Shown here in pieces: positions 1-64,000 of a DNA stretch of 64,000 nucleotides. The stretch spans positions 618-64,617 of the forward strand of contig JAJZZM010000024.1 in assembly GCA_021797555.1 (NCBI GenBank). The letters run 5' to 3'. A model generated the notes under the pieces. The model ran no database searches and had not been told where the DNA came from. It saw nothing but the letters and a program-made list of their open reading frames with translations. Made by a program: the position numbers and the translations under genes. Every line of letters starts with the position of its first letter. Within the stretch, counting starts at the first letter, position 1. The stretch is from Thermoplasmata archaeon (GTDB lineage Archaea; Thermoplasmatota; Thermoplasmata; Thermoplasmatales; Thermoplasmataceae).

Positions 1-225
1 GAACGGGGGTTCGTGACCTCTAGTTTATCGGTTGTCCGACAGGGCAGTTGCCGAGTAGCCACGTCATACGCGAATAAAAGCTGAAAGCATCTAAGCTTGA
101 AGTCGCCCCTGAAAATAGACATTGTTGAAGACCACTCTTAAAAGAAGAGATTGATAGAGTCGGGATATAAGTATCAAGCTTTTGCGAGGTATTAAGTCCA
201 CGACTACTAATAGGTCGAAAGCACG
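1..225 (+). rRNA. 23S rRNA, 3' end (partial)
   Basis: The segment carries the conserved last part of domain VI of large-subunit rRNA, including the block around AGCTGAAAGCATCTAAGC at about 79-96 and the terminal GACTACTAATAGGTCGA at about 202-218. The gene begins before the window. The exact mature 3' end is not visible and is placed near 225 by conservation. It is far less AT-rich than the flanking DNA, as expected for a thermophile rRNA. No 5S rRNA follows; the next gene is protein-coding and on the opposite strand. Confidence 0.95.
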
Positions 226-265
226 ATCTATGCTAATTAATTATCTGGTATCGCCATTTCATTGG

Positions 266-290
266 TAATTTTTTATTTTATATTTTTATA
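266..290 (+). terminator. T-rich archaeal terminator after 23S rRNA
   Basis: Two closely spaced T runs (about 269-275 and 283-287) lie 40-60 bases after the rRNA end. Oligo-T tracts terminate archaeal RNA polymerase, so this probably ends the 23S transcript. It is a position-based inference. Confidence 0.45.
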
Positions 291-362
291 ATATTATCTA
301 TATTTTATATAAAATTATTAATAAATTCCAAAAATTAAAATTTGATAAAATAATAAAATAAT

Positions 363-1196
363 TTATTTTTTTAAATTCTTTATTAAATTCTCTGCAACGT
401 CATTGAAAAATTTTTTTACATAATCATTTTTTGCAACTGCAGGTATTCCGGAATCGGCATCATCAACTATTTCTGGTATTATTGGAATGTTTCCAAGATA
501 ACTTATATTATATTCATTTGCTATTTTTTCGGCACCACCCTTTTTGAATATGTCTGTTTCATATCCACAGTGTGGGCATACAAAGCCACTCATGTTTTCT
601 ATTAACCCGAGAACGGGTATATTCACCTTTTTTGCAAAATTTATGGCTTTCCTTGCGTCCAGCAATGCAACATCCTGTGGTGTAATTACTATTACTATTC
701 CGTCTGCATCTGGTATTAATTGTGTTATGCTTAATGGTTCATCACCGGTACCTGGAGGCAAATCCACTATTAACATATCTCTATTATCCCATGATGTGTC
801 CTCAAGGAACTGTTTGACCGCATTATGCCTTATTGCACCTCTCCATATTACTGGAGTATCATGTGATGGCAGAGCCATTTCCATTGATATTACCCCGACG
901 TTATATTCTGTTTCGACGGGCATTATTTTTCCTTCCTTATTGCCGTATATCTTTTCCTCCTCTACTCCCAGCATTTTAGGGTCATCTGGGCCATTTATAT
1001 CTGCATCCAGCAATCCAACCTTAAAGTTTTTCATTGCTAAAGTTACAGCAAGATTTGTTGCAACTGTTGATTTTCCAACACCGCCTTTCCCGCTCATTAC
1101 CAGTATTGTGTGCTTGACATTATATTTTAATGATTTTCCTGGTGGTCCCATTTGAGGTCTTGGCGGTGGTTCATTCATTTTTATTGTTCCTGTCAT
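363..1196 (-). CDS. mrp: Mrp/NBP35-family Fe-S carrier ATPase
   Basis: This 277-residue P-loop ATPase belongs to the Mrp/ApbC/NBP35 family, cytosolic proteins that carry Fe-S clusters to apoproteins. After a short Pro-rich N-terminus, the deviant Walker A motif GKGGVGKST is at about residues 36-44, followed by DADINGPD and a DLPPGTGD segment typical of the family. A CPHC pair at about residues 206-209 is the expected bridging cluster ligand in the homodimer. Length is normal and the start gives a complete family N-terminus. It is convergent with the 23S gene and appears monocistronic. Identification is secure; the client proteins are unknown. Confidence 0.93.
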   Translation of the reverse strand: MTGTIKMNEPPPRPQMGPPGKSLKYNVKHTILVMSGKGGVGKSTVATNLAVTLAMKNFKVGLLDADINGPDDPKMLGVEEEKIYGNKEGKIMPVETEYNVGVISMEMALPSHDTPVIWRGAIRHNAVKQFLEDTSWDNRDMLIVDLPPGTGDEPLSITQLIPDADGIVIVITPQDVALLDARKAINFAKKVNIPVLGLIENMSGFVCPHCGYETDIFKKGGAEKIANEYNISYLGNIPIIPEIVDDADSGIPAVAKNDYVKKFFNDVAENLIKNLKK

Positions 1197-1556
1197 ACGG
1201 TTGTATTTTATAATAATATATAATGTTAATTAGGATGGATCCAAAACTTATATGTGTATATTTTTACATCAGGCATTAAATGATATTTTTGTGGTTAGAA
1301 TGAAGTAAAAATTAATATTTTTTAGGTCTGTATAATAAGTAGAAAGAAATTAAAAATGCGGTATATAAGGATTATAACTTACACTGGAACTATATTGAGC
1401 ATACAAATCTTTTCGTATATTGGCATAAATACCCGTAGTTTTACTGGTACTGCCGGAATATATAATTTTAAACCGAGCATTTTAAAAGACAAAAAAATGG
1501 TTAAAGAAAAAAAATTCTGGAAACAATCTTTAAGTTATATAAATAAATATAATTCA
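1197..1556. other. Intergenic region, no gene recognised
   Basis: About 360 very AT-rich bases lie between the Mrp gene and the ribokinase-family gene, which is read toward Mrp. A 74-codon open frame (1356-1580, plus strand) runs into the 3' end of the kinase gene and shows no family features. I see no RNA gene. The stretch just above 1196 probably holds the Mrp promoter. Confidence 0.5.
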
Positions 1557-2450
1557 TTAAGTTTTATCTATGGCATTTAAAACATCATTTATATAAGGGA
1601 ATGATGGAAAGGCACCATAGCTTAAAGTTGAAATTGCAGCGGCTGCATTTGCAAACTCCATACTTTTATTTACATCATTTGTTTCCAGGAATCTTGATGC
1701 AAAGGCGCCATTAAAGCAATCGCCCGCACCTGTTGTATCCACAGCATTAACCTTATATGGCTTATAATACCTTATTTCATCATTATAATTTATTAACGAA
1801 CCCTTTGAACCCAGTTTAATAATAATATTATTGCCGTATTTTTCATGTATTGTCCTAGATGCCTTTTCTGCATCTTCTATAGAATTTATCTTAATCCCTG
1901 ATAATAATCCCGCCTCTTTTTCATTTGGTGTTAAAAAATTGCTATTTTTCAGGATAAATTCATCTTTAATAAATGGGCTTGGATCAGTTATTATAATATT
2001 ATTATCAAATGAATTTTTTATCGTGTCTTCTATTGTTTTTAAAGGTATTTCCTGCTGGAACATTATAATAGAATTTTCAAATTTCATATAATTAAAATCA
2101 CTATAATTCAATTCATTATTTGATCCTGGATAAACTGTAATCATATTCTTCCCATGATTATCAACGTTTATAAATGCCACGCCAGTCTGCTTTCCATATT
2201 TTAATGAGAAATCTACATTCTCCTTTTTTAAATAATTATTTATAATATCACCAAAATAATCATTGCCTATCTTTCCTATAAGTTCTGTTTTAGCACCCAA
2301 TCTTCCTGAGGAAATGGCCTGATTTGCCCCCTTGCCTCCGGGGTATATGTAAAATTTATCGGCTTTTACAGTTTCACCCTCTTCAGGCAATCTTTCGCCG
2401 GATACAGTAATATCAATATTTATACTCCCTATAACAAATATTTTTTTCAT
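1557..2450 (-). CDS. PfkB/ribokinase-family sugar kinase
   Basis: This 297-residue protein has both PfkB signatures. The N-terminal one is GGKGANQA at about residues 38-45. The C-terminal one is DTTGAGDCFNGAFA at about 239-252, whose second Asp is the catalytic base. The family phosphorylates ribose, nucleosides or 2-keto-3-deoxy sugars with ATP in the cytosol. The first residues (IGSINIDIT) and the GGKGANQA pattern resemble ribokinase more than KDG kinase, but substrate cannot be settled from sequence. It stands alone, with the HIT gene divergent at its 5' side and an unassigned gap at its 3' side. Confidence 0.88.
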   Translation of the reverse strand: MKKIFVIGSINIDITVSGERLPEEGETVKADKFYIYPGGKGANQAISSGRLGAKTELIGKIGNDYFGDIINNYLKKENVDFSLKYGKQTGVAFINVDNHGKNMITVYPGSNNELNYSDFNYMKFENSIIMFQQEIPLKTIEDTIKNSFDNNIIITDPSPFIKDEFILKNSNFLTPNEKEAGLLSGIKINSIEDAEKASRTIHEKYGNNIIIKLGSKGSLINYNDEIRYYKPYKVNAVDTTGAGDCFNGAFASRFLETNDVNKSMEFANAAAAISTLSYGAFPSFPYINDVLNAIDKT

Positions 2451-2525
2451 TCATTTATTATATTAATTAAGTATTTAATACTTAAAAATAAAAATATTTT
2501 TTATATTTAATAGAATATAGATTAA

Positions 2526-2951
2526 ATGTATGATCAGACATGTGTATTCTGCAGGGAAATAATAAAAAGCAATAACGCAGCATATGTTTATAAAGATAAT
2601 GATGTTATAGCATTCATGGACAATGCACCAATTGAGGAGGGCCATGTATTGGTTATACCAAAAGATCATTTTGTAAACATATTTGATATAGATAAAGAAA
2701 TATATATAAAAACACAATTAATGGTTAAAAGAATAGCTATAGCTGTTAAATTGGCATTAAAAACAGATGGCATTAATATAGGTCAGAACAATGGCAGGGT
2801 TGCCAATCAGGTGGTAATGCATTATCACGTTCATATAATACCGAGATATTACAGAAAAAAAATAAACTGGGAACGTGAAAAAATGGATATGGAAAGTTTA
2901 AAAACAACAGCAGATAAAATAATTAAAAAATTAGAGGATGTGAAAATATGA
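2526..2951 (+). CDS. HIT-family nucleotide hydrolase/transferase
   Basis: This 141-residue protein carries the histidine-triad motif HYHVHIIPR at about residues 98-106, where the middle His is the nucleotidylated nucleophile. It begins with the family's CVFCREI stretch, whose two Cys often bind zinc. HIT enzymes hydrolyse nucleoside phosphoramidates or dinucleoside polyphosphates, including aminoacyl-adenylates. The last four bases overlap the next start codon (ATGA), and the same chain runs into lysyl-tRNA synthetase, a suggestive pairing because HIT proteins can act on lysyl-adenylate. Family certain, substrate inferred. Confidence 0.9.
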
Positions 2952-3529
2952 AAAGTCTTGAGGAATTATATAATAGGGCTCTTGAGTTAAAAAATAAGGG
3001 CATGTCGGATAAGGAAATATCAACGGAATTGCATTTATCTGTAAATACCGTGACCTGGCTATTAAGCAAGGATTTAAAGGAAAATAAAATCCAGGATGTA
3101 AAAATAGGCTGGCGCAGTATTGGTGTTTACGGCAACAGAATAGAAAAGATTGCAGAAATAATGGCAGATATTATAAGCGAGGAATTAAACATAGATGATT
3201 TAACATCAGTACTTGGTGTATCAATAAATGGAATACCTTTTGCAACTATGATTTCTGATATACTTGATAAGGAAATGATGGTTTATAGGCCACACCCTTC
3301 AGGCAAAGAAGGCTTATTCAGCAGTAATTTCTCCGGTGTAAAAAATAAAAATATAGTTGTAATAGATGATGTTATGAGTACTGGAGAAACAATGAAAAGA
3401 ACTATTTCAGACCTAAGAAATCAGGGTGGTAATGTATTATTATGTATTGTAATTGTATCAAAATTAAACGTTGATGAAATTAATGGAGTTAAGGTAAGGT
3501 CTCTTATAAGAACCACATTGGTGGGATAA
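2948..3529 (+). CDS. HTH + phosphoribosyltransferase-domain regulator (GfcR/PyrE-like)
   Basis: The protein has 193 residues. Residues 1-45 form a helix-turn-helix ([19 protein letters not shown]). The rest is a type I phosphoribosyltransferase fold with the PRPP-binding motif [12 protein letters not shown] at about 138-149. This layout matches the archaeal regulators often annotated as orotate phosphoribosyltransferase-like, such as haloarchaeal GfcR, which controls glycolytic genes. I infer a DNA-binding sensor of a phosphorylated metabolite rather than a pyrimidine enzyme, because of the HTH. It overlaps the HIT gene by four bases and the LysRS gene by one, so the three are translationally coupled. 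Confidence 0.82.
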
Positions 3530-5034
3530 TGTACTGGGCGGATGCGATTATTGAAAATTTGGTAGGTAAACAGTTGGTATCAACAGGGATATCTCCATCA
3601 GGGCCTATACACGTAGGAAATATGCGAGAAATCTTAACCGGGGATATTTTGTATAAGGCATGCCTTGACAAGAAATTAGAATCCCGGTTTATATATCTAT
3701 GTGATGATATGGACCCATTAAGGAAGGTATATCCATTTTTAAGTGATGAGTATTCAAAATATATCGGTGTTCCATTGAGTTATATACCATCACCGGATGG
3801 CAATGGAAAATATTCAGATTATTTTTTAAAGCCCTTTGTTGATACATTAAGCAAAATCAATGTAAACGTTGAGGTTATAAGCACAACAGGACTATACAAT
3901 AACGGCGTATTATCAAACGCAATAAACATAGCAATAAACAAAAGAAATGAAATAAGGGAAATATTGCATGATGTTGCGGGCTATGATTTAGATGAGAACT
4001 GGTATCCATATGAACCAAGATGCTCAAAATGCAATAAAATAAATTCATCAACAGTTATTAAATATGAAGATCCATATGTATATTATAAATGCAATAACTG
4101 TGGCAATGAGGATAAGGCAGATATAAGAACGGATGACGGTAAAATGCCCTGGCGTGTTGAATGGCCTGCCAAATGGTTTTCATTAGGCGTGACAATAGAG
4201 CCATTCGGCAAGGACCACGCTGCCGCAGGCAGTTCCTATGATACTGGAAAGGTAATTGCTAGAAAAATATATAATATAGAACCTCCAGTGCCATTAATGT
4301 ATGAACGTATTCTCTTAAAGGGATTAGGAGTAATGCATTCATCCACAGGGGTATCTATATCTGCTGAAGAGGTAACAAAATTTGCCCCACCTGAAATATT
4401 AAGATTCTTAATAGCAAAAAATGACCCATCAAGGCATATAGATTTTGATCCGGGCCTTGGTTTATTACATCTGATAGATGATTATGAAAAAATTGAAAAT
4501 GCATATTTTGGATTAGATAAGCCAAATAATGAAAATTATAAAAGAATATACGAAATGTCAAGGATAAAAATAATAGAAGCACCGGAAAAAATAAATTTCA
4601 GGCATATTGTTACTCTGGTTCAGATCTATCATGATGATGCATCACTTTTAGAGGCATTAAAAAGAAGTGGTTATAATAAAAATGAAATAGATGATTATTT
4701 AAATAATGAAATAAATATTGCAAAATACTGGTTAAATAAATATGCACCGGAGGATATTAAATTTTCATTAACCGATAAAAAAATATTATTAACCGATAAT
4801 GAAAAATCAATACTAATGGAATTCCTTGAAAAAATAGAAAATACAAACTGGGATTCCGGGGATATACACAATACCATATATAATATAATAGGTGAAAAGA
4901 AAATATCACCAAAAGATGGATTTTCCGTATTTTATAAGGTATTTATAGATAAAACAAAAGGTCCTCGATTAGGTTATTTCCTGTCAAGTATGGATAAAAA
5001 TTACGTTATAGACAGGATAAAAAGTTTATTATAA
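3529..5034 (+). CDS. lysS: Lysyl-tRNA synthetase, class I
   Basis: This 501-residue class I LysRS charges tRNA-Lys. The HIGH-type motif appears as PIHVGN at about residues 25-30, preceded by STGISPSG. The KMSKS-type loop is MHSSTGVSIS at about 269-278. A zinc site CSKC...CNNC lies at about 165-194. The class I form is typical of Euryarchaeota, whereas most bacteria and eukaryotes use the unrelated class II enzyme. The start codon shares one base with the stop of the upstream regulator gene. Length and motif spacing are normal. Confidence 0.95.
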   Translation: MYWADAIIENLVGKQLVSTGISPSGPIHVGNMREILTGDILYKACLDKKLESRFIYLCDDMDPLRKVYPFLSDEYSKYIGVPLSYIPSPDGNGKYSDYFLKPFVDTLSKINVNVEVISTTGLYNNGVLSNAINIAINKRNEIREILHDVAGYDLDENWYPYEPRCSKCNKINSSTVIKYEDPYVYYKCNNCGNEDKADIRTDDGKMPWRVEWPAKWFSLGVTIEPFGKDHAAAGSSYDTGKVIARKIYNIEPPVPLMYERILLKGLGVMHSSTGVSISAEEVTKFAPPEILRFLIAKNDPSRHIDFDPGLGLLHLIDDYEKIENAYFGLDKPNNENYKRIYEMSRIKIIEAPEKINFRHIVTLVQIYHDDASLLEALKRSGYNKNEIDDYLNNEINIAKYWLNKYAPEDIKFSLTDKKILLTDNEKSILMEFLEKIENTNWDSGDIHNTIYNIIGEKKISPKDGFSVFYKVFIDKTKGPRLGYFLSSMDKNYVIDRIKSLL

Positions 5035-5213
5035 TACATTTAAATCCATTCAATTTTATTAATTTTTTTATGTTATAATTACATTAAACTCCAGGTTCAA
5101 AATATGTTCAAAACTTTATATTTTCATGTGATATTGTTCTCTACCGATCAGTAATAGGTATATATGTTAATTTATAAATTCCAATAAAATTATAGTAACT
5201 ATAAAAACTTAAT

Positions 5214-5669
5214 TTACTTTATATACGCCTTTTTTATTAAAACCTTTTCAATAGGTTTATCATTTCTATCCCTTTTTACCTTGCTTATTTTATCTGCAAT
5301 TTCCATGCCTCTTACAACTTTTCCGAAAACAGGGTGCATTTTATCAAGGTAATTATTATTTACCACATTTATAAAGAACTGTGAACCTCCAGTATTAGGA
5401 CCTGCATTTGCCATTGCTACTGTTCCCCTGTTATTTTTATTATTTTTTGTAAATTCATCCCTTATTGTATATCCAGGCCCGCCCATTCCTGTTCCGGTTG
5501 GGTCACCGCCCTGTATCATGAAATCCGGTATAACCCTATGGAAAATTGTATTATTATAAAATCCTTTTTCAACAAGTTTTTTAAAATTTCCTGCAGTAAC
5601 AGGCATATCATTATCCAACAATTCTATTTCTATTTCTCCAAGAGTTGTGTCAAGAACTACGTTTGTCAT
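5214..5669 (-). CDS. Cyclophilin-type peptidyl-prolyl isomerase
   Basis: This 151-residue single-domain cyclophilin catalyses cis-trans isomerisation of X-Pro bonds. Diagnostic segments are FHRVIPDFMIQGGD (catalytic Arg about residue 45), AMANAGPNTGGSQFFI, and HPVFGKVVRGMEI. No signal peptide is visible, so it should be cytosolic. It is convergent with lysS and preceded by an AT-rich divergent promoter region shared with the MFS gene at 5916. Confidence 0.95.
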   Translation of the reverse strand: MTNVVLDTTLGEIEIELLDNDMPVTAGNFKKLVEKGFYNNTIFHRVIPDFMIQGGDPTGTGMGGPGYTIRDEFTKNNKNNRGTVAMANAGPNTGGSQFFINVVNNNYLDKMHPVFGKVVRGMEIADKISKVKRDRNDKPIEKVLIKKAYIK

Positions 5670-5915
5670 ATATGCTAATAATTCATTCTATAATATACTT
5701 TTTTATTATAATATCAAATATAATATTATAAATTTTATAATTAATTTATATAAAAAATGTTTATATAAATAAGATTTAATATAAAAACATTCAATTAATA
5801 CTATTAACATCAACTATATATAATAAAATATATTGCGAATATTTTTGTATTTAATATTTAGATATTTCTACATTTGTTACAAAATATTTAAATAAATTAA
5901 TGTATTATAATTATT

Positions 5916-7340
5916 ATGTTTGACTATGGTGATGATGCATTAACAGTTCTTGATAATGCAAAGGTAGGTAAATTCCAGAGAAGGCTGGCTGCAACTGCAG
6001 CTATAGGCCCATTTACCGATGCATTTAATGAATTTGGGTCATCCGTTTCATTGATAGCCGTTGGAATACTATTTCATTTACCTCCAGTACTTGTGGCGGC
6101 TGCAACTGCAGCATATTGGGTTGGTGTAGCCGGGGGAGCAATATTTGGCGGAATAGCATCCGATGCAATAGGTAGAAAGCAGATATTCTTATATGATACA
6201 ATAGGCATGGCTCTATTCGCAATTTTAAGTGCGGTATCTGTAAATTATATATATTACTTTATTTTCAGATTAGGTCTTGGTATATTCATAGGTTTTGATT
6301 ATGCAGCAGCAGTTCCATTATTATCTGAATACTCGCCATCAAATAAACGTGGGGGATTGCTATCATGGGAAAAAATCTTCTTTATGTTTGGTACATTAGC
6401 TACAGTTTTAATAGGTCTAGGATTAACTGCATATGTAGGTGTATTATTAGCATGGAGATATGATTTCTTAATAGCAGCAGTTCCTGCAATAATATTATTT
6501 GGCTTAAGGTTTGATATGCCTGCATCATTAAGATGGGCAAAATCCCAGGGAAGAACTGATTTAATACCAAAAATATTGAAGAAACTGGAAAAGGAAGGAA
6601 TAAAAATAAATCCGGATATGGTAACTGTAGAAAAACATCATGCAATAATGGAAAACCTGCATGAATTTTTTAATAAAAAGAATAAAAGAACAGTAGCATA
6701 TATATTCTGGATAGGCGCAGCATATGCCTTAACAGTAAATCTGGTAAGTGTATATGCAAGTACAGTTCTTGAAGATTTAGGTGCAAAAGCCACATTTGCT
6801 TTATTAGGAACATTCATAATAGATTTAGTCGGTACCTTCGGTGTATTATTAACATTAATAGTTGTGGATAGAATAGGAAGAAGGTTAATGGGGCTATTAG
6901 GATTTGTTCTAGGGGCAATACCTTTAAGCGTCCTGTTAGTTGCAGATACATATGGTTTAATGACAATACCATTAGTAATATCAATGTTTGCAATTTTCTT
7001 CTTCATAAATGTTGGTATGGTAGGAACATTACAGTATTTACCAGCAGCAGAAGTTTCAACAACAAGATCCAGGGGAGTGTCAGTGGGATGGGAAAAATTA
7101 TTCGAATTCGGCCTGGCATTGCCGGCAATAACATTATATGCTGCAATAGGATTATACTATTCATTTGTATATGATACTATTATGGTAATAGTTGGCGGTG
7201 TAATATTGTACCTATTATCATTCGAAACAAAGAATAAAACACTGGAAGAAAACTCCGGATTCGGTAAAATTAAATCAAAAAATAATCCCGCAAAACCTGT
7301 AGGTAAAGAAAGCGCCAAAGAAGAAACGGAAAATCCTTAA
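5916..7340 (+). CDS. MFS transporter (sugar/organic solute porter type)
   Basis: This 474-residue membrane protein has about 12 hydrophobic helices. The conserved loop between helices 2 and 3 reads GGIASDAIGRKQ at about residues 78-89, and a matching VVDRIGRR is in the second half. The C-terminus is a charged Lys/Glu tail that should be cytoplasmic. The family imports solutes with protons. Acidophiles commonly encode many such carriers. It lies 46 bases upstream of a zinc alcohol dehydrogenase gene, suggesting linked uptake and oxidation, but substrate is not determinable. Confidence 0.85.
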   Translation: MFDYGDDALTVLDNAKVGKFQRRLAATAAIGPFTDAFNEFGSSVSLIAVGILFHLPPVLVAAATAAYWVGVAGGAIFGGIASDAIGRKQIFLYDTIGMALFAILSAVSVNYIYYFIFRLGLGIFIGFDYAAAVPLLSEYSPSNKRGGLLSWEKIFFMFGTLATVLIGLGLTAYVGVLLAWRYDFLIAAVPAIILFGLRFDMPASLRWAKSQGRTDLIPKILKKLEKEGIKINPDMVTVEKHHAIMENLHEFFNKKNKRTVAYIFWIGAAYALTVNLVSVYASTVLEDLGAKATFALLGTFIIDLVGTFGVLLTLIVVDRIGRRLMGLLGFVLGAIPLSVLLVADTYGLMTIPLVISMFAIFFFINVGMVGTLQYLPAAEVSTTRSRGVSVGWEKLFEFGLALPAITLYAAIGLYYSFVYDTIMVIVGGVILYLLSFETKNKTLEENSGFGKIKSKNNPAKPVGKESAKEETENP

Positions 7341-7386
7341 AATTTTTTTATAGTAATTATTAAATATTGCGCCATTATATTTTCTT

Positions 7387-8403
7387 ATGGTTAAAGCCGG
7401 ATTTTTGGATAAAATAAATTCTGATATAATAATAAGAAATTATGAAATACCAGAACCCAAGGATGATGAGGTTACCGTAAAGCAAAGTTATTCTGGTGTA
7501 TGTTTCCGTGATATTTTAACAAAAAATGGATTCCAGCCAAGGGTAAATCTGCCAGTGATTCCAGGACACGAAATAGAAGGTATAATAGTAAAAGCAGGTA
7601 AAAATGTAAGCAATTTTAAAATAAATGATAGGGTATCAAGTTTAATATATGTCCCATGCGGTAAATGTGAATATTGCTTATCAGGCAATGAAAATCTATG
7701 TCCATACAAAAAAAATTTTGGAGAATCAATAAACGGTGGTTATTCACAGTATGTCAATGTTAATGAGAATTCTCTGGTTAAAGTTCCTGATAATGTAAGC
7801 CATGAAGCAGCAGCAATAGCTGCATGTGTCACAGGTATGCTATACCATGCAATATATACTGCCGGGAAAATAACAAAGGACGATTATGTTTTAATTACAG
7901 GTGCTGGTGGCGGGGTAGGTGTTCATGCAATTCAGATGGTAAAGGCTTTAGGTGGCCATCCTATAGCTGCAACAAGCTCAAAATGGAAGGAAGAAGAATT
8001 ATATAAATTAGGTGCGGAATATATAGTTGACTCTACCTTAGACTATAATAAGGAAATAAAAAAGATAAGCAACGGAGTAAATATTGCCTTAGAAACTGTT
8101 GGTATATATACATTTAATAAAAGTTTAAGGTCATTAAAACCAGGGGGAAGAATGGTTGTTATAGGCAATTTAAAACCTGATCCTGTTGAACTGCCATTGG
8201 GCTTAATAATTTTAAAGGGCAATTCCATAAAAGGGAGCATCAGCTCAACAAAAAATGATTTAAAGGAAGCATTAAAACTTAATTCAGAAAATAAAATAAA
8301 AGCTATAATAGGGGAAAAAATTGATTTAAACGACATAAACAATGCATACAATCATATGCTAAACAAAAAAATTTTTGGAAGAGTTTTAATAAAGTATAAT
8401 TAA
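7387..8403 (+). CDS. Zinc-dependent alcohol dehydrogenase (MDR family)
   Basis: The 338-residue medium-chain dehydrogenase has the catalytic zinc region GVCFRD...GHEIEG and a structural zinc site with the Cys series CGKCEYC...C (about residues 92-106). Its Rossmann nucleotide motif is TGAGGGVGVHAI at about 177-188. It should oxidise an alcohol or sugar using NAD(P). It follows the MFS gene closely on the same strand and may share its transcript. The sequence is closer to general alcohol dehydrogenases than to archaeal glucose dehydrogenases, but the substrate is unassigned. Confidence 0.88.
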   Translation: MVKAGFLDKINSDIIIRNYEIPEPKDDEVTVKQSYSGVCFRDILTKNGFQPRVNLPVIPGHEIEGIIVKAGKNVSNFKINDRVSSLIYVPCGKCEYCLSGNENLCPYKKNFGESINGGYSQYVNVNENSLVKVPDNVSHEAAAIAACVTGMLYHAIYTAGKITKDDYVLITGAGGGVGVHAIQMVKALGGHPIAATSSKWKEEELYKLGAEYIVDSTLDYNKEIKKISNGVNIALETVGIYTFNKSLRSLKPGGRMVVIGNLKPDPVELPLGLIILKGNSIKGSISSTKNDLKEALKLNSENKIKAIIGEKIDLNDINNAYNHMLNKKIFGRVLIKYN

Positions 8404-8469
8404 CTTTATAATTATAATTAACTTTATAATAAACGAAAACCTTTTTTAAAAGTTATTGATATCTATATA

Positions 8470-9333
8470 ATGTATATAGTTCCCTCATCAACGGCATACA
8501 ATATCTCAAGGAGGCTTGCAAATATTTTGTCATGCAATGTTTCCAATGTTATAAGAAAGAGATTTCCTGATAATGAAATGTATTTAAAAATTATTGAAGA
8601 TTTAAAAGGTCAGGATGTAATAGTTATAGGAAATACAAGAAGTGATTCAGACATAATAGAATATTTACTCTTGCTTGATGCTGTAAAGGAAGAAGAACCT
8701 CAAAGCATTACAGCAGTTATACCGTTCTTTGGCTATGCAAGACAGCACATGAGGTATAATAATGGAGAACCAGTATCATCAAAGGTTTTTACAGAGGCAA
8801 TAAATATTTATGCGGATAAAATAATTTCTGTGGAATTACACGACGAGCAAACATTAACATACTCAAAGGTACCATTTATTAATTTAAAAATTATAGACCC
8901 TGTGTATAAATACTTCCTTAATAAAAATATAGATTATGTAATCTCACCTGATGACGGCGGTTATGAACGTGCAAAAACTATCGCGTCAAAACTGGACTTA
9001 CCTGCATATTATATAAATAAAAAAAGGATAGACTCAAAAACAGTAAAGATGGAATTGCCTGAAGTGGATTATTCCAATAAAAATATTTTATTAACAGATG
9101 ACATAATATCCACTGGCGGAACAATAGTTAGGGCAACAAAACTGTTAAAAGAGAATAATGCAAATAAAATATATGCATGTGCAATTCATGGTGTTTTTGC
9201 ATTGAACAGCAATGAAAAGATAGAGAAATATGTAGATGAATTAATAGTAACAGATACAATAGAAACAAAATACAGCAATATAACAATTTCTAATGAACTG
9301 GCACAGGCATTTAGAAATAAAGTAAAAATATGA
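8470..9333 (+). CDS. prs: Ribose-phosphate pyrophosphokinase (PRPP synthase)
   Basis: This 287-residue enzyme makes PRPP from ribose 5-phosphate and ATP for nucleotide, His and Trp synthesis. It shows the family elements RFPDNEMYLKI, FFGYARQ at about residues 96-102, SPDDGGYERA, and the PRPP loop LLTDDIISTGGT at about 207-218. It is shorter than bacterial PRPP synthases, as archaeal forms usually are. The start lies 66 bases after the dehydrogenase. The stop overlaps the next gene by four bases, so translation is coupled. Confidence 0.95.
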   Translation: MYIVPSSTAYNISRRLANILSCNVSNVIRKRFPDNEMYLKIIEDLKGQDVIVIGNTRSDSDIIEYLLLLDAVKEEEPQSITAVIPFFGYARQHMRYNNGEPVSSKVFTEAINIYADKIISVELHDEQTLTYSKVPFINLKIIDPVYKYFLNKNIDYVISPDDGGYERAKTIASKLDLPAYYINKKRIDSKTVKMELPEVDYSNKNILLTDDIISTGGTIVRATKLLKENNANKIYACAIHGVFALNSNEKIEKYVDELIVTDTIETKYSNITISNELAQAFRNKVKI

Positions 9334-9902
9334 AAAACGGTCTGCGGATTCTTGGAATAGATGATGGGCCGTTTTCAAAAAATATTGATAAAAAAACAGT
9401 GCTTGTAGGCATTTTAATGAAGTTTAATTCCTATATAGAGGGAATAACAGTAAAAAAAATAGACATTGATGGCACAGATGTAAATAATCAAATAATTGAA
9501 ATGTTTAATGGCAGATTTAATAAGGAAATAAATTTTATAATGACAAACGGAATAACATTCGGTGGTTTTAATATAATGGACATATCATTAATTAATGAAA
9601 AAACAAACATACCGGTGATATCAGTGATAAGGAAAAAACCAGATTTAGAACTGATATACAATGCATTAAAAAAGCATTTCGGTGATTATGAATATAGAAT
9701 AGACTTAATAAATAAAAGTTTTCCAGAAGAAATAATATTGAATAATAATAACTTATATGTAAATTATAAAGGTATAAATTTAACAGATGTTAAAAACATA
9801 ATTAAAAAAACGATAAAAATGGGTAATATGCCTGAACCTATAAGAATGGCACATTTGGTGGCAACCGCAATAATTAAAGGTGAAAGTTACGGAAAAGTAT
9901 AA
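9330..9902 (+). CDS. DUF99-family protein (endonuclease dU-like)
   Basis: This 190-residue protein begins LRILGIDDGPF, the hallmark N-terminus of the archaeal DUF99/UPF0215 family. The central TNGITFGGFNIMDI segment also fits, as does the C-terminal RMAHLVATAIIKGES. Some family members are described as deoxyuridine-specific endonucleases; whether this one cuts DNA is not shown by sequence alone. It is translationally coupled to PRPP synthase, hinting at a link to nucleotide pools or repair. Confidence 0.8.
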   Translation: MKNGLRILGIDDGPFSKNIDKKTVLVGILMKFNSYIEGITVKKIDIDGTDVNNQIIEMFNGRFNKEINFIMTNGITFGGFNIMDISLINEKTNIPVISVIRKKPDLELIYNALKKHFGDYEYRIDLINKSFPEEIILNNNNLYVNYKGINLTDVKNIIKKTIKMGNMPEPIRMAHLVATAIIKGESYGKV

Positions 9903-9963
9903 TTTTAAAACATGATATAAAAATAATAAAAATTATTATTAATTATATAGTTATTATAAAACT

Positions 9964-10887
9964 ATGAGATATAACAGAATAATTGGATTGCTTATATTAG
10001 TTATAGTTGCATTAACATCACTATTTTCAATATTATTTATACTTGATATCATATACCATATACCGTTTTTTGAATATTATAATATATATTTCTATGCAGG
10101 CATAATTGTTGTGGGCGGAATAGTAGTTACAAATTTAATTTCATCTGCAATTACAAAGAAAACAACAAATGTTGTTGGGCTATCAACAGCCGGAGCCTTA
10201 AGTTTTGCTGTACGTATTATAGGATATATACTTGTTGCTGTGGTTTTCTTTTCAATGGTAAAGATTGATATAGGTGCGGCCTTAGCTGCAGGTGGTTTTG
10301 CAGGTTTAGTTTTGGGTTTAGCCTCACAGGATGTTCTTGGAAATATATTTGGTGGAATAGCAATAGTAGGATCACACCCGTTTAAAATAGGTGATAGAAT
10401 TACAGTTTCAACATGGCAATATGGTCTGGATGCACCAGCATACCCACCCAAGTTTTACTCTGAGGATTTTATTATACCTGGTTATACCGGTGTAGTTACC
10501 GATGTATCCTTAATGTATACTTCCATGTTAACAGATGATAATTTACCCCTAAAAATACCAAATAGCATAATGATACAGGCAGCAGTTTTCATACAGGGAA
10601 GAAATGATTCCAGAACTGTAAGAACAAAATTTGAAGTTCCAAAGGAAATAGATCCGGATATAATTATACCGGAATTAAATGATAGAATAAAAAATCTTGA
10701 GTTTATAAGAAAAGACCCCAAAATAATGGTTTATGAAACAACATTAACAACATATATCTTAGTTGTAGAAGCTTTGTGCAAGGGCAATTATGAGGAACCA
10801 CCAAGAAGTGAAATATTGAAGTTGTCAATGAAATTAGTAAAATCATTAAAAAACAACGATAATAAAACAGATATCAAAAAATCATAA
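9964..10887 (+). CDS. MscS-family mechanosensitive channel
   Basis: This 307-residue membrane protein has two N-terminal helices (about residues 7-30 and 40-62). A third helix is followed by the pore-lining Ala/Gly-rich segment GAALAAGGFAGLVLGLASQDVLGNIFGG at about 103-130, the MscS signature. A beta domain begins HPFKIGDRI and a cytoplasmic alpha/beta domain follows. Such channels open on membrane tension and relieve osmotic stress. The last six bases overlap the convergent lactonase gene. Confidence 0.92.
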   Translation: MRYNRIIGLLILVIVALTSLFSILFILDIIYHIPFFEYYNIYFYAGIIVVGGIVVTNLISSAITKKTTNVVGLSTAGALSFAVRIIGYILVAVVFFSMVKIDIGAALAAGGFAGLVLGLASQDVLGNIFGGIAIVGSHPFKIGDRITVSTWQYGLDAPAYPPKFYSEDFIIPGYTGVVTDVSLMYTSMLTDDNLPLKIPNSIMIQAAVFIQGRNDSRTVRTKFEVPKEIDPDIIIPELNDRIKNLEFIRKDPKIMVYETTLTTYILVVEALCKGNYEEPPRSEILKLSMKLVKSLKNNDNKTDIKKS

Positions 10888-11709
10888 AAATTTATATTCC
10901 ATGGATAATGTACCTTCTATATTATTTTCATATTTATACAAATAGCCTCCATTGCCATTTTCATCCATCGCTGTCGTAATATATAATGTTTTTAAATCAT
11001 CATTGCCGAACACGCATGAGGATACATTTTTGGAACTTACTTTTATTTCCTTTATTAATTTTCCATTTTTATCCAAATCCAAAACATGGGAACCACCGAA
11101 GAAGCATACATATAAATTATCCTCCGAATCTATTGTCATGCCATCGGGAACTCCAGGAGAAAATGAAACATCTATGCTTTTATCCTCAGATATTATGCTG
11201 CTATTGTTCTTATCATAATTAAATACCCTTATTCTTTTTGTTGGTGAATCGATATAATACATTTTATCATAATTTTTATTCCATATAGTTCCATTTGAAA
11301 TAGTTATTTTATTTAATGCCTCCTTTGCATTTTTATCAAATCTATATAATGATGCTATATCATTTTTTTCCTTAATATCCATTGTACCTGCAAATAAAAC
11401 ACCGTTTATATCACATTTTCCATCATTAAACCTTATTCTATCAGGGAAATCCATTGTAAATAAATTTTTTACTTTTTTTGTTTCAAGATCCATGTATTTT
11501 ATACTGTTTTTTGTTGAAAATATAATGTTATCATTACATGGGACAATAAATGTAATAATTTCCTTTAAATCTATAGTATAAAAATTATTTTTATAATAGC
11601 TATGGATTTTACCGGATTTTATATCTATATAATATAATTTATTGTTTAACCATACTGGCGATTCACCAAGAATAGACTGAAAAGAATTTTTTATTCTATC
11701 TGCATCCAT
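10882..11709 (-). CDS. SMP-30/gluconolactonase-family protein
   Basis: This 275-residue beta-propeller belongs to the SMP-30/gluconolaconase/LRE family. It has the opening GESPVWLNNKLYYIDI, with the metal-binding Glu, then RFNDGKCDINGVLFAGTMD (metal Asn and Asp region) and PDGMTIDSEDNLYV. Family members hydrolyse sugar lactones with a divalent metal. In a thermoacidophile using the non-phosphorylative Entner-Doudoroff route this would act between sugar dehydrogenase and aldonate dehydratase. That pathway role is inferred; no other pathway enzyme is adjacent. No signal peptide is seen. Confidence 0.85.
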   Translation of the reverse strand: MDADRIKNSFQSILGESPVWLNNKLYYIDIKSGKIHSYYKNNFYTIDLKEIITFIVPCNDNIIFSTKNSIKYMDLETKKVKNLFTMDFPDRIRFNDGKCDINGVLFAGTMDIKEKNDIASLYRFDKNAKEALNKITISNGTIWNKNYDKMYYIDSPTKRIRVFNYDKNNSSIISEDKSIDVSFSPGVPDGMTIDSEDNLYVCFFGGSHVLDLDKNGKLIKEIKVSSKNVSSCVFGNDDLKTLYITTAMDENGNGGYLYKYENNIEGTLSMEYKFL

Positions 11710-11810
11710 AGATATACAATATAATTTTATTATTATAATTTTCTAAATGGAATAAAATATATTATTATAAATAATAATAAAAATTATAATGTAATTTATA
11801 ATTATTAAAT

Positions 11811-12131
11811 ATGTGGAATGAGGTCTTTAAAAAAGATGAGATAAAAAATAATGAGTTAAAAAACATTACAATAAAGGGAATACCATTATTAATTGTAGAT
11901 ATTAACAATAGTATATACATAACGGATTTATACTGCACGCATGAACAAACATCACTGGAAGAAGGCTTTATAGACAAATGCCATGTGGTATGCTCAAATC
12001 ATTTTGCAGAATTTGATCCAAAAACCGGCAAAGTTGTAGCAGGGCCAGAAGGAGAAGACACAAAAATTGACAACCTAAAAACATATAAAACAAAAATAGA
12101 AAATAATACAATAATGGTGGATCTGCCTTGA
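11811..12131 (+). CDS. Rieske-type [2Fe-2S] ferredoxin
   Basis: The 106-residue soluble protein has both Rieske ligand boxes: CTHEQTSLEEG at about residues 44-54 (Cys-x-His) and CSNHFAEFD at about 62-70 (Cys-x-x-His). It lacks a membrane anchor, so it resembles dioxygenase-type or biosynthetic Rieske ferredoxins rather than the bc1 subunit. Its stop overlaps the TTG start of the fused electron-transfer flavoprotein gene by four bases. Tight coupling suggests it passes electrons to or from EtfBA; the partner role is inferred. Confidence 0.92.
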   Translation: MWNEVFKKDEIKNNELKNITIKGIPLLIVDINNSIYITDLYCTHEQTSLEEGFIDKCHVVCSNHFAEFDPKTGKVVAGPEGEDTKIDNLKTYKTKIENNTIMVDLP

Positions 12132-13810
12132 AAATTTTAGTATTCATAAAGCAAATTCCTGATATAAACGATATAAAATTCGATGAAAATACAAAAAGAA
12201 TAATAAGATCCGGAGTTAAATTGATGATCAATTCCTTTGATAAAAAAGCTGTTGAAGAAGCAATAAGATTGGATGAAAAATATAACTGTGATACGTATGT
12301 TGCAACAATGGGGCCACCACAGGCCATGGATATTTTAAAAGATTCAATAAAGATGGGAATAAAACACGGAATATTAATCAGCGATAAAAACTTCGGTGGG
12401 TCAGATACATATATAACATCCAGGATTTTATCAGAAGCTGTAAAAATAATAAAGCCCGATCTTGTTTTAACCGGAAAATATTCACTGGACGGTGAAACAT
12501 CACAGGTTCCTCCGGAAATTGCATGTTTGTCAAATTATAATTTTAAATCATCTATATCCGGAATTGAAATAAAGAATAATAGTGTTACCATAACCAGGGA
12601 TGAAGACAATGGTATAAGAACAATGGAAATGGAATTGCCTGCAGTACTGTCTGTAAGTGAGAAGATAAACCGTGCAAGGCCTGTGCCAAATATACAAATA
12701 AAAGAGGAGATAAAAATTTACGACTCAAGCATAATAAAAAACATATCAGGAAAAGAATCACCAACAGAGGTTATAGATACATATAAGATAGAAGATTCAA
12801 GGAAAAATGAATTTATAGATTTCAATAAATTTATTGATATACTTAATTCCTCAAAGAATAACATTAAAAATAATAATTACGATAAATTATATGACCATGA
12901 TTCCGACGAAATATTTTTGGGTCTTGCAGTAGATGATAGCATAACATCAAGGGAAATATCATCAAAAATTGCCGAAATAAATAATAATAAAATGAAAATA
13001 GTATTTATCGGCAATATAGACCCTGAAAAAATAGATGGCATGTCATGCCACGAATATATATACTTAAAGGATTCAGACAATTTATATATATCTGAATACG
13101 TTATAAATTATATTAGAAATAATAATGTAAAACACATATTATGCCCATCAAATTTAAATGGCAGGGACATCTCATCGTATATAGCCGCATCCCTAGGTCT
13201 GGGACTAACGGCAGACTGTGTTGACATATCACTAAAGGATGGTAAAATGATCCAATATAAACCCTCATTCGGCGGAGGCATAATAGCAGTTATAAGGTCA
13301 AAAACTTCACCCGATATTGCAACTGTAAGGAAAGGCATGTTTAAAATTAAATATGAATCATATGATTATTTCGTAGACATTGTGAATGCAGAAAAAAAGG
13401 AAAAAATTACTGAAATATCCTATGATAGCATAGGTAATAAATTCAATAAATTAAATACAAATATAATCTTCGGAATAGGTACAGGCGTTAAAAGAGATTA
13501 TATAAACAAATTAATGGAGATAGCAGATAAAATGCATGCATCTATAGGTGCAACAAGGAAGGTTGTTGATATGCATTTAATTCCAAGGCAATTTCAAATA
13601 GGTTTAACCGGTATATCTATATCACCGGAACTATATATTGCTATAGGCATATCCGGAGCAGATAACCATATAGTTGGCATAAGATATTCAAAAAAAATAG
13701 TTGCGGTTAATACCAAGAAATCAGATATATTTAAGCACTCCGATTACGGATTAATTATGGATTCATCTGAATTTATTGATAAATTATACGATTACATAAA
13801 TTCAAACTAA
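12128..13810 (+). CDS. Fused electron transfer flavoprotein, EtfB-EtfA
   Basis: This single 560-residue chain joins an EtfB-like half (about residues 1-250) to an EtfA-like half (about 260-560). The beta half starts KILVFIKQIPDINDIKFDE and contains a VLTGKYSLDGETSQVPPEIA nucleotide-binding stretch. The alpha half ends with the FAD-domain signature VDMHLIPRQFQIGLTG and IGISGADNHIVGI. ETF carries electrons from acyl-CoA and related dehydrogenases to the quinone pool. The subunits are separate in most organisms; fusions occur in Thermoplasmatales. It starts with TTG overlapping the Rieske stop. Confidence 0.93.
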   Translation: MKILVFIKQIPDINDIKFDENTKRIIRSGVKLMINSFDKKAVEEAIRLDEKYNCDTYVATMGPPQAMDILKDSIKMGIKHGILISDKNFGGSDTYITSRILSEAVKIIKPDLVLTGKYSLDGETSQVPPEIACLSNYNFKSSISGIEIKNNSVTITRDEDNGIRTMEMELPAVLSVSEKINRARPVPNIQIKEEIKIYDSSIIKNISGKESPTEVIDTYKIEDSRKNEFIDFNKFIDILNSSKNNIKNNNYDKLYDHDSDEIFLGLAVDDSITSREISSKIAEINNNKMKIVFIGNIDPEKIDGMSCHEYIYLKDSDNLYISEYVINYIRNNNVKHILCPSNLNGRDISSYIAASLGLGLTADCVDISLKDGKMIQYKPSFGGGIIAVIRSKTSPDIATVRKGMFKIKYESYDYFVDIVNAEKKEKITEISYDSIGNKFNKLNTNIIFGIGTGVKRDYINKLMEIADKMHASIGATRKVVDMHLIPRQFQIGLTGISISPELYIAIGISGADNHIVGIRYSKKIVAVNTKKSDIFKHSDYGLIMDSSEFIDKLYDYINSN

Positions 13811-13881
13811 TACTATCTTCTAATAAAACATTTATAAACTTACAATGAAAAATATAATTTATTATTATTATATATACACAA

Positions 13882-14463
13882 ATGAAATTAAATAAAATAA
13901 ATGTAAAATTCCCGAAAAATATATTATTAGAGGATAAAACAAAAATAAAAATAGAAAATAATATGATAAGCAATGAAAATTTATTTTCGTTGCTATACCC
14001 TGAAAAATATACAGACGATATAGCAATAAACCTCATAAAGAATGGATTTCAGGATGCAACGCCAAGCATTTTTAAAGGGGAAAGGTATAGCATGTCAAAG
14101 GAAATCATGTTCCCATGGGAAATACATTTAAGGTTATTTAATTATAAGAAGTACTATGGCAAAATATTCGCACATATTGAAATCTCAAGGAAATATTTTG
14201 AACATTTATTTATTATACAGCCTGTTGTTTATGAACCATTCCAGTATTATAAAGGCATTTATAAAACATTTAAGGTATTATATGAACCGGAAAACAAAAT
14301 AGTTTCAAAATTTATTGATAATTATAATGTTGAGTTAATACCACCTGAAAATTTAATAGAATGGATGCCTGTTGTATTAAATTTGTATAAAAATTTTACT
14401 GTTTATAAGGAAAAAATTAGGGAAATTTTAGATGAAATCGATTATAATATGCATAGAAAATAA
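13882..14463 (+). CDS. Hypothetical protein, 193 aa
   Basis: I do not recognise this family. The 193-residue protein has no signal peptide or membrane helix. It is rich in aromatic residues (FPWEIHLRLFNYKKYYGK, QPVVYEPFQYYKGIY), with an IPPENLIEW segment near the end. Base and codon use match its neighbours. It is convergent with nob1 with no gap between the two stops. The regular composition and single long frame support a real gene with an unknown cytosolic role. Confidence 0.6.
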   Translation: MKLNKINVKFPKNILLEDKTKIKIENNMISNENLFSLLYPEKYTDDIAINLIKNGFQDATPSIFKGERYSMSKEIMFPWEIHLRLFNYKKYYGKIFAHIEISRKYFEHLFIIQPVVYEPFQYYKGIYKTFKVLYEPENKIVSKFIDNYNVELIPPENLIEWMPVVLNLYKNFTVYKEKIREILDEIDYNMHRK

Positions 14464-14940
14464 TTATTTTTTTATATATCTTTTTGTTTTATGCCCGCAT
14501 ACAGGACATATTTCTATATAATTTTTATATATTTTATGGCACCCCGTGCATCTGTATTTCCATTTAATCTCTTTTTTTATGGTTTCTATTCCAGCACCGT
14601 AATATTTTAAATTCATTAATCTTGCAACGTTCTGTATTGCATAGTCATCTGAAATTATTGTTGCATTTAATTGCAATGCCAGGGCTATAACATCAATATC
14701 AGTTTTGCTTAAAACGTAATAATCGCCGGTTTTTTTAGCAAAATTTATAACTTCATTAATATACATATTTTCAGGTATTTCTATTTTTAAATATTCTATT
14801 GAATTAATTATTGTTTTTAAATTCCCACTCTTTATTTCAGATATAACACTCTCTGGATAAATATAATTATTTTCGGTTAAATTTATTCTGCCAGATAATA
14901 TTGCAGATGTATCTATAATATATAAATTATGATAATCCAT
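14464..14940 (-). CDS. nob1: Nob1-like PIN-domain endoribonuclease
   Basis: The 158-residue protein has an N-terminal PIN domain, with the acidic residue in YIIDTSAILSG and DIDVIALALQL plus SDDYAIQNVA supplying the metal site. A C-terminal zinc ribbon follows, with CTGC...CPVCGH (about residues 133-151). This order and size match archaeal Nob1, which cleaves the 3' end of pre-16S rRNA during small-subunit maturation. Both zinc Cys pairs are intact. Confidence 0.9.
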   Translation of the reverse strand: MDYHNLYIIDTSAILSGRINLTENNYIYPESVISEIKSGNLKTIINSIEYLKIEIPENMYINEVINFAKKTGDYYVLSKTDIDVIALALQLNATIISDDYAIQNVARLMNLKYYGAGIETIKKEIKWKYRCTGCHKIYKNYIEICPVCGHKTKRYIKK

Positions 14941-15041
14941 TTATGTAATAATACAAAATACAGTAATAAATATAATTATTTTTAATATAAAGAATTTATT
15001 TTTTTTAAGATGCTATTTAAATTATGTTGCAATAAGCATAT

Positions 15042-15812
15042 ATGTTTATTCTGTTTTATATATTATTATTAATAATAGGGATAGCAGTAGGTGCCATTAC
15101 AGGCATAACAGGAAGCAGTGGAGTAATAGTTGTTGTTCCTGTTTTATCATACATGGGCATAAATTTCAAAACTACAATAGGAACAAGTTTATTAGTTGAT
15201 GTTATCACAACAACAATAGTAATATATGTTTATTTAAAGAAAAAAACTTTGAATATATTTATAGGCTTAACACTGGGTTTAGGTGCAATAATAGGTGCAC
15301 AGTTGGGTTCAACTGTGGCATATATAGTACCTGTTCTGCCATTAGAACTTGCATTTACGGCTATGACTGCATATATGTCATATTATACAATAAACAGGTC
15401 ATATCATATGAATAAAGCACGTAAACACCTAAATTTAAATAAAAATTTTGCATTTTTTGCAGGATTTTTATTAGCAATACCTGTTGGCATGCTAACAGGA
15501 ATAATAGGGGCAAGTGGCGGAGTACTCTTTATTTTTATAATTATACTATTATTTACAATGAAGGCCCAGAATATGGTGGGCACGGCAACATTGGCAATGT
15601 TTTTCTCAGCATCAAGCGGTGCAATTGGATATGCAAGGATAGGCCATATTTATTACCTTGCCGCAGTATTAATAGGCATAATTGCATTAATATCCGGTTA
15701 TTACTTCTCAATATTTGCACATAAAATCGATCAGAAATACATTTATCGTTTTCTTGGTGTTGTCTTCATTTTGGTTGTAATAAGTGAGATTATTAAAATA
15801 GCAATATTATGA
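15042..15812 (+). CDS. TauE/SafE-family membrane transporter
   Basis: This 256-residue protein is almost entirely hydrophobic, with about eight helices in two related halves. Each half begins with a Gly-rich motif: GAITGITGSSGVIVVVPVL at about residues 17-35 and GMLTGIIGASGGVLFIFI at about 148-165. That internal repeat is diagnostic of the TauE/SafE family, which moves sulfite, sulfoacetate or other organic anions. Substrate is not indicated by the neighbours. Its end overlaps the convergent E1-like gene by six bases. Confidence 0.88.
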   Translation: MFILFYILLLIIGIAVGAITGITGSSGVIVVVPVLSYMGINFKTTIGTSLLVDVITTTIVIYVYLKKKTLNIFIGLTLGLGAIIGAQLGSTVAYIVPVLPLELAFTAMTAYMSYYTINRSYHMNKARKHLNLNKNFAFFAGFLLAIPVGMLTGIIGASGGVLFIFIIILLFTMKAQNMVGTATLAMFFSASSGAIGYARIGHIYYLAAVLIGIIALISGYYFSIFAHKIDQKYIYRFLGVVFILVVISEIIKIAIL

Positions 15813-16580
15813 TAATATTGATTTTCCCAAATTTGAATAATAATTGGTTAAATATTTATAATTTTTTAATGAGCATGAAATGCATTTTTCATTTTTATTA
15901 ATTTTAATTTTCCTTACTTCAAAGTTTATTACATCAAAAAAGTGCAAATCCCCTGAAACATCATAACCCAGTAATATTTTAATTCCCAAATTAACTGCAA
16001 ACGAACCTATAACATTTGGCAGAGTGCTCAAAACGCCAGTAACAGCGCATGATGGCAATTCTGTAGGCTCCTTATTATAGCATGCATAGCATGAAGTTTT
16101 ATTTGGAATTATGGCCTTGATTTCACCATAAACCTCATTTGCAGATGTAAAAACCCACGGTGTATTAAATTTGTTGCATGCATCATTTATTATAAATCTG
16201 GTTAGCATATTGTCGGTGCCATCAAATACCAAATCAACATGTTTTATTAAGTTTATCTTTGACGCATCGAAAGTTTCATTATAATACTCCAAATCAATAT
16301 CCGGATTAATGTTTTTAATTTTTTTGCATGCTGTTTCGGCTTTATATTTTCCTATATCATAATAATCATATAATATTTGCCTGTGTATATTTGTAATTTC
16401 TATTTTATCACGGTCTATTAAAATTAATTTTTTTATTCCTGATCTGGATATTAAATCAGCAATAGCACTGCCAGTGCCCCCTAAACCTATTATTAAAACT
16501 GTTTTATTTAGCAATTTTTTCTGGTTTTCCTCCCCGATAAAATTTAATGATATCTGCCTTGTATATTTTTTTAGATCCAC
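15807..16580 (-). CDS. ThiF/MoeB/UbaA E1-like adenylyltransferase
   Basis: This 257-residue protein adenylates the C-terminus of small ubiquitin-fold sulfur carriers. It has the ATP motif IIGLGGTGSAIADLI at about residues 31-45, then LIDRDKIEITNIHRQ and FDGTDNMLTRF. Zinc Cys pairs are CYAC (about 171-174) and CISC near residue 236-239. Archaeal homologues activate SAMP/MoaD/ThiS-type proteins for molybdopterin and tRNA thiolation. No carrier gene is adjacent, so the partner is open. Confidence 0.9.
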   Translation of the reverse strand: MDLKKYTRQISLNFIGEENQKKLLNKTVLIIGLGGTGSAIADLISRSGIKKLILIDRDKIEITNIHRQILYDYYDIGKYKAETACKKIKNINPDIDLEYYNETFDASKINLIKHVDLVFDGTDNMLTRFIINDACNKFNTPWVFTSANEVYGEIKAIIPNKTSCYACYNKEPTELPSCAVTGVLSTLPNVIGSFAVNLGIKILLGYDVSGDLHFFDVINFEVRKIKINKNEKCISCSLKNYKYLTNYYSNLGKSILS

Positions 16581-16652
16581 ATTTAAATATTATATTATAG
16601 TTAAAATCTTTTTTGATAGTTAAATTAATAATACATAAAGGGATAAAAAGGC

Positions 16653-17528
16653 ATGGATTCGGATGTTAAAGAAAAATATTTGCTTGCCGGTAAAATAGGC
16701 AAGAAGGCACTTGATTATGCACAGACTTTAATAGAGCCTGGAACTTTATTTTATGATGTTGCAGAGAGAACTGAACAGTTTATAAAGGATAACGGTGCAA
16801 TGCCATCATTTCCCGTTAATCTGTCAATAAACAATGAGGCTGCACATTATACACCATATGAGGGTGATAAAAAGAAATTTAAAACAGGTGATTTAGTTAA
16901 AGTGGATTTAGGTGCAATGGTTGATGGCTATATGTCCGATAATGCCGCAAGTATGGAGGTGGGCAATACTGGAAATTATTCTGATTTAATAGAGGCAACG
17001 AGGGAAGCTTTAAATTCCGCAATAAAAATATTGAGGCCCTTAATAAATATATATAGGATCGGGGAAGAAATTGAGAATGTTATAACTTCTTATGGTTTTA
17101 ATCCAATTAAAAATTTAGGCGGCCACGGAATAAATAGATATGATCTGCATTCAGAAATATTTATACCAAATTATGATGATGGAAATGATGAAACAATAAA
17201 AACGGAAAAAGTAATTGCAATAGAACCATTTGCAAGTAACGGAATAGGGATGATTCATAACGGTCAGTTTGGGAATATATACATTATTGATGCCCCCAAG
17301 GTTAAGGATAAAAATGAAATAATATACAAAAATTTCAACACAATACCGTTTGCTGAAAGGTGGCTGGCAAAATTAATACCGGATGACCAGGCATATATTA
17401 AGAAGAAATTATCGGAAAGGCTAATATCAGGTTTCCCTGTTCTAAAAGAGCATAATAAATCAATGATAGCACAATCAGAACACACAATAATGGTTTTAAA
17501 CGATGAAATAATTGTGACAACAAAATAA
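16653..17528 (+). CDS. map: Methionine aminopeptidase, type II
   Basis: This 291-residue metalloprotease removes the initiator Met. The pita-bread metal ligands are visible: Asp pair in VDLGAMVDGYMSD (about residues 89-101), His in GHGINRYDLH, and Glu in IEPFAS and near the C-terminus. It carries the type II insert before the second Glu and the HYTPYEGD substrate segment, and has no N-terminal zinc finger, as in archaeal enzymes. It is convergent with tmk, with no intergenic space. Confidence 0.95.
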   Translation: MDSDVKEKYLLAGKIGKKALDYAQTLIEPGTLFYDVAERTEQFIKDNGAMPSFPVNLSINNEAAHYTPYEGDKKKFKTGDLVKVDLGAMVDGYMSDNAASMEVGNTGNYSDLIEATREALNSAIKILRPLINIYRIGEEIENVITSYGFNPIKNLGGHGINRYDLHSEIFIPNYDDGNDETIKTEKVIAIEPFASNGIGMIHNGQFGNIYIIDAPKVKDKNEIIYKNFNTIPFAERWLAKLIPDDQAYIKKKLSERLISGFPVLKEHNKSMIAQSEHTIMVLNDEIIVTTK

Positions 17529-18158
17529 TTATAAATTACTTATTATATCCTTTATTACCTTATGTGCATCATTAAAAATTTCATTTATGTTTCTATTTGC
17601 ATCTATTTTAATTATTCTTATATCCTTATCTGTAAATTTTTTTAAATTATCAAAAAAATAATTATAATACATTTTAACATTTTTTAAATTATCCTTCTCT
17701 TCAAGTATAGATAATATTTTATTGTTTTTATTCAAACTTTTTCTATTATTAATTATCCTGTTAATTGATATATCAATGTCTGCATCTAAGTATATTATAA
17801 TATCAGGCAAAATTATCATTTTTGATGTGTTTAAAATATAATTTATAGTTTCATCCATATTGTTGAAAAACTGATCTATTAAAGGGCCTTCATAGGCTAT
17901 TGATGATATTAAATATCTATCGGAAATTACTATTTTATCAAGATTTTTTTTAATTTCCTCCTGATGTTTTATCCTATCGTATGTAAATAGAAAGAAATTA
18001 TAAATTGAATCATATTTATTATCAAGCTTTTTTAATTTATCAAACTCAAAACTGTCTGTTGGTTCCTTTGTGAAATGCATATCTGTAAATTCGGTTTTCA
18101 AATAATTTATTAATGTTGTTTTGCCTGAACCATCAATGCCCTCTACGTTAATAAACAT
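17529..18158 (-). CDS. tmk: Thymidylate kinase
   Basis: The 209-residue enzyme phosphorylates dTMP to dTDP. Walker A EGIDGSGKTT occupies residues 6-15, the DRY motif is in ISDRYLISSIAYEGP, and an Arg/Lys-rich LID region (INRIINNRKSLNKNNK) follows. It is one of the most Asn/Lys/Ile-rich housekeeping proteins here, reflecting base composition rather than transfer. It starts about 240 bases from the divergent Cys/Met enzyme gene. Confidence 0.93.
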   Translation of the reverse strand: MFINVEGIDGSGKTTLINYLKTEFTDMHFTKEPTDSFEFDKLKKLDNKYDSIYNFFLFTYDRIKHQEEIKKNLDKIVISDRYLISSIAYEGPLIDQFFNNMDETINYILNTSKMIILPDIIIYLDADIDISINRIINNRKSLNKNNKILSILEEKDNLKNVKMYYNYFFDNLKKFTDKDIRIIKIDANRNINEIFNDAHKVIKDIISNL

Positions 18159-18396
18159 AAATGGTTATGGTTATAGATTATAAATTATTTTATATTTTAA
18201 TACTTTATGTGTTTATAATATTTTTATTATATCAAATTATTTTATGCCACAATATTTAGCACGGAGTTGTATATTTTAAACACGAAACCAATTCAGGACA
18301 ATATAATGGCATTTTAGGTTAATAGATTATAAAATTGCATAAAAGAAATTAATATAAAAATGCTAATGTTTATAATTTTATATAATATATATTATA

Positions 18397-19569
18397 ATGG
18401 AATTAAAAGGTTTTAATACAAAAGCAGTTCATAGCGGGGATTTGAAAATACCGCAGATAGGGAATGTTGTTACACCCATATTTGAAAATTCAACGTTTTT
18501 ATATCCAAACGATAATAATGATGCCTATTTAGATAATACAAGGGGATTGCCATATGTATATTCAAGATGGGGAAACCCTACTGTGCAGTCACTTGAAGAA
18601 AAGTATAGTTCCCTGGAAAACTGTGGTTATGGCCTTGCCTTTTCATCAGGCATGGCAGCAATAACATCCACAATTTTAGGAACATTAAAAAAGGGAGATA
18701 ATTTACTTGCAATAAATGAATTATATGGTCAGACCTTTTATTTTTTTTCAAAAACATTAAAAAATTATGGCATAAATGTTGATTTTATATCTGTTGATAA
18801 TTTAAATAATCTAAAAATAGATAATAAAAATTATAAGGCAATATACATAGAATCAATAACAAATCCATTGCTGGAGGTACCAGATATAATAAAAATAGCA
18901 AAATACTGCAATGAAAACAATATAATATTAATAGACGATGCAACATTTGCATCGCCATATAATCAGAATCCGCTGGATCTCGGAGTGGATATAGTTATAC
19001 ACAGCGGAACAAAATACATATCAGGTCATTCTGATGTATTAATAGGACTTGTGGGTACATCAAAAAATTACTATAAAAATATTGTAATAATGAGAAAAAC
19101 CCTTGGTGCGGTACCAGATGCATTTCAATCATATCTTACATACCGTGGATTGAAAACACTCGGATTAAGAATGGAAAAACATAACTATAACGGAGGTAAA
19201 ATATCAGAATTTTTAAGCAAATCAGAAAAAATAACAGATGTTTATTATCCTGGTTTAGTTAATAATAAATACCATGGAATAGCCTCAAGAAATCTAAAGG
19301 CCTTTGGCGGTATGGTTTCATTTAAATTAAGAGGTGGTATAGATAATTCTCATAAATTCATAAAGGAATTGAAAATACCGGCTTATGCTGCAAGCCTTGG
19401 TGGTGTTGAAAGCTTAATTACATTACCTGTTGAAACAACACATTCATCACTATCCATTGAAGAACGCTATAAAACCGGCATAACTGATAATTTAATAAGA
19501 TTATCTCTTGGCATTGAGGATTATGAGGATTTAATAGATGATTTTAAGAATTCTTTAGATAAATTATAA
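18397..19569 (+). CDS. Cys/Met-metabolism PLP enzyme (cystathionine gamma-synthase/lyase family)
   Basis: The 390-residue fold-type I PLP enzyme has the family's YSRWGNPTVQSLEEK segment and AFSSGMAAI phosphate loop. The PLP lysine lies in HSGTKYISGHSD at about residue 208. Members include cystathionine gamma-synthase, gamma-lyase, beta-lyase and O-acylhomoserine sulfhydrylase, and the sequence alone does not distinguish them. No Met or Cys gene is adjacent. It is the last housekeeping gene before an accessory patch. Confidence 0.9.
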   Translation: MELKGFNTKAVHSGDLKIPQIGNVVTPIFENSTFLYPNDNNDAYLDNTRGLPYVYSRWGNPTVQSLEEKYSSLENCGYGLAFSSGMAAITSTILGTLKKGDNLLAINELYGQTFYFFSKTLKNYGINVDFISVDNLNNLKIDNKNYKAIYIESITNPLLEVPDIIKIAKYCNENNIILIDDATFASPYNQNPLDLGVDIVIHSGTKYISGHSDVLIGLVGTSKNYYKNIVIMRKTLGAVPDAFQSYLTYRGLKTLGLRMEKHNYNGGKISEFLSKSEKITDVYYPGLVNNKYHGIASRNLKAFGGMVSFKLRGGIDNSHKFIKELKIPAYAASLGGVESLITLPVETTHSSLSIEERYKTGITDNLIRLSLGIEDYEDLIDDFKNSLDKL

Positions 19570-19661
19570 AAAATACTAAAATTTATAATATTTACAATTA
19601 TTTATATATTATATATATCACTAATATTAATATTATAGAAAACTTTATATAATATGCATTC

Positions 19662-19688
19662 ATATATATATATATATATATATATATT
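19662..19688 (+). repeat. (AT)n dinucleotide run in the 5' leader
   Basis: About 25 bases of alternating A and T lie immediately before the ATG of the secreted precursor gene. A TATA-like element (ctttatataatatg, about 19643-19656) lies just upstream. A run this pure next to a start codon can change length by slippage and shift spacing between promoter and start. Confidence 0.7.
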
Positions 19689-20606
19689 ATGAAACAAAGA
19701 TTCATAATAATTATATCTATAATAGTTTCATTATTGTTTGTTATGATGGCATTTTCAGGTCATGTTGATAAGAATAGTAATAATATTATCAATAATAATA
19801 TATCAAACAATGATTATGTAAAAATAGGTAATATTACATTTATGAACAATTTTAATATATCAAATAATGGAATATCATTTAATAATATAAATAAAACAAA
19901 TATTAATAATATAAATAATTATGAAAACAATGATATTAAGAATAATAATATAACATCATATAAATACAGTTATATAAAAACAAATAATACAAACTATTTA
20001 TTGCAATACTATAACAATTCCAATATAAAATATACAATAGCATTCACAGAGAAATTTAAAGATTATAAGGTTGAGATAGGCAATATAATATACAATAACA
20101 ACAATGATAATATTTCATATATCTATGCTAATATTGCACCTATTAATTCATCAAAAATATTATTGGGCAATGAATTTACATTGAATTATAAATCAACATA
20201 TAACAATGAGATAAAAAATTTAATAAACAGTATAGAATTAATATCATTGAATTATATGAATTCCAATAATAATACATTATATAAATTCGGATTAGAATAT
20301 TCATATATAGCATTGGTAATGAATAATATGCTAAAATCAACAAATAATAACATTAAAAATATGGAAATAGATAAAACATTAGGTATAGCAATAGACTGGA
20401 ACTGGAATTGTATAAATTCTGTTCTAGTACTAGCAGGAACAATTGCTGCATGGTTCATAGCGTCTGCACTGTTTGCTGTTGCACCATTAACTGGAGGCAC
20501 AAGTGTATGGATAGGTATATTATTTTTAATTGGCACAGGCTTATCCATCGGTCTTACAGCAGACGCAACATATAATGTGGGCAATGCCTGTTTTGGAGGA
20601 TGGTAA
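19689..20606 (+). CDS. Secreted precursor-like protein with hydrophobic Cys/Gly/Trp C-terminus (candidate archaeocin/effector)
   Basis: I do not recognise a named family. The 305-residue protein starts with a signal peptide (KQRF then IIIISIIVSLLFVMMAF). A long Asn-rich extracellular stretch with many NxS/T sequons runs to about residue 235. The C-terminal ~75 residues are very different: a WNWNC entry, a strongly hydrophobic Gly/Ala segment, TGGTSV, and a YNVGNACFGGW end. The next gene starts right after the stop and encodes a small two-helix membrane protein. A second copy of the C-terminal module with its own partner follows. The layout resembles peptide-toxin precursors with immunity genes, such as sulfolobicin or halocin loci, but homology is not shown. 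An ordinary cell-surface glycoprotein is the alternative. Confidence 0.6.
   Translation: MKQRFIIIISIIVSLLFVMMAFSGHVDKNSNNIINNNISNNDYVKIGNITFMNNFNISNNGISFNNINKTNINNINNYENNDIKNNNITSYKYSYIKTNNTNYLLQYYNNSNIKYTIAFTEKFKDYKVEIGNIIYNNNNDNISYIYANIAPINSSKILLGNEFTLNYKSTYNNEIKNLINSIELISLNYMNSNNNTLYKFGLEYSYIALVMNNMLKSTNNNIKNMEIDKTLGIAIDWNWNCINSVLVLAGTIAAWFIASALFAVAPLTGGTSVWIGILFLIGTGLSIGLTADATYNVGNACFGGW
20211..20405 (+). repeat. Direct repeat copy 1 (within precursor gene)
   Basis: This 195-base segment recurs at 20831-21025 without gaps and with only about eight differences; the first hundred or so bases are identical. Similarity drops abruptly after the codons for the WNW residues, exactly where the hydrophobic C-terminal domain begins. 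Confidence 0.95.
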
Positions 20607-20831
20607 ATGAATAATATTAAAAAGAAAGGTATGGAAAATAATTCGTTAAGAAGAAAATTAAAGGTATTAATAACAATTGCTATGTTTTTATGGATTATAT
20701 TTGGGGTCATAGGGTTATTATATTTATCACTACATATAGATATTCTGCTTTATATATTCTTGATGATATTAATAGTTATTGTATTAATATTTGTATATAT
20801 TATAAAAAATAAGCACAAAATCTTAAATTAA
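20607..20831 (+). CDS. Small two-helix membrane protein (candidate immunity partner)
   Basis: The 74-residue protein has a basic N-terminus (KKKGMENNSLRRKLK) and two hydrophobic helices at about residues 19-42 and 46-66, with a short Lys-rich tail. It starts directly after the stop of the precursor gene, so it is probably translationally coupled. Small membrane proteins beside secreted toxic peptides commonly give self-protection; that role here is inference. No family is recognised. Confidence 0.6.
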   Translation: MNNIKKKGMENNSLRRKLKVLITIAMFLWIIFGVIGLLYLSLHIDILLYIFLMILIVIVLIFVYIIKNKHKILN

Positions 20832-21025
20832 TAAAAAATTTAATAAACAGTATAGAATTAATATCATTGAATTATATGAATTCCAATAATAATACATTAT
20901 ATAAATTCGGATTAGAATATTCATATATAGCATTGGCAATGAATAATATGCTAAAATCAACAAATAATAACATTAAAAACATCGAAATAAATAAAACTTT
21001 AGGTATAGCTATAAACTGGAACTGG
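20831..21025 (+). repeat. Direct repeat copy 2 (start of orphan module)
   Basis: This is the second copy of the 195-base segment at 20211-20405, offset by 620 bases. It begins next to the stop of the small membrane protein gene and has no signal peptide or start region before it. Confidence 0.95.
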
Positions 21026-21230
21026 GTATATATTGAGTCGATAGCATGGGATGTCGTTGCTATATTAGATATAATAGCAGTAATCGGAGCTTTTGTTGCA
21101 TCTTGCCCCAGAAACAGGCGGTACTAGTGTGGCTGCTGGCGGTTGGTTCTTATTCGGTTTAACAATAGCACTAATAGACTATGCAGGTGCTGCATATAAT
21201 ACAGGAAATAGTTGTTTTGGCGGGTGGTAA
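20831..21230 (+). pseudogene. 5'-truncated, frameshifted second copy of the precursor C-terminal module
   Basis: This copy encodes the same residues as the last ~60 of the Asn-rich region of the first gene (INSIELISLNYMNS onward). It then carries a diverged hydrophobic domain. The frame beginning near 20867 ends at 21127. A one-base shift at about 21101-21105 restores a frame reading APETGGTSV, then a hydrophobic stretch, and ending YNTGNSCFGGW at 21230, matching APLTGGTSV and YNVGNACFGGW of copy 1. It lacks a signal peptide and probably does not make a secreted product alone. It may be a silent donor cassette or decay product; a sequencing error at the frameshift would not alter the missing 5' part. 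Confidence 0.8.
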
Positions 21231-21233
21231 ATA

Positions 21234-21488
21234 ATGGAATATAATAAAAATTTAGAATTTAAAAAATTAAATAAAATACGTAAAGCCCGAAATTTAATGA
21301 TTTTTGGTATTATAATAGTGGCTATAGGATTATTGCATTCATCAATTATTTTCTTTATTGATAATAATTTAATTCTTAGATACACCTTTATAATATTATT
21401 TATTTTAGATATAATAGTGGGCATTCATTATATAATTTATTACAATAAATTATTAAAAAATACAAAAAATAAAAATTTATTCACATAA
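21234..21488 (+). CDS. Small two-helix membrane protein (candidate partner of second module)
   Basis: The 84-residue protein has a charged N-terminus (NLEFKKLNKIRKARN), two hydrophobic helices at about residues 21-42 and 46-66, and a Lys/Asn tail. It starts three bases after the stop of the second module's restored frame. This is the same position and size as the 74-residue protein behind the first module, but the sequence differs clearly. This paired difference in C-terminal domain and partner is what effector/immunity pairs show. Function is unproven. Confidence 0.55.
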   Translation: MEYNKNLEFKKLNKIRKARNLMIFGIIIVAIGLLHSSIIFFIDNNLILRYTFIILFILDIIVGIHYIIYYNKLLKNTKNKNLFT

Positions 21489-21509
21489 TTTTTATACATC
21501 TGTTATAAA

Positions 21510-21659
21510 ATGGAAAAAATAAAATATCCTGTATATAATGCGATATTTCTAATATTCTCAATCTCTTATGAATTAATATTATCAATAATTTCAAATTATA
21601 AATTAGGCATAATTCTTGATTTAATAATTTTAATAATGGATTTTATCTTATTGATATGA
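21510..21659 (+). CDS. Small membrane peptide, 49 aa
   Basis: A 49-codon frame begins MEKIKYPVYNAIFLIF and ends FILLI, giving two short hydrophobic segments (about residues 9-24 and 33-48). It follows the 84-residue gene by 21 bases. It stops where the inverted IS256-type remnant begins, so its 3' end may have been cut. It could be a third immunity-like remnant. Low confidence because it is short and AT-rich. Confidence 0.35.
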   Translation: MEKIKYPVYNAIFLIFSISYELILSIISNYKLGIILDLIILIMDFILLI

Positions 21660-21899
21660 TCGTGTACATTATATTGTGTATTTATAAAGGGCACCTCTTA
21701 TTGAACATTTTTTTAATCCCATCATTGCATTTATAATATCCGTTCATCTTCCTGAATATATACTTTAAATTGAATTATATTGATTTCAAATAGAATATCT
21801 TCATTGCAGAATCCTCATCAGGGAATGATGACATTACTTTAATCCTCCTTCTTATCTCCTCATTCATCCTTTCTATTATATTTGTAGATTTAAGTGAAT
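21657..21899 (-). mobile_element. IS256 (mutator)-type transposase 3' remnant, left copy
   Basis: On the minus strand the segment reads STNIIERMNEEIRRRIKVM then SSFPDEDSAMKIFYLKSI, the C-terminal signature of IS256-family transposases. An in-frame stop follows before FNLKYIFRKMNGYY. The outer ~175 bases (21657-21831) recur inverted at 24476-24650, ending in what looks like the element's terminal sequence (GGGCACCTC just inside). Most of the transposase gene is missing, so this is a dead end-fragment. Confidence 0.8.
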
Positions 21900-22307
21900 T
21901 CCTTATTTTTAATGGGTAATGAAACATTAAATAATATTATTGATTTATCAAAAAAGCTTGGAAAGTGCCCTTTAACAGTAAAGGATTATCCCGGACTCTT
22001 CACAACGAATTTTGTTTACTCATGGATAACCGAATCATTAAGATTGTATGAGAAGGGAATAGCATCAATAGAGGGCATAGAGAAAATGGCAAGACTTGGC
22101 TTTGAATTCCCAACGGGGACGTTTGAATTAATGGATATAACAGGTCTCGATACTGTAAAGGAGATAGGCGATTATTTATATTCTGAAACAGGCGATGAGA
22201 AAATGGTTCCGCCCGCAATTTTAAAGGGAATGGTCCACTCCGGATATACAGGAAACAAAAAGATAAAAATGAACAGCAACGGCGGCTGGTACAACATTGA
22301 AAAATGA
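21894..22307 (+). pseudogene. 3-hydroxyacyl-CoA dehydrogenase, C-terminal fragment
   Basis: The frame encodes the C-terminal domain of a 3-hydroxyacyl/3-hydroxybutyryl-CoA dehydrogenase: KKLGKCPLTVKDYPGLFTTN, then RLGFEFPTGTFELMDITGLD, and an end motif GGWYNIEK. The NAD-binding N-terminal half, about 180 residues, is absent. The break coincides with the edge of the IS256 remnant. It is therefore a truncated relic of fatty-acid beta-oxidation and should be inactive. Codon use is less AT-biased than the flanks. Confidence 0.8.
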
Positions 22308-22395
22308 GCTTTATTTTTAATATAAATGATTTTATAATATAAGAATAATTTTTTTATAACATGCTTTGTTTTCAGGCTTAATTTAAAAATTGTTA

Positions 22396-22448
22396 AAACT
22401 TCCCTATAGTAAAGGTAAGATTTAATACAAACTTCCCTTTAATAAAAG
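22396..22448 (+). promoter_or_regulatory. Two copies of an AAACTTCCCT-type motif before the ATPase gene
   Basis: AAACTTCCCTATAGTAAAGG (from 22397) and AAACTTCCCTTTAATAAAAG (from 22430) lie 33 bases apart, about three helix turns, 80-135 bases before the ATPase start. The first is also an imperfect palindrome. Paired spacing suggests an operator, but no binding protein is known here. Confidence 0.35.
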
Positions 22449-22530
22449 AAATATTAAATAATATTTGTATATAATCTATTATGGCGAATATTGTTGAGCT
22501 TGAATATATATTAAAGGATCAAAAAATAGA

Positions 22531-23763
22531 ATGATGCATCTAATATCAGATAATAAAATAATAGAAATGGAATTTCCATTTAATACAGATTCCATAACAA
22601 CAGGTGCAGCAAGTATAATATTGGGTCCAAGAAGATGTGGAAAATCCACTTTTTCCTTTGAAATTTTAAAAAATAAAAAATTCGGATACATAAATTTTGA
22701 TGATGAAAGGCTAAGTTTATCATCCAACGAACTTAATGATGTAATTGAGGCAATGTATTCCATAGAGGGGAATATAGATATAATTTTATTTGATGAAATA
22801 CAGGAAGTATCAGGATGGGAAAAATTTATATCAAGATTAATTAATGAAAAAAAGGTAATAATAACAGGAAGCAATTCTAAAATTTCTGGCAGGGAATTAT
22901 CAATATATATGACCGGTAGGCATATAAATTATGAACTTTTACCATTTAGCTTTAATGAATTCCTTATTTATTACGGTTTTGATGTAGAAAACAGTAATAT
23001 TTATACAACTGAAAAAAAGGCATATTTAATAAATATGTTTTCTAAATATATGAAAGTAGGAGGATTCCCGCTTGCATTAAAAATAGACAGTAACTATCTT
23101 ATTGATTTATATAATGATATTATAAATCATGATATAATAGAAAAATACGGAATAAAATTAAAATTAAGGGAATTTGCAAGGTATATAATTGCAAATTATT
23201 CATCTGAAATAAGTTATAATAAGCTAAGCAATATTTTAAAAATATCGGGAAAAAGCACGGTAAATAACTGGGTATTATATTTTAATCAGGCATATATTTT
23301 CTTTATTATAGAAAGATTTTCATTCAAACTTAAGGAGCCCATAATGGCGCCAAAAAAAGTATATGTAATAGACAATGGATTGATAAATATAAATATGCCT
23401 GATAAGAATACAGGCAAATTAATGGAAAATACTGTTGCCATAGATCTATTAAAATGTAAAAACTATGGTCACAATAATTTTAAAATAAATTACTGGAAGG
23501 ATTATAAGGGTCATGAGGTTGATTTTGTTATACATTCTGGAACGAGGGTAATTAAATTAATACAGGTTACATTTTCATCATCAATTACAAACATAAAAAA
23601 AAGAGAGTTAGACTCATTAATAAAGGCATCAGATGAATTAAACTGCGATGATTTATATATAATAACATGGGATTATGAATTTATAAAAAATGTTAACAAT
23701 AAAAACATTAAATTCGTTCCGTTGTGGAAGTGGTTGATAATAAAAAATAAAATAATAATATGA
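22531..23763 (+). CDS. AAA_14/DUF4143-type ATPase
   Basis: This 410-residue archaeal/bacterial ATPase has Walker A GPRRCGKST at about residues 31-39, Walker B IILFDEIQE at about 86-94, and sensor VIITGSNS. A family-typical LPFSFNEFLIYYG follows. The C-terminal half holds a winged-helix-like region and a DUF4143 nuclease-like domain (KDYKGHEVDFVI). Such genes are widespread, often in variable regions, with undefined roles. A 17-codon frame at 22481-22534 ends four bases into this start and may be a broken N-terminal extension. The gene sits between transposon relics, which suggests horizontal movement. Confidence 0.82.
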   Translation: MMHLISDNKIIEMEFPFNTDSITTGAASIILGPRRCGKSTFSFEILKNKKFGYINFDDERLSLSSNELNDVIEAMYSIEGNIDIILFDEIQEVSGWEKFISRLINEKKVIITGSNSKISGRELSIYMTGRHINYELLPFSFNEFLIYYGFDVENSNIYTTEKKAYLINMFSKYMKVGGFPLALKIDSNYLIDLYNDIINHDIIEKYGIKLKLREFARYIIANYSSEISYNKLSNILKISGKSTVNNWVLYFNQAYIFFIIERFSFKLKEPIMAPKKVYVIDNGLININMPDKNTGKLMENTVAIDLLKCKNYGHNNFKINYWKDYKGHEVDFVIHSGTRVIKLIQVTFSSSITNIKKRELDSLIKASDELNCDDLYIITWDYEFIKNVNNKNIKFVPLWKWLIIKNKIII

Positions 23764-23858
23764 TTTTTTATTAATATTCTTTATTTGCTGTTTCTATTAA
23801 GAAAATATAATGTTATAAAAATAATTACCATAAAAAATAAAAACTATTATAAATAACT

Positions 23859-24434
23859 GATATAACATATATTCCAACAAACAATGGAATGACACATTTA
23901 ATGTGCATTAATGATGCATTCTCCAAGGAATGGTATGGCTATAATTACAGTACATCATGCACTGCCAAGGATGCTATCAGTGCTGTTGATAATGCAATTA
24001 TAAGGAAATTCAACGGCAGAGTACCCGATGATGTTACATTAAGGACAGACAACGGACCTCAATATATTTCAAAAGAGTTCAATAATTACCTTAAAACAAT
24101 GGGAATAAACCATGAATACATAGAAAGGGAAACACCTGAGGAAAACGGAGATATTGAAAGTTTCCACAATTCAATAAAGACAGATTACATATGGGTCAAT
24201 AAAATCAATAATTTCAATGAGGGTAAAATAATAATAGAGAATGCATTCCATGATTACAATAATATAAGGCCACATTCCACCCTGGATTATTATCCACCGT
24301 TGCAGTTCTTGGAAAAATGGAACAATTACAGCGGCTTCAGGGAGTATTACAGAGGATTTTTGAAGAATTTGAAAAATAGTTATAGAAGAAGAAAAAGTAA
24401 TTATTATAAGAGGTCGATGATAAATGTCTCATGA
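23859..24434 (+). mobile_element. IS3-type transposase (rve domain), 5'-truncated
   Basis: The open frame holds an integrase-core domain with all three catalytic acidic regions: DITYI at the very start (upstream of the first ATG at 23889), RTDNGPQY at about 24050, and the Glu in ENGDIESFHNSIKTDYIW. The downstream RPHSTLDYYPPLQFL is typical of IS3/IS481-like OrfB. The helix-turn-helix N-terminal part and the partner OrfA are absent, so it should be inactive. It abuts the right IS256 remnant. Confidence 0.85.
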
Positions 24435-24475
24435 AATGGAAAGATTTTTGTTTAAGAATCAATATCTACGCTCAA

Positions 24476-24650
24476 TCATCATTCCCTGATGATGATTCTG
24501 CAATGAAGATATTCTATTTGAAATCAATATAATTCAATTCAAAGTATATATTCAGGAAGATGAACGGATATTATAAATGCAATTATGGGATTAAAAAAAT
24601 GTTCAATAAGAGGTGCCCTTTATAAATACACAATATAATGTACACGATCA
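24476..24650 (+). mobile_element. IS256-type transposase 3' remnant, right inverted copy
   Basis: This segment is the near-perfect inverse of 21657-21831. It encodes SSFPDDDSAMKIFYLKSI followed by the same in-frame stop and the same terminal GAGGTGCCC...CACGATC end. With the left copy it frames 21.66-24.65 kb like the outer ends of a composite element, though neither copy holds a complete transposase. Confidence 0.85.
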
Positions 24651-24771
24651 ATATATTAGGCTAAATTTTGTATTTAATTATATATTATTTTATATTTATA
24701 TAATATTTTAATCTAAAATCATTGGAATAACATTTTATAAAATAATAAATATAATAAATTATCAATTAAAA

Positions 24772-25122
24772 TTACAATAAATGGTATTTACCTGTTATTT
24801 CATCCAGTATATCGTCCTCATAAGGTCCTATTCCAATGCATGTTACAGTTCCGGGCATTATCTGTGTAAATCCCGCATCTGTAATTATTTCGCTTATTAT
24901 TCCTAAATCCTTACATTCCTCCTTTATTTTATATATCTCCTCTACATTATCAACTTTCACTACGACCTTCTTTTGACCCTCTGAATACCATTCATTGAAA
25001 ATTTTTTTGTCTTTCTTCATGGATAGTAATGTACATGCCACCGCTGCATGCGCTACCTGTGCCGCAATTTTTCCCTTGCCCATATCTATATCTTTTCTGA
25101 CCGCTATTACCATTTTTACCAT
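24772..25122 (-). CDS. pth2: Peptidyl-tRNA hydrolase, Pth2 type
   Basis: The 116-residue enzyme frees tRNA from stalled peptidyl-tRNA. It has the archaeal Pth2 signatures DMGKGKIAAQVAHAAV at about residues 12-27, VVVKVDN, and ITDAGFTQIMPGTVTCIGIGP. Length is standard. It overlaps the CarS gene by seven bases and lies last in a three-gene minus-strand operon behind CarS and the HTH-CBS regulator. Confidence 0.96.
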   Translation of the reverse strand: MVKMVIAVRKDIDMGKGKIAAQVAHAAVACTLLSMKKDKKIFNEWYSEGQKKVVVKVDNVEEIYKIKEECKDLGIISEIITDAGFTQIMPGTVTCIGIGPYEDDILDEITGKYHLL

Positions 25123-25673
25123 GGGACATCCTTCATTTTAAATTTGTATGCCAGTATATTGACACCACGGTGTAAAGGTGGTGTTATGACCAGTATTAAC
25201 ACTATAGCTATAAAGTCTCCATAAAATTTTATAAAAAAAGGCCTTGCAAAGATAAACAATAAAAAAAACGACATTAAAACAAAGGGCCACTGATCAAGAA
25301 TAGATCCTTTGGCACCTGATTTCAACCCCATCCTCCTTTTTATGAATGATCCGGTAATATCTCCCAATAACGATCCGAAGCTCATAGGTATTAAAACATA
25401 TATTGCATCAAATATATTTTTTCCATAGTCTCCATATGGTATTTTTAATAAAATTACTATGTAAAATATTATTATTCCGGATAATATACCTATTAAAGAC
25501 CCACCAATAAAACCTGACCAAGATTTTCCATCACCTAAAATCCTTTTTCCATGGAAACTTTTGCCCAAGTCCATTTTTATATGACCACCGGTAATAACAG
25601 CCCCCGGATTTGCTATGAAAGCAGGCAAAAATAGTATTATTGAATATACAGTAAATAAAATAATATTAGCCAT
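25116..25673 (-). CDS. carS: CDP-archaeol synthase
   Basis: The 185-residue integral membrane protein belongs to the CarS/DUF46 family, which transfers CTP onto digeranylgeranylglyceryl phosphate in archaeal lipid synthesis. Visible marks include FIANPGAVITGG, ILGDGKSWSGFIGG at about residues 45-58, and GDITGSFIKRRMGLKSGAKGSILDQ near 105-129, plus about five hydrophobic helices. It overlaps both neighbours by a few bases, indicating a single transcript. Confidence 0.93.
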   Translation of the reverse strand: MANIILFTVYSIILFLPAFIANPGAVITGGHIKMDLGKSFHGKRILGDGKSWSGFIGGSLIGILSGIIIFYIVILLKIPYGDYGKNIFDAIYVLIPMSFGSLLGDITGSFIKRRMGLKSGAKGSILDQWPFVLMSFFLLFIFARPFFIKFYGDFIAIVLILVITPPLHRGVNILAYKFKMKDVPW

Positions 25674-26244
25674 ATGTTTCTACCGCTTTGAGTATATCGG
25701 CTTTGGTTATAATACCTTTTAATTCAGTGCCATCAACTATTAAAACTGCATTTAAATACTTCAATAATGGGTATATCATGGATATAGGGCTCTCTTTGTC
25801 CAGCTGTGGCAGTACATTTCCCATTACCTTTATTACGGTTAAATGCTTTAACGATTCAATGGACGTGCCTTTTATTAACATATCATTTATATCTGCCTCT
25901 GTTATTGTTCCAATAATCCGCTTATCAGATGTTACAACAGGCAGCTGTGAATAACCCTTTTCACGCATTTTATTCAATGCAAATATAATAGAGTCATTCA
26001 TATCACAGGTTATTACATCTTTTGTCATTATAAGTTCAGCTTTTATGGAAATATCCTTTGCCCTATTGCTGGAACTGTTTAGGTATTCAAAAATCTTCCT
26101 TACTTTATCGTATGCAGGGTTTATCTCACCTTTTTCAAGCCTTGCTATATAGGACTGGCTAACACCACTTACTCTGGCCAGTTCTTTCTGGCTTATGCCC
26201 AGGGATTTACGCATTTTTCTCAATTCTTCAATACTGGGAAGCAT
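25666..26244 (-). CDS. HTH (XRE-type) + tandem CBS-domain regulator
   Basis: This 192-residue protein has an N-terminal XRE helix-turn-helix (LGISQKELARVSGVSQSYI, about residues 14-32). A pair of CBS domains follows from about residue 70, with repeating DVITCDMND and GTITEADI/GIITKADIL motifs. CBS pairs bind adenosyl ligands, so it is probably a transcription factor sensing ATP/AMP or SAM. It is first in the operon with carS and pth2. Targets are unknown; this domain order is common in archaea. Confidence 0.88.
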   Translation of the reverse strand: MLPSIEELRKMRKSLGISQKELARVSGVSQSYIARLEKGEINPAYDKVRKIFEYLNSSSNRAKDISIKAELIMTKDVITCDMNDSIIFALNKMREKGYSQLPVVTSDKRIIGTITEADINDMLIKGTSIESLKHLTVIKVMGNVLPQLDKESPISMIYPLLKYLNAVLIVDGTELKGIITKADILKAVETYG

Positions 26245-26359
26245 TTATTTGCTATAATAAATTACTATTAATAATTATTGTTTTTAATTCATATTTCAAT
26301 ATATTTAAATAATGCTATCATTAAACAATCATTTATATTATAATTTATTATCAACCATA

Positions 26360-27064
26360 ATGAACGCTAGGAAATTTCTAAGACGATATAACCGTATTTT
26401 TATACCTGTTGGCGGCATATTATTTTCAGTTCTTGTTTTTTACCTTTCCTTAATAAATCCTGCCCTTCTTCTGCTGATCTTTTTAATTCCTGTCGTAATA
26501 TTTTTATTAATGCATTATCTTAACATGTACCGGTTTAAACCAAGATTTTTCGGTGGAATAGCTATTTTGCTGGTAACATTGATAATAGTATCGGGCATAT
26601 ATTCAAATGCATTATACACATCAAATGGAATAGATAAAGAAAATATAGACAATACATTAATTGAAACGGTAATAACCCCATATTCAGGCATACACAATAA
26701 TTATAATATAACGGTTATAACAAATTATACAGGCATTTTAAATCAGTCATATCTAAGGATAACCTCATCAACGTACAATAAAACTATAGAGTATAATGAC
26801 CTGCATCCGGAAAGGAAAAATAATGAAACTTATATGTTTTATAATGCAAAAAATTTACCATCAGGTCTTTATATTCTAAATTATACAGTAAATAAAAATA
26901 TAACAATGGAGGTAGAAGGACCCATAAAAGTAAGTGAATTTACACTGTTTGAGTACTATGTATATGCTGTGGCCCTAAAATATATGCTTTCTATAGCAAT
27001 CCTATATCTTGCAGGTATATCAATTGCATATTTCTTTAATAAAAATAAGTCCATAAAAAAATAA
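26360..27064 (+). CDS. Membrane protein, unknown function
   Basis: I do not recognise this family. From the ATG at 26360 (an upstream in-frame ATG at 26312 adds an unlikely 16 residues), the protein has about 234 residues. Two or three N-terminal hydrophobic helices are followed by an extracellular Thr/Asn-rich domain with several NxS/T sites and a beta-rich look. A final helix (VALKYMLSIAILYLAGISIAY) ends with a short Lys tail. It may be a surface or sensing protein. It precedes the PhoU-like gene by 59 bases. Confidence 0.6.
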   Translation: MNARKFLRRYNRIFIPVGGILFSVLVFYLSLINPALLLLIFLIPVVIFLLMHYLNMYRFKPRFFGGIAILLVTLIIVSGIYSNALYTSNGIDKENIDNTLIETVITPYSGIHNNYNITVITNYTGILNQSYLRITSSTYNKTIEYNDLHPERKNNETYMFYNAKNLPSGLYILNYTVNKNITMEVEGPIKVSEFTLFEYYVYAVALKYMLSIAILYLAGISIAYFFNKNKSIKK

Positions 27065-27123
27065 AATTATATATTTTATCTAAATTAAGATAAATATATA
27101 TAGTTATTATCATTATATATATT

Positions 27124-28092
27124 ATGTCGTCTGTAAGAAAAATACAGTTAACCGGTGGATCTACATATATAGTTTCCCTACCATCTAAATGGGTTAAGAA
27201 AAACAATCTCGTAAGGAGCAGTGAAATTAAAATAGAGGAGAATAAGGATAAATTGGTTTTATATGGCAATATAAATGCAAAAATGGAAATAAACAAAACA
27301 TTAGTATTAAATACAGCACTTGATAGCAAAAGCCTTGAAAGGACATTAATTTCATTGTATATATCTGGTTTTGATACATTATCTATCAGGAGCTCTAATT
27401 ATATCAACGATGATGTCAGGGACACCATAAAAAAATTTTCAAAGCTTGTAATTGGCATAGAGATCTTTGAAGAGGATTCAAAAAAAGTAGTTTTGCAGAA
27501 TGTATTAAATTCAAGTTCATACCCTGTATATAATTCCATAAAAAGAATGTCATTAAATGTTGAATCCATGGTATATGACGTTATTAAGGGAATAGATGAT
27601 AATGATTCAGAATTATTAAAAAATGTGATAAACCGTGATGATGAAATAGACAGATTCCAGTGGTATATTTACCGTGAAGTAAAAAGCAAGGGCAATGATG
27701 ACAATAATATATTTTATTTATTATTATCAAGGATATTAGAAAGAATAGCAGACCATGCCGTGAATTTGTGTAACATATGGTTAAACCGGAAATTAATTAT
27801 AGATATGCCATCATCAAAAATTGTTGAGAATTTAACATATTCGCTGGATTTATTTAAAAAGGCAATGGCACTTTTATATTCAAAAAAGTATAATGGGTTA
27901 AACGATATAATCTCCGCAAAAAAGAATATAATGAATCAGAAAAAGGAATTATTGAATTTAGGCAATTCATCTGATATCGCCACTGTATCATTCTCTTCAG
28001 AGGAAATTTCAAGAATAGGATTATATTCTACAGATATTGCAGAGCTTGCAATGGATATGACTTTATCAATTGATAATGAAACAATATTATGA
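27124..28092 (+). CDS. AbrB + PhoU-domain phosphate regulator
   Basis: In this 322-residue protein, residues 1-45 form a SpoVT/AbrB-like DNA-binding swapped-hairpin (RKIQLTGGSTYIVSLPSKWVK). Two PhoU-like helical repeats follow, with the acidic metal motif DDEIDRFQWYIYRE near residue 170-183 and ERIADHAVNLCNIW. This layout is the archaeal phosphate uptake regulator type. No pst transporter genes are adjacent, so its targets lie elsewhere. Confidence 0.87.
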   Translation: MSSVRKIQLTGGSTYIVSLPSKWVKKNNLVRSSEIKIEENKDKLVLYGNINAKMEINKTLVLNTALDSKSLERTLISLYISGFDTLSIRSSNYINDDVRDTIKKFSKLVIGIEIFEEDSKKVVLQNVLNSSSYPVYNSIKRMSLNVESMVYDVIKGIDDNDSELLKNVINRDDEIDRFQWYIYREVKSKGNDDNNIFYLLLSRILERIADHAVNLCNIWLNRKLIIDMPSSKIVENLTYSLDLFKKAMALLYSKKYNGLNDIISAKKNIMNQKKELLNLGNSSDIATVSFSSEEISRIGLYSTDIAELAMDMTLSIDNETIL

Positions 28093-28755
28093 TTTTTTTA
28101 TATTTATTACATTGCATTTATTATTTTTCCCCTCAAATATCTTTGTTGCCATGTTTTTAAATATACCCACTTCGACCACACCGGGGATCATTTTTATTTT
28201 TTCCTCATATGCAACATCGGTATAATCGAATTTGCAATCTATTATATAATTGCCATTATCGCTTATGAATTTTTTATTATTCCTAAATGAACATTTGCCT
28301 CCTAATTTTTCTATATTATTTTTTGTTATGTCCTCCATAAATGGTATTACCTCTACAGGCAGAGGGAAATTATGAAGTTTTTCGGAAAATTTGCTTTCAT
28401 CAACCATTATATAAACATTTTTACTATTGTATGCAACAATCTTTTCCCTTACCAAAGCACCCCCACCACCTTTGATTAAATTGCCATAAATATCATATTC
28501 ATCTGCACCATCAAAATCAATTTCTATATTATCTAAATTATTTTCTATTTTAATTCCATACGACTCTGCTATTTCCTCTGTTTTTTTTGATGTCGGGACT
28601 CCAGTAATGTTTTTTAACGTCCCGTCCTTTATTAACTCACCAAGGCTATCTAGAAAAAATTTTGTTGTTGATCCTGTTCCCAGGCCAATTTTTATATTGC
28701 TTTTTACATATTTTATTGCCTCAGAAGCGGCAATTTTTTTTTCAGTCTCAAACAT
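28087..28755 (-). CDS. rpiA: Ribose-5-phosphate isomerase A
   Basis: The 222-residue enzyme interconverts ribose 5-phosphate and ribulose 5-phosphate. It contains GLGTGSTTKFFLDSL at about residues 24-38, DFDGADEYD, and the catalytic GGGGALVREKIVAYNSK with the Glu and Lys. Length and motif order are standard. In archaea it supplies ribose 5-phosphate to PRPP synthase, whose gene lies at 8470. It is convergent with the PhoU-like gene, overlapping by six bases. Confidence 0.95.
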   Translation of the reverse strand: MFETEKKIAASEAIKYVKSNIKIGLGTGSTTKFFLDSLGELIKDGTLKNITGVPTSKKTEEIAESYGIKIENNLDNIEIDFDGADEYDIYGNLIKGGGGALVREKIVAYNSKNVYIMVDESKFSEKLHNFPLPVEVIPFMEDITKNNIEKLGGKCSFRNNKKFISDNGNYIIDCKFDYTDVAYEEKIKMIPGVVEVGIFKNMATKIFEGKNNKCNVINIKKS

Positions 28756-29036
28756 AATAGTTTATTGTTAATTTATTTATAAAGTTTATATGAATTATAT
28801 TTTACAAATATTAATATATCCATAAATAATAATATATTTACATATAAACAGTGTAGCGATGCAGAATAGAGGTATCGCAATAATTGGGGATTGGGCATTA
28901 AAATATTAAGATATAAGAAGTTAAACATTAACCATGGTAATTCCAGGAACATCATATTAAAAACATTAAAAAATCAATTACATATTAAAACATACCCAAT
29001 AAGGTTTAATTCCTGTGTTATAAAAAAGGGGCAAAA
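28756..29036. other. Intergenic region, nothing identified
   Basis: This AT-rich stretch lies between rpiA and the small frame at 29037. It must contain the divergent promoters. I see no conserved gene, tRNA or clear repeat. Confidence 0.5.
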
Positions 29037-29141
29037 ATGGATATAAATATAAAAAAATCAAAATTAAGGAATTGTGGTAATATGGGCCGGCACAAAATTG
29101 ATCTTATACAGGATAAAGTAATTATGGAGGTAGAACTATGA
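29037..29141 (+). CDS. Possible 34-aa leader ORF before HTH_10 regulator
   Basis: The frame starts MDINIKKSKLRNCGNMGRHK and ends with its TGA overlapping the regulator's ATG (ATGA). A GGGG stretch lies a few bases before its start and a GGAGGT before the regulator's start. The four-base overlap and ribosome-binding-like sequences support a coupled small gene. It is short and has no recognised family. Confidence 0.35.
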   Translation: MDINIKKSKLRNCGNMGRHKIDLIQDKVIMEVEL

Positions 29142-29749
29142 AAGTAAAATATGTTTTGAATGATGATAAATGTTATTTAGGTAAAGTTCCCAATGATTCT
29201 AATTTAAAGATATTAAAAAAAGAATTAAAAGACGATGTTATGTATGAAATAATAGAATTAAACTATAATAATTATGACAACATAATAAAAATCCTAAAAG
29301 AATCTAGCAACGTTATAGGCATAGATATTATATACAAAAATGAAAATATGGTCATTATCCGGTCATCATTAAAAGTATGCAGCATAATTTCAATAATGAA
29401 AAAGCATTCATATAATAATTATGACTCAGAAAATAATGAAACTATAGAAGATGGGCATAATGTATGGAAAATATCACTTGAAAATATGGAAGATATAAAA
29501 ATGCTCGGTGAATCATTAAAAAAAGAAACCAAAAATAACGTTTCAATTAAAATAGATCGCGGAAATAATATAAAATCTGAATCATTTTTTATACTCAAAG
29601 AAGCATTTGATTTGGGCTATTTTGATGTTCCAAAGAAAATAAACTTAATAGAACTATCAAAAGTATTGAATATAACCCCAACAAAATTGAATATTACAAT
29701 AAGAAACTTGTTAAATCATTTTCTTGAAGAAAGCTTTTATCAGAACTAA
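29138..29749 (+). CDS. HTH_10 (bacterio-opsin activator-type) regulator
   Basis: This 203-residue protein ends in the archaeal HTH_10 domain: EAFDLGYFDVPKKINLIELS then KVLNITPTKLNITIRNLLNH (about residues 150-195). The N-terminal ~130 residues resemble the ligand-binding half of such regulators but show no specific motif. Thermoplasmatales encode several of these regulators. It is followed 16 bases later by a FAD-type oxidoreductase gene it might control. A good ribosome-binding site (GGAGGT) precedes its ATG. Confidence 0.82.
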   Translation: MKVKYVLNDDKCYLGKVPNDSNLKILKKELKDDVMYEIIELNYNNYDNIIKILKESSNVIGIDIIYKNENMVIIRSSLKVCSIISIMKKHSYNNYDSENNETIEDGHNVWKISLENMEDIKMLGESLKKETKNNVSIKIDRGNNIKSESFFILKEAFDLGYFDVPKKINLIELSKVLNITPTKLNITIRNLLNHFLEESFYQN

Positions 29750-29765
29750 AATTCAATGAATTTAA

Positions 29766-30632
29766 ATGAAAAAATCAACAATAATTATTGCCGGGTCTGG
29801 ATATTCAGGAATAAATGCATATTATGAGTTGAAAAATCATTATAATGTTATTTTAATAAATAATAATAATTATTTTAATTACTATTCAAAAAACGGCACT
29901 GAAAAAATATATGTAAAAAATATAAAAAACGAAATAATAAAGGATATAGATATAAGCCATTTAAATGTTAAAACAGATAAAAATAATTATTACTGTGACA
30001 GATTAATATTATCGCTGGGCTGTGACAGGGATAACCAGATAAATTTTTTAAAAAATATGGAAAAATATGATAATTTAACATTATCATCAGAAAATAAATA
30101 CGATGATTACATATTAATACAGTACATATTATATTTAAAAAGCAGGGGCAAAAATTTTTATTACAGTGGTGATTTTTTATCATTTTTAGGTGAGAATATA
30201 AGCGATGAAATCCGTAATTTTATGGAATTATCTGGGATAAAATATAAAGGAAAAAGCGATAATGAATTACCGGAATGTAAACCAAATTTTTTTGGTGATT
30301 TCTTAGATGTTAATGAAAATTTTATTTATAAAAAAAATGTATTTGCCATTGGTGATTTAATAAAATCAGATATAAAGCTCGGGGAATTATCCATGCGCCA
30401 GGGTATTTATGCAGGCAAATACATAAAAAATAATAATATTGGATTCAATCCAATTTTTATAACATCCTTTACAAATTATCATGGTTTATCAATGAGGATA
30501 AAAAGTAAAATGCCATGGAATAACAGTTACCAGTATGCAAATATTTCACATTACCATAATTTAATGACAAAAAATTTAGGCAAATACTATAAAATAAGAA
30601 AGGGGAAAATGGGTTTTATTAGATATTTTTAA
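29766..30632 (+). CDS. FAD-dependent oxidoreductase, NDH-2/SQR-like, shortened
   Basis: The 288-residue protein opens with the FAD dinucleotide motif IIIAGSGYSGINAYYEL (residues 6-22). It ends with the second FAD contact NVFAIGDLIKSD followed by LSMRQGIYAGKYI, as in type II NADH dehydrogenases and sulfide:quinone reductases. It is ~100 residues shorter than those. The central nucleotide-binding subdomain lacks a clear GxGxxG, reading YYSGDFLSFLGENISDE instead. It may no longer use NAD(P)H. The next gene is a UbiA prenyltransferase, consistent with a quinone connection, but the reaction is unknown. Confidence 0.72.
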   Translation: MKKSTIIIAGSGYSGINAYYELKNHYNVILINNNNYFNYYSKNGTEKIYVKNIKNEIIKDIDISHLNVKTDKNNYYCDRLILSLGCDRDNQINFLKNMEKYDNLTLSSENKYDDYILIQYILYLKSRGKNFYYSGDFLSFLGENISDEIRNFMELSGIKYKGKSDNELPECKPNFFGDFLDVNENFIYKKNVFAIGDLIKSDIKLGELSMRQGIYAGKYIKNNNIGFNPIFITSFTNYHGLSMRIKSKMPWNNSYQYANISHYHNLMTKNLGKYYKIRKGKMGFIRYF

Positions 30633-30691
30633 TTTTTATTAATAAAAAAAATTTTCATAAAAATTTATTAATAATTTAAATATTAACCTAT

Positions 30692-31591
30692 GTGTACTGG
30701 GACCCGGGAGGAACTAAAGATATCCGTAATAAATTATATATAACATTAAGGTTTTTAAGGATGGAGCAGACATTTTTTAGTTTGCCGATGGCATATTTAG
30801 GTGCTTTCCTTGCAGTGCGTGGCATACCGTCAATAAGAATTTTATTATTAATATTCTCAGCATTATTCTTTGTTAGAATAGCCGGAATGACCAATGATAA
30901 TTTAGCAGATAGATTTATCGATGCAAAGAATCCAAGGACAAAAACAAGACCATTAGTAACAGGTACAATTACAGTAAAAAATGCACATACATTAATAATA
31001 ATAGGCCTTATAGGATATTTTATTTCTGCATATTTTATAAATATTATTGCCTTTGCAATATCTCCTATCGGTGCCTTGGTTATAATGAGCTATCCATACA
31101 TGAAAAGATACACTTCATTTGCAAATTACCAGATAGCATCTATACAGGGATTGTCTGTAATGGCAGGTGCAATAGCAGCCTTAGGGGTTCATGGTCCATA
31201 CTATATAATATATAGAATACCATGGCTATTTGTTTTTGCCACAATATTCTGGGCTTTGGGATTTGATTTATATAATCATATACCTGATATGGACTATGAT
31301 ATAAAAAATAATTTACATAGCTTTGCAACATTGCTTGGGAAGCACGCATTAAAATTTGCGGGGTTAAATCAGATATTATCTGTAAGCCTAGCAATTGCTG
31401 CAGATATAGTTTATAAATTGTATACAATTTCATATATAGCAACAGGCTTCCATGGATTAATTATGCTGGCTGCATTTCTTATGGCATATAAGGGCAATTT
31501 TGGCAAAGCTTTTCGTTATAATATATATGCATCAATTGTACTTGCACTTGGAATAATAATAGGTGCATCACTGGGTTTTCCTATTTTATAA
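30692..31591 (+). CDS. UbiA-family prenyltransferase (quinone-type)
   Basis: The ~299-residue membrane enzyme has two Asp-rich motifs, NDNLADRFID at about residues 68-77 and DLYNHIPDMDYD at about 190-201, within eight or nine helices. These bind prenyl diphosphate through Mg2+. The NPRTKTRPLVTG stretch resembles 4-hydroxybenzoate/MqnP-like quinone enzymes more than the archaeal lipid enzyme DGGGP synthase. The indicated start is GTG at 30692. An internal ATG at 30761, just before EQTFFSLPMAYLGAFL, is an equally good start. Product quinone is not determined. Confidence 0.85.
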   Translation: MYWDPGGTKDIRNKLYITLRFLRMEQTFFSLPMAYLGAFLAVRGIPSIRILLLIFSALFFVRIAGMTNDNLADRFIDAKNPRTKTRPLVTGTITVKNAHTLIIIGLIGYFISAYFINIIAFAISPIGALVIMSYPYMKRYTSFANYQIASIQGLSVMAGAIAALGVHGPYYIIYRIPWLFVFATIFWALGFDLYNHIPDMDYDIKNNLHSFATLLGKHALKFAGLNQILSVSLAIAADIVYKLYTISYIATGFHGLIMLAAFLMAYKGNFGKAFRYNIYASIVLALGIIIGASLGFPIL

Positions 31592-31649
31592 AAAATAAAT
31601 CAATAATATTCTAACAAAACATATTTAAACAATTAAATCATCCATCTAT

Positions 31650-32036
31650 ATGGAGATATTTAAAAAAGATAAGGTTTTACAGACAACTAAAGATTTAAAT
31701 CAGGTAGTTAATGATTTTACAGCATATTTAAAAAACAGTGGCTGGAAAGTCCAGAGCAATGTACAGAATGGTAAGGCAATTTTACAGGCACAGAAAGCAG
31801 GAATTTTGAGGGATATCATAGCTGCAGAGAGGGCATTAACATTTACATTCCAGAAAAATGACGATAATATAGAAGTCCATGTGGGGGTTGCCAAATTGAT
31901 TCAGAATTTAGGTGTAACTGCAATAGAAGTATTACTCTTATCAGATATATTTATTTTAGTTGATGTACCAGAAATTGCATGGACAGACCACGTTGAGAAG
32001 GGTTTATTACAACAGCTTGAACAGATTTCCCATTAA
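31650..32036 (+). CDS. Conserved-looking hypothetical protein, 128 aa
   Basis: I do not recognise this family. The soluble 128-residue protein has a mixed alpha/beta pattern: a two-residue-repeat amphipathic N-terminus (LQTTKDLNQVVNDFTAYLKN), central strands, and a hydrophobic VTAIEVLLLSDIFILVDVPE before a Gln-rich helix. No metal or catalytic motif is apparent. It sits 40 bases before glgB on the same strand and could share its transcript, which is the only functional hint. Confidence 0.6.
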   Translation: MEIFKKDKVLQTTKDLNQVVNDFTAYLKNSGWKVQSNVQNGKAILQAQKAGILRDIIAAERALTFTFQKNDDNIEVHVGVAKLIQNLGVTAIEVLLLSDIFILVDVPEIAWTDHVEKGLLQQLEQISH

Positions 32037-32076
32037 ATAGATAAATTAATATATACCCAACTTATTTTTATATATA

Positions 32077-34215
32077 ATGAACTTTGAGGGTATAGATGAA
32101 ATTATAAATTTTAGAAGCAATGATCCATCAAAAATACTTGGTTTGCATAAATTAGATAATAAATATGCTGTATTATCATATCTGCCCCTGGCAGAGGAAG
32201 CATATGTAAAGATAAACAATAATAAATATAAAATGGAAAATTTAAAAGATAAGATGTTTTGTTATATTTCAGATGATGAAATAAATGATTATAAAATAAT
32301 ATATATTGATGAAAGCAGATATGAAAATGAAATTTATGATTTATATAATTTTAAAACAACAGTAAGTGATTATGATATATTCCTGTATAAAAGTGGAAAA
32401 CTTTATCAGAGTTATAAAACATTTGGTGCACATAAAATAAAAATAAATAATATATCTGGGACAAGATTTGTATTGTGGGCACCAAATGCAGTAGCAGTAT
32501 CATTGACTGGCAATTTTAACCACTGGATTACGGGTATGAATCCCATGACAGATGTAAACAATTCCGGTATATGGGAATTATTTGTACCTGATATAAAGGA
32601 AAATGAATATTATAAGTTTGCATTGAAATTGCCAGATGGTAGAATAAATGTAAGAACGGACCCATTTGCATTTTATACTGAAAAAAGGCCAAGAACAGCA
32701 TCAATTGTAACCAATATAGAATATGAATGGCACGATAATCCATGGTTAGATCAGAGAAATAATATGAACTGCCATAAGGCTTTATCAATATATGAAGTCC
32801 ATTTAGGTTCATGGAAAAAGAATAATAATGAATTTTTAAACTATAAAGATTTAGCAGGTGAATTAATAAAATATTTAAAAAATTTAGATTTCAATTATAT
32901 TGAATTAATGCCATTGATGGAATATCCATTAGATATTTCATGGGGGTACCAGGTTATAAATTATTTTGCACCAACATCCAGATATGGAAAGCCTGAAGAT
33001 TTAATGTATCTTATCGATAAAATGCATGAAAATAATATAGGTGTTATCATTGACTGGGTTCCTGCACATTTCCCTGATGATGAATATGGCTTATCAATGT
33101 ATGATGGTACACATTTATATGATTATTCAGACCCCTCAATAGGAAAAACACCTGACTGGGGTACAAACGTTTTTGATTTCGGCAAAAATGAGGTAAGGTC
33201 ATTTTTAATTTCAAGTGCAATGTACTGGTTAGATTTCTATCATTTTGATGGTATACGTGTTGATGCAGTAACATTAATGATTTACCGTGATTTTAATAGG
33301 AGTAAATGGATTCCAAACATATACGGTGGAAATACGAATTTAGAGGCAATTTCATTATTAAAAGAGTTTAATAACATAGTACATAAAACTTTTAATGGCG
33401 TAATTACCGTTGCAGAGGAATCAAGCACATTTAATGGGATAACAAAGAAAACCAATGAAAACGGAATAGGTTTTGATTATAAATGGAATCTTGGCTGGAT
33501 GCATGATACATTAAATTTCTTTTCAATAGACCCATTATACAGGAAATTTAATATTAATTTAATAACGTTTACAGTTTCATATGCATTCAGTGAAAAATAT
33601 ATACTGCCAATATCGCACGATGAGGTTGTTTATGGCAAAAAATCATTATTTAGCAAAATGCCAGGAGACAGTAACAATAAATTTAATAATTTAAAATTAT
33701 TTTTTAGTTATATGTTTTCATATCCTGGCAAAAAATTATTATTTATGGGCAATGAATTTGGTCAGATAGAGGAATGGGATGTTTTAAATCAATTGCACTG
33801 GGAAGAATTAAGCGGAAACAGAAAATTATTAATTAATATGTTAAAGGATTTAAATGATGCATATAAAAAATATGATGAATTATCTTATTATGACAATTCC
33901 TATGACGGTTTCGAATGGGTTGATTTTAATGATAAGGATGATACAGTTATAAGTTTTATGAGGAAATACAGGGATCATGAAATATTGTGTATTTTCAATT
34001 TCACTCCCGTGGCAAGGGAAAATTATAATATAGGGGTAAATAAATATTCATATTATGATGAAATATTTAATTCAGATTTAAAAATTTATGGTGGCAGTGA
34101 TATAAAAAATTATAATATACATTCATATGAACGTTATATACATAATAGAAAATATTCAATAGAAATAACACTGCCGCCATTAAGCGGTTTATACCTGAGG
34201 TGCAGAAATGAATAA
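32077..34215 (+). CDS. glgB: 1,4-alpha-glucan branching enzyme
   Basis: This 712-residue GH13 enzyme makes alpha-1,6 branches in glycogen. It has an N-terminal GlgB domain (DPSKILGLHKL), then CBM48 (FVLWAPNAVAVSLTGNFNHW, about residues 131-150), and a catalytic barrel. The barrel carries Asp in FDGIRVDAVTLM (about 395), Glu in ITVAEESS (about 450) and HDE in LPISHDEVVYG. A C-terminal beta domain follows. The order matches bacterial-type GlgB (GH13), not the GH57 branching enzymes common in other archaea. It overlaps glgE by eight bases. Confidence 0.95.
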   Translation: MNFEGIDEIINFRSNDPSKILGLHKLDNKYAVLSYLPLAEEAYVKINNNKYKMENLKDKMFCYISDDEINDYKIIYIDESRYENEIYDLYNFKTTVSDYDIFLYKSGKLYQSYKTFGAHKIKINNISGTRFVLWAPNAVAVSLTGNFNHWITGMNPMTDVNNSGIWELFVPDIKENEYYKFALKLPDGRINVRTDPFAFYTEKRPRTASIVTNIEYEWHDNPWLDQRNNMNCHKALSIYEVHLGSWKKNNNEFLNYKDLAGELIKYLKNLDFNYIELMPLMEYPLDISWGYQVINYFAPTSRYGKPEDLMYLIDKMHENNIGVIIDWVPAHFPDDEYGLSMYDGTHLYDYSDPSIGKTPDWGTNVFDFGKNEVRSFLISSAMYWLDFYHFDGIRVDAVTLMIYRDFNRSKWIPNIYGGNTNLEAISLLKEFNNIVHKTFNGVITVAEESSTFNGITKKTNENGIGFDYKWNLGWMHDTLNFFSIDPLYRKFNINLITFTVSYAFSEKYILPISHDEVVYGKKSLFSKMPGDSNNKFNNLKLFFSYMFSYPGKKLLFMGNEFGQIEEWDVLNQLHWEELSGNRKLLINMLKDLNDAYKKYDELSYYDNSYDGFEWVDFNDKDDTVISFMRKYRDHEILCIFNFTPVARENYNIGVNKYSYYDEIFNSDLKIYGGSDIKNYNIHSYERYIHNRKYSIEITLPPLSGLYLRCRNE

Positions 34216-36112
34216 TATTGCAATAGAAAATGTATATCCTGAAATAGATAATGGTTTATTCTATGCAAAGAAAACAATAAACGATAGACTTGATGTTTAT
34301 GCAGATATATTTAAGGCTGGAACGGATAAAATAAAACCATATTTATTGTACAGGAAAAAGGGTAATATTAAATGGGATAAAACTGAAATGGAATATTTAA
34401 ATGATGACCGCTGGCATGGGTCATTTATACTTGATGAAATAGGCATATATGAATATAAAATTATTGCATGGACAGATATTTATATTACAGTATTAAAAAA
34501 ACTTGAATCGTGGTATAGGGCAAATGAGCCAATAAAATCCGATCTATTCGATATAATAAGCATATTAAAAAGCATTGAAAAAAATTCATTAAAAAAGGAC
34601 AGGGATATCATCGAGGAAAAAATAAATTTAATTAAAAATTCTGATGATTATGAGGCAATTAATATATTAAATGGGGATAAACTAAAAAACATAGTTTTAA
34701 AATATCAGGAAAAAAAGGATTATACCGAATATAAAAGTTTATATGTTTTTTCTGATCGTAAAATAGCCAATTTTTCATCATGGTATGAATTATTCCCAAG
34801 GTCATATAACAATTTTAAGGGTGTTGAAAATCAGTTAACATATATAAAAAATCTTGGTTTTGACGTTTTATATTTAACACCAATACATCCGGTAGGCATA
34901 ACAAGCCGCAGGGGTAAAAACGGGTCACGAACATCAGACAGCAGCGATCCCGGAAGTCCATGGGCAATAGGCAGTTCTGAAGGTGGACATTATTCAATAG
35001 ATAAACATTTAGGCACATTTGATGATTTTGACCATTTATTAAAAAAAGCAAAGTCAATGGGCATTGAAATAGCAATGGATCTGGCATACCAGTGTTCACC
35101 AGACCACCCATATGTTAAAGATCACAGCAACTGGTTTTATAAAAGGCCCGATGGCACAATAAGGTATGCAGAGAATCCACCCAAAAAATATTATGATATA
35201 TTTCCGCTTAATTTTGATACTGTAGATAAAAAAAATTTATACAGTGAATTAAAAAACATAATAGTATTCTGGATTAAAAAAGGAATAAGAATATTTAGGG
35301 TTGACAATCCTCACACAAAGCCATTTTCATTCTGGAGTTTTGTTATGAAAAGCATTAAAAATGATTACCCTGATGTTGTTTTCCTTGCAGAGGCATTTAC
35401 AAGGGAGAAAATAATGTATGAATTATCAAAAATCGGATTCTCGATGTCATATACATATTTTACATGGGTAAATACATATGATGAAATTAAAAATTATTTT
35501 AATAAACTGTATTCATATCCATATAATTTATTTTTCAGGCCCATGCTATTTACAAATACACCGGACATACTTCCGGAATCACTGAAAAATCAAAACAGTG
35601 AGGCATTTATTACCAGATCATTGCTGGCGGGCACATTATCTCCATTGTGGGGCATTTACAGTGGCTTTGAGACATGTGAGAACACTCCATTAAATAATAA
35701 CAGTGAAGAATATTTAAATTCAGAAAAATATGAAATTAAAAATAGGGATTTTACTAAGCCCGGAAATATAGGAAATATAATATCAAAACTCAATAAAATA
35801 AGGATTGAAAACGATGCATTAAAAACATTCAATTTAATATTCTGCGATAATAATAACAAAAACATAATTTCATATTTAAGGTATAACAATGAGAAAACAA
35901 ATATAATCATAGTTGTAATAAATTTAGATATAAACAACATACAGTGTGATATAATAAAAATTCCATTAAAGGCATTAAATATAAATGAAACTGCTACATA
36001 TGATGTAATAGATTTATTAGATAATAGTAAATATACGTGGCATGGGGAATATAACTATGTAAGGTTAATCCCTGGATACAGAAATGCACACATATTAAAG
36101 GTGTTATTATGA
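34208..36112 (+). CDS. glgE: Maltose-1-phosphate maltosyltransferase
   Basis: The 634-residue GH13 enzyme transfers maltosyl units from alpha-maltose 1-phosphate to growing alpha-1,4-glucan. GlgE marks include the N-terminal DUF3416-like beta domain (DRWHGSFILDEIGIYEYKI) and WYELFPRS, YLTPIHPVG and RRGKNGS. The nucleophile is in GIRIFRVDNPHTKP (about residue 362) and the acid Glu in VFLAEAFTREK (about 391). These features separate it from amylases. It overlaps glgB by eight bases and treS by four, so the genes form one transcript. Confidence 0.93.
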   Translation: MNNIAIENVYPEIDNGLFYAKKTINDRLDVYADIFKAGTDKIKPYLLYRKKGNIKWDKTEMEYLNDDRWHGSFILDEIGIYEYKIIAWTDIYITVLKKLESWYRANEPIKSDLFDIISILKSIEKNSLKKDRDIIEEKINLIKNSDDYEAINILNGDKLKNIVLKYQEKKDYTEYKSLYVFSDRKIANFSSWYELFPRSYNNFKGVENQLTYIKNLGFDVLYLTPIHPVGITSRRGKNGSRTSDSSDPGSPWAIGSSEGGHYSIDKHLGTFDDFDHLLKKAKSMGIEIAMDLAYQCSPDHPYVKDHSNWFYKRPDGTIRYAENPPKKYYDIFPLNFDTVDKKNLYSELKNIIVFWIKKGIRIFRVDNPHTKPFSFWSFVMKSIKNDYPDVVFLAEAFTREKIMYELSKIGFSMSYTYFTWVNTYDEIKNYFNKLYSYPYNLFFRPMLFTNTPDILPESLKNQNSEAFITRSLLAGTLSPLWGIYSGFETCENTPLNNNSEEYLNSEKYEIKNRDFTKPGNIGNIISKLNKIRIENDALKTFNLIFCDNNNKNIISYLRYNNEKTNIIIVVINLDINNIQCDIIKIPLKALNINETATYDVIDLLDNSKYTWHGEYNYVRLIPGYRNAHILKVLL

Positions 36113-37788
36113 TGAACAATAATTTATGGTACCGTGATGCGATTTTCTATGAAATCCCGATAAAATCATTTTATGATTCAAATAATGATGGCATTGGCGA
36201 TTTTAATGGATTAACAATGAAATTAGATTATTTAAAGGATTTAGGCATTGATGCAATATGGCTTCTTCCATTTTACAAATCTCCTTTAAAAGACGATGGC
36301 TATGATATATCTGATTATTATTCAATATTACCTGAATACGGCACAATAGAGGATTTTAAAAACTTTATAAATAAGGCGCATTCATATAATATAAGGGTAA
36401 TAGCAGACCTTGTAATAAATCATATTTCGGATCAGAATCAGTGGTTTATAGATGCAAAATCTGGTATAAATTCAAAAAAGAGAGACTGGTTTATCTGGAG
36501 CGATACGCCTGATAAATTTAAGGATGCAAGGGTAATATTTATTGATACAGAAAGTTCAAACTGGGCATATGAACCCAGAACAAAGCAATATTATTTCCAT
36601 AGATTTTATTCACAGCAGCCGGACTTAAACTATGATAATCCTGAAGTAAGGGAAGAGATGAAAAATGTTATAAGATACTGGTTAAATCTTGGATTAGATG
36701 GCTTCAGGGCAGATGCAGTGCCATATTTATTTAAGCGCGAGGGCACAAACTGTGAGAATCTTCCGGAAACACATGAATATTTCAGGGAAATACGTAAAAT
36801 GATGGATACAGAATTTCCTGGAACAATATTGCTGGCAGAAGCAAACCAGTGGCCAACAGATACTAAAGAATATTTTGGCAACGGTGATGAATTTCAGATG
36901 GCTTTTAATTTTCCATTAATGCCAAGAATATTTATAGCACTGGCAAAAAGGTCCAGCAAACCTATAATAGACATTATAAATCAAACATTGGATATACCTG
37001 ATGACTGCGACTGGTGCATATTCTTGAGAAACCACGATGAACTAACATTAGAAATGGTGGATGATGAGGAACGCGATATTATGTATAAGGAATATGCAAA
37101 AATACCTAAAATGCGTTTAAATCTAGGGATAAGAAGGAGGTTAGCTCCATTAGTTGACAATGATAGAAGTACCATAGAACTTTTAAATGCTTTAATATTT
37201 TCATTGCCAGGAACGCCAATATTATATTACGGCGATGAAATAGGCATGGGCGATAATATATATTTAGGCGACAGAAATGGGGTTAGAACCCCAATGCAGT
37301 GGTCCTATGACAGGAATGCCGGTTTTTCTGGAGTATATGCCGAGCAGTTATATGCACCGGTAATAACAAACCCGAATTATAATTATGAGGGCGTTAATGT
37401 TGATTCGGAATTAAGAATATCATCATCATTATTAAACTGGATGAAAAAAATAATTGGTGTAAGGAAGGATTATACCGAATTATTAGGCAGGGGAACAATA
37501 GAATTTATAAATAATCCAAATAAAAGGGTTTTAGCATATATAAGAAAATACGAAAACCAGAGAATGTTATGTTTATTTAACCTATCAAGGAGACCAACAT
37601 ATATTGAGCTTGACCTGAGCAATTTTAAAGGCCTAAAACCGGTAGAAGCGTTTACAAAGGCACCATTTCCAAGGATAGGCGATTTACCGTATTTTATAAC
37701 AATGCCCCCAAGAGGCTTTTTCTGGTTTAACCTTGTTATACCGGAAACAGACGATTCAATGGATTTTGAGGGTGAGGACGATTACTGA
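36109..37788 (+). CDS. treS: Trehalose synthase (maltose alpha-D-glucosyltransferase)
   Basis: The 559-residue GH13 enzyme isomerises maltose and trehalose. The start NLWYRDAIFYEIPIKSFYDS and NDGIGDFNGLTMKLDYLKDL are typical of TreS. Catalytic residues lie in LDGFRADAVPYL (about residue 202), ILLAEANQWP (about 243) and FLRNHDELTLE. The C-terminal beta domain is present, but there is no fused maltokinase, unlike many bacterial TreS proteins. A separate kinase gene overlaps its 3' end. Confidence 0.94.
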   Translation: MMNNNLWYRDAIFYEIPIKSFYDSNNDGIGDFNGLTMKLDYLKDLGIDAIWLLPFYKSPLKDDGYDISDYYSILPEYGTIEDFKNFINKAHSYNIRVIADLVINHISDQNQWFIDAKSGINSKKRDWFIWSDTPDKFKDARVIFIDTESSNWAYEPRTKQYYFHRFYSQQPDLNYDNPEVREEMKNVIRYWLNLGLDGFRADAVPYLFKREGTNCENLPETHEYFREIRKMMDTEFPGTILLAEANQWPTDTKEYFGNGDEFQMAFNFPLMPRIFIALAKRSSKPIIDIINQTLDIPDDCDWCIFLRNHDELTLEMVDDEERDIMYKEYAKIPKMRLNLGIRRRLAPLVDNDRSTIELLNALIFSLPGTPILYYGDEIGMGDNIYLGDRNGVRTPMQWSYDRNAGFSGVYAEQLYAPVITNPNYNYEGVNVDSELRISSSLLNWMKKIIGVRKDYTELLGRGTIEFINNPNKRVLAYIRKYENQRMLCLFNLSRRPTYIELDLSNFKGLKPVEAFTKAPFPRIGDLPYFITMPPRGFFWFNLVIPETDDSMDFEGEDDY

Positions 37789-39142
37789 TTATTATAATTA
37801 TTTAAATGATAAATTATATGATATTTTAAATTATATCAAAAATAAAAGATGGTATGAGGATAAATCTATAAACGAAAAACATGTAGAAATTTATGATTAT
37901 ATAAATATAAATAATTTTACAATTTTAATATTAAAGATAGATTTTGACGATAAGTATTCATTATATTATTTGCCCTTATTTTTATCCGAATTAGAATTTG
38001 ATAACAAAATAGCATTCTTTAATATAGATAATAAAAAAATAAACGTTTACGATGCCTTTTATTTCCAGGAATTCGCCGAATTTATAGTTAAAAATATTGG
38101 GGAAAATACAAAATATGATAAAATACAATTCATAAGGACAGAATTTTTTAGAAATAATAATTTTAATAACTTTAAAACAGTAAAATCAGAGCAGAGCAAC
38201 AGCTCATTTATAATAAATTCAATGATAATCAAAAATTATAGGTATTTATATTATGGCAATAATCCAGATATATTCATGGCATTAAAATTAAACGAAAATA
38301 ATTTTAACAACGTTCCTAAAATATATGGCTATATGCTATATAAAAATAACAATAAAACAATATATTTAGCAAATGCAATGGAATATTTAGAGAACTCAGT
38401 AGATTTATGGTCATATTATACAAATTATTTAAACGATAAAAATTTTACTGATGAAATAATAAAATTAACTGATAATATGGGGTATGTAACAGGTAATATG
38501 TTATATAATTTATCAAAAATAAATGAAACGGATTTTACTCCTGAATTAATGAATATAAATGATATATCATATATAATAGGCAATATAGATAATTACCTTA
38601 AAAAATCATTGGAATATATGAATAAAAATAATATAAATTATGATAATATTTTAAAAAATGCAAACATGGATAATATAAGAAAAATTGCATATAAAATCTT
38701 AAAAAATAATAATATCATGAAAACCAGGGTACATGGTGATTACCATTTGGGCCAGGTTTTATTATACAAAAATAATTATTATATAATAGATTTCGAGGGC
38801 GAACCGGTAAAAAGTATGGAGGAAAGAAATAAAAAATTATCCCCATTAAAGGACGTTTCAGGCATGATAAGGTCAATAGATTATTTAATTGGATATTTTA
38901 ACACAAATGATTATAATTTATTAAATACAGTAAAAAATAGATTTATGGAAAACTATATTAAAATAATTTCAAAAAGCAATATATTTAAAATAAATAACGA
39001 TGATTTGTTAAAATTATTAGATATCTTCTTGCTTGAAAAAGCATCGTATGAATTATATTATGAGATAAACAACAGGCCTTCATGGATTAAAATACCTTTA
39101 AATTACATTGAAAACATATTAAAAAATTATATAAAAGATTAA
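37772..39142 (+). CDS. mak: Maltokinase (Mak/Pep2-like)
   Basis: This enzyme phosphorylates maltose to maltose 1-phosphate, the GlgE donor. I place the start at the GTG of 37772, overlapping treS by 17 bases and giving about 456 residues. An in-frame codon at 37733 would extend it without family support. The kinase core is visible as RVHGDYHLGQVLLYKNNYY (about residues 323-341, catalytic Asp in HGD) and IIDFEGEP (metal Asp). These match Pep2/maltokinases. The N-terminal domain is strongly Asn/Lys-rich and diverged. Confidence 0.86.
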   Translation: MRTITDYYNYLNDKLYDILNYIKNKRWYEDKSINEKHVEIYDYININNFTILILKIDFDDKYSLYYLPLFLSELEFDNKIAFFNIDNKKINVYDAFYFQEFAEFIVKNIGENTKYDKIQFIRTEFFRNNNFNNFKTVKSEQSNSSFIINSMIIKNYRYLYYGNNPDIFMALKLNENNFNNVPKIYGYMLYKNNNKTIYLANAMEYLENSVDLWSYYTNYLNDKNFTDEIIKLTDNMGYVTGNMLYNLSKINETDFTPELMNINDISYIIGNIDNYLKKSLEYMNKNNINYDNILKNANMDNIRKIAYKILKNNNIMKTRVHGDYHLGQVLLYKNNYYIIDFEGEPVKSMEERNKKLSPLKDVSGMIRSIDYLIGYFNTNDYNLLNTVKNRFMENYIKIISKSNIFKINNDDLLKLLDIFLLEKASYELYYEINNRPSWIKIPLNYIENILKNYIKD

Positions 39143-39341
39143 TTATTATCCCCACTCACATCTAATATATACGAAATTGAATGGAATTATATGGCTTTTT
39201 ATTGTTGCTTTCCTGGTAATAACACTTAATAATTAATGTACAAGGCCTATTTAATCTATTTAAATATTAACATAAAAATATTATATTAAATAATTTATGC
39301 ATTAACAATAAAATTAAAAGCAAATAAAATATGCACATAAA

Positions 39342-41138
39342 ATGTTAAACTATGATGAATGGATTATTACAAATAAAAACGGCACATATTCTTCAAGCAC
39401 AGTTTCATTTATGAATACAAGAACATATCATGGCTTATTTGTAAAAAATATGAATAATTCATTTGAAAGGTATGTATTATTATCAAAATTATTTGAGGAA
39501 ATACTTATAGATAATAATATTTATAATCTGGATACAAATCAATATAACGATATTTACATTTACCCGGATGGGTATAAATATTTAATAAATTATAATAAAT
39601 TTCCAGTTCCAGAATTCAATTATCAAATAAATAATATAAAAATTAAAAAAAGGATTATTCTTGATCCGTATAATGATTTTTTAAAGATAAGGTATGATTT
39701 CTCTGGAAAAATTAAAAATTTTAAATTAACACCGTTAATTGCATTCAGGTCTTTTTATAATACGGTAAATAATGATAATATTAAATACAATATAAAAAAT
39801 GGAAATAATTATTTAAATATAAATTATAATAATACAAACCTTAATATTGAATACAGTGGCAAATTTAACGGGAATCCATTATGGTATTATAATTTTACAT
39901 ATTTTATCGATAAGGAGCGTGGTTCCGGCTATAAGGAGAATTTATTTTCTCCGGGCAATATTGAGTTTAATAATATAAACAGTTTAGAAATAAATATATA
40001 TTCTGGTGTTAAAAATAATATTGATTTTAATACATTATTGAATAGATATTTAAATTTATTATCGGATATAAATGATAAAAATATTAAAAAACTTGTAAAT
40101 ATATCAACATATTTTTTAACAGGAAATAATATAATAGCAGGCTATTACTGGTTCGGTGCATGGGCACGGGATACTATGATTTCTTTACCAGGCAATGTCC
40201 TCATACCAAAAAAATTTGGTCTAGCAAAAAAAATTTTAGAAAATTACATAAATTTAGGCATCCCAATGAAAACCAACTTTAATTCTAATGATGTAAGTGA
40301 AGATGTTTCATTATGGTTTATATACGCAATGAAAAAATATTATGATTATACAGAGGATATAAATTTTATAAAAAATAATATAAATTATATGAAAAAATTA
40401 ATAAATTATTATTTAAACGAAAATGATTTACATAAAATATACAACGGATTTATTATATTGAAAAAAGGCCATTTAACATGGATGGATGGAAAATACAATG
40501 ATGTAGTCTTTACACCAAGAAACGGAGGCGCCATTGAAATAAATGCATTATGGTACAATGCACTAATGACAATGAAATATTTTTATGATAAATTAAATTT
40601 AAATTTTGACAGTGTATATGGTAATACAATAAATCTACTGAAAAATAACTTTAAAAATTATTATTTAAAAGATGGCAGATTTATGGATACAATATATCCA
40701 GATGATACATCATTCAGGCCGAATTTTATTTTTGCTTTTTCATTACCATTTAATATTTTAGATAATTTCAATGATTATAAAAACGATGTGGATAATGAAT
40801 TATTAACAAAATATGGATTAAGAACATTATCCATTATGGATAAAAACTTTAAGCCAGTGTATATTGGAGACCAGTACAGCAGGGATTCAGCATACCATAA
40901 TGGAACAGTATGGCCATGGCTTGTCGGTCCATATATAACTGCATCTGTACGATCTGGTTATAATAAAAATAAGTTATATGATTATTTCAAGAATTTATTT
41001 TCTATGGAGTATGTTCCTGAAATATTTGATGGCTTAAATCCCGATAAGCCTAAAGGTTGCATTATACAATCATGGAGTTATGCAGAGTTAATAAGGTCAT
41101 ATTATGAGGATATAAAAAATAATATTAATATTAAATAA
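39342..41138 (+). CDS. Glycogen debranching enzyme (amylo-alpha-1,6-glucosidase type)
   Basis: This 598-residue protein has the archaeal GDE layout: an N-terminal beta domain (WIITNKNGTYSSSTVSFMNT then RTYHGLFV) and a C-terminal (alpha/alpha)6 barrel. The barrel has YYWFGAWARDTMISLPG near residue 270, TWMDGKYND, RNGGAIEINALWYNAL, and QSWSYAELIR near the end. It should remove alpha-1,6 branches or trim linear ends. It lies 199 bases after mak on the same strand and completes a make-and-degrade glucan cluster. Confidence 0.9.
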   Translation: MLNYDEWIITNKNGTYSSSTVSFMNTRTYHGLFVKNMNNSFERYVLLSKLFEEILIDNNIYNLDTNQYNDIYIYPDGYKYLINYNKFPVPEFNYQINNIKIKKRIILDPYNDFLKIRYDFSGKIKNFKLTPLIAFRSFYNTVNNDNIKYNIKNGNNYLNINYNNTNLNIEYSGKFNGNPLWYYNFTYFIDKERGSGYKENLFSPGNIEFNNINSLEINIYSGVKNNIDFNTLLNRYLNLLSDINDKNIKKLVNISTYFLTGNNIIAGYYWFGAWARDTMISLPGNVLIPKKFGLAKKILENYINLGIPMKTNFNSNDVSEDVSLWFIYAMKKYYDYTEDINFIKNNINYMKKLINYYLNENDLHKIYNGFIILKKGHLTWMDGKYNDVVFTPRNGGAIEINALWYNALMTMKYFYDKLNLNFDSVYGNTINLLKNNFKNYYLKDGRFMDTIYPDDTSFRPNFIFAFSLPFNILDNFNDYKNDVDNELLTKYGLRTLSIMDKNFKPVYIGDQYSRDSAYHNGTVWPWLVGPYITASVRSGYNKNKLYDYFKNLFSMEYVPEIFDGLNPDKPKGCIIQSWSYAELIRSYYEDIKNNINIK

Positions 41139-41293
41139 GAATAAAAATTTATGAAAGATTTTTTATATATTTACTAACGCATTAAATTTAAATTTTTTTG
41201 ATAGCATATTGAATTTACGTGACTATAACCTATTTTATTGTTAAGATTTCAGGTTATTTTATTTAAGAATCTATTGATTTAAATATTAAAAAA

Positions 41294-41377
41294 TGCGGAG
41301 AGGGGGATTTGAACCCCCGAATCCCTGCGGAAATGGACCCTAAATCCATCGCCTTTTCCTAGCTCGGCAATCTCCGC
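41294..41377 (-). tRNA. tRNA-Leu (UAG anticodon)
   Basis: The minus strand folds as a tRNA: acceptor GCGGAGA pairs with TCTCCGC, and the T arm reads GGGGGTTCAAATCCCCC. A long type II variable arm (TTTCCGCAGGGATTC region) is typical of Leu. The anticodon loop TTTAGGG gives UAG, reading CUA. The discriminator base is A, as expected for Leu. CCA is not encoded and no intron is seen. Confidence 0.93.
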
Positions 41378-41450
41378 TTTAGAACATTATTGTTGAATTT
41401 TATATATATTTATTGTAAACTTAAAAATATGTTAAAGCCATACAAAAATA

Positions 41451-42026
41451 ATGATAGATATAAATGATTCAATAATTATAATGTTAAATTATGACGATGA
41501 TTTTTTTAAGAATACCTTCAGTAAAATGGAGTTCTTAATGGGAATGGATTATATGAATAAATTAATAAAAAAATTTGATTTGCCTGTCATATTTACAAAA
41601 AGAGAATTAAATTATAAAATAAAAAACAATGATATTATGAAGGCAAAAAATAAAAAGGAAAATAAAAGAATTAAAAATAGGCCCCCCGAATCATCATACG
41701 ATGGAAAATTTCTGGAGCAGTTCAAAAATAAAACAGAAATAAAAAATCAGATAAATGTTAAAAAAGAGGATATATTTTATAATACTGATATTGAAAATTA
41801 TATAAAAGAATTTCATAAAAATACATTGCTGTTCGGTGGTTTTTTTACAGATACCGATATATTTATAAGTTCAATAGAGGCAAATTTAAGGGAATTTAAT
41901 GCAATAGTTGTATCTGATATAACATCGACATATTCAGAAAGATTATACTTTCAGAGCCTTGAAATGATAAGCCAGTTTGTTGACGTCATTGATACAAGGG
42001 ATTTTATGTCAATGTATGATATATAA
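41451..42026 (+). CDS. Isochorismatase-like fold protein, possibly non-catalytic
   Basis: The 191-residue protein has an isochorismatase-type C-terminal half: LLFGGFFTDTDIFISSIEAN then LREFNAIVVSDITSTYSERL, then SQFVDVIDTRDFM. The N-terminal IIIMLNYDDDFF replaces the usual LLVIDMQNDF. The catalytic Asp-Lys-Cys triad is not evident: the usual Cys position reads Asp/Ile. A very basic Lys/Asn-rich stretch (about residues 62-85) sits in the middle. It may be a diverged, inactive or altered-specificity member. It follows tRNA-Leu divergently. Confidence 0.6.
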   Translation: MIDINDSIIIMLNYDDDFFKNTFSKMEFLMGMDYMNKLIKKFDLPVIFTKRELNYKIKNNDIMKAKNKKENKRIKNRPPESSYDGKFLEQFKNKTEIKNQINVKKEDIFYNTDIENYIKEFHKNTLLFGGFFTDTDIFISSIEANLREFNAIVVSDITSTYSERLYFQSLEMISQFVDVIDTRDFMSMYDI

Positions 42027-42495
42027 TTTTAACTACTGCATATAACCTTACTATAAAACAGGAATCATTTCATAAAAATTTATTTTCAACGTAGAATTTG
42101 TAGCATTAAGCCTGTATTTATTAAAAGGAAAATATATAAAAGATAACTGCAAAATAAATATATATAATATTTACGTGATTATAAAATTTATCTGTAATCC
42201 CGGTGGCAGGTTATGAAATTGTGAATTCTCAATTGCATCATATACCAGAATATAACCTAATTTTTAAATATATAATTCATTTATTATATCTAAATTTAAT
42301 TAAAGGTATTTTGCTATTTTAAATCGATTAATTTTTTAGAAAAGAAGTCTTAAAAATGTTTGAATAATGCATATACTAAAAATGCAATGGAATAAAAATA
42401 TTCTATCTATAAATCAATTATAGCGTAATTTACCTATTTTAAGTATATAATTAGTATATTGAAAATATTTTTAAGCCTAATAACTATATATAAAT
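42027..42495. other. Long intergenic region, nothing identified
   Basis: About 470 AT-rich bases precede the acyl-CoA synthetase gene. I find no convincing frame, tRNA fold or terminator hairpin. A TATA-like stretch near 42450-42465 may serve the synthetase gene. Its length suggests lost or unrecognised content. Confidence 0.5.
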
Positions 42496-44469
42496 ATGTT
42501 GGATCAGTTATTTAAGCCAAAAAGCATAGCTGTTGTCGGTGCATCATCAAGCAAATTAAAGGTAGGGAATATACTTTTCAGAAATGTAATATCAACATTT
42601 AGGGGAAAAATATACGCAGTTAACAATAAAAGTGAAACAATAGAGGGTTATAAATCATATAAAAATTTAAAGGACATAAACGATACAATAGATTTGGTTA
42701 TCATTGCGGTTCCCAGGGATTTTGTTGTTGGTGTAATGAATGATGCAGCCGCAGTAAAAGCAGGTGCTGCAGTTATTATAACATCGGGTTTTAAGGAAAT
42801 AGATAAACATGGTGCGGACCTGGAAAATCAGATAATAGAAATAGCAAAGAAAAATAATATAAGGGTTTTAGGGCCAAATACAATAGGTTTAATAACACCT
42901 GAAGTTAATGCAACATTTGCATTTGCAGATGTTAAAAAGGGAGATACTGCTTTAGTTGCCCAGAGCGGTGGCCTGGGTGTTTATATGCTCAACTGGGCCC
43001 AGGAAACAAAAATAGGGATAAGTTATTTTGTAAGTTTGGGAAACCAGTCAGATATAGATGAAACTGATGTTTTTCAATTTTTATCAGATGATATAGAAAC
43101 AAGGGCAGTATTTTCATATATAGAAGGAATATCTAATGGAGAAAAATTTTTAAATTATATCCCCGATATAACAAAGAAAAAGCCAATAATATTCCTTAAA
43201 GGCGGTATCAGCACTAAAGGTGCGCAGGCAATAAAAACACATACAGGCAGTGTTGCCGGTTCAATTGATATATTTAAGGCTGCTGTCAGGACTGTGGGTG
43301 GTATATTTGTAGATAATTTAGAGGATATGTTAAATCTTGCAAAAATTATCCTGTCCAGTGAAAATGTATACAATGATATATTAATTATAACTAATTCAGG
43401 TGGCCATGGTGTTTTAACAACAGATTCAATTGATATAAATGATTTAAACGAAATAGAAATACCAGGCAGGTTAAAAACTGACCTATTAAAAGTGATACCA
43501 GAGCAAAGCAAGCCCAGGAACCCATTAGATCTATCCGGTGATGCCGATTATACCAGATATAATAATGCATTAGATGTAGTTAAGGATTTGAACTGCACAA
43601 AAGTTGTCATAGTTCAATCTTTACCGATGGTTACATGTTCCGACGTTGCAAGGGCAATAATGAATTATAAGGGCAAAAGTGTTGTTGGTGTTACCATGGG
43701 TTTAGATCAGGATACAGCATCAAAGCTTCTGGAATCTGTTTCAATACCATCATTTGAATTTCCAGAAGATGCAATAAAAGCAATAAAATATATGGCAAAT
43801 AAACCCAATCCTACAAAAAAATTGAGAATACCCGAACCTATAAATGAAGCATCAAATTTAATTAAAGATAAAACCTCGTTGAAAGATTTTGAGGCAATGA
43901 AATTAATGGAAATTTATGGTATTAGAACACCTAAATATGGTATAGCTGAAGATGTTGAAACGGCTAAAAAGGAGGCTGATAGAATAGGTTATCCATTAGT
44001 AATGAAAATATCACCGGATGAACCTTTACACAAAACAGATATAAATGGTGTTATGCTAAATTTAGAAAAGGAGGACATAGAAAATGCGTTTAAAAAATTA
44101 AACTATAAGCGTGTAATACTGCAAGAGCAGATGGCAGGTGCCGAAATATTTATAGGCGGTATAAAGGACCCCGTATTCGGGCCGGCAATAGTAGCAGGTA
44201 TTGGAGGCATATACATGGAAGTTTTAAAGAGTTTAAGTTATTCTTTATGCCCAGTTTCAGAAGAAGAGGCATACAACATGATTAAAGAAAGCAAAATATA
44301 TAATATGTTAATAGCAAGAAAGAGAAATTATGATATAAATAGCGTTGTCAGGGCCATAACAAAAATATCGAATATGCTAATTGACCTGGATATAAAAGAA
44401 ATGGATATAAACCCATTAATAGTTAATGAAAACGGTGCATTTGCTGTAGATGTAAGGATAATATTATAA
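42496..44469 (+). CDS. ADP-forming acetyl/acyl-CoA synthetase (fused alpha-beta)
   Basis: In this 657-residue enzyme, residues 1-450 form the alpha part: a CoA-binding Rossmann domain (KSIAVVGASSSKLKVG) and ligase domains. The phosphohistidine is in IKTHTGSVAGS (about residue 250). Residues ~460-657 form a beta-type ATP-grasp domain (IGYPLVMKISPDEPLHKTDI and MDINPLIVNENGAFAVDV). It conserves energy by converting acyl-CoA, ADP and Pi into acid, CoA and ATP, or runs in reverse. Subunits are separate in some archaea and fused in others. Acyl specificity is not evident. Confidence 0.93.
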   Translation: MLDQLFKPKSIAVVGASSSKLKVGNILFRNVISTFRGKIYAVNNKSETIEGYKSYKNLKDINDTIDLVIIAVPRDFVVGVMNDAAAVKAGAAVIITSGFKEIDKHGADLENQIIEIAKKNNIRVLGPNTIGLITPEVNATFAFADVKKGDTALVAQSGGLGVYMLNWAQETKIGISYFVSLGNQSDIDETDVFQFLSDDIETRAVFSYIEGISNGEKFLNYIPDITKKKPIIFLKGGISTKGAQAIKTHTGSVAGSIDIFKAAVRTVGGIFVDNLEDMLNLAKIILSSENVYNDILIITNSGGHGVLTTDSIDINDLNEIEIPGRLKTDLLKVIPEQSKPRNPLDLSGDADYTRYNNALDVVKDLNCTKVVIVQSLPMVTCSDVARAIMNYKGKSVVGVTMGLDQDTASKLLESVSIPSFEFPEDAIKAIKYMANKPNPTKKLRIPEPINEASNLIKDKTSLKDFEAMKLMEIYGIRTPKYGIAEDVETAKKEADRIGYPLVMKISPDEPLHKTDINGVMLNLEKEDIENAFKKLNYKRVILQEQMAGAEIFIGGIKDPVFGPAIVAGIGGIYMEVLKSLSYSLCPVSEEEAYNMIKESKIYNMLIARKRNYDINSVVRAITKISNMLIDLDIKEMDINPLIVNENGAFAVDVRIIL

Positions 44470-44592
44470 TTAATAAATATTTATATTAAATATATAAATT
44501 ATTCAATAAAATAATTATAAAATCAAATGCTTAATTAGAAATAAAAAAATATAAAAAGATTTTTTTATAAAATAATACAATTGCTATTAAAA

Positions 44593-45372
44593 TTATTCAT
44601 CCTTATACATAGTATCGGTATCCTCGCCGCCAAGAAAGTAATTAGACATATCTGTGTATATATCCTCAAAGCCGAACATATCCTTTGATGATACCGGGAA
44701 TATCTTATTTATTATATTTGAGTCCTTCAATGACATTATTATGTTCAGGAAATAATCCTTTACCATATCCTCCTTTTCATCTCTGAATTTATCATATAAA
44801 ATATCAGGGTCATTTTCCCATTCCGATATTTCCTTTACCTTATCTGAACCTATTAAATCTATCTTATTTAATATAAACATCATTGGTATATAAAATCTTG
44901 AATACACAGACCCAAAAAGCATCTTTTCTGAAATAAATCCTGACGGTGTCTGTGAAATTATTGCATCTGAAATGAATGCAAGCATTGCCTTTTTATCTGC
45001 CAGTGCCTTTACCAGCATTGTACTTCCTGGTCTGAAGCTAAATAATTCTATCTGTCCAGGGGTATCGAAAATTACATAATAATCGTCGTATAAATCCAAT
45101 TTACTCTTTATTTTATCGACATTATCCAGTAATAAATCGGCCGCAACAATCTGTGCCCCATTTGGTCCAAGAGAATAATCGTTCATAATATCATTTAATG
45201 AAATAAATTCTCTAATATCAATATCCGGTTCATATGGCAGAAATTCCGCACCAGGGTCAAGATTAACAATTATAGCATCATAATCATTTCTGATTAGCCA
45301 GTCCTTATATGCGCCGCAAAATGTTGATTTACCTGTACCTGCAGGTCCTGTAACAAATAACGATCCAATCAT
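44593..45372 (-). CDS. GPN-loop GTPase
   Basis: The 259-residue SIMIBI-class GTPase has P-loop GPAGTGKSTF at residues 9-18, the family-defining Gly-Pro-Asn loop in SLGPNGAQ (about residues 70-77), DTPGQIELFSF, and NKID. Eukaryotic GPN proteins assist RNA polymerase II assembly; archaeal members may do the same for the archaeal polymerase. It follows the polymerase D gene on the same strand with an 81-base gap. Confidence 0.93.
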   Translation of the reverse strand: MIGSLFVTGPAGTGKSTFCGAYKDWLIRNDYDAIIVNLDPGAEFLPYEPDIDIREFISLNDIMNDYSLGPNGAQIVAADLLLDNVDKIKSKLDLYDDYYVIFDTPGQIELFSFRPGSTMLVKALADKKAMLAFISDAIISQTPSGFISEKMLFGSVYSRFYIPMMFILNKIDLIGSDKVKEISEWENDPDILYDKFRDEKEDMVKDYFLNIIMSLKDSNIINKIFPVSSKDMFGFEDIYTDMSNYFLGGEDTDTMYKDE

Positions 45373-45453
45373 GTATTATACATTACATGTTTTTATTTAA
45401 ATAAAGTGCAAATATAAGTTTAAATTTTTATTAAATTACAGTAAATATTTTAT

Positions 45454-48400
45454 TTAAAAATACTCCAGTGTAGTTTCTTCTTTTTCTTCTATGATTTCTC
45501 CCATGTCAAACGTATCATCTATAGAATCTATTAAACGCCTGATCTGGTACTGTAAATATTCAGGCAATTTGTATTCATCCATAACCTTTTCAGTTTCCTT
45601 TAGGTACTTAACTATGCTTCCATGGTGTATAGTCAATATTATGTTTGAAGAACCGCATTTCAGGCATTTCCCGGATAATGGTACCCTTCTATATTTTGTA
45701 TTGCATTTTGTGCACCTGAATTCCTGTGTAAAAAAGCTCCTCATATTGCCGAACATATCCGGTAAAAAGTGGGATGATATGACCCTTGCAGCAACATCAT
45801 TTTCATCCACTGATCTTAGTTTTGTCGCAAGACCCAATTGTTTTTCTATTTTTTCTTCCATAGTGCCTATTGTTTTATATGCCGATAAAACTACACCCTC
45901 ATTTAAATCTTCTGTATCAAATGAAAATCCGGAATCAGTGTATTTATCTTCATCCTTCATTTTTACTTTCATTGTTTTCATTATCTTTTCAACGTTTGCC
46001 GGAGAGCCATGTTTTTCTGTTTCTTTATAGAATTCAAGTGGATATTTATACAATGTATCAACATTCATGGCCTCCTTATCAATTTCTTCAGGATCAAGCA
46101 ATACAGTCAATACTAGAGGAGCGTCCATTAAACCACCGGTAGTTGATGGCAAAAAACTCTTTGAGAAATTTAATAAACCATCAAGCAAAAGCATTATACT
46201 ATCCTCATCACCATCACAATTTCTTCTTTTCGCTGCATGATAAAATGGATGGGCATAACAGCCATTGACCTTTGAAAACCCAACAATTCTGCTAACAATG
46301 CCACCGGATGTATGCGGTGCCAAACCTATTACAATCTGGCCTATTAAATCATCAATGCTATTGCACATATAATATGGTTCCATATTATAATATTTAACAA
46401 GCAAGTCATCGATAAAATTTGCAACTTTTAATAAATATTTCCCGGAATTTTCCGGGATTATTATATCCTGTGGATATATTTCATTTATTTCATTATCCTT
46501 ATAACCGAGTTTCATTAATTGTTCTGAAGTTAAATTTAATTCCTTTTTCTTAAAATGCGTAATCGGGATATCTGACATATCATATCTGCACGTCCCATCC
46601 TTATTAATGCTTATATCATATTTTGACCTTAATATTCCTTTTTCTAAAGGTTCAACGGTATTCATTTTTGACATTAATTTCTTAACTCCCTTTAATTCTT
46701 TTATATCATAAACATTTAACCTGGCCTCTGCTTTTTCCAGGGCCTCTTTTAAATTTATTTTAACATTTTTTTTATCATTTTGATCATATGTTACTGACCC
46801 GCATTTCTCACATATGGTAAACGGTGTTTCATTGCCACAGTTTTTGCATAATCTTGAATTTAACTCCATTTCGTATTCGCTTTTGTTTTTTGCTGCATTT
46901 ATTATTGACCTTCTATTATCACCATAATTTAGTATTGGAAATAAAACATGGACCTTGGGTTTCATTTTACGGTCCCCCGCTTTTTCTGGCCTCCCAAGTC
47001 TGGCACCTATCCTTATTGGTGCCCTGGGCTTTATTATTATTTTTGCCAGATCATTTACGGCATCCATAATATTATCTTTATCTGTAGAATTTATTTTATT
47101 TAGCTGGTTTTTATTTATATCAAAGCCTAAAGATACAATTAATGGGTAATATTCATCTATAACTATATTATTGTTGCTTATTTTAAATTCTATTCCAAGT
47201 TTTATTAATATGTCCCTTGATTGTAAATCAAGATATAATTTACCGTCAATAAGTCTTGAATTTTTTATTAAATCTATTAAATAATTTAATTCATCCATGC
47301 TTATGTCATGCCAGTAATAGTCATATTCCGGATATAACGGTATATTATATTTTCTTGATATTTCTATGGCTTCATACTGATCGGGCTTTTTATTCAGATA
47401 TTTTTTTAAATCATCATTTAAATAATATGACCACCATTCTACTGTAAATGGGGATGTTACTAAATTTTTATTATTTTCTAAAAAATCACCGTAGGCAATT
47501 AATATTTCACCTAAATCCGTTATCTGATCTATAGCATCCCTTATTTCTATTGCCTCATCAATAGTTTTTATTTTTTTATGTTCACCAGTTTTAAGTAAAA
47601 CCATGGGGCCGTCTATGGTATCACAGGGCGTAATTGCTGCAGCTTTTCCCGGCAATTCTACCTTTATCTGTGAACCTATGGCTATAAATTCATCTAAAAT
47701 ATACATGGTAACAGGATTTATGGATGCTGCTGCTAACCCGGATAGTCTTGATCTGCCATATCTCAATCTGAAACCTCCTGGCCTGTTTGGATATCCGAAA
47801 ACTGGTCTGCCCGCTATTATATCCTTTAAATATTTTTCAGATTTATCGTTTTTTTCCTCCTTTTTATTTTTGCCTATATTTTCTAAAATATCCCATTCCT
47901 TTAAATTCATTATATTTGTATATTTTAAAACCTTCCTTGCCTTCTGAATTAACCCCTCACAGAGAACAAGACACATGCCTCCACGGATATTATTTGTTTT
48001 AATTCTCTTCATATCTCTGTGCCCGGAAATTTCTGCTTCCTCACTACCCTCGCCATCGATCATTACCGGCGAGTTTTTTATGACCATTATTATTTCATCT
48101 GGTGTGGGCAAATACTGCAAATGCTTTGACCTGTTATATGCCTGTACCTCCTCTATATATCTCTCTATTTCTTCATCGGTTGCTTTAAAAGAACCTATAT
48201 TCAATTCCCTCCTGACTATATCTGTTATTAACACACTTAAAGCCTGTGCTGTTCCACCTGCGCTTCTTATTGGCCCGGAATATACTATATCTGCATAATC
48301 TGTATTATCATCATTTTTTATTATATTCACTTCCTTTATGCCCTCTAATGGTGCTACTAAAATTCCTTCAGTTAGTATTGCAAGCCCAACTCTCACTGCC

Positions 48401-48690
48401 TTGTCCAGAGCCTCTTTTTTATCATCTTTTAATAAATTTGCAACCTTTTTTGATATATATAATGATACTTCCTCCCTTGACATTTTTTTGCTTAATTCCC
48501 TGATGTCATCTGCTATGCCCTTTATATGTATTAATTCCTCAACCCTCTCGGCCATATCATTGGCCAATGGTATTTCAACGTCAGTGGAAACATCCTTTCC
48601 TAAAGATCTGGCTTCTTCTGCTATTTCATAGCATTCGTCTACCTTTTTACGGAGATTATTATTGTATTCATCAAGGTTTTTATCGATCAT
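45454..48690 (-). CDS. polC: DNA polymerase D (Pol II), large subunit DP2
   Basis: This 1078-residue catalytic subunit of the euryarchaeal replicative polymerase D starts with the DP2 N-terminal helical region and carries VYSGPIRSAGGTAQALSVLI. A zinc site CKNCGN...CEKCGS lies near residue 615-635. The double-psi-barrel catalytic motif RRNCDGDEDSIMLLLDG near 825 holds the active-site Asp residues, and a second zinc site is CTKCNTKY...CLKCGSSN near 990. No intein interrupts the motif. The small exonuclease subunit DP1 is not in this window. Confidence 0.97.
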   Translation of the reverse strand: MIDKNLDEYNNNLRKKVDECYEIAEEARSLGKDVSTDVEIPLANDMAERVEELIHIKGIADDIRELSKKMSREEVSLYISKKVANLLKDDKKEALDKAVRVGLAILTEGILVAPLEGIKEVNIIKNDDNTDYADIVYSGPIRSAGGTAQALSVLITDIVRRELNIGSFKATDEEIERYIEEVQAYNRSKHLQYLPTPDEIIMVIKNSPVMIDGEGSEEAEISGHRDMKRIKTNNIRGGMCLVLCEGLIQKARKVLKYTNIMNLKEWDILENIGKNKKEEKNDKSEKYLKDIIAGRPVFGYPNRPGGFRLRYGRSRLSGLAAASINPVTMYILDEFIAIGSQIKVELPGKAAAITPCDTIDGPMVLLKTGEHKKIKTIDEAIEIRDAIDQITDLGEILIAYGDFLENNKNLVTSPFTVEWWSYYLNDDLKKYLNKKPDQYEAIEISRKYNIPLYPEYDYYWHDISMDELNYLIDLIKNSRLIDGKLYLDLQSRDILIKLGIEFKISNNNIVIDEYYPLIVSLGFDINKNQLNKINSTDKDNIMDAVNDLAKIIIKPRAPIRIGARLGRPEKAGDRKMKPKVHVLFPILNYGDNRRSIINAAKNKSEYEMELNSRLCKNCGNETPFTICEKCGSVTYDQNDKKNVKINLKEALEKAEARLNVYDIKELKGVKKLMSKMNTVEPLEKGILRSKYDISINKDGTCRYDMSDIPITHFKKKELNLTSEQLMKLGYKDNEINEIYPQDIIIPENSGKYLLKVANFIDDLLVKYYNMEPYYMCNSIDDLIGQIVIGLAPHTSGGIVSRIVGFSKVNGCYAHPFYHAAKRRNCDGDEDSIMLLLDGLLNFSKSFLPSTTGGLMDAPLVLTVLLDPEEIDKEAMNVDTLYKYPLEFYKETEKHGSPANVEKIMKTMKVKMKDEDKYTDSGFSFDTEDLNEGVVLSAYKTIGTMEEKIEKQLGLATKLRSVDENDVAARVISSHFLPDMFGNMRSFFTQEFRCTKCNTKYRRVPLSGKCLKCGSSNIILTIHHGSIVKYLKETEKVMDEYKLPEYLQYQIRRLIDSIDDTFDMGEIIEEKEETTLEYF

Positions 48691-48691
48691 A

Positions 48692-49024
48692 TTACGCTTT
48701 AAGCAAATCGCTCAATAAAAGCTTATCCAATAGTGAAGCCTTTATCTTTAACTGCTGTTTCATATATGCATCCATTGCATTAACTTCCTTTGATAATATC
48801 TTATTAAAAATTTCAGAACTTACCTCAACAGTGATATTTGCATTTGTTTTCCCCTCAACGGGCTCTGTTATATGCCCATTTTCGGCCTTAAAATAATACG
48901 AATCTTTTCCATCAAATATAATTTCTATTGTTTTATTTACCCCTGCCAACTTCTTTGAATAATTCGGGTCACTAGCTATTTTATCATTCAATTTCTTTAC
49001 TAATTCATTCAACACTTCTTTCAT
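48692..49024 (-). CDS. SCP2-like sterol/lipid-binding domain protein
   Basis: The 110-residue single-domain protein matches the SCP2 fold pattern: [20 protein letters not shown], then strands [19 protein letters not shown], then [20 protein letters not shown] and a C-terminal helix. SCP2 domains bind hydrophobic ligands such as acyl-CoAs or isoprenoids. It lies between pyrG, which it overlaps by 20 bases, and polC, one base away, so the three genes form an operon. The context gives no clear lipid role. Confidence 0.75.
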
Positions 49025-50612
49025 ATATTTTGCCTCTCTTTTTTTTATATTCCAGTGATTTTTTTATGAAATATAAATGTACCTTTGATGGATTTAACGG
49101 CCTTGATGTAAATTCAGCATGGTATTGTGTAGCAATGTAATTATCATTGTCTTTTAATTCAAGTATTTCCATCCTTATTTTTTCATCATCTGTTCCTGAA
49201 AACACAACTCCGGAATTCTCAAATTTTTTTATATATTCAGGATTTACTTCAAATCTATGTCTGTGCCTCTCATGTATAATATCACTATTATATATTTCAT
49301 GTGCTAATGTATTTTTATTTATTAAAACTTTTTTTGACCCAAGTCTCATTGTTCCTCCCAGGTCCTTTATTTTCTCCTGTTCAGGAAGTAATGCTATAAC
49401 AGGATATTCCGTATTTTCATTGAACTCAGTGCTATTTGCATTCTTTAAATTTAAAACGTTCCTTGCTATTTCAATAACTGAAACCTGGAATCCAAGACAT
49501 ATACCAAGGTAAGGTATTTTATTTTCCCTTGCATATTTTTCTGCAATAATTTTTCCCTCAACACCACGGTAACCAAAGCCTCCAGGAATTAATATACCAT
49601 CAACATCAATTAATTCTTCAATATTATTAATTAGATTATCGGCATTTACCCATTTTATATTTACTGCTATGCCAGTATTGCCTGTTACATGTGAAAATGC
49701 TTCCTTATGGCTTATATATGCATCCTCCATATCCACGTATTTGCCAACTATAGCAACAGTTACCTCTTCCTTTGGTTTTTTTATGTTTTCAACAAAATCC
49801 TTTAATGTATAATTTAATTCATGGTCATCAAAACCAAATAATTCTCTTACATAACCTAATATATTTTGTTTTTCCATTAATTCAGGAACCTGGTAAACAT
49901 TTCTTACATTGTAAACGCTTATTATGCCATTTTCAGAAACATCTGTAAATAATGATATCTTCTTTTTTGATTCCTCATTTAATTTTTTTTCAGATCTGCA
50001 GAATAATATATCAGGCTGTATTCCTATTGCCCTTAATTCCTTAACACTGTGCTGTGTCGGCTTTGTTTTCTGTTCATTCCCTGATTCTGGAACCAATGTA
50101 ACATGGCCAAATATCATATTATTTTCCTTTTCGGATTTCATCTGCCTTAATGCCTCTAAAAACGGCATTGATTCTATATCACCCACTGTTCCACCGACTT
50201 CTATTAAAGCAATATCATAGTCCTTTGCAGCCTTTTTTATTCTGCTTTTTATTTCATTTGTTATATGCGGTATTATCTGGACAGTGCTCCCTAAATAATC
50301 TCCACGCCTTTCCTTTTCTATTACCTCCTTATATATTTTTCCTGTTGTTATATTACTATCTGATGTTAAATCCGTATCCAAAAACCTTTCATAGTTTCCA
50401 AGATCAAGGTCTACTTCACCACCATCATTTAAAACAAATACTTCACCATGCTGGTATGGATTCATCGTGCCCGCATCGTAATTTAAATAAGGGTCTATTT
50501 TAATGTTTGTTACTTTGAAGCCACTGTTTTTTAAAAGATATGATAGGCTTGATGTTATTGTGCCTTTGCCTAATCCGGAAATAACACCTCCGGTAATTAC
50601 TATATAATGCAT
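49005..50612 (-). CDS. pyrG: CTP synthase
   Basis: The 535-residue enzyme aminates UTP to CTP. The synthase domain has [19 protein letters not shown] (residues 5-23) and [17 protein letters not shown]. The glutaminase domain has the nucleophile Cys in [14 protein letters not shown] (about residue 375) and a His-Glu pair in [10 protein letters not shown] (about 506-515), where most bacteria have HPEF. Length is normal. It is first of the pyrG-SCP2-polC chain. Confidence 0.97.
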
Positions 50613-50668
50613 TATCTCATAGTAAAAATTCTTTAATAAATTTTTTGATTTATACTTATTTCACAATA

Positions 50669-51607
50669 TTATACATATTTTAAAGGACATTTTAACTCAC
50701 CAATATTATTAGAAAAATTACCTCTTATCCAGTATTTTAATTTATCTTTATCTATTATTATGGTACCGTCACTGTTAATTTTTCCTATTATATTTTTATC
50801 GTCATATAATGCAACCGTGCATTTTCCTATATAACCATTTGCTCTTATTAGATATTGTGACATTGATGCTGCATAGCACATTTCAATATTATTTATTTTA
50901 TAAATATGTAGGCCAGATTTTTTTATCCTATCCCTTAATTTTTTTAGTAAATAATTAATTTCATTTTGATTATCTATAACTGGTAATTTTTTATCATTGG
51001 TGCCACCAAGTCTGGATAGTTCACGAATAAATATTTTAAATCTATTATCATTACCTATATCTAAAGATAATCTATCTATAAAATTATATATACTCTGATA
51101 ATTATTTTTATTAAGATGTAACCTTATGACAATATCTGAATTTATGTTGCTTTTATGTAAATTTAAAATATTATTATAAATAATATCAAAAGTATCTGTT
51201 TTTTCTCTTGTTATTCTAAATTTATTATGATTATCTTTATCTCCATCAAATGATATTTGAAACCATCTAACATAAAGTTCATATAATTCCTTAAATTTTT
51301 TTATTGTTAATAAAGAACCGTTGGTTGTCATAGAAGATGTTAATTTAAAATTATATCTTATTGAGAGATATTTTGAATATTCCATTATATCTTTAATAAC
51401 ATCATACGCTAACATTGGCTCTCCGCCAAACCAGTTTATCTCTAAATTTTTTAATGTTTTTGACCTTGCCAGTATTAAATTTTTTATTCCCTCTATAACC
51501 TTATCATCCATTTTTTTAATTTTAAAATTTTCATAGCAATATACACATCTAAAATTACATTCTTCAGTAGGTAATATATCTAATCTTAAATTTCTGTTGT
51601 ATATCAT
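50669..51607 (-). CDS. Radical SAM peptide maturase with short SPASM/Twitch-like tail
   Basis: From the ATG at 51607 the protein has about 312 residues; a TTG at 51637 would add ten residues and overlap the peptide gene. The radical SAM cluster motif is CNFRCVYCY (Cys 17, 21, 24), followed by NWFGGEPMLAYDV. The C-terminus has CYAASMSQYLIRANGYIGKC, then TVALYDDKNIIGKINSDGT, and ends ELKCPLKYV. This matches the start of SPASM domains in thioether-forming maturases. It stops at the first Cys of the usual final Cys cluster, so one auxiliary cluster may be missing. It lies 20 bases downstream of a Cys-rich 40-residue peptide gene, its probable substrate. Confidence 0.85.
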   Translation of the reverse strand: MIYNRNLRLDILPTEECNFRCVYCYENFKIKKMDDKVIEGIKNLILARSKTLKNLEINWFGGEPMLAYDVIKDIMEYSKYLSIRYNFKLTSSMTTNGSLLTIKKFKELYELYVRWFQISFDGDKDNHNKFRITREKTDTFDIIYNNILNLHKSNINSDIVIRLHLNKNNYQSIYNFIDRLSLDIGNDNRFKIFIRELSRLGGTNDKKLPVIDNQNEINYLLKKLRDRIKKSGLHIYKINNIEMCYAASMSQYLIRANGYIGKCTVALYDDKNIIGKINSDGTIIIDKDKLKYWIRGNFSNNIGELKCPLKYV

Positions 51608-51627
51608 AATATCATTAAACTGGAAAT

Positions 51628-51750
51628 TTACATGCAACTTATATTAATACAACCACATCCACCCAGCATTTTCATTATTTTATGGCCCTCATCTATTTCA
51701 TTTATAGTTTTTATAACTCCATAATTATCTATTTCAATATTATCTATCAT
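51628..51750 (-). CDS. Candidate RiPP precursor peptide 1 (40 aa)
   Basis: This unannotated 40-codon gene begins MIDNIEIDNYGVIKTINEID and ends with a Cys-rich tail GGCGCINISCM. The acidic N-terminal part looks like a leader, and the last ~11 residues, with three Cys, look like a core. The stop is 20 bases from the maturase ATG. The leader start is almost identical to that of the peptide gene at 53102, and both lie beside an MFS gene in the same divergent arrangement. The Cys could form thioether bonds made by the radical SAM enzyme. Cleavage after the GG at residues 30-31 is possible. Confidence 0.75.
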   Translation of the reverse strand: MIDNIEIDNYGVIKTINEIDEGHKIMKMLGGCGCINISCM

Positions 51751-51796
51751 ATTAAACTTAAGGAAATATATATATATAATTTTCTATTATGGTCCG
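51751..51796. promoter_or_regulatory. Shared divergent promoter, cassette 1
   Basis: The 46-base space between the peptide and transporter ATGs holds TTAAACTTAAGG followed by an alternating AT tract usable as a TATA box in both directions. AAGGAAA before the tract fits a BRE for the transporter gene. The same block, with a slightly longer AT tract, recurs at 53234-53280. Confidence 0.65.
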
Positions 51797-52987
51797 ATGT
51801 TGAATAACTATAAAATTATGTATTTTTATTCATATATATCAAACCTAATGGCCTCTCCATTGGATATAATATTTCTATGGATAATTATAATAAAAACAGA
51901 TTCAATACTGTTTGCTGGCTTGGGTTTAACTTTTTTATTTTTACCAACGTCATTATCATTTTTTACTGGCTATTTAACAGATAATATAAAAAATAAAAAA
52001 ACATTATTAATATTTATAAATTTTTTAAGAATTCTAACTGCAATATTTATTATATTTGATCTTATAAATTTTAAATTTGTGCATTTTATTGTACTCCTAA
52101 TTTTATTTTTAATATTTGGTTTTTTTAATACATTTACAAATAATATTTTTCGGTCAATTGAAAAGTATACTGTTGATGAAAACAAATTAAATAAATATTT
52201 TAAAATTATTCATATATTATATTTTGCTGGGTCTATATCAGGGCTATTAATCTCTGGTATTCTTTTGTCTGTTAATTACAATTTTGCAATTATATTTATA
52301 ATTATTGCTTTATTTGTTCAAATATTATTAATAAAATTAATTGATACAAAAAACATAGATTTTAATAAAAACAAACAATACAAATCAAAAACAAACGATT
52401 TAATTAATTCTATTTTATATATTAAAAATCATAAGTTGCTTCTGGATATTATAATAATAGGAGTAATTTCTGATTTTATTGCATCCATGCTTGAACCGGT
52501 ATTAACGTATATAACACATGATATATTAAAAATAAATGCATTTTTCCTAACCTTATTTGCTGTTTTTATTGTTTTAGGCTCAATAACAGGAACATTATTT
52601 GCAGGAAAAATTAAGGGCAAGGTGTATAAATATTATTTAATCATAATGTTTTTGCTTCCAGTATTTTATTATTTTATTTATATTGTTTCAGATAATTTAT
52701 ATTTCATTTTTATTGTTCTTTTTATTTTAGGATTATTATCATCATTTTTGGCCTTATTTCATAGTATACTGTACTTTAAAAATATAGATAGGGAAAATTC
52801 AGGTAAAATATATGGATTTAACAGTTCGCTTAATGGAATTGTGCAGCCTTTTTCTGGCGTAATAATAGGATTTATAATATCATTTTATTTATTAAAAATA
52901 GGCATAGACTTTATGGTTATATTATTATTTATAAATTTCTTTATTTTATTATTTATTTTAAAAGATATGAAAAATGCATCCATATAA
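51797..52987 (+). CDS. MFS transporter, candidate RiPP exporter 1
   Basis: This 396-residue protein is very hydrophobic, with about 12 helices in two halves. The first loop reads GYLTDNIKNKK and the end has GIVQPFSGVIIGFIISFYLL. It resembles drug-efflux-type MFS proteins. It is divergent from precursor 1 across a 46-base promoter. It is clearly paralogous to the protein at 53281 (same MLNNYK start, LFHSIL-FK-ID and QPFSGVIIGFI segments). Export of the modified peptide, or self-resistance to it, is inferred from position. Confidence 0.8.
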   Translation: MLNNYKIMYFYSYISNLMASPLDIIFLWIIIIKTDSILFAGLGLTFLFLPTSLSFFTGYLTDNIKNKKTLLIFINFLRILTAIFIIFDLINFKFVHFIVLLILFLIFGFFNTFTNNIFRSIEKYTVDENKLNKYFKIIHILYFAGSISGLLISGILLSVNYNFAIIFIIIALFVQILLIKLIDTKNIDFNKNKQYKSKTNDLINSILYIKNHKLLLDIIIIGVISDFIASMLEPVLTYITHDILKINAFFLTLFAVFIVLGSITGTLFAGKIKGKVYKYYLIIMFLLPVFYYFIYIVSDNLYFIFIVLFILGLLSSFLALFHSILYFKNIDRENSGKIYGFNSSLNGIVQPFSGVIIGFIISFYLLKIGIDFMVILLFINFFILLFILKDMKNASI

Positions 52988-53101
52988 ATAATTATTATTC
53001 ATATTTTTATTATAATAGACATAAAGTAATAAAATATTATAATAATAATTTTATGCGATTATAAATTTATACTAAAAAATTATAATTAAAAATTTATAAA
53101 C

Positions 53102-53233
53102 TTAGCATGGGACAAGAAGCTCTGGACCACAGCCTAAATTTGCCTCTCTTGGTTTTATATGTTCATCTGGATTAACAAAACCTTCTGGCACAGTTATTAT
53201 TCCATAATTATCTATTTCAATATTCTCTATCAT
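53102..53233 (-). CDS. Candidate RiPP precursor peptide 2 (43 aa)
   Basis: This 43-codon gene begins MIENIEIDNYGIITVPEGFV and ends ANLGCGPELLVPC. Its first 13 residues match precursor 1 at all but two positions, whereas the rest differs, including a core-like tail with two Cys separated by seven residues. A longer frame reaches 53329, but the start at 53233 matches precursor 1 exactly and avoids overlap with the transporter. No second maturase is nearby, so the enzyme at 50669 may modify both peptides. Confidence 0.75.
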   Translation of the reverse strand: MIENIEIDNYGIITVPEGFVNPDEHIKPREANLGCGPELLVPC

Positions 53234-53280
53234 ATTAAACTTAAGGAAATATATATATATATATTTTCTATCATGGTTCG
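53234..53280. promoter_or_regulatory. Shared divergent promoter, cassette 2
   Basis: This 47-base spacer is nearly identical to 51751-51796: TTAAACTTAAGG, an AT tract, TTTTCTAT, then an ATGGT-CGATGTTGAA-AAC-type transporter start. The AT tract is longer here. The conservation continues into the first codons of both genes, which indicates recent cassette duplication. Confidence 0.65.
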
Positions 53281-54477
53281 ATGTTGAACAACTATAAAAA
53301 GATATATTTAAGTATATTGGCCTCGTCACTTTTATATGGCAAGGACCTTATATTTATATGGATAATATTAGAAAAAACAGACTCAATACTGTTAGCAGGA
53401 ATTGCACTTACAATATTTTATATACCCTCATTTTTATCTGTTATTATTGGTCCTATTGTAGATAGTTTTAAAAATAAAAAAAATATTTTAATAATTTCAA
53501 ATACAATGCATTTTATAATAATATTACTTATAATTATAATACTGTTAAAATCAGGATTTATAATTTATATAATCTTTTTATTTTTATTATTCTTATACAG
53601 CTTTGTAACAAATTTTTCTAATTTGAGTTTTATGTCCCTTCAAAAACATATAGTTAATAGCACTGATTCAAAAAAATACTTTAAAAATTTGCATAGTGTT
53701 TATATGCTATCATCAATTTTTGGATTATTAATTACAGGATTATTATTAACATTAAATTATAACTTTGCATTAATATTTATGGCATCTATTCTTATAATAT
53801 CGACTGTTATTTCATCATTAATTGATATTAAAAATATCAACTTTGAATCAAAAAAACTTGATTTCCATGGATTGAGAAGCATAAGGTACGCATTTAATTA
53901 TCTAAAAAATAATAGTGTGCTTTTAGATTTACAGGTGCTTTCAATTATAAACGGCCTTGGTGTTGCAATGATTGTTCCTGCAGTGGCATATATTTCATAT
54001 AATATACTAAATATATCTGCATTTTTATTGACAACATTTTTTATTGCAGGTTTAATAGGTTCATTCATAGGAACTTTAATTTCATCTAAAATTCATACTA
54101 ATGTAAAAGGAAGAATATACAAATATTATTTAATAATAGCATTTATCTTCCCGTTTGCATATTATAATATATATTTATTCTATAATTATTTATATATAAT
54201 TTACATTATTTTCTTCATAACCGGTTTAATGGAATCTATAATATCATTATTTCATAGCATCTTGAATTTTAAATATATAGATAAAAATATATCAGCAAGT
54301 GTCTATGGATTAAAGCAGACGCTCAATGGTATAACACAGCCTTTTTCTGGTGTAATAATTGGATTTATTATAACATTTTATTTATTAAAATCAGCATTTT
54401 TATTTATATTTATAATATTCTTTACTGATTTTATTATTTTATTATTTTTAAAGAGTATAAAAAATGCGGAAATTTAA
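53281..54477 (+). CDS. MFS transporter, candidate RiPP exporter 2
   Basis: This 398-residue, ~12-helix paralogue of the transporter at 51797 starts MLNNYKKIYLSILASSLLYG and has the loop GPIVDSFKNKKN. Its C-terminal ~75 codons and 3' flank recur as a broken copy at 57290-57599. It is divergent from precursor 2, mirroring cassette 1. Sequence divergence from exporter 1 is much greater than in the promoter/leader block, which fits matching each transporter to a different peptide. Substrate is inferred. Confidence 0.8.
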   Translation: MLNNYKKIYLSILASSLLYGKDLIFIWIILEKTDSILLAGIALTIFYIPSFLSVIIGPIVDSFKNKKNILIISNTMHFIIILLIIIILLKSGFIIYIIFLFLLFLYSFVTNFSNLSFMSLQKHIVNSTDSKKYFKNLHSVYMLSSIFGLLITGLLLTLNYNFALIFMASILIISTVISSLIDIKNINFESKKLDFHGLRSIRYAFNYLKNNSVLLDLQVLSIINGLGVAMIVPAVAYISYNILNISAFLLTTFFIAGLIGSFIGTLISSKIHTNVKGRIYKYYLIIAFIFPFAYYNIYLFYNYLYIIYIIFFITGLMESIISLFHSILNFKYIDKNISASVYGLKQTLNGITQPFSGVIIGFIITFYLLKSAFLFIFIIFFTDFIILLFLKSIKNAEI

Positions 54478-54559
54478 TTTATATAATAAATTTTTTAATT
54501 AAGCAAAAATTATATACCAACAATAAAAACATAGGCTATAAAATATATTATAAAAAATA
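54243..54559 (+). repeat. Direct repeat A1: 3' end and flank of exporter 2
   Basis: About 310 bases covering the last part of the exporter gene and ~80 bases beyond it recur at 57290-57599. There is a short internal deletion near the stop codon and a few substitutions. The intervening 2.7 kb holds transposase relics and an ATPase gene. Confidence 0.93.
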
Positions 54560-54639
54560 AAGTAAGATGCATAATTTATTTTATTAAAAATTTTAATTTA
54601 ATATAAATTCCCTGAAATAACATTTACATCAATATATAA

Positions 54640-55130
54640 AAGAATAAGGAAGGTCATTCCAGAAATACAGAATGGCAACAATGGTGTATTGGCAGCAATA
54701 GATTCATAAGATTTAAAATAGCATTAATGGGAGATTATTTAGGCAATAAATGGCATAGAAAAAGAAAGGTATGATAAAATTGCATGCTGTTATAAACATA
54801 AAGAATTTTAATATTATAGATCATTCAATAACAGATGAGTATACAAATGATGCCATGGAGGGAATAAACATAATAAGAAGAATAAAGAATAGAATAAATA
54901 AATTATATAGTGATAAAGGTATTATTACAAAATTATTTGCAATGAGTTAAAAAATAAAGCATTAATACCTGTTAGAAGGAATGCAATTACATTATCCAGA
55001 GTATCTTCTTATAGATCTAAAATTACCAGATTTATTAAAAGGTTCAATGAAGGATTATGGAAGAATAACAGATATTGATTGAGGTAGAATATTACAATTA
55101 TTTCATGATACAATAAAGATTATAAATATA
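54640..55130 (+). pseudogene. Decayed DDE transposase (IS5/IS4-like)
   Basis: Across shifting frames the strand encodes WHRKRK, then KLHAVINIKNFNIIDHSITD, then NDAMEGINIIRRIKNRINKL, then YSDKG. Further on it encodes LIPVRRNAIT and RFNEGLWKNNRY. These fit a DDE transposase of the IS5/IS4 type, with the second catalytic Asp in YSDKG. At least three frameshifts or stops interrupt it, and no terminal repeats are recognised. It ends just before the ATPase gene. Confidence 0.7.
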
Positions 55131-55148
55131 ATCATTATAAACATAATC

Positions 55149-56594
55149 ATGGAGATATTTTTCGATAGGGATAACGAATTAAAAAAGCTAATAACAGATA
55201 TTGAAAAACATAGGTCATTGATAGTATTATATGGTAACAGGAGAGTAGGAAAAACTGAACTTATAAAGAAAACAATAAATAAAATAGGTGGCATATATTT
55301 ATATGTAGATAACACAAAAAGTTCAAATTTATTGTTACAGGAATTTTCCGATACAATCAGAAGATATTTCAACACATCACTTTTTAATCCGCCTGACTGG
55401 GATTTGTTTATTAAAGGTTTATTTGAACTTTCAAGAAACAGACAAACAGTGGTTTATTTTGATGAATTTCAGAGATTTGAAGACATCAACAGATCTGTAT
55501 TTACGGCACTCCAAAAGAACGTTGATTTATACATCGACACATCAAGACTGTCAATTGTCTGTTCAGGCTCCTCAGTTGGACTAATAAAGAAAATATTTAT
55601 GGACAGAAATTTGCCCTTATACAAGAGAGCAACCTCTATAATGCATTTAAAAAATTTTGATTTTGTAACATCCTATAAATATTTGAAAATCAGTATCTAT
55701 GATGCAATCAAGGTATATTCAATATTCGGTGGTTCTCCACAATTTTACAAGTATTTTCGTTTGAACAGCATAAAAAACGTAGAGGGGATGATAAAGAGTA
55801 TTTTTTTGAGCAGTAACAGCATATACGTGTTTGAGCCCAGAGACTTCATTACTGAAGAATTCGGTAGGAGGTCACAAACATACTTCTCCATACTTTACTC
55901 TATTTCAAGCGGAAACACTAAAGTATCAGATATAGCAAATATTACGGATGTAAAAGCCACCTCAATGCAGCCTTATCTATTTGAAATGAAAGATATATTG
56001 AATTTGATAACATATGAACTACCTGTAACACATAAAAATAATAAAATTGATAAAAAAGGAATCTATAAACTAACCGATAATTATATGGAATTCTGGTTCA
56101 GCCAGTTTTATCCAAATATAAATCAATTTGAGCTCGGTAATTATAGTGGAGTAGTTAATTCATTAATACAGTCTGTCGATATGATAGTCCCGCACAAATT
56201 TGAAGAGATATGCAAAGAATTAATGATCTATATGAACAATGAAAAAGCGGATATTTTGCCTTTTAATATACAAAAAATTGGAAAATGGTGGGGCAGAAAC
56301 ACAAATAATAATCGTGATAGAGATCAGGAAGAAATAGATATTATCGCCTTGAATGAGGAGAAAAAGGCTATAATGTTTGGCGAATGCAAATGGACACACA
56401 GGCCTGTATGCGTTTCTGTGTATGAAGATTTAAAGAGAAAAGCTATGAGTGTAGAGTGGAATAATAAGGATAGAAATGATTATTTTATATTATTCAGCAA
56501 ATCCGGTTTTACAGATAAAATGAGAGACATTGCAGAAAAAGATAATGTATTATTATTCGATCTGGATAAAATTGAAGGTATACTTAAAAAATGA
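55149..56594 (+). CDS. Archaeal AAA ATPase with DUF234 domain
   Basis: In this 481-residue protein, residues 1-200 form a P-loop ATPase (Walker A YGNRRVGKTE at about 28-37, Walker B VVYFDEFQRF at about 99-108). A winged-helix segment follows (GNTKVSDIANITDVKATSMQ), then a C-terminal DUF234 nuclease-like domain with RDQEEIDIIAL and MFGECKWTHRP, a PD-(D/E)xK-like Asp/Glu-x-Lys pattern. Such ATPases are numerous in archaeal variable regions; their role is unknown. Its base composition is less AT-rich than the peptide genes on either side, and it is bracketed by transposase relics, supporting transfer. Confidence 0.85.
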   Translation: MEIFFDRDNELKKLITDIEKHRSLIVLYGNRRVGKTELIKKTINKIGGIYLYVDNTKSSNLLLQEFSDTIRRYFNTSLFNPPDWDLFIKGLFELSRNRQTVVYFDEFQRFEDINRSVFTALQKNVDLYIDTSRLSIVCSGSSVGLIKKIFMDRNLPLYKRATSIMHLKNFDFVTSYKYLKISIYDAIKVYSIFGGSPQFYKYFRLNSIKNVEGMIKSIFLSSNSIYVFEPRDFITEEFGRRSQTYFSILYSISSGNTKVSDIANITDVKATSMQPYLFEMKDILNLITYELPVTHKNNKIDKKGIYKLTDNYMEFWFSQFYPNINQFELGNYSGVVNSLIQSVDMIVPHKFEEICKELMIYMNNEKADILPFNIQKIGKWWGRNTNNNRDRDQEEIDIIALNEEKKAIMFGECKWTHRPVCVSVYEDLKRKAMSVEWNNKDRNDYFILFSKSGFTDKMRDIAEKDNVLLFDLDKIEGILKK

Positions 56595-56729
56595 AATAGA
56601 CAGAATATTATTTATATGATCCATGTTCTGAATTCCAGTATAATGGATGAATTTCCCAAGATTGTTATAAATTAAATGTATTTACCAGGAAGATTCATTA
56701 GAACTTTAATATATTTATACTCAACTCTA

Positions 56730-57002
56730 TTAACATTTACCCTTACCATCCTTAAATAATTCATTATTCATTTCAAACATTTCATGGCCATTGACTGTTC
56801 TTGATTCATAATAAATAGAATTCCTTTTTATTCTGGAAACAAATAATATATTTTTATCTGCAAGCAACCCGAATCTGTCTAAATTATAGTACCATAAATC
56901 AAATACCAGTATTGATAAGTAAAGCAGTTTATTATCAATATCGTTTATAAATATTATCAAATAAAGATGAATCATTGACATTTGCAGATGATATATATAC
57001 AT
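56730..57002 (-). pseudogene. Transposase remnant (IS4-like DDE)
   Basis: The minus-strand frame reads LLYLSILVFDLWYYNLDRFG, then LLADKNILFVSRIKRNSIYY, resembling the DxGYY-x-LxRF-LL-DxNIxFVSRIKxNSxY block of IS4-type transposases. The catalytic-Asp segment is preserved but the remainder is missing, and the flanks hold only fragments. It is probably the relic of an element that accompanied the ATPase gene. Confidence 0.6.
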
Positions 57003-57289
57003 TCAGTTGAATAGTAAATGGAAAATACTATTGATAAAATGTATTTTCATTCCATTAGATTCTCTTTTGTAATTACCGGAACCATTCATCAATATTTAAT
57101 GAATATTGAATCTACTGCAAATAAACGCATGTATTTGATGTATACCCTATAGCCATGTGCTTTTAATGTATGGTTTTAACAATTTATAAAATAATTTAAT
57201 GGATGGAATGTATGATTTATTGTTATTGCGTTTAGAGAGTCAGGATTGCTGATTCCATTATCGATGGATGTATCAGTTAGATCATGCAC

Positions 57290-57599
57290 ATCATTATTTC
57301 ATAGCATCTTGAATTTTAAATATATAGATAAAAATATATCAGCAAGTGTCTATGGATTAAAGCAGACGCTCAATGGTATAACACAGCCTTTTTCTGGTGT
57401 AATAATTGGATTTATTATAACATTTTATTTATTAAAATCAGCATTTTTATTTATATTTATAATATTCTTTATGGATTTTATTATTTTTAAGAGGTATAAA
57501 AAATGCGGAAATTTAATTTATATAATAAATTTTTTAATTAAGCAAAAATTATATGGCTAACAATAAAAACATAGGCTATAAAATATATTATAAAAAATA
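57290..57599 (+). pseudogene. Broken copy of exporter 2 C-terminus (direct repeat A2)
   Basis: The segment repeats 54243-54559, encoding FHSILNFKYIDKNISASVYG through QPFSGVIIGFIITFYLL. It has no start region or first ten helices. A short deletion before the stop shifts the frame, so the end differs from FLKSIKNAEI. It cannot be a transporter alone. The last ~60 bases of the repeat also encode the C-terminus of the membrane protein read from the opposite strand. Confidence 0.9.
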
Positions 57600-58023
57600 T
57601 ATAAATATAAATACTTACCTTATGCGCTCTTTTCTTCCATGATTGTAGTGTATATTCATTTTTATTGATATGACTTATATCTATAACATTGATAATAGAT
57701 GAGATTTCAATCAAAGACCAAAAAAATAAAAGTGCATAAAACAATATTGAAAAACCAGTTCCATATGATATTGACCATAAATTTACTGAAATATACAATG
57801 AAAGAATAAAAATAAAGTATATAAAAGGTCTGAAATCTTTAACCCTCATTATATTATTATTAAAATATATATATTTTTTTAATATATATCTAAAATACCA
57901 CATATCTGAAACGCCAATAAGCGTTGATAAGGAAAAAATTCCAAGTAAACCAGTAAATAAAATTGTTACCGGAATAATTATAATTAACATTATTAAAATC
58001 ATAGCTTTTATTAAATTGTTCAA
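57538..58023 (-). CDS. Four-helix membrane protein, partner of secreted precursor 58028
   Basis: I do not recognise a family. The likely start is TTG at 58023, giving 161 residues, or ATG at 58002, giving 154; a longer frame to 58203 overlaps the upstream gene and lacks sense. Four hydrophobic helices are visible, the first being MILIMLIIIIPVTILF and the last IYIFFIIYFIAYVFIV. It starts four bases after the stop of the secreted-protein gene, so the two are coupled. The pairing parallels the secreted-protein/small-membrane-protein pairs at 19.7-21.5 kb. An immunity or processing role is inferred. Confidence 0.6.
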   Translation of the reverse strand: MNNLIKAMILIMLIIIIPVTILFTGLLGIFSLSTLIGVSDMWYFRYILKKYIYFNNNIMRVKDFRPFIYFIFILSLYISVNLWSISYGTGFSILFYALLFFWSLIEISSIINVIDISHINKNEYTLQSWKKRAHKVSIYIYIFFIIYFIAYVFIVSHIIFA

Positions 58024-58027
58024 AATA

Positions 58028-58900
58028 TCACCATGGTGGTTCCTGATATGGATTCCATACACTATTATGCGGAAAATATTCTTCATAAAATTCTGGTGAT
58101 GTTGGTGAATAATTACGTCCGCCTGCAATTGCAACAGGTATAAATGTTCCACTGCTGTGTGAATTTGCTGAACCTGTAAATGCACCCTCTTCCCCGTATA
58201 CACCTATGCTATAGAAATTCCACCATTGTGTACCCCAGCTTGCACCTATATCGAAATAAACTGTAGGGTCATGATTTTCATATGCATATACATCCATTGC
58301 AACATAATTAGCAGCCAGTACAGCCACTACTACAGGTACTACGGTTGATGCAATAGATGCTTCGGCATATGCTGGAGCCGATGACACAGTTACTGAAACA
58401 CCTGTGGCAACAACCTCACCAAAAACTGCCATTATTTCAGTTATATCTGTAGTTGTTATTATTGGTATTTTTGTAACAGATAATACTGCAGCATAATTTT
58501 TAGGAAATTTATAATAAACATTAGAGCAGCCTAATGGAACTTTACCTGCATTATTATTTGGTATTATTGTAATATTCATGTATATGTTATTACCTGATGA
58601 AAATACATTTACTTCTCCGAAATTTCCGCTTTTTATTATGCTTTGATTTTTTACCATGTTATTATTTAAATTAAACAATATATTTATATGTAATATATTA
58701 TTAGTTTTATTTAAACTATAATTATATCTATCTAATTTTAAAGGATTAAATGTACTTTTAATTACATTTTTATTTGATGAAACCTGTGGTAAATTTTTAT
58801 TTATTGCATTATTATGAGAAACATTATCTGATAATGGAACAAAAGAAACCATTAAGAATATTGATATCATTATAACACCCATTATTATTTTTCTATTCAT
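58028..58900 (-). CDS. Secreted precursor-like protein 2 (signal peptide, hydrophobic and aromatic C-terminus)
   Basis: No named family is recognised. The 290-residue protein has a signal peptide (MNRK then IIMGVIMISIFLMVSFVPL) and an Asn-rich middle with several NxT/S sites. An Ala/Val/Thr hydrophobic stretch runs from about residue 152 to 206 (EIMAVFGEVVATGVSVTVSS, later VVPVVVAVLAANYVAMDVYA). A Gly/Tyr/Trp-rich C-terminus then ends NPYQEPPW. The layout matches the 305-residue protein at 19689, though the sequences differ. A coupled membrane-protein gene follows directly. It could be a bacteriocin-like precursor or a surface protein; length and context favour neither decisively. Confidence 0.55.
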   Translation of the reverse strand: MNRKIIMGVIMISIFLMVSFVPLSDNVSHNNAINKNLPQVSSNKNVIKSTFNPLKLDRYNYSLNKTNNILHINILFNLNNNMVKNQSIIKSGNFGEVNVFSSGNNIYMNITIIPNNNAGKVPLGCSNVYYKFPKNYAAVLSVTKIPIITTTDITEIMAVFGEVVATGVSVTVSSAPAYAEASIASTVVPVVVAVLAANYVAMDVYAYENHDPTVYFDIGASWGTQWWNFYSIGVYGEEGAFTGSANSHSSGTFIPVAIAGGRNYSPTSPEFYEEYFPHNSVWNPYQEPPW

Positions 58901-58969
58901 AACAATATTAATACTTTGATATATATATCGATAATAATATTAATAAATAATTTATTAATAAATTATATA

Positions 58970-59010
58970 ACTATAGCCTTAGATCCGGGTTCAAATCCCG
59001 GCATATAATA
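58970..59010 (+). other. tRNA 3'-end fragment (T arm), possible att remnant
   Basis: The sequence CCGGGTTCAAATCCCGG at 58985-59001 is a perfect T stem-loop. It is preceded by a short variable-region-like AGAT and followed by an AT-rich, decayed acceptor strand. No D arm, anticodon arm or 5' acceptor lies upstream, so this is a fragment, not a gene. tRNA 3' ends are classic integration sites, and it lies exactly between the accessory genes and the next stable gene. Confidence 0.65.
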
Positions 59011-59035
59011 ATCAAAGCTCAACCATGAAAATATT

Positions 59036-60454
59036 TTATTCATCGGTGGAAGTTATTGTTGTAGTTTTTGTCTCATTTGTATTTATGTCTATATCATCTT
59101 TTTCAGGTGTTAATCTTTTACCCTTTGTTTCAGGTCCTATATACTGACCAACACCAACTATTACTGCACCTATCATCAGTAACACTGCTGTTGAAAACCA
59201 TATATTCGTTGGCGTATCTATAGATGAAAATAAATATTTGTGCATTAATGGCACGTATATAGAAAACCACCCTCCTATAAATATTCCTGATGAATAGCCA
59301 AAACCAACGCCTGATGATCTCATAGACGTTTTAAACCTTTCAGATAAATATACCGGTATTATTCCCCACGGTGCCTGTGTTATAAAGCCAACGGTTAAAA
59401 CTGATGCATATGTTAGCATAACATTTCCTGTGCTTGCGCCATAAAATATACCATAAAACGCCGGAATCGCAAGCACCAGGGTCAACGGAACCCAGATTAA
59501 TAATAATTTTCTTCTTCCAACCTTTTGTGAGAGTGCACCAAAGAATATTGCACCTATAAATGCAGAAACCAAAGAATATGTATATATTGTTGTTGCAGAT
59601 CCAAATGATAAAATGCTTGGTTTTGATTCAAGTATTGTTGGAACAAATGCAAATAATGAATATGCAAAGAAGAACATTCCGGTCATAAATATCATGACCT
59701 GAATGAAATCCTTCCTATACTTTTTTCTGAAAAGATCTGTAAATGGGTTTTTTCTTATTTTATTCTCCTTTTTAAGATTGTTAAATGCTGGTGTATCGTT
59801 CATTGTTAATCTTACTATCAATGCTATGAAAACAGGTATTAATGTTGTTAGAAATAAATATCTCCAGGCATATGCCTTTATCGCCGCTATGCCAAAATAG
59901 CCTGTAAATGATGCAACTATGGCCGCTGCAAGTAATGCACCAAATGAAAAACCTCCCTGAACTATGCCGCTTATTAAACCCCTGAACCTTAATGGCGTCC
60001 ACTCCATTACAAATGGATGGCCCGCAGCATATTCACCGCCAGCGAAGGTTCCTACACCCATTCTTATTAAAACAAACAAAATAAATGCTATTATACCAAC
60101 ACTTGCATATGTTGGCAAAGCCGATGTTAATGTGCTTGCAATTCCCAAACCAAGTATTGTTATAATAAGATCCTTTTTTCTTCCTATTTTATCGCCCATA
60201 TGGCCAAAAATTGCGGAACCTAGGGGCCTGAAAATAATTGTTAATGAATATGCAAATATAATTGTAAATGTTCCAAGCAGGGCTGTTGATGGCGGCAATA
60301 AAACAGCAGCAAGTACAGGTGCTGTTGTTAATATCATTGTTAAATCAAATGCATCAAGCAAAAATCCAAAAAACTGTGATGTTGTTGCCTTAGCCGATTC
60401 TGCACCGAAATGCTCAACCCTGCCTGTTAATCTCTGTTTTTCGTTAACATCCAT
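59036..60454 (-). CDS. MFS transporter (metabolite:H+ symporter type)
   Basis: The 472-residue, ~12-helix carrier has the first loop [14 protein letters not shown] (about residues 80-93), then [20 protein letters not shown] and EWTPLRFRG, typical of the metabolite-proton symporter branch. [12 protein letters not shown] is the second-half repeat. The N-terminus is soluble and charged and the C-terminal tail is Thr/Asp-rich. Substrate is unassigned. It ends next to the tRNA fragment, with its promoter in the AT-rich gap facing tsr3. Confidence 0.87.
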
Positions 60455-60628
60455 GTAAACGTATATATTTATAGTATTTAATATTATCTATAATAGTATA
60501 TAATACTATTATACAATACATATTTTTATATATATTTTATAGTAATTATTTTTAATAATTTTTTATATATTAATATTATTAATTTTAAATATTTTTTTAT
60601 ATTTATTTATTATTACATAAAAATATAA

Positions 60629-61123
60629 ATGATAAAAGTTTTTTATGTATATTTAAGGCAGGATGACCCTAAAAAATCAACAATGAAGAAACTAGAAAGA
60701 TACGGCCTTGCAAAAAAAATACCCTTAATAAGCATATATAATAAAATATTTTTAACGCCATATGTAGATAATTATATACTAAATAAGGATAAATTTTTAT
60801 ATAATGAAAAGGGCATTGCAGTAATAGACGGTTCATGGAATTTAATAAACACAATAGAAAATATTAAAAATAAAAATGCAAGGAAGATACCATTATTATT
60901 GCCTGTTAATCCTGTAAACTATGGAAAGCCAGGAAAATTATCATCACTTGAGGCAATAGCGGCATCACTTTTTATAATGGGATATAATGATCTTGCAGAG
61001 GAAATAATATCAAAATATTCATGGTCACAGAATTTTATAAAAACAAATATAAATCCATTAAATGATTACATAAAATGTAACAGCAATGATGAATGTATAG
61101 AAATGGAAAAATCTTATTTTTGA
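60629..61123 (+). CDS. tsr3: Tsr3-like rRNA aminocarboxypropyltransferase
   Basis: The 164-residue protein matches Tsr3/DUF367, which transfers the aminocarboxypropyl group of SAM to a hypermodified uridine in 16S/18S rRNA. Marks are YLRQDDPKKSTMKKLERYGL near the N-terminus, AVIDGSWN, LLLPVNPVNYGKPGKLSSLE (about residues 90-109) and AIAASLFIMGY. Length is typical. Its end overlaps the convergent PP-loop gene by ten bases. Confidence 0.92.
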   Translation: MIKVFYVYLRQDDPKKSTMKKLERYGLAKKIPLISIYNKIFLTPYVDNYILNKDKFLYNEKGIAVIDGSWNLINTIENIKNKNARKIPLLLPVNPVNYGKPGKLSSLEAIAASLFIMGYNDLAEEIISKYSWSQNFIKTNINPLNDYIKCNSNDECIEMEKSYF

Positions 61124-62529
61124 ATTTTAATCCATTTATTATTTTTTAATTCATAAATTCCATTTGAGTATTTATTAAAAATATTATATATATTATCTCT
61201 GAATATTTCTGGAACAATTGAAAATGGCTTTTTTTCATATGGCAATATATGTATCCCGTTTATATGATCACATTCCTGGCAATCGCCATTTATAAAGCCC
61301 AATTTCATTTCTGTGTAATTTATTTCATCTGGATCGAGCCTTAGCCTTGAATGCATTACCCTTCTCTTTAAAAGCCTTACATCGTCGCTGCTGTAAAGTA
61401 TTTCCTCTGGATTTCCATTATTTGCCTCTATAAATAATAATATGCCTATGCATTTTGAGCATTTCCCACACGGATATATTTTTCCATCCTTTTCATGGCA
61501 TGAATGGCATGACCTCTGGTTTAAATATAAATCATGATATCTATTAATTAAAATTTTTTCCTCCAATGATCCGGTTACAGGATAAACTATGGAATAAACA
61601 TATGAATTTATTTTTTTATTTTTAAAGTATTCTGAAACCATATTATTAAAATCATATGTCTGGTCAAATATGCCATAATAATACTTTAATCCATGGAAAT
61701 CAGTCATTTCCCTTGGATCATCAAATTCATCGCCCATTATTATATTGCCTATTTTATATTTTAATAATAACGGTATTAACAGGAAAATATAAATTGGAAA
61801 TATAAAAACCTGAATAGGATAATCATCAGATCTTATATCTATATTTTCAGTTTTTATTATTTTTATATGCTTTAATGTTTCATGATAAAATCTATCAAGA
61901 TTTGACCAGACCTTTTTAACATTTTTAAAATTTTTATTGTAATAATCATATGCTGTTTTTGCAGTAATCCAGTGAGAACCTGATTCCTCAAAATAAAAGG
62001 AATAATTATCATCATTATTATTTATTTCATTGAATATGCCATAGGCAAGAAGACTTTCCTTTCCGCTGGAAGACATTATTATAACCTTTTTATTATCTAT
62101 ATTGTTTTTATAATCATCGTTATAATTATATTTGCATACAAGCTCTGTTATTCCATTAGCATTGTATTCGGTTATATCATCTTCATTTGGTATGTATTCG
62201 TCTTTTATAAAATCATATCTTCTGTTTATTATTTTATTTATGAAAACTTCGTGTGCATTTATTTTCATAAATTTTTTAATTATATCCTTATCATTTTCAG
62301 AAACAGGATAATTAAGCGTTAATTTTCTTGCAAAATATGTAAAATTTATTACAGGCATTGTTAAAATAAGACCTGCCATATTTTCATTAACATTGATTTC
62401 ATCATTGTATGTAAAAATTAACTTAAAATTATAGTCATCCATTTTTATATTTCCTGTTATGTGATTTCTCTCTATTTTATCTATACTTACCTCAATGTTT
62501 CCGAATGAAATTATTTTATCGATATACAT
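61114..62529 (-). CDS. PP-loop ATPase-type protein, MurL-like
   Basis: This 471-residue protein has a variant PP-loop (IMSSSGKESLLAYG, about residues 151-164), so it probably adenylates a substrate. GDEFDDPREM, YYGIFDQTYDFNNMVSEYF, and a Cys cluster CHSC...CGKCSKCIG (about 350-370) recall MurL-type glutamate epimerases of bacterial peptidoglycan synthesis, which also use ATP. This resemblance is from pattern only. The start overlaps the stop of the DUF1611 gene by one base. With that neighbour, an amino-acid epimerisation or modification role is a reasonable guess; archaea of this group lack peptidoglycan. Confidence 0.6.
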   Translation of the reverse strand: MYIDKIISFGNIEVSIDKIERNHITGNIKMDDYNFKLIFTYNDEINVNENMAGLILTMPVINFTYFARKLTLNYPVSENDKDIIKKFMKINAHEVFINKIINRRYDFIKDEYIPNEDDITEYNANGITELVCKYNYNDDYKNNIDNKKVIIMSSSGKESLLAYGIFNEINNNDDNYSFYFEESGSHWITAKTAYDYYNKNFKNVKKVWSNLDRFYHETLKHIKIIKTENIDIRSDDYPIQVFIFPIYIFLLIPLLLKYKIGNIIMGDEFDDPREMTDFHGLKYYYGIFDQTYDFNNMVSEYFKNKKINSYVYSIVYPVTGSLEEKILINRYHDLYLNQRSCHSCHEKDGKIYPCGKCSKCIGILLFIEANNGNPEEILYSSDDVRLLKRRVMHSRLRLDPDEINYTEMKLGFINGDCQECDHINGIHILPYEKKPFSIVPEIFRDNIYNIFNKYSNGIYELKNNKWIKIQK

Positions 62530-63557
62530 TATAAATCAACTATTACATCTGTAATTTTTTCAAATTCCTCCAGTGGATCAAATACAGGCATATTATATTT
62601 ACTTTCAAGTTTTTCTTTTTCTGCATTTATTTCATTGCTCTTCATGTTTTCGGTATTTAATGATATGGCTATAACTTTTTTATTTGATACAAGCTCTAAG
62701 ACTTTTATATATTTATCCAACGGTTCTATAGGATATTCTGGGAATCCATCATAAAATTTTCTTTTAGGTGCATGCTGCAGTATTATGGCATCAGGCCTCA
62801 TTGCACCTATAATTTCAAAGCCCCCCGGATACGCAGGGTGAAGTATAGATCCTTGGCCTTCAAGGAACATATATTCCGGCCTTTCTTCCTGCCACGCCTT
62901 ATAAGTTATGTATTCCAGAGAACCCGCAACAAAATCGTTTATTATTGAATCCATAACTACAGTATATTTAAATCCCTGCATCCATGATGTTTGCCCGGTG
63001 CCTATTAACTCAGACCTTTTGCCAATATCATTCATGGCCCTGTTTAAATAAACTGCTGTTGTCCTTTTTCCTATTGCACTGTCAGTCCCTAGAACAGCTA
63101 TTTTCTTTGATTTTACTTCCTCAATTTTACCTGTAAATGAATATTCATATTTACTGAACATTTTTCTAACATCTGTTATTTTCACGCCATATATTTTTGC
63201 AAGTTTGGCGAATTCTGGGTCATCGCTTATATACTGGTGTAATCCGTTTACTATATTCATTCCTGCAGTTATGGCATCCGAAACATATTTCCTGTATTCT
63301 AATGGTAAATATCCGCCATCTGTTGCAACGCCTATTATAAAAGTTTCGCACCCAAGGTTTTTTGCCTCTGTTACGTTTTTTACAATTTTTATTCCCCTTT
63401 CCTTGCCCATTAAAACATGGCCAGCATCCATGCCATAATACCTTGAATCTATAACTGCAACTATATCATAACGCTTGCTATACCTTACAAGGCCATTGGC
63501 TGTTTTACCATAGGTTGTTGCAAAGACACCCTCTGATAATATTACTGCCTTTTCCAT
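62529..63557 (-). CDS. DUF1611-family P-loop protein (DgcN-like)
   Basis: The 342-residue protein has an N-terminal Rossmann-like region (ILSEGVFATTYGKTANGLVR, then VAVIDSRYYGMDAGHVL). The C-terminal P-loop domain carries KIAVLGTDSAIGKRTTAVYL (about residues 168-187), TGQTSWMQGF and FLEGQGSILHPAYPG. This is the DUF1611 arrangement; some bacterial members (DgcN) act in D-glutamate catabolism. The start overlaps the end of a PLP-enzyme gene and its stop touches the PP-loop gene, so the three are one operon. Substrate unproven. Confidence 0.83.
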   Translation of the reverse strand: MEKAVILSEGVFATTYGKTANGLVRYSKRYDIVAVIDSRYYGMDAGHVLMGKERGIKIVKNVTEAKNLGCETFIIGVATDGGYLPLEYRKYVSDAITAGMNIVNGLHQYISDDPEFAKLAKIYGVKITDVRKMFSKYEYSFTGKIEEVKSKKIAVLGTDSAIGKRTTAVYLNRAMNDIGKRSELIGTGQTSWMQGFKYTVVMDSIINDFVAGSLEYITYKAWQEERPEYMFLEGQGSILHPAYPGGFEIIGAMRPDAIILQHAPKRKFYDGFPEYPIEPLDKYIKVLELVSNKKVIAISLNTENMKSNEINAEKEKLESKYNMPVFDPLEEFEKITDVIVDL

Positions 63558-64000
63558 TTTTTGTCACTTCCTGTTAAAACAACCACACATGTTTCATTAT
63601 CTACAATTCTTAAAGCTGCAGCAGCTGCACTGGCTGACGCTGGCAGTACGGGCAAATTATCATATTTTTTAAAGCCTTCGGATAAACTATACATCTCATC
63701 ATCGGTAACATAAACTGCTTTCCCATTGGTTTTATATAAAACATTTAATGCATTCTGCCCATCAAATGATTTATACGATATTAATGGTTCATTTATTTCT
63801 GTTTCACTTATATTTTCAGGGTTAAGATCATGAAGTTTTCTATAACCATTTAAAAATGAATAGATTACAGGATTTCCATTTAATGTGCTTGCTGCAATAA
63901 ATTCCGGTATTTTATTTACTTTATTATTTTTATAAAGATTATAAAAACCCTTATAAATACCATATAAAGTTGTACCATTGCCTACTGGAACAGATACATA
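63542..64000 (-). CDS. Threonine-synthase-like PLP enzyme (partial, C-terminal 152 codons)
   Basis: The gene runs out of the window at its 5' side. The visible C-terminal part contains YVSVPVGNGTTLYGIYKGF, the Gly-rich PLP-phosphate segment of fold-type II enzymes, and ASASAAAAALR near the end. These are typical of threonine synthase and related diaminopropionate/serine dehydratase-type enzymes. Its TAA lies within the first codons of the DUF1611 gene (16-base overlap). The missing N-terminus with the PLP lysine prevents a precise call. Confidence 0.7.
   Translation of the reverse strand, partial: YVSVPVGNGTTLYGIYKGFYNLYKNNKVNKIPEFIAASTLNGNPVIYSFLNGYRKLHDLNPENISETEINEPLISYKSFDGQNALNVLYKTNGKAVYVTDDEMYSLSEGFKKYDNLPVLPASASAAAAALRIVDNETCVVVLTGSDKKWKRQ

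Follow-up and report, generated by a model that had tools for sequence, protein, structure and literature searches.

A candidate ranthipeptide-like locus with two NxxC precursor peptides in a Thermoplasmata archaeon, and its relatives in archaea, on bacterial plasmids and on viral contigs

Radical-SAM RiPPs of archaea have been predicted in large numbers. A 2025 survey of archaea counted ranthipeptide and sactipeptide clusters by antiSMASH and characterised lanthipeptides alone, and the experimentally validated archaeal RiPPs that it mentions are likewise only lanthipeptides (PMC12144867). Radical-SAM genes in the genomic islands of Ferroplasma have been read as calditol biosynthesis genes, and a modified peptide is not described in the available part of that survey (PMC12350378). 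In bacteria, the NxxC RaS-RiPPs of streptococci, represented by NxxcA and NxxcB of Streptococcus orisratti, combine a small precursor with an adjoining radical-SAM maturase; NxxcB forms a beta-thioether between Cys23 and Asn20 of NxxcA, that is, within the NxxC motif of the core (PMC8326336; PMC13361665). Another thioether maturase of ranthipeptides, CteB (PDB 5wgg, 5why), has about 450 aa with an RRE and a full SPASM domain, and acts in the SCIFF system, where the precursor carries six Cys in 45 residues. In a search largely confined to freely accessible literature, we found no paper describing the maturase family considered below.

The locus studied here lies in a stretch of 64,000 nucleotides (the window) from a thermoacidophilic Thermoplasmata archaeon, for which an archaeal SSU rRNA was identified, and consists of the following features:

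50669..51607, minus strand: radical-SAM peptide maturase, 312 aa from ATG (PF04055, E=1.4e-18)
51628..51750, minus strand: PepA precursor, 40 aa; leader IEIDNYGVI, core ...GGCGCINISCM, NxxC present as NISC
51711..51825: cassette-duplication repeat A (leader start, putative promoter, MFS start), 91% DNA identity to repeat B
51751..51796: divergent intergenic region A, 46 bp, between the start codons of PepA and MFS1
51797..52987, plus strand: MFS1 transporter, 396 aa (PF07690, E=5.3e-21), divergent from PepA
53102..53233, minus strand: PepB precursor, 43 aa; leader IEIDNYGII, core ...NLGCGPELLVPC, NxxC present as NLGC
53194..53309: cassette-duplication repeat B, counterpart of 51711-51825
53234..53280: divergent intergenic region B, 47 bp, a copy of 51751-51796
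53281..54477, plus strand: MFS2 transporter, 398 aa, 45% identical to MFS1, divergent from PepB

The initial annotation described this arrangement accurately. The maturase with its CNFRCVYCY motif, the 40-codon PepA ending in GGCGCINISCM, the 20-base gap between the PepA stop and the maturase ATG and the divergent MFS gene were recovered exactly, down to their coordinates, and so were the 43-codon PepB, which ends in GCGPELLVPC with a C-terminal Cys, and the paralogous MFS gene diverging from it. The locus resembles the NxxC RaS-RiPPs in its NxxC core, small precursor and adjoining radical-SAM maturase. Unlike the streptococcal systems, which are tied to Rgg/SHP quorum sensing, the window locus is archaeal and MFS-linked, has a different leader, and has no Rgg/SHP-type regulatory genes adjacent to it.

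The longest maturase ORF opens with a TTG at 51637; since relatives begin at about the place of the ATG at 51607, the latter is most likely the start. The predicted enzyme contains six Cys in all, three in CX3CX2C and three in CX18CX43C; its N-terminus lies 16 residues ahead of CX3CX2C and its C-terminus 5 residues past the third auxiliary Cys. The auxiliary part is a shortened twitch/SPASM-like domain that contains three Cys. The CX18CX43C spacing is identical across all truncated family members with complete sequence. Spacing of this type also occurs inside full SPASM domains, e.g., in the enzyme of a second system described below, and therefore shows at which point the domain is cut off and does not define a new one. 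The member from Deinococcus actinosclerus retains an N-terminal extension and the full Cys set, which suggests that the others lost both ends. The three auxiliary Cys can hold one cluster and leave a free site, at which the substrate thiolate could be bound.

The AlphaFold model of the maturase was built from a five-row alignment (pLDDT 81), after a single-sequence model with pLDDT 46 had been discarded. Its top PDB fold match was CteB (5wgg, E=7.9e-14), also the closest solved structure by sequence profile search (E=2.1e-21). However, the window enzyme is far shorter than CteB, lacks the RRE and has only the three auxiliary Cys, and the archaeal precursors carry two or three Cys each, not six as in SCIFF. 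Neither the window enzyme nor any of four bacterial homologues scored above the cut-off of an NCBIfam maturase model. The best model for the window enzyme, and also for several homologues, was TIGR04463 (133.4 bits against a cut-off of 525), although an annotated plasmid member of that family, from Methylomagnum, is only 24% identical and adjoins CefA; the SCIFF maturase model TIGR03974 gave 73 bits against 425. The pairing that defines ranthipeptide loci, a radical-SAM maturase with an auxiliary Fe-S domain next to a Cys-containing precursor, is present, while the N-terminal RRE and the full seven-Cys SPASM domain of canonical SPASM RiPP maturases are not. Therefore, of the classic ranthipeptide/sactipeptide layout proposed earlier, the adjacency of precursor, maturase and exporter stands, and the word classic does not: besides the missing RRE and the truncated SPASM, the window locus contains no protease or peptidase gene and no ABC exporter.

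To place the locus, we searched 80 related genomes for the maturase, and then an even draw of 400 genomes of the class. Among the 80, close homologues were found in two, at five loci with 47-54% identity: G002, of the same genus, has copies on contigs C10 and C56 (50 and 47%), and G036, of another genus of the same family, has copies on C59, C72 and C56 (51-54%). The 400-genome draw yielded the family in the same three genomes only (the window genome, G002 and G036), a fourth genome counted there carrying only the second system. Directly upstream of the maturase, all five related loci have an ORF of 34-37 aa, encoding MELDEHGRIFGVDEEIGEMLAGDNEKCTIRNYAC (for which an alternative start seven codons earlier is possible), MEIDEYGRTFGVDEEIGEFFDDVNGNCPVVNFIC, MEFDEFGRIYGYEDLYDDMEMDINVGCSVLNFKVFC, MEIDDYGRIYGIDEEIDLMDALGNFICKVINAGAC and MNVDKYGIVTMEQETIINGSMNELLEAQIICIENGHC. 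With the window included, an upstream peptide and an adjoining MFS gene accompany the maturase at six of six archaeal loci, the MFS gene being downstream in the five relatives, and so the trio of precursor, maturase and exporter, on which the radical-SAM RiPP assignment was originally based, recurs in related archaea. In G002 C56 the maturase (L013:1471-2454) is broken by one in-frame TAG, with precursor and MFS intact.

In the alignment of the seven archaeal peptides, D, G and two Cys near the C-terminus are invariant, and the common leader motif is hD-x-x-G. The paralogous precursors of G036 C59 and C56 differ by 8 synonymous-only versus 3 nonsynonymous codon changes in the first 17 codons, and by 2 versus 12 in the remaining ones; the leader thus appears constrained and the core free, as is expected of a RiPP precursor. 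In the window, the leader motif together with a near-end NxxC occurs in exactly two of 447 ORFs of 25-110 aa, PepA and PepB, and the same filter passed none of 5,630 ORFs in the control loci (679 kb). When a leader matrix was trained on sequences from outside the window, it ranked the PepB leader first of ∼128,000 six-frame 10-mers in the window, with PepA outside the top 12. When the five archaeal peptides of other genomes were made into a profile and run against the genome of the window, both window peptides were missed at E<=10, and therefore a short-peptide HMM is no independent detector here.

The leaders of PepA and PepB, whose starts were noted earlier as nearly identical, do match there at 11 of 13 residues, mostly owing to recent duplication: a stretch of ∼116 bp is 91% identical at the DNA level, and hence cassettes A and B are products of a duplication, with the maturase in only one of them. 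We have rejected the A/B leader similarity alone as proof of function, as it sits within this duplication. In the middle of 51751-51796, at about 22-25 bp from either start codon, lies a TATA-like AT repeat, and this region is probably a bidirectional promoter. MFS1 is presumed to be the peptide exporter, a plausible role. Between loci, and leaving close pairs aside, the MFS genes share only 21-45%, and that of G002 C56 gave no match among those of other loci, so the MFS genes may be exchangeable neighbours.

Neighbours of the maturase and the precursors include a CTP synthase gene, a DUF234 ATPase gene and the two MFS genes. A segment comprising the 3′ end of MFS2 and downstream DNA (54243-54559) is repeated about 3 kb away at 57290-57599 with 95.6% identity, and the two copies flank transposase-like remnants and the DUF234 ATPase gene (55149-56594), a sign of rearrangement at the locus.

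The family is not confined to Thermoplasmata, and the initial view of a new Thermoplasmata system is not supported. A tblastn search of plasmids yielded ten records, clearly separated in score from the next: Acetobacter, Sinorhizobium, four Bradyrhizobium, two Streptomyces and two Deinococcus. A viral scan found one prophage-like locus, and further viral loci once the family alignment was used. The maturase homologues on bacterial plasmids and viral contigs are 34-44% identical. Phage records gave only distant matches, and a scan of genome contigs with the single maturase protein gave only a distant Lachnospiraceae enzyme. On the plasmid of Deinococcus sp. KNUC1210 (L060:1-4885), the family maturase adjoins an LLM-class oxidoreductase gene, and the plasmid also carries lantibiotic dehydratase genes. 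In the tree the family groups together (support 100/98), and the six archaeal rows fall within it beside bacterial ones; monophyly of the archaeal rows is modestly supported (82/64). The maturase and MFS genes have a GC content of 20-23%, versus 32-33% in the CTP synthase and polymerase neighbours. Both the tree placement and the low GC fit horizontal transfer, and the archaeal copies are apparently acquired members, although AT-rich composition alone is no proof of acquisition.

Peptides with an hD-x-x-G leader and C-terminal Cys occur near the bacterial and viral maturases, upstream or downstream, with leaders such as ISLDESGKVVI, VELDDAGRIVL and ITVDDNGRVVI. An absence of homologous leaders beside related maturases had been named as grounds for dropping the RiPP idea; in fact, we found such leaders in 7 archaeal, 9 bacterial or prophage and 5 further viral peptides. 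The initial annotation also considered one maturase serving two cores unusual, yet Streptomyces NBC_00122 and the viral contig L102 likewise have two precursors per maturase.

To characterize the cores, we counted residues at each offset around Cys in the first 16 peptides, with no motif chosen beforehand. The commonest was Asn at -3, in 14 of the 16, and NxxC is present in all seven archaeal peptides. This motif, the most informative feature of the locus, had escaped the initial annotation, as had the bacterial and viral relatives and a flavoprotein gene beside one related archaeal locus (see below). The 21 peptides together have 57 cysteines, of which 30 have Asn at -3, where shuffling gives 8.0 on average, and in the five viral precursors, chosen by maturase similarity, leader motif and Cys presence and not by NxxC, the count is 13 of 22 against 3.4, with the qualification that shuffles ignore kinship among peptides, so that the P values are too favourable. 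The cores from viruses, Streptomyces, rhizobia and archaea cannot be aligned as copies of one another. The viral precursor of L103 has five Cys, all in NxxC (NAGC-NGSC-NSGC-NGGC-NAGC), while Deinococcus precursors have NxxxC in place of NxxC. Nearly half of the cysteines have no Asn at -3; in PepA this holds for the first two, and in PepB for the last. On viral contigs, precursors were seen in which an NxxC or NxxxC unit is repeated, in some peptides five times or more (L103:4048-4329, L102:2695-2937 and 3957-4196, L105:4054-4272).

The reading that we favour, with a probability of about 0.66, is a RiPP locus of a so-far unnamed ranthipeptide-like maturase family, in which one maturase forms an NxxC thioether in both PepA and PepB. 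It is very likely that the locus is a real RiPP locus, and equally so that the small peptide is the substrate of the maturase. An Asn-Cys thioether bond is likely, as is the modification of both duplicated precursors by one maturase, since the enzyme is the sole family member in the window genome and neither peptide has lost the leader or NxxC. The maturase would recognise the h-D-x-x-G leader of PepA and, in trans, that of PepB, and the 5′-deoxyadenosyl radical would abstract a side-chain hydrogen from the Asn three residues before Cys. The Cys sulfur, possibly held by the one auxiliary cluster at the site that its three Cys leave free, would then bond to the Asn side-chain carbon, yielding a small thioether ring of the NxxcA type with a mass change of -2 Da. 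A cellular protease would remove the leader, and the MFS neighbours would export the product and protect the producer. As to its role, our guess is a peptide for competition or signalling.

It is highly improbable that no peptide is modified, the small ORFs being leader-like or chance and the enzyme acting on something else. The A/B similarity in the window is partly due to recent duplication; still, such peptides recur next to maturases of the family in archaea, in bacteria and on viral contigs, the leader shows a purifying pattern, and no control ORF passed the combined filter. A rather unlikely alternative is a RiPP made by another radical-SAM reaction (an alpha-carbon sactionine, epimerisation or a C-C bond), with the cysteines acting as metal ligands or in disulfides. 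Maturases differing in chemistry are closely related by sequence, about half of the cysteines lack the Asn at -3, and presence in only three of 400 class genomes suits an accessory function, but Asn and Cys are co-conserved at a fixed spacing and the top structural match is a thioether enzyme. We consider it quite unlikely that the enzyme acts like PapB, the freyrasin maturase, and joins Cys to a residue further along the chain (CX3N, analogous to CX3D), which would place the rings between the first Cys and its following Asn, or between other pairs. Asn at +4 of Cys (CX3N) is found in five of the seven archaeal peptides but is much rarer than Asn at -3 in viral and bacterial precursors. PapB accepts varied spacings, and the acceptors given for it are Asp and Glu (PMC9413430). 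Its model NF047865 is of similar length (330 aa) and describes an enzyme for Cys and an acceptor at fixed spacing; the similarity is detectable (E=2.3e-31), yet the window enzyme scores only 109.3 bits against the curated cut-off of 340, and CX3D is absent from PepA and PepB.

Within the archaeal branch, a flavoprotein of the HFCD type, to which LanD, EpiD and CypD belong, accompanies some of the loci. In G036 C59 the row comprises a peptide ending in NYAC, the maturase, the MFS gene and an intact flavoprotein of 193 aa (PF02441, E=1.8e-29) with the motifs PASANS and PNMNEKMW. The copies are:

L018:2472-3053: intact flavoprotein, G036 C59
L020:5605-5919: N-terminally truncated flavoprotein in the same place, G002 C10
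L012, about 3690-3800: short fragment at the contig end, G036 C72
L098:7939-8523: orphan in G020, which has no such locus; PNMNEKMW reads PNMNEKMR

As in LanD-type systems, the G036 C59 peptide ends in Cys, but CoaBC/CoaC models score this flavoprotein higher than CypD models, and therefore it can be regarded only as a possible modifier of the C-terminal Cys. The window locus has no HFCD gene, and no decarboxylase was found for it, as the only two flavoproteins of the genome (open frames of 186 and 400 aa) lie on the distant contigs C2 and C10. It seems unlikely that the archaeal loci form a RiPP class of their own, combining radical-SAM Asn-Cys crosslinking with HFCD oxidative decarboxylation of the C-terminal Cys to an enethiol, which could close a second ring; the flavoprotein would then have been lost or replaced in the window genome. 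We found no paper on such a combination.

A second RiPP-like system was observed in the window genome and in three others:

L002:1235-2544 (window's own genome, G000 C23), also L015, L005 and L006: peptide of 26-29 aa ending in CRCGYSPSWGN, followed by a radical SAM/SPASM enzyme of 408 aa

Four genomes from two genera (G000, G002, G007, G042) have the same last 11 residues after a variable start, a pattern that suggests a signal or cofactor and not a bacteriocin. The best NCBIfam models for the enzyme, CefB and geopeptide, stay below cut-off, and the gene in the window's own genome has an in-frame TGA. With 30% identity, a different peptide and this stop, it was rejected as a paralogue of the maturase.

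The window locus offers a compact testable system, comprised of one 312-residue enzyme without an RRE, two substrates of ∼40 residues and a stated bond. If confirmed, it would provide a minimal, possibly heat-stable thioether-forming enzyme useful for peptide cyclisation. The archaeal, bacterial-plasmid and viral loci are joined in one so-far unnamed maturase family, and their common precursor grammar, an hD-x-x-G leader with an NxxC core, can be used as a search rule.

Follow-up and report, generated by a model that had tools for sequence, protein, structure and literature searches.

The window, a 64,000-nucleotide stretch of DNA from a Thermoplasmata archaeon, very probably carries an archaeal RiPP locus on a mobile island, in which one radical SAM maturase serves two peptides that are each paired with an MFS exporter. 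What marks a RiPP locus, a modifying enzyme beside a precursor whose leader is conserved and whose core varies, is present here, as are the CxxxCxxC motif and the Radical_SAM domain that mark the radical SAM superfamily. To our knowledge, few radical SAM RiPPs have been described from archaea. A literature search found none for Thermoplasmata and no work on the present family, and the available part of the Ferroplasma gene-cluster paper (PMC12350378) does not describe this family. The features of the window are these:

13801..13808, no strand: empty site for a sister-species cassette (blastn, 80-84% on both sides)
50662..60602, no strand: species-specific island of ~9.9 kb between pyrG (CTP synthase) and a ribosome-biogenesis gene at 60629 (blastn)
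50669..51607, minus: radical SAM peptide maturase, 312 aa from ATG (PF04055, E 1.4e-18)
51628..51750, minus: pep1, precursor of 40 aa with leader IEIDNYGVI and a core ending in CGCINISCM; homologous leader in related loci
51711..51815, no strand: near-identical block, cassette 1 copy
51751..51796, no strand: predicted bidirectional promoter of cassette 1, 46 bases, centred on a symmetric (AT)n TATA, 47 bases from start codon to start codon
51797..52987, plus: MFS transporter 1 (MFS1), 396 aa (PF07690, E 5.3e-21)
53102..53233, minus: pep2, precursor of 43 aa with leader IEIDNYGII and a core ending in CGPELLVPC, with no maturase gene of its own
53194..53299, no strand: near-identical block, cassette 2 copy
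53234..53280, no strand: predicted bidirectional promoter of cassette 2, 47 bases, start codons 48 bases apart
53281..54477, plus: MFS transporter 2 (MFS2), 398 aa
54771..54950, plus: decayed DDE transposase fragment (PF13612, E 8e-4, under its cut-off)
56730..57002, minus: decayed DDE transposase fragment (PF01609, E 6e-4, under its cut-off)
57290..57554, plus: disrupted additional copy of the 3' end of MFS2 with the DNA downstream of it (198 nt at 99%, 80 nt at 96%)

In the proposed system, the single short maturase, encoded in line with pep1, would recognise the common leader (IEIDNYG..) and modify the Cys-containing C-terminal cores of both peptides, acting on pep2 in trans. Each peptide would be coupled to its own MFS transporter by a symmetric TATA promoter of 46/47 bases that is read both ways, and the transporter may either export the peptide or give self-protection. 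The result is a compact unit with two natural cores, one leader, one enzyme and one promoter design.

The maturase gene starts 20 bases beyond the pep1 stop codon, and an in-frame TTG would extend its ORF to 51637. Its best NCBIfam match is TIGR04463, a model of radical SAM/SPASM RiPP maturases (E 8.9e-39), which is aligned over profile positions 71-371. However, the enzyme is missing the first 70 positions of this profile and the full SPASM Cys set (two auxiliary clusters), and none of the curated maturase models reaches its cut-off: the scores are 133 bits vs 525 for TIGR04463, 109 vs 340 for PapB and 117 vs 600 for Clo7bot. The top PDB match, both by profile (2.2e-21) and by fold (3.9e-11), is the thioether-forming maturase CteB (PDB 5why/5wgg), but this match begins at CteB residue 103, and the N-terminal part of CteB is missing here. 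An RRE domain is absent from the enzyme, which begins ~16 residues before CxxxCxxC and has no N-terminal room for one. Six close relatives are 46-54% identical to it. CxxxCxxC (C17, C21, C24) is invariant in all 13 aligned rows, and Cys244, Cys263 and Cys307 are the sole invariant Cys after the radical SAM domain (13/13). A three-Cys auxiliary cluster like that of MoaA (PMC9012708) is possible, and the three invariant Cys bear also on a Twitch-type cluster, which would need three or four neighbouring Cys in the C-terminal domain; the AF2 model (mean pLDDT 67.9) falls below 50 at residues 239-277 and 285-312, leaving the C-terminal domain unusable exactly where such a cluster should sit. No leader peptidase was found among the island ORFs scanned. 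A longer, CefB-like radical SAM gene at G000:C23 was considered as the enzyme serving the locus and was rejected; it belongs to another family, has one in-frame TGA and lies in a neighbourhood of its own.

Related clusters of peptide, radical SAM enzyme and MFS gene, some with a LanD/EpiD-type flavoprotein, are present in three other genomes. With the window included, all six archaeal loci that have upstream DNA carry a precursor with this leader immediately ahead of the enzyme gene (a seventh, L038, begins inside the enzyme gene and stands outside this count), and MFS directly follows the enzyme in 6/6 related loci. Relatives on bacterial plasmids and a viral contig have the leader motif [ILVFM]x[ILVFM]DxxG in 8/8 of the precursors listed, at the same placement; 7 of the 13 plasmid matches were examined, and the family comparison leaves out G491, L115, G606 and three phage-collection matches. 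On a Deinococcus plasmid (L121) the enzyme is longer, and the opposite strand has a small ORF whose leader is similar. A search of genome contigs with the enzyme gave a single, distant match, in Lachnospiraceae. The enzyme/leader family extends to bacteria and lacks a dedicated curated model; its gene pairs, such as those on bacterial plasmids, are at present annotated as 'hypothetical protein' beside 'radical SAM protein'. As a separate observation, G491 gave a partial match (E 8.5e-37). It is highly improbable that the small ORFs arose by chance or encode small proteins with no relation to the radical SAM gene next to them. They are short (34-43 aa) and lie in AT-rich DNA, no family model matches pep1 or pep2, and no curated precursor model reaches its cut-off; but across 87 overlapping loci (457 kb) the leader is confined to these sites, the same motif stands upstream of the bacterial relatives, and leader dN is low while dS is saturated (see the paralogue pair below).

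The ending C-x2-3-N-x2-4-C is found in six of the seven archaeal precursors; pep2 is the exception, with Leu replacing Asn. None of 20,000 shuffles reaches 4, a count that is no clean probability, as the sequences are homologous and the motif was chosen post hoc. N-x2-C is present in four of the seven cores (NISC, NYAC, NFIC, NGHC), and N-x3-C and N-x4-C in one each; Asn thus stands three residues before Cys in pep1 (NISC), while pep2 has no such Asn. This motif suggests an Asn-Cys thioether, as a prediction of the chemistry, and the reaction would most likely join the last Cys to the Asn of N-x2-4-C, with another residue as acceptor in pep2. In NxxcA, Cys23 is joined to Asn20 by a C-beta thioether (PMC8326336). 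The archaeal loci resemble NxxcA and the ranthipeptides in the short precursor, the radical SAM maturase, the N-x-x-C cores and the match of the PapB model to the window enzyme (E 2.3e-31), but differ from them in that PapB scores below its threshold, that no more than three invariant Cys follow the radical SAM domain and that the chemistry is here a prediction. A C-terminal Cys is present in six of the seven archaeal precursors, pep1 ending in Cys-Met, and among the eight bacterial/viral precursors in L123 only. Since pep2 is without the Asn and the last residues of pep1 are Cys-Met, the two peptides do not have to share a single chemistry.

Cheng et al. are said to have combined, in 2023, a LanD/HFCD protein with a radical SAM enzyme in the formation of AviCamCys. 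A flavoprotein plus a radical SAM enzyme yielding AviCamCys is also what PMC11162475 describes. Some related archaeal clusters are similar: an EpiD/MrsD-like flavoprotein accompanies the maturase, and the cores have a final Cys with Asn 3-5 residues ahead of it. There the flavoprotein would decarboxylate the C-terminal Cys. The window, in contrast, has no LanD-type flavoprotein and has the deviating core endings given above. Among the six related loci, the flavoprotein is intact in L035 (2472-3053; MrsD 1e-28 and EpiD 2e-20, ahead of CoaBC 3e-17), 5'-truncated in L039 and reduced to a short remnant in L038 (E 6e-4); the match in L036 is not significant (E 0.15), and none was found in L037 or L040. 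By genome and contig, the gene is intact in G049 C59, in pieces in G063 C10 and G050 C161, and not significant in G049 C72. Its sequence, read by eye, has what we take to be the motifs named PASANT and PxMNxxMW. A UbiX/CoaBC-type gene was considered as a LanD substitute and was rejected; the source genome has only two PF02441 genes, both on other contigs, and these (186 and 400 aa) are taken, by ORF length, as UbiX-like and CoaBC-like.

The two copies of the shared block, each containing the leader codons, the divergent promoter and the opening transporter codons, agree at 99 of 105 aligned bases and differ further by a single 1-base indel, which lies in the AT tract. The near-identity that a sequence-only reading had reported here is therefore borne out at its coordinates, and the AT-tract difference between copies that it had noted amounts to one base. 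In the aligned MFS genes past codon 8, the top 105-base window has 79% identity, and at the MFS identity rate of 0.608 the probability of at least 99 matches in 105 is 2.6e-15. The promoter copies are identical at 44/46 bases, and the window contains exactly two occurrences of a 31-base promoter core, against 0 expected. A DNA search of 10 genus genomes found the two window copies and no further promoter/leader block; the remaining matches (E 2e-4 or weaker) resemble AT-rich background. Leader codons 1-11 of pep1 and pep2 encode 10/11 identical residues, and same-residue non-Met codons are identical at 9/9 positions, vs 111/177 same-residue codons in MFS; over codons 1-13, dS is 0.17 and dN 0.06 (Nei-Gojobori, as below). 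The edges of near-identity are abrupt, at about codon 13 of the leader and codon 7 of MFS. Outside it the peptide tails are unalignable (core dN ~1.2, from an unreliable alignment) and the transporter proteins are 46% identical, in agreement with the strong differences that had been claimed.

A second, independent pair of paralogues, G049 C59 and C56, has a similar contrast: dN is 0.071 in the leader, 0.079 in the enzyme, 0.118 in MFS and 0.603 in the core, and no 16-codon window reaches the core dN either in the enzyme (0/299) or in MFS (0/389). Evenly spread divergence, which would have spoken against the sequence-only reading, is not seen in either pair; the leader is low and the core high in both. 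In the G049 leader, residues are kept while silent sites are saturated (10/10), and selection on the leader peptide is therefore insufficient to account for the window block. Because the silent and non-coding near-identity of this block exceeds what such selection needs, a second process is required, and the pattern points to homogenisation by gene conversion and/or to DNA-level constraint on the bidirectional promoter as what would uphold it.

There is about an even chance that the block reflects a recent event of gene conversion, or of recombination, between old cassettes, in which case it says little on selection. Such an event would fit the disparity between MFS dS (1.25) and the leader and promoter values, the abrupt edges and the local recombination evident in the nearby 99% duplicate of MFS2 DNA; however, conversion alone need not produce a block that coincides with leader, TATA and start codons, and with two copies only the tract boundaries are beyond test. 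Constraint at the DNA level, by which a bidirectional promoter and a leaderless 5' coding region would be fixed without conversion, is a reasonable possibility of somewhat less than even weight. It would agree with the symmetric AT core and the 47/48-base separation of the start codons, and Pyrococcus furiosus has a symmetric BRE-TATA-BRE bidirectional promoter whose start sites are 49 bp apart (PMC6640164). The likeness extends to a symmetric TATA and starts ~48 bp apart, but one side of the P. furiosus promoters gives antisense RNA, whereas the window has genes on both sides and the arrangement twice. Against such constraint stand the saturated silent sites of the G049 leader, the decayed promoter regions of sister species G065 and G063, which are only 75-81% like the window copies (gapped local alignment), and the silent sites 20-40 bases into the peptide gene, which are not expected to act as promoter. 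A survey upstream of 49 ORFs showed no clean TATA peak, so that the proposed leaderless bidirectional transcription from the symmetric TATA is drawn solely from the geometry of the two promoters.

The literal form of the sequence-only reading, a recent tandem duplication with core and transporter diverging fast under positive selection, is unlikely. The cassettes are adjacent and core dN far exceeds leader dN, but MFS1 and MFS2 (dS 1.25, dN 0.44) have near-saturated silent sites and a dN/dS of ~0.36, so that selection to differ is unsupported for the transporters, which by these rates are paralogues that separated long ago and have been kept under purifying selection. Moreover, MFS2 is closer to the MFS of the G065 sister-species cassette (51%) than to MFS1 (46%), and the pep2-type ending LLVPC survives in decayed copies of two sister species, which makes this core type no fresh product. 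Of the cassette duplication that was thought to diversify the peptide, the shared leader and promoter with differing cores and transporters stand, and the pattern of a kept leader and a changed core is repeated in the G049 pair. Selection for new products agrees with a core dN above leader dN, but no dN/dS above 1 was found in the cassette comparisons (one genome per species) and the cassette types are old. We tentatively suggest a plug-in system in which movable cassettes, each with a precursor and its exporter arranged head to head around one bidirectional TATA promoter, add cores and borrow one radical SAM maturase, with the leader/promoter block homogenised so as to stay readable by the maturase and co-expressed. 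The locus would permit direct tests of leader-guided enzyme sharing, of Asn vs non-Asn acceptors and of interchangeable cassettes on archaeal mobile islands.

The island itself is missing from G065 and G063, in which its flanks (48901-50661 and 60603-61133) are only ~100 bases apart (L111 and L112; blastn), and its GC is 0.259 vs 0.289 on the left side. Vertical orthology between cassette 2 and the G065/G063 cassette of the ETF locus was considered and rejected: the flanks are 80-84% identical but the MFS DNA only 62%. At the equivalent of the empty site at 13801..13808, G065 and G063 hold a decayed cassette of pep2-type peptide and MFS, ~1.3 kb extra (L099/L100).

Two cassettes make up the locus, each with a short Cys-containing precursor peptide gene head-to-head with its transporter gene; a radical SAM maturase gene lies behind pep1, and none lies behind pep2.

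Genes of the locus
50669-51607, minus strand, radical SAM gene, 20 bases after pep1
51628-51750, minus strand, precursor peptide pep1, head-to-head with MFS1
51797-52987, plus strand, transporter MFS1, partner of pep1
53102-53233, minus strand, precursor peptide pep2, head-to-head with MFS2
53281-54477, plus strand, transporter MFS2, partner of pep2

The sequence-only reading held that leader and promoter are near-identical between the cassettes while the transporters differ strongly, and base-by-base alignment bears this out: 99 of 105 aligned bases are the same between 51711-51815 and 53194-53299 (plus one single-base indel), versus 45.7% amino-acid and 60.8% DNA identity between MFS1 and MFS2 over 394 codons. 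The promoters share 44 of 46 bases, and the AT tract does differ in length, by one base. Of leader codons 1-11, 10 specify the same residue, and all nine same-residue codons other than Met are identical, versus 111 of 177 same-residue positions in the transporters. Leader codons 1-13 give dS 0.17 and dN 0.06 (MFS1 versus MFS2: 1.25 and 0.44), and no 105-base MFS window past codon 8 exceeds 79% identity. The contrast between leader/promoter and transporter is real, and the alignment excludes even divergence across leader, core and transporter.

The start codons lie 47 and 48 bases apart, flanking an alternating AT core. No Shine-Dalgarno-like stretch is present at the two cassette promoters; a GAGGTG stretch precedes the precursor in three of five related operons. 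Bidirectional BRE-TATA-BRE promoters are described in P. furiosus, one with 49 bp between start sites (PMC6640164). The cassette promoters would fit a prediction of one TATA box serving two leaderless transcripts.

When the enzyme was searched against 117 genomes of the order (E <= 1e-3), 84 gave matches, nearly all of them weak hits on radical SAM proteins of other kinds. The close relatives, with E < 1e-80 and 46-54% identity, occupy six places in three genomes: three contigs of G049, one of G050, and two of the sister species G063, where one copy carries an in-frame TAG. No equally close enzyme was added when 400 genomes of the class and 389 of the phylum were searched by profile, by tallies in which G050 does not figure. 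An ORF of 34-37 aa with a leader like MEIDEYGRI lies immediately 5' of the enzyme in all five related loci with upstream DNA, pep1 being its counterpart in the window, and an MFS gene lies 3' in all six. Across 87 overlapping loci (457 kb), only the related-locus precursors and pep1/pep2 match the leader motif plus C-terminal Cys; the seven aligned archaeal precursors share an invariant D, G and two Cys. Locus L045 (G050:C158) is a decayed cluster whose radical SAM fragment, with stops, merges into an MFS gene. Another, longer family of radical SAM enzymes (CefB/geopeptide-like, about 408 aa) has an open gene in three genomes (G063:C28, L042; G065:C6, L043; G041:C167, L044); its copy in the genome of the window (G000:C23:28348-29205, L041) has a single in-frame TGA.

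Leader motif and enzyme also occur together in bacteria. A tblastn search of 72,556 plasmid records with the enzyme matched 13 at E <= 1e-20 (30-40% identity), 12 of them covering at least 80% of the query. In six of seven records inspected, one or two ORFs just 5' of the enzyme carry the leader (ITVDEQGRV and ISVDAEGRV in L120; ISLDESGKV; ITIDPKGEI; ISFDAHGRA; VELDDAGRI; LSVDAAGRV). The one contig inspected of five viral/phage matches (L114) has ITVDDNGRV, and the Deinococcus record has, 5' of the enzyme and on the opposite strand, a small ORF with LELTDDGKV. At L120 (Streptomyces sp. NBC_00122 plasmid) a single radical SAM gene follows two precursors that differ from each other but carry one leader motif, which may be a bacterial counterpart of two cores served by one maturase. 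Thirteen enzymes (seven archaeal, six bacterial) share C17, C21, C24, C244, C263, C307 and CYA..KCTV..C. The precursors tested have no convincing match among NCBIfam or Pfam models, and with the enzyme every maturase model stays below its cut-off; of the curated models searched, none names the enzyme/leader family. The locus is RiPP-type (a ribosomally made, post-translationally modified peptide), with known logic; what is unusual is the presence, in an archaeon, of a peptide/exporter cassette that lacks a maturase and shares a near-identical block of leader and promoter.

The observation behind the sequence-only reading stands, and its interpretation, a duplication that diversifies the peptide, is right only in part. 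A kept leader with a changed core recurs independently in the paralogous clusters on G049 contigs C59 and C56 (radical SAM enzymes 84%, MFS 79% identical), where dN is 0.079 for the enzyme, 0.118 for the MFS, 0.071 for leader codons 1-18 and 0.603 for core codons 19-34; no 16-codon window of the enzyme (299 windows) or of the MFS (389) is as high as the core. The core dN/dS is below 1 with local dS (0.603 versus 1.5) and about 1.2 if the enzyme dS (0.51) is used, a ratio that should not be taken to prove positive selection. Silent sites in the leader of this pair have reached saturation, with 10 changes at 10 sites. The leader there is therefore kept as protein sequence only, which speaks against leader selection as the sole explanation of the DNA identity in the window.

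The pattern C-x2-3-N-x2-4-C closes six of the seven archaeal cores, one extra Met following it in pep1; pep2 has Leu where the other archaeal cores have Asn. In NxxcA, a C-beta thioether joins Cys23 and Asn20 (PMC8326336). On G049 C59 a 193-aa flavoprotein gene lies 3' of the MFS gene; among solved structures it is closest to 7cfu (3.7e-29), MrsD (9.8e-29) and EpiD (2.4e-20), then CoaBC (2.7e-17). A 5'-truncated copy occupies the equivalent position on G063 C10, and G050 C161 keeps a short remnant (E 6e-4). The match on G049 C72 is not significant (E 0.15), and none was found in loci L037 and L040. An orphan EpiD/MrsD-like flavoprotein in G048 (L076:7939-8523), which shares 60% identity with its counterpart in the G049 cluster, has no maturase or precursor nearby. 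AviCamCys was reportedly first described by Cheng et al. 2023. A C-terminal Cys is the substrate that LanD/EpiD-type flavoproteins decarboxylate; paired with a radical SAM enzyme, they yield AviCamCys (PMC11162475). The window has no EpiD/MrsD-like flavoprotein gene (both PF02441 genes of G000 lie outside it), so any product here would be a putative thioether form lacking decarboxylation.

The window (assembly G000, 1.94 Mb in 24 contigs) is archaeal: genes for DNA polymerase II large subunit DP2 and CTP synthase adjoin the locus. In it, 9.9 kb separate pyrG from a ribosome-biogenesis gene (60629-61123). In the sister species G065 and G063 these two genes sit side by side, the matching stretches some 100 bases apart and 80-85% identical to the window. 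G061 has another MFS gene there, which gives the junction the appearance of a hot spot for insertions; at 50661/60603 (also L113) cargo differs between G000 and G061 and is lacking in G065 and G063. Island GC is 0.259 versus 0.289 leftward, with only 5 of 217 overlapping ten-kb windows lower. The island contains two decayed DDE transposase fragments. Behind one of them the 3' end of MFS2 recurs, together with the DNA that follows it, as a broken additional copy (57246-57560; 198 nt at 99%, 80 nt at 96%), which could be a remnant of either a third cassette or a local duplication. Another ORF of the island, at 58028-58900 (290 aa), has a signal-peptide-like start and no Pfam match.

At the ETF locus of G065 and G063, whose window counterpart (12.0-15.2 kb) is empty, an MFS gene (open in G065, broken in G063) lies head-to-head with a decayed precursor ending P-stop-LLVPC, resembling CGPELLVPC of pep2. 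The G065 transporter is 50.8% identical to MFS2 and 39.6% to MFS1. Given this cassette and the nearness of its transporter to MFS2, the pep2-type cassette predates the present arrangement, and mini-cassettes without an adjoining maturase have existed at more than one site. A self-protection role would fit the one case of an MFS outliving a dead peptide. Outside this finding, the window also holds a 195-nt direct repeat (20211-20405 and 20831-21025, 96%) and a 190-nt inverted repeat (21642-21831 and 24476-24665, 95%).
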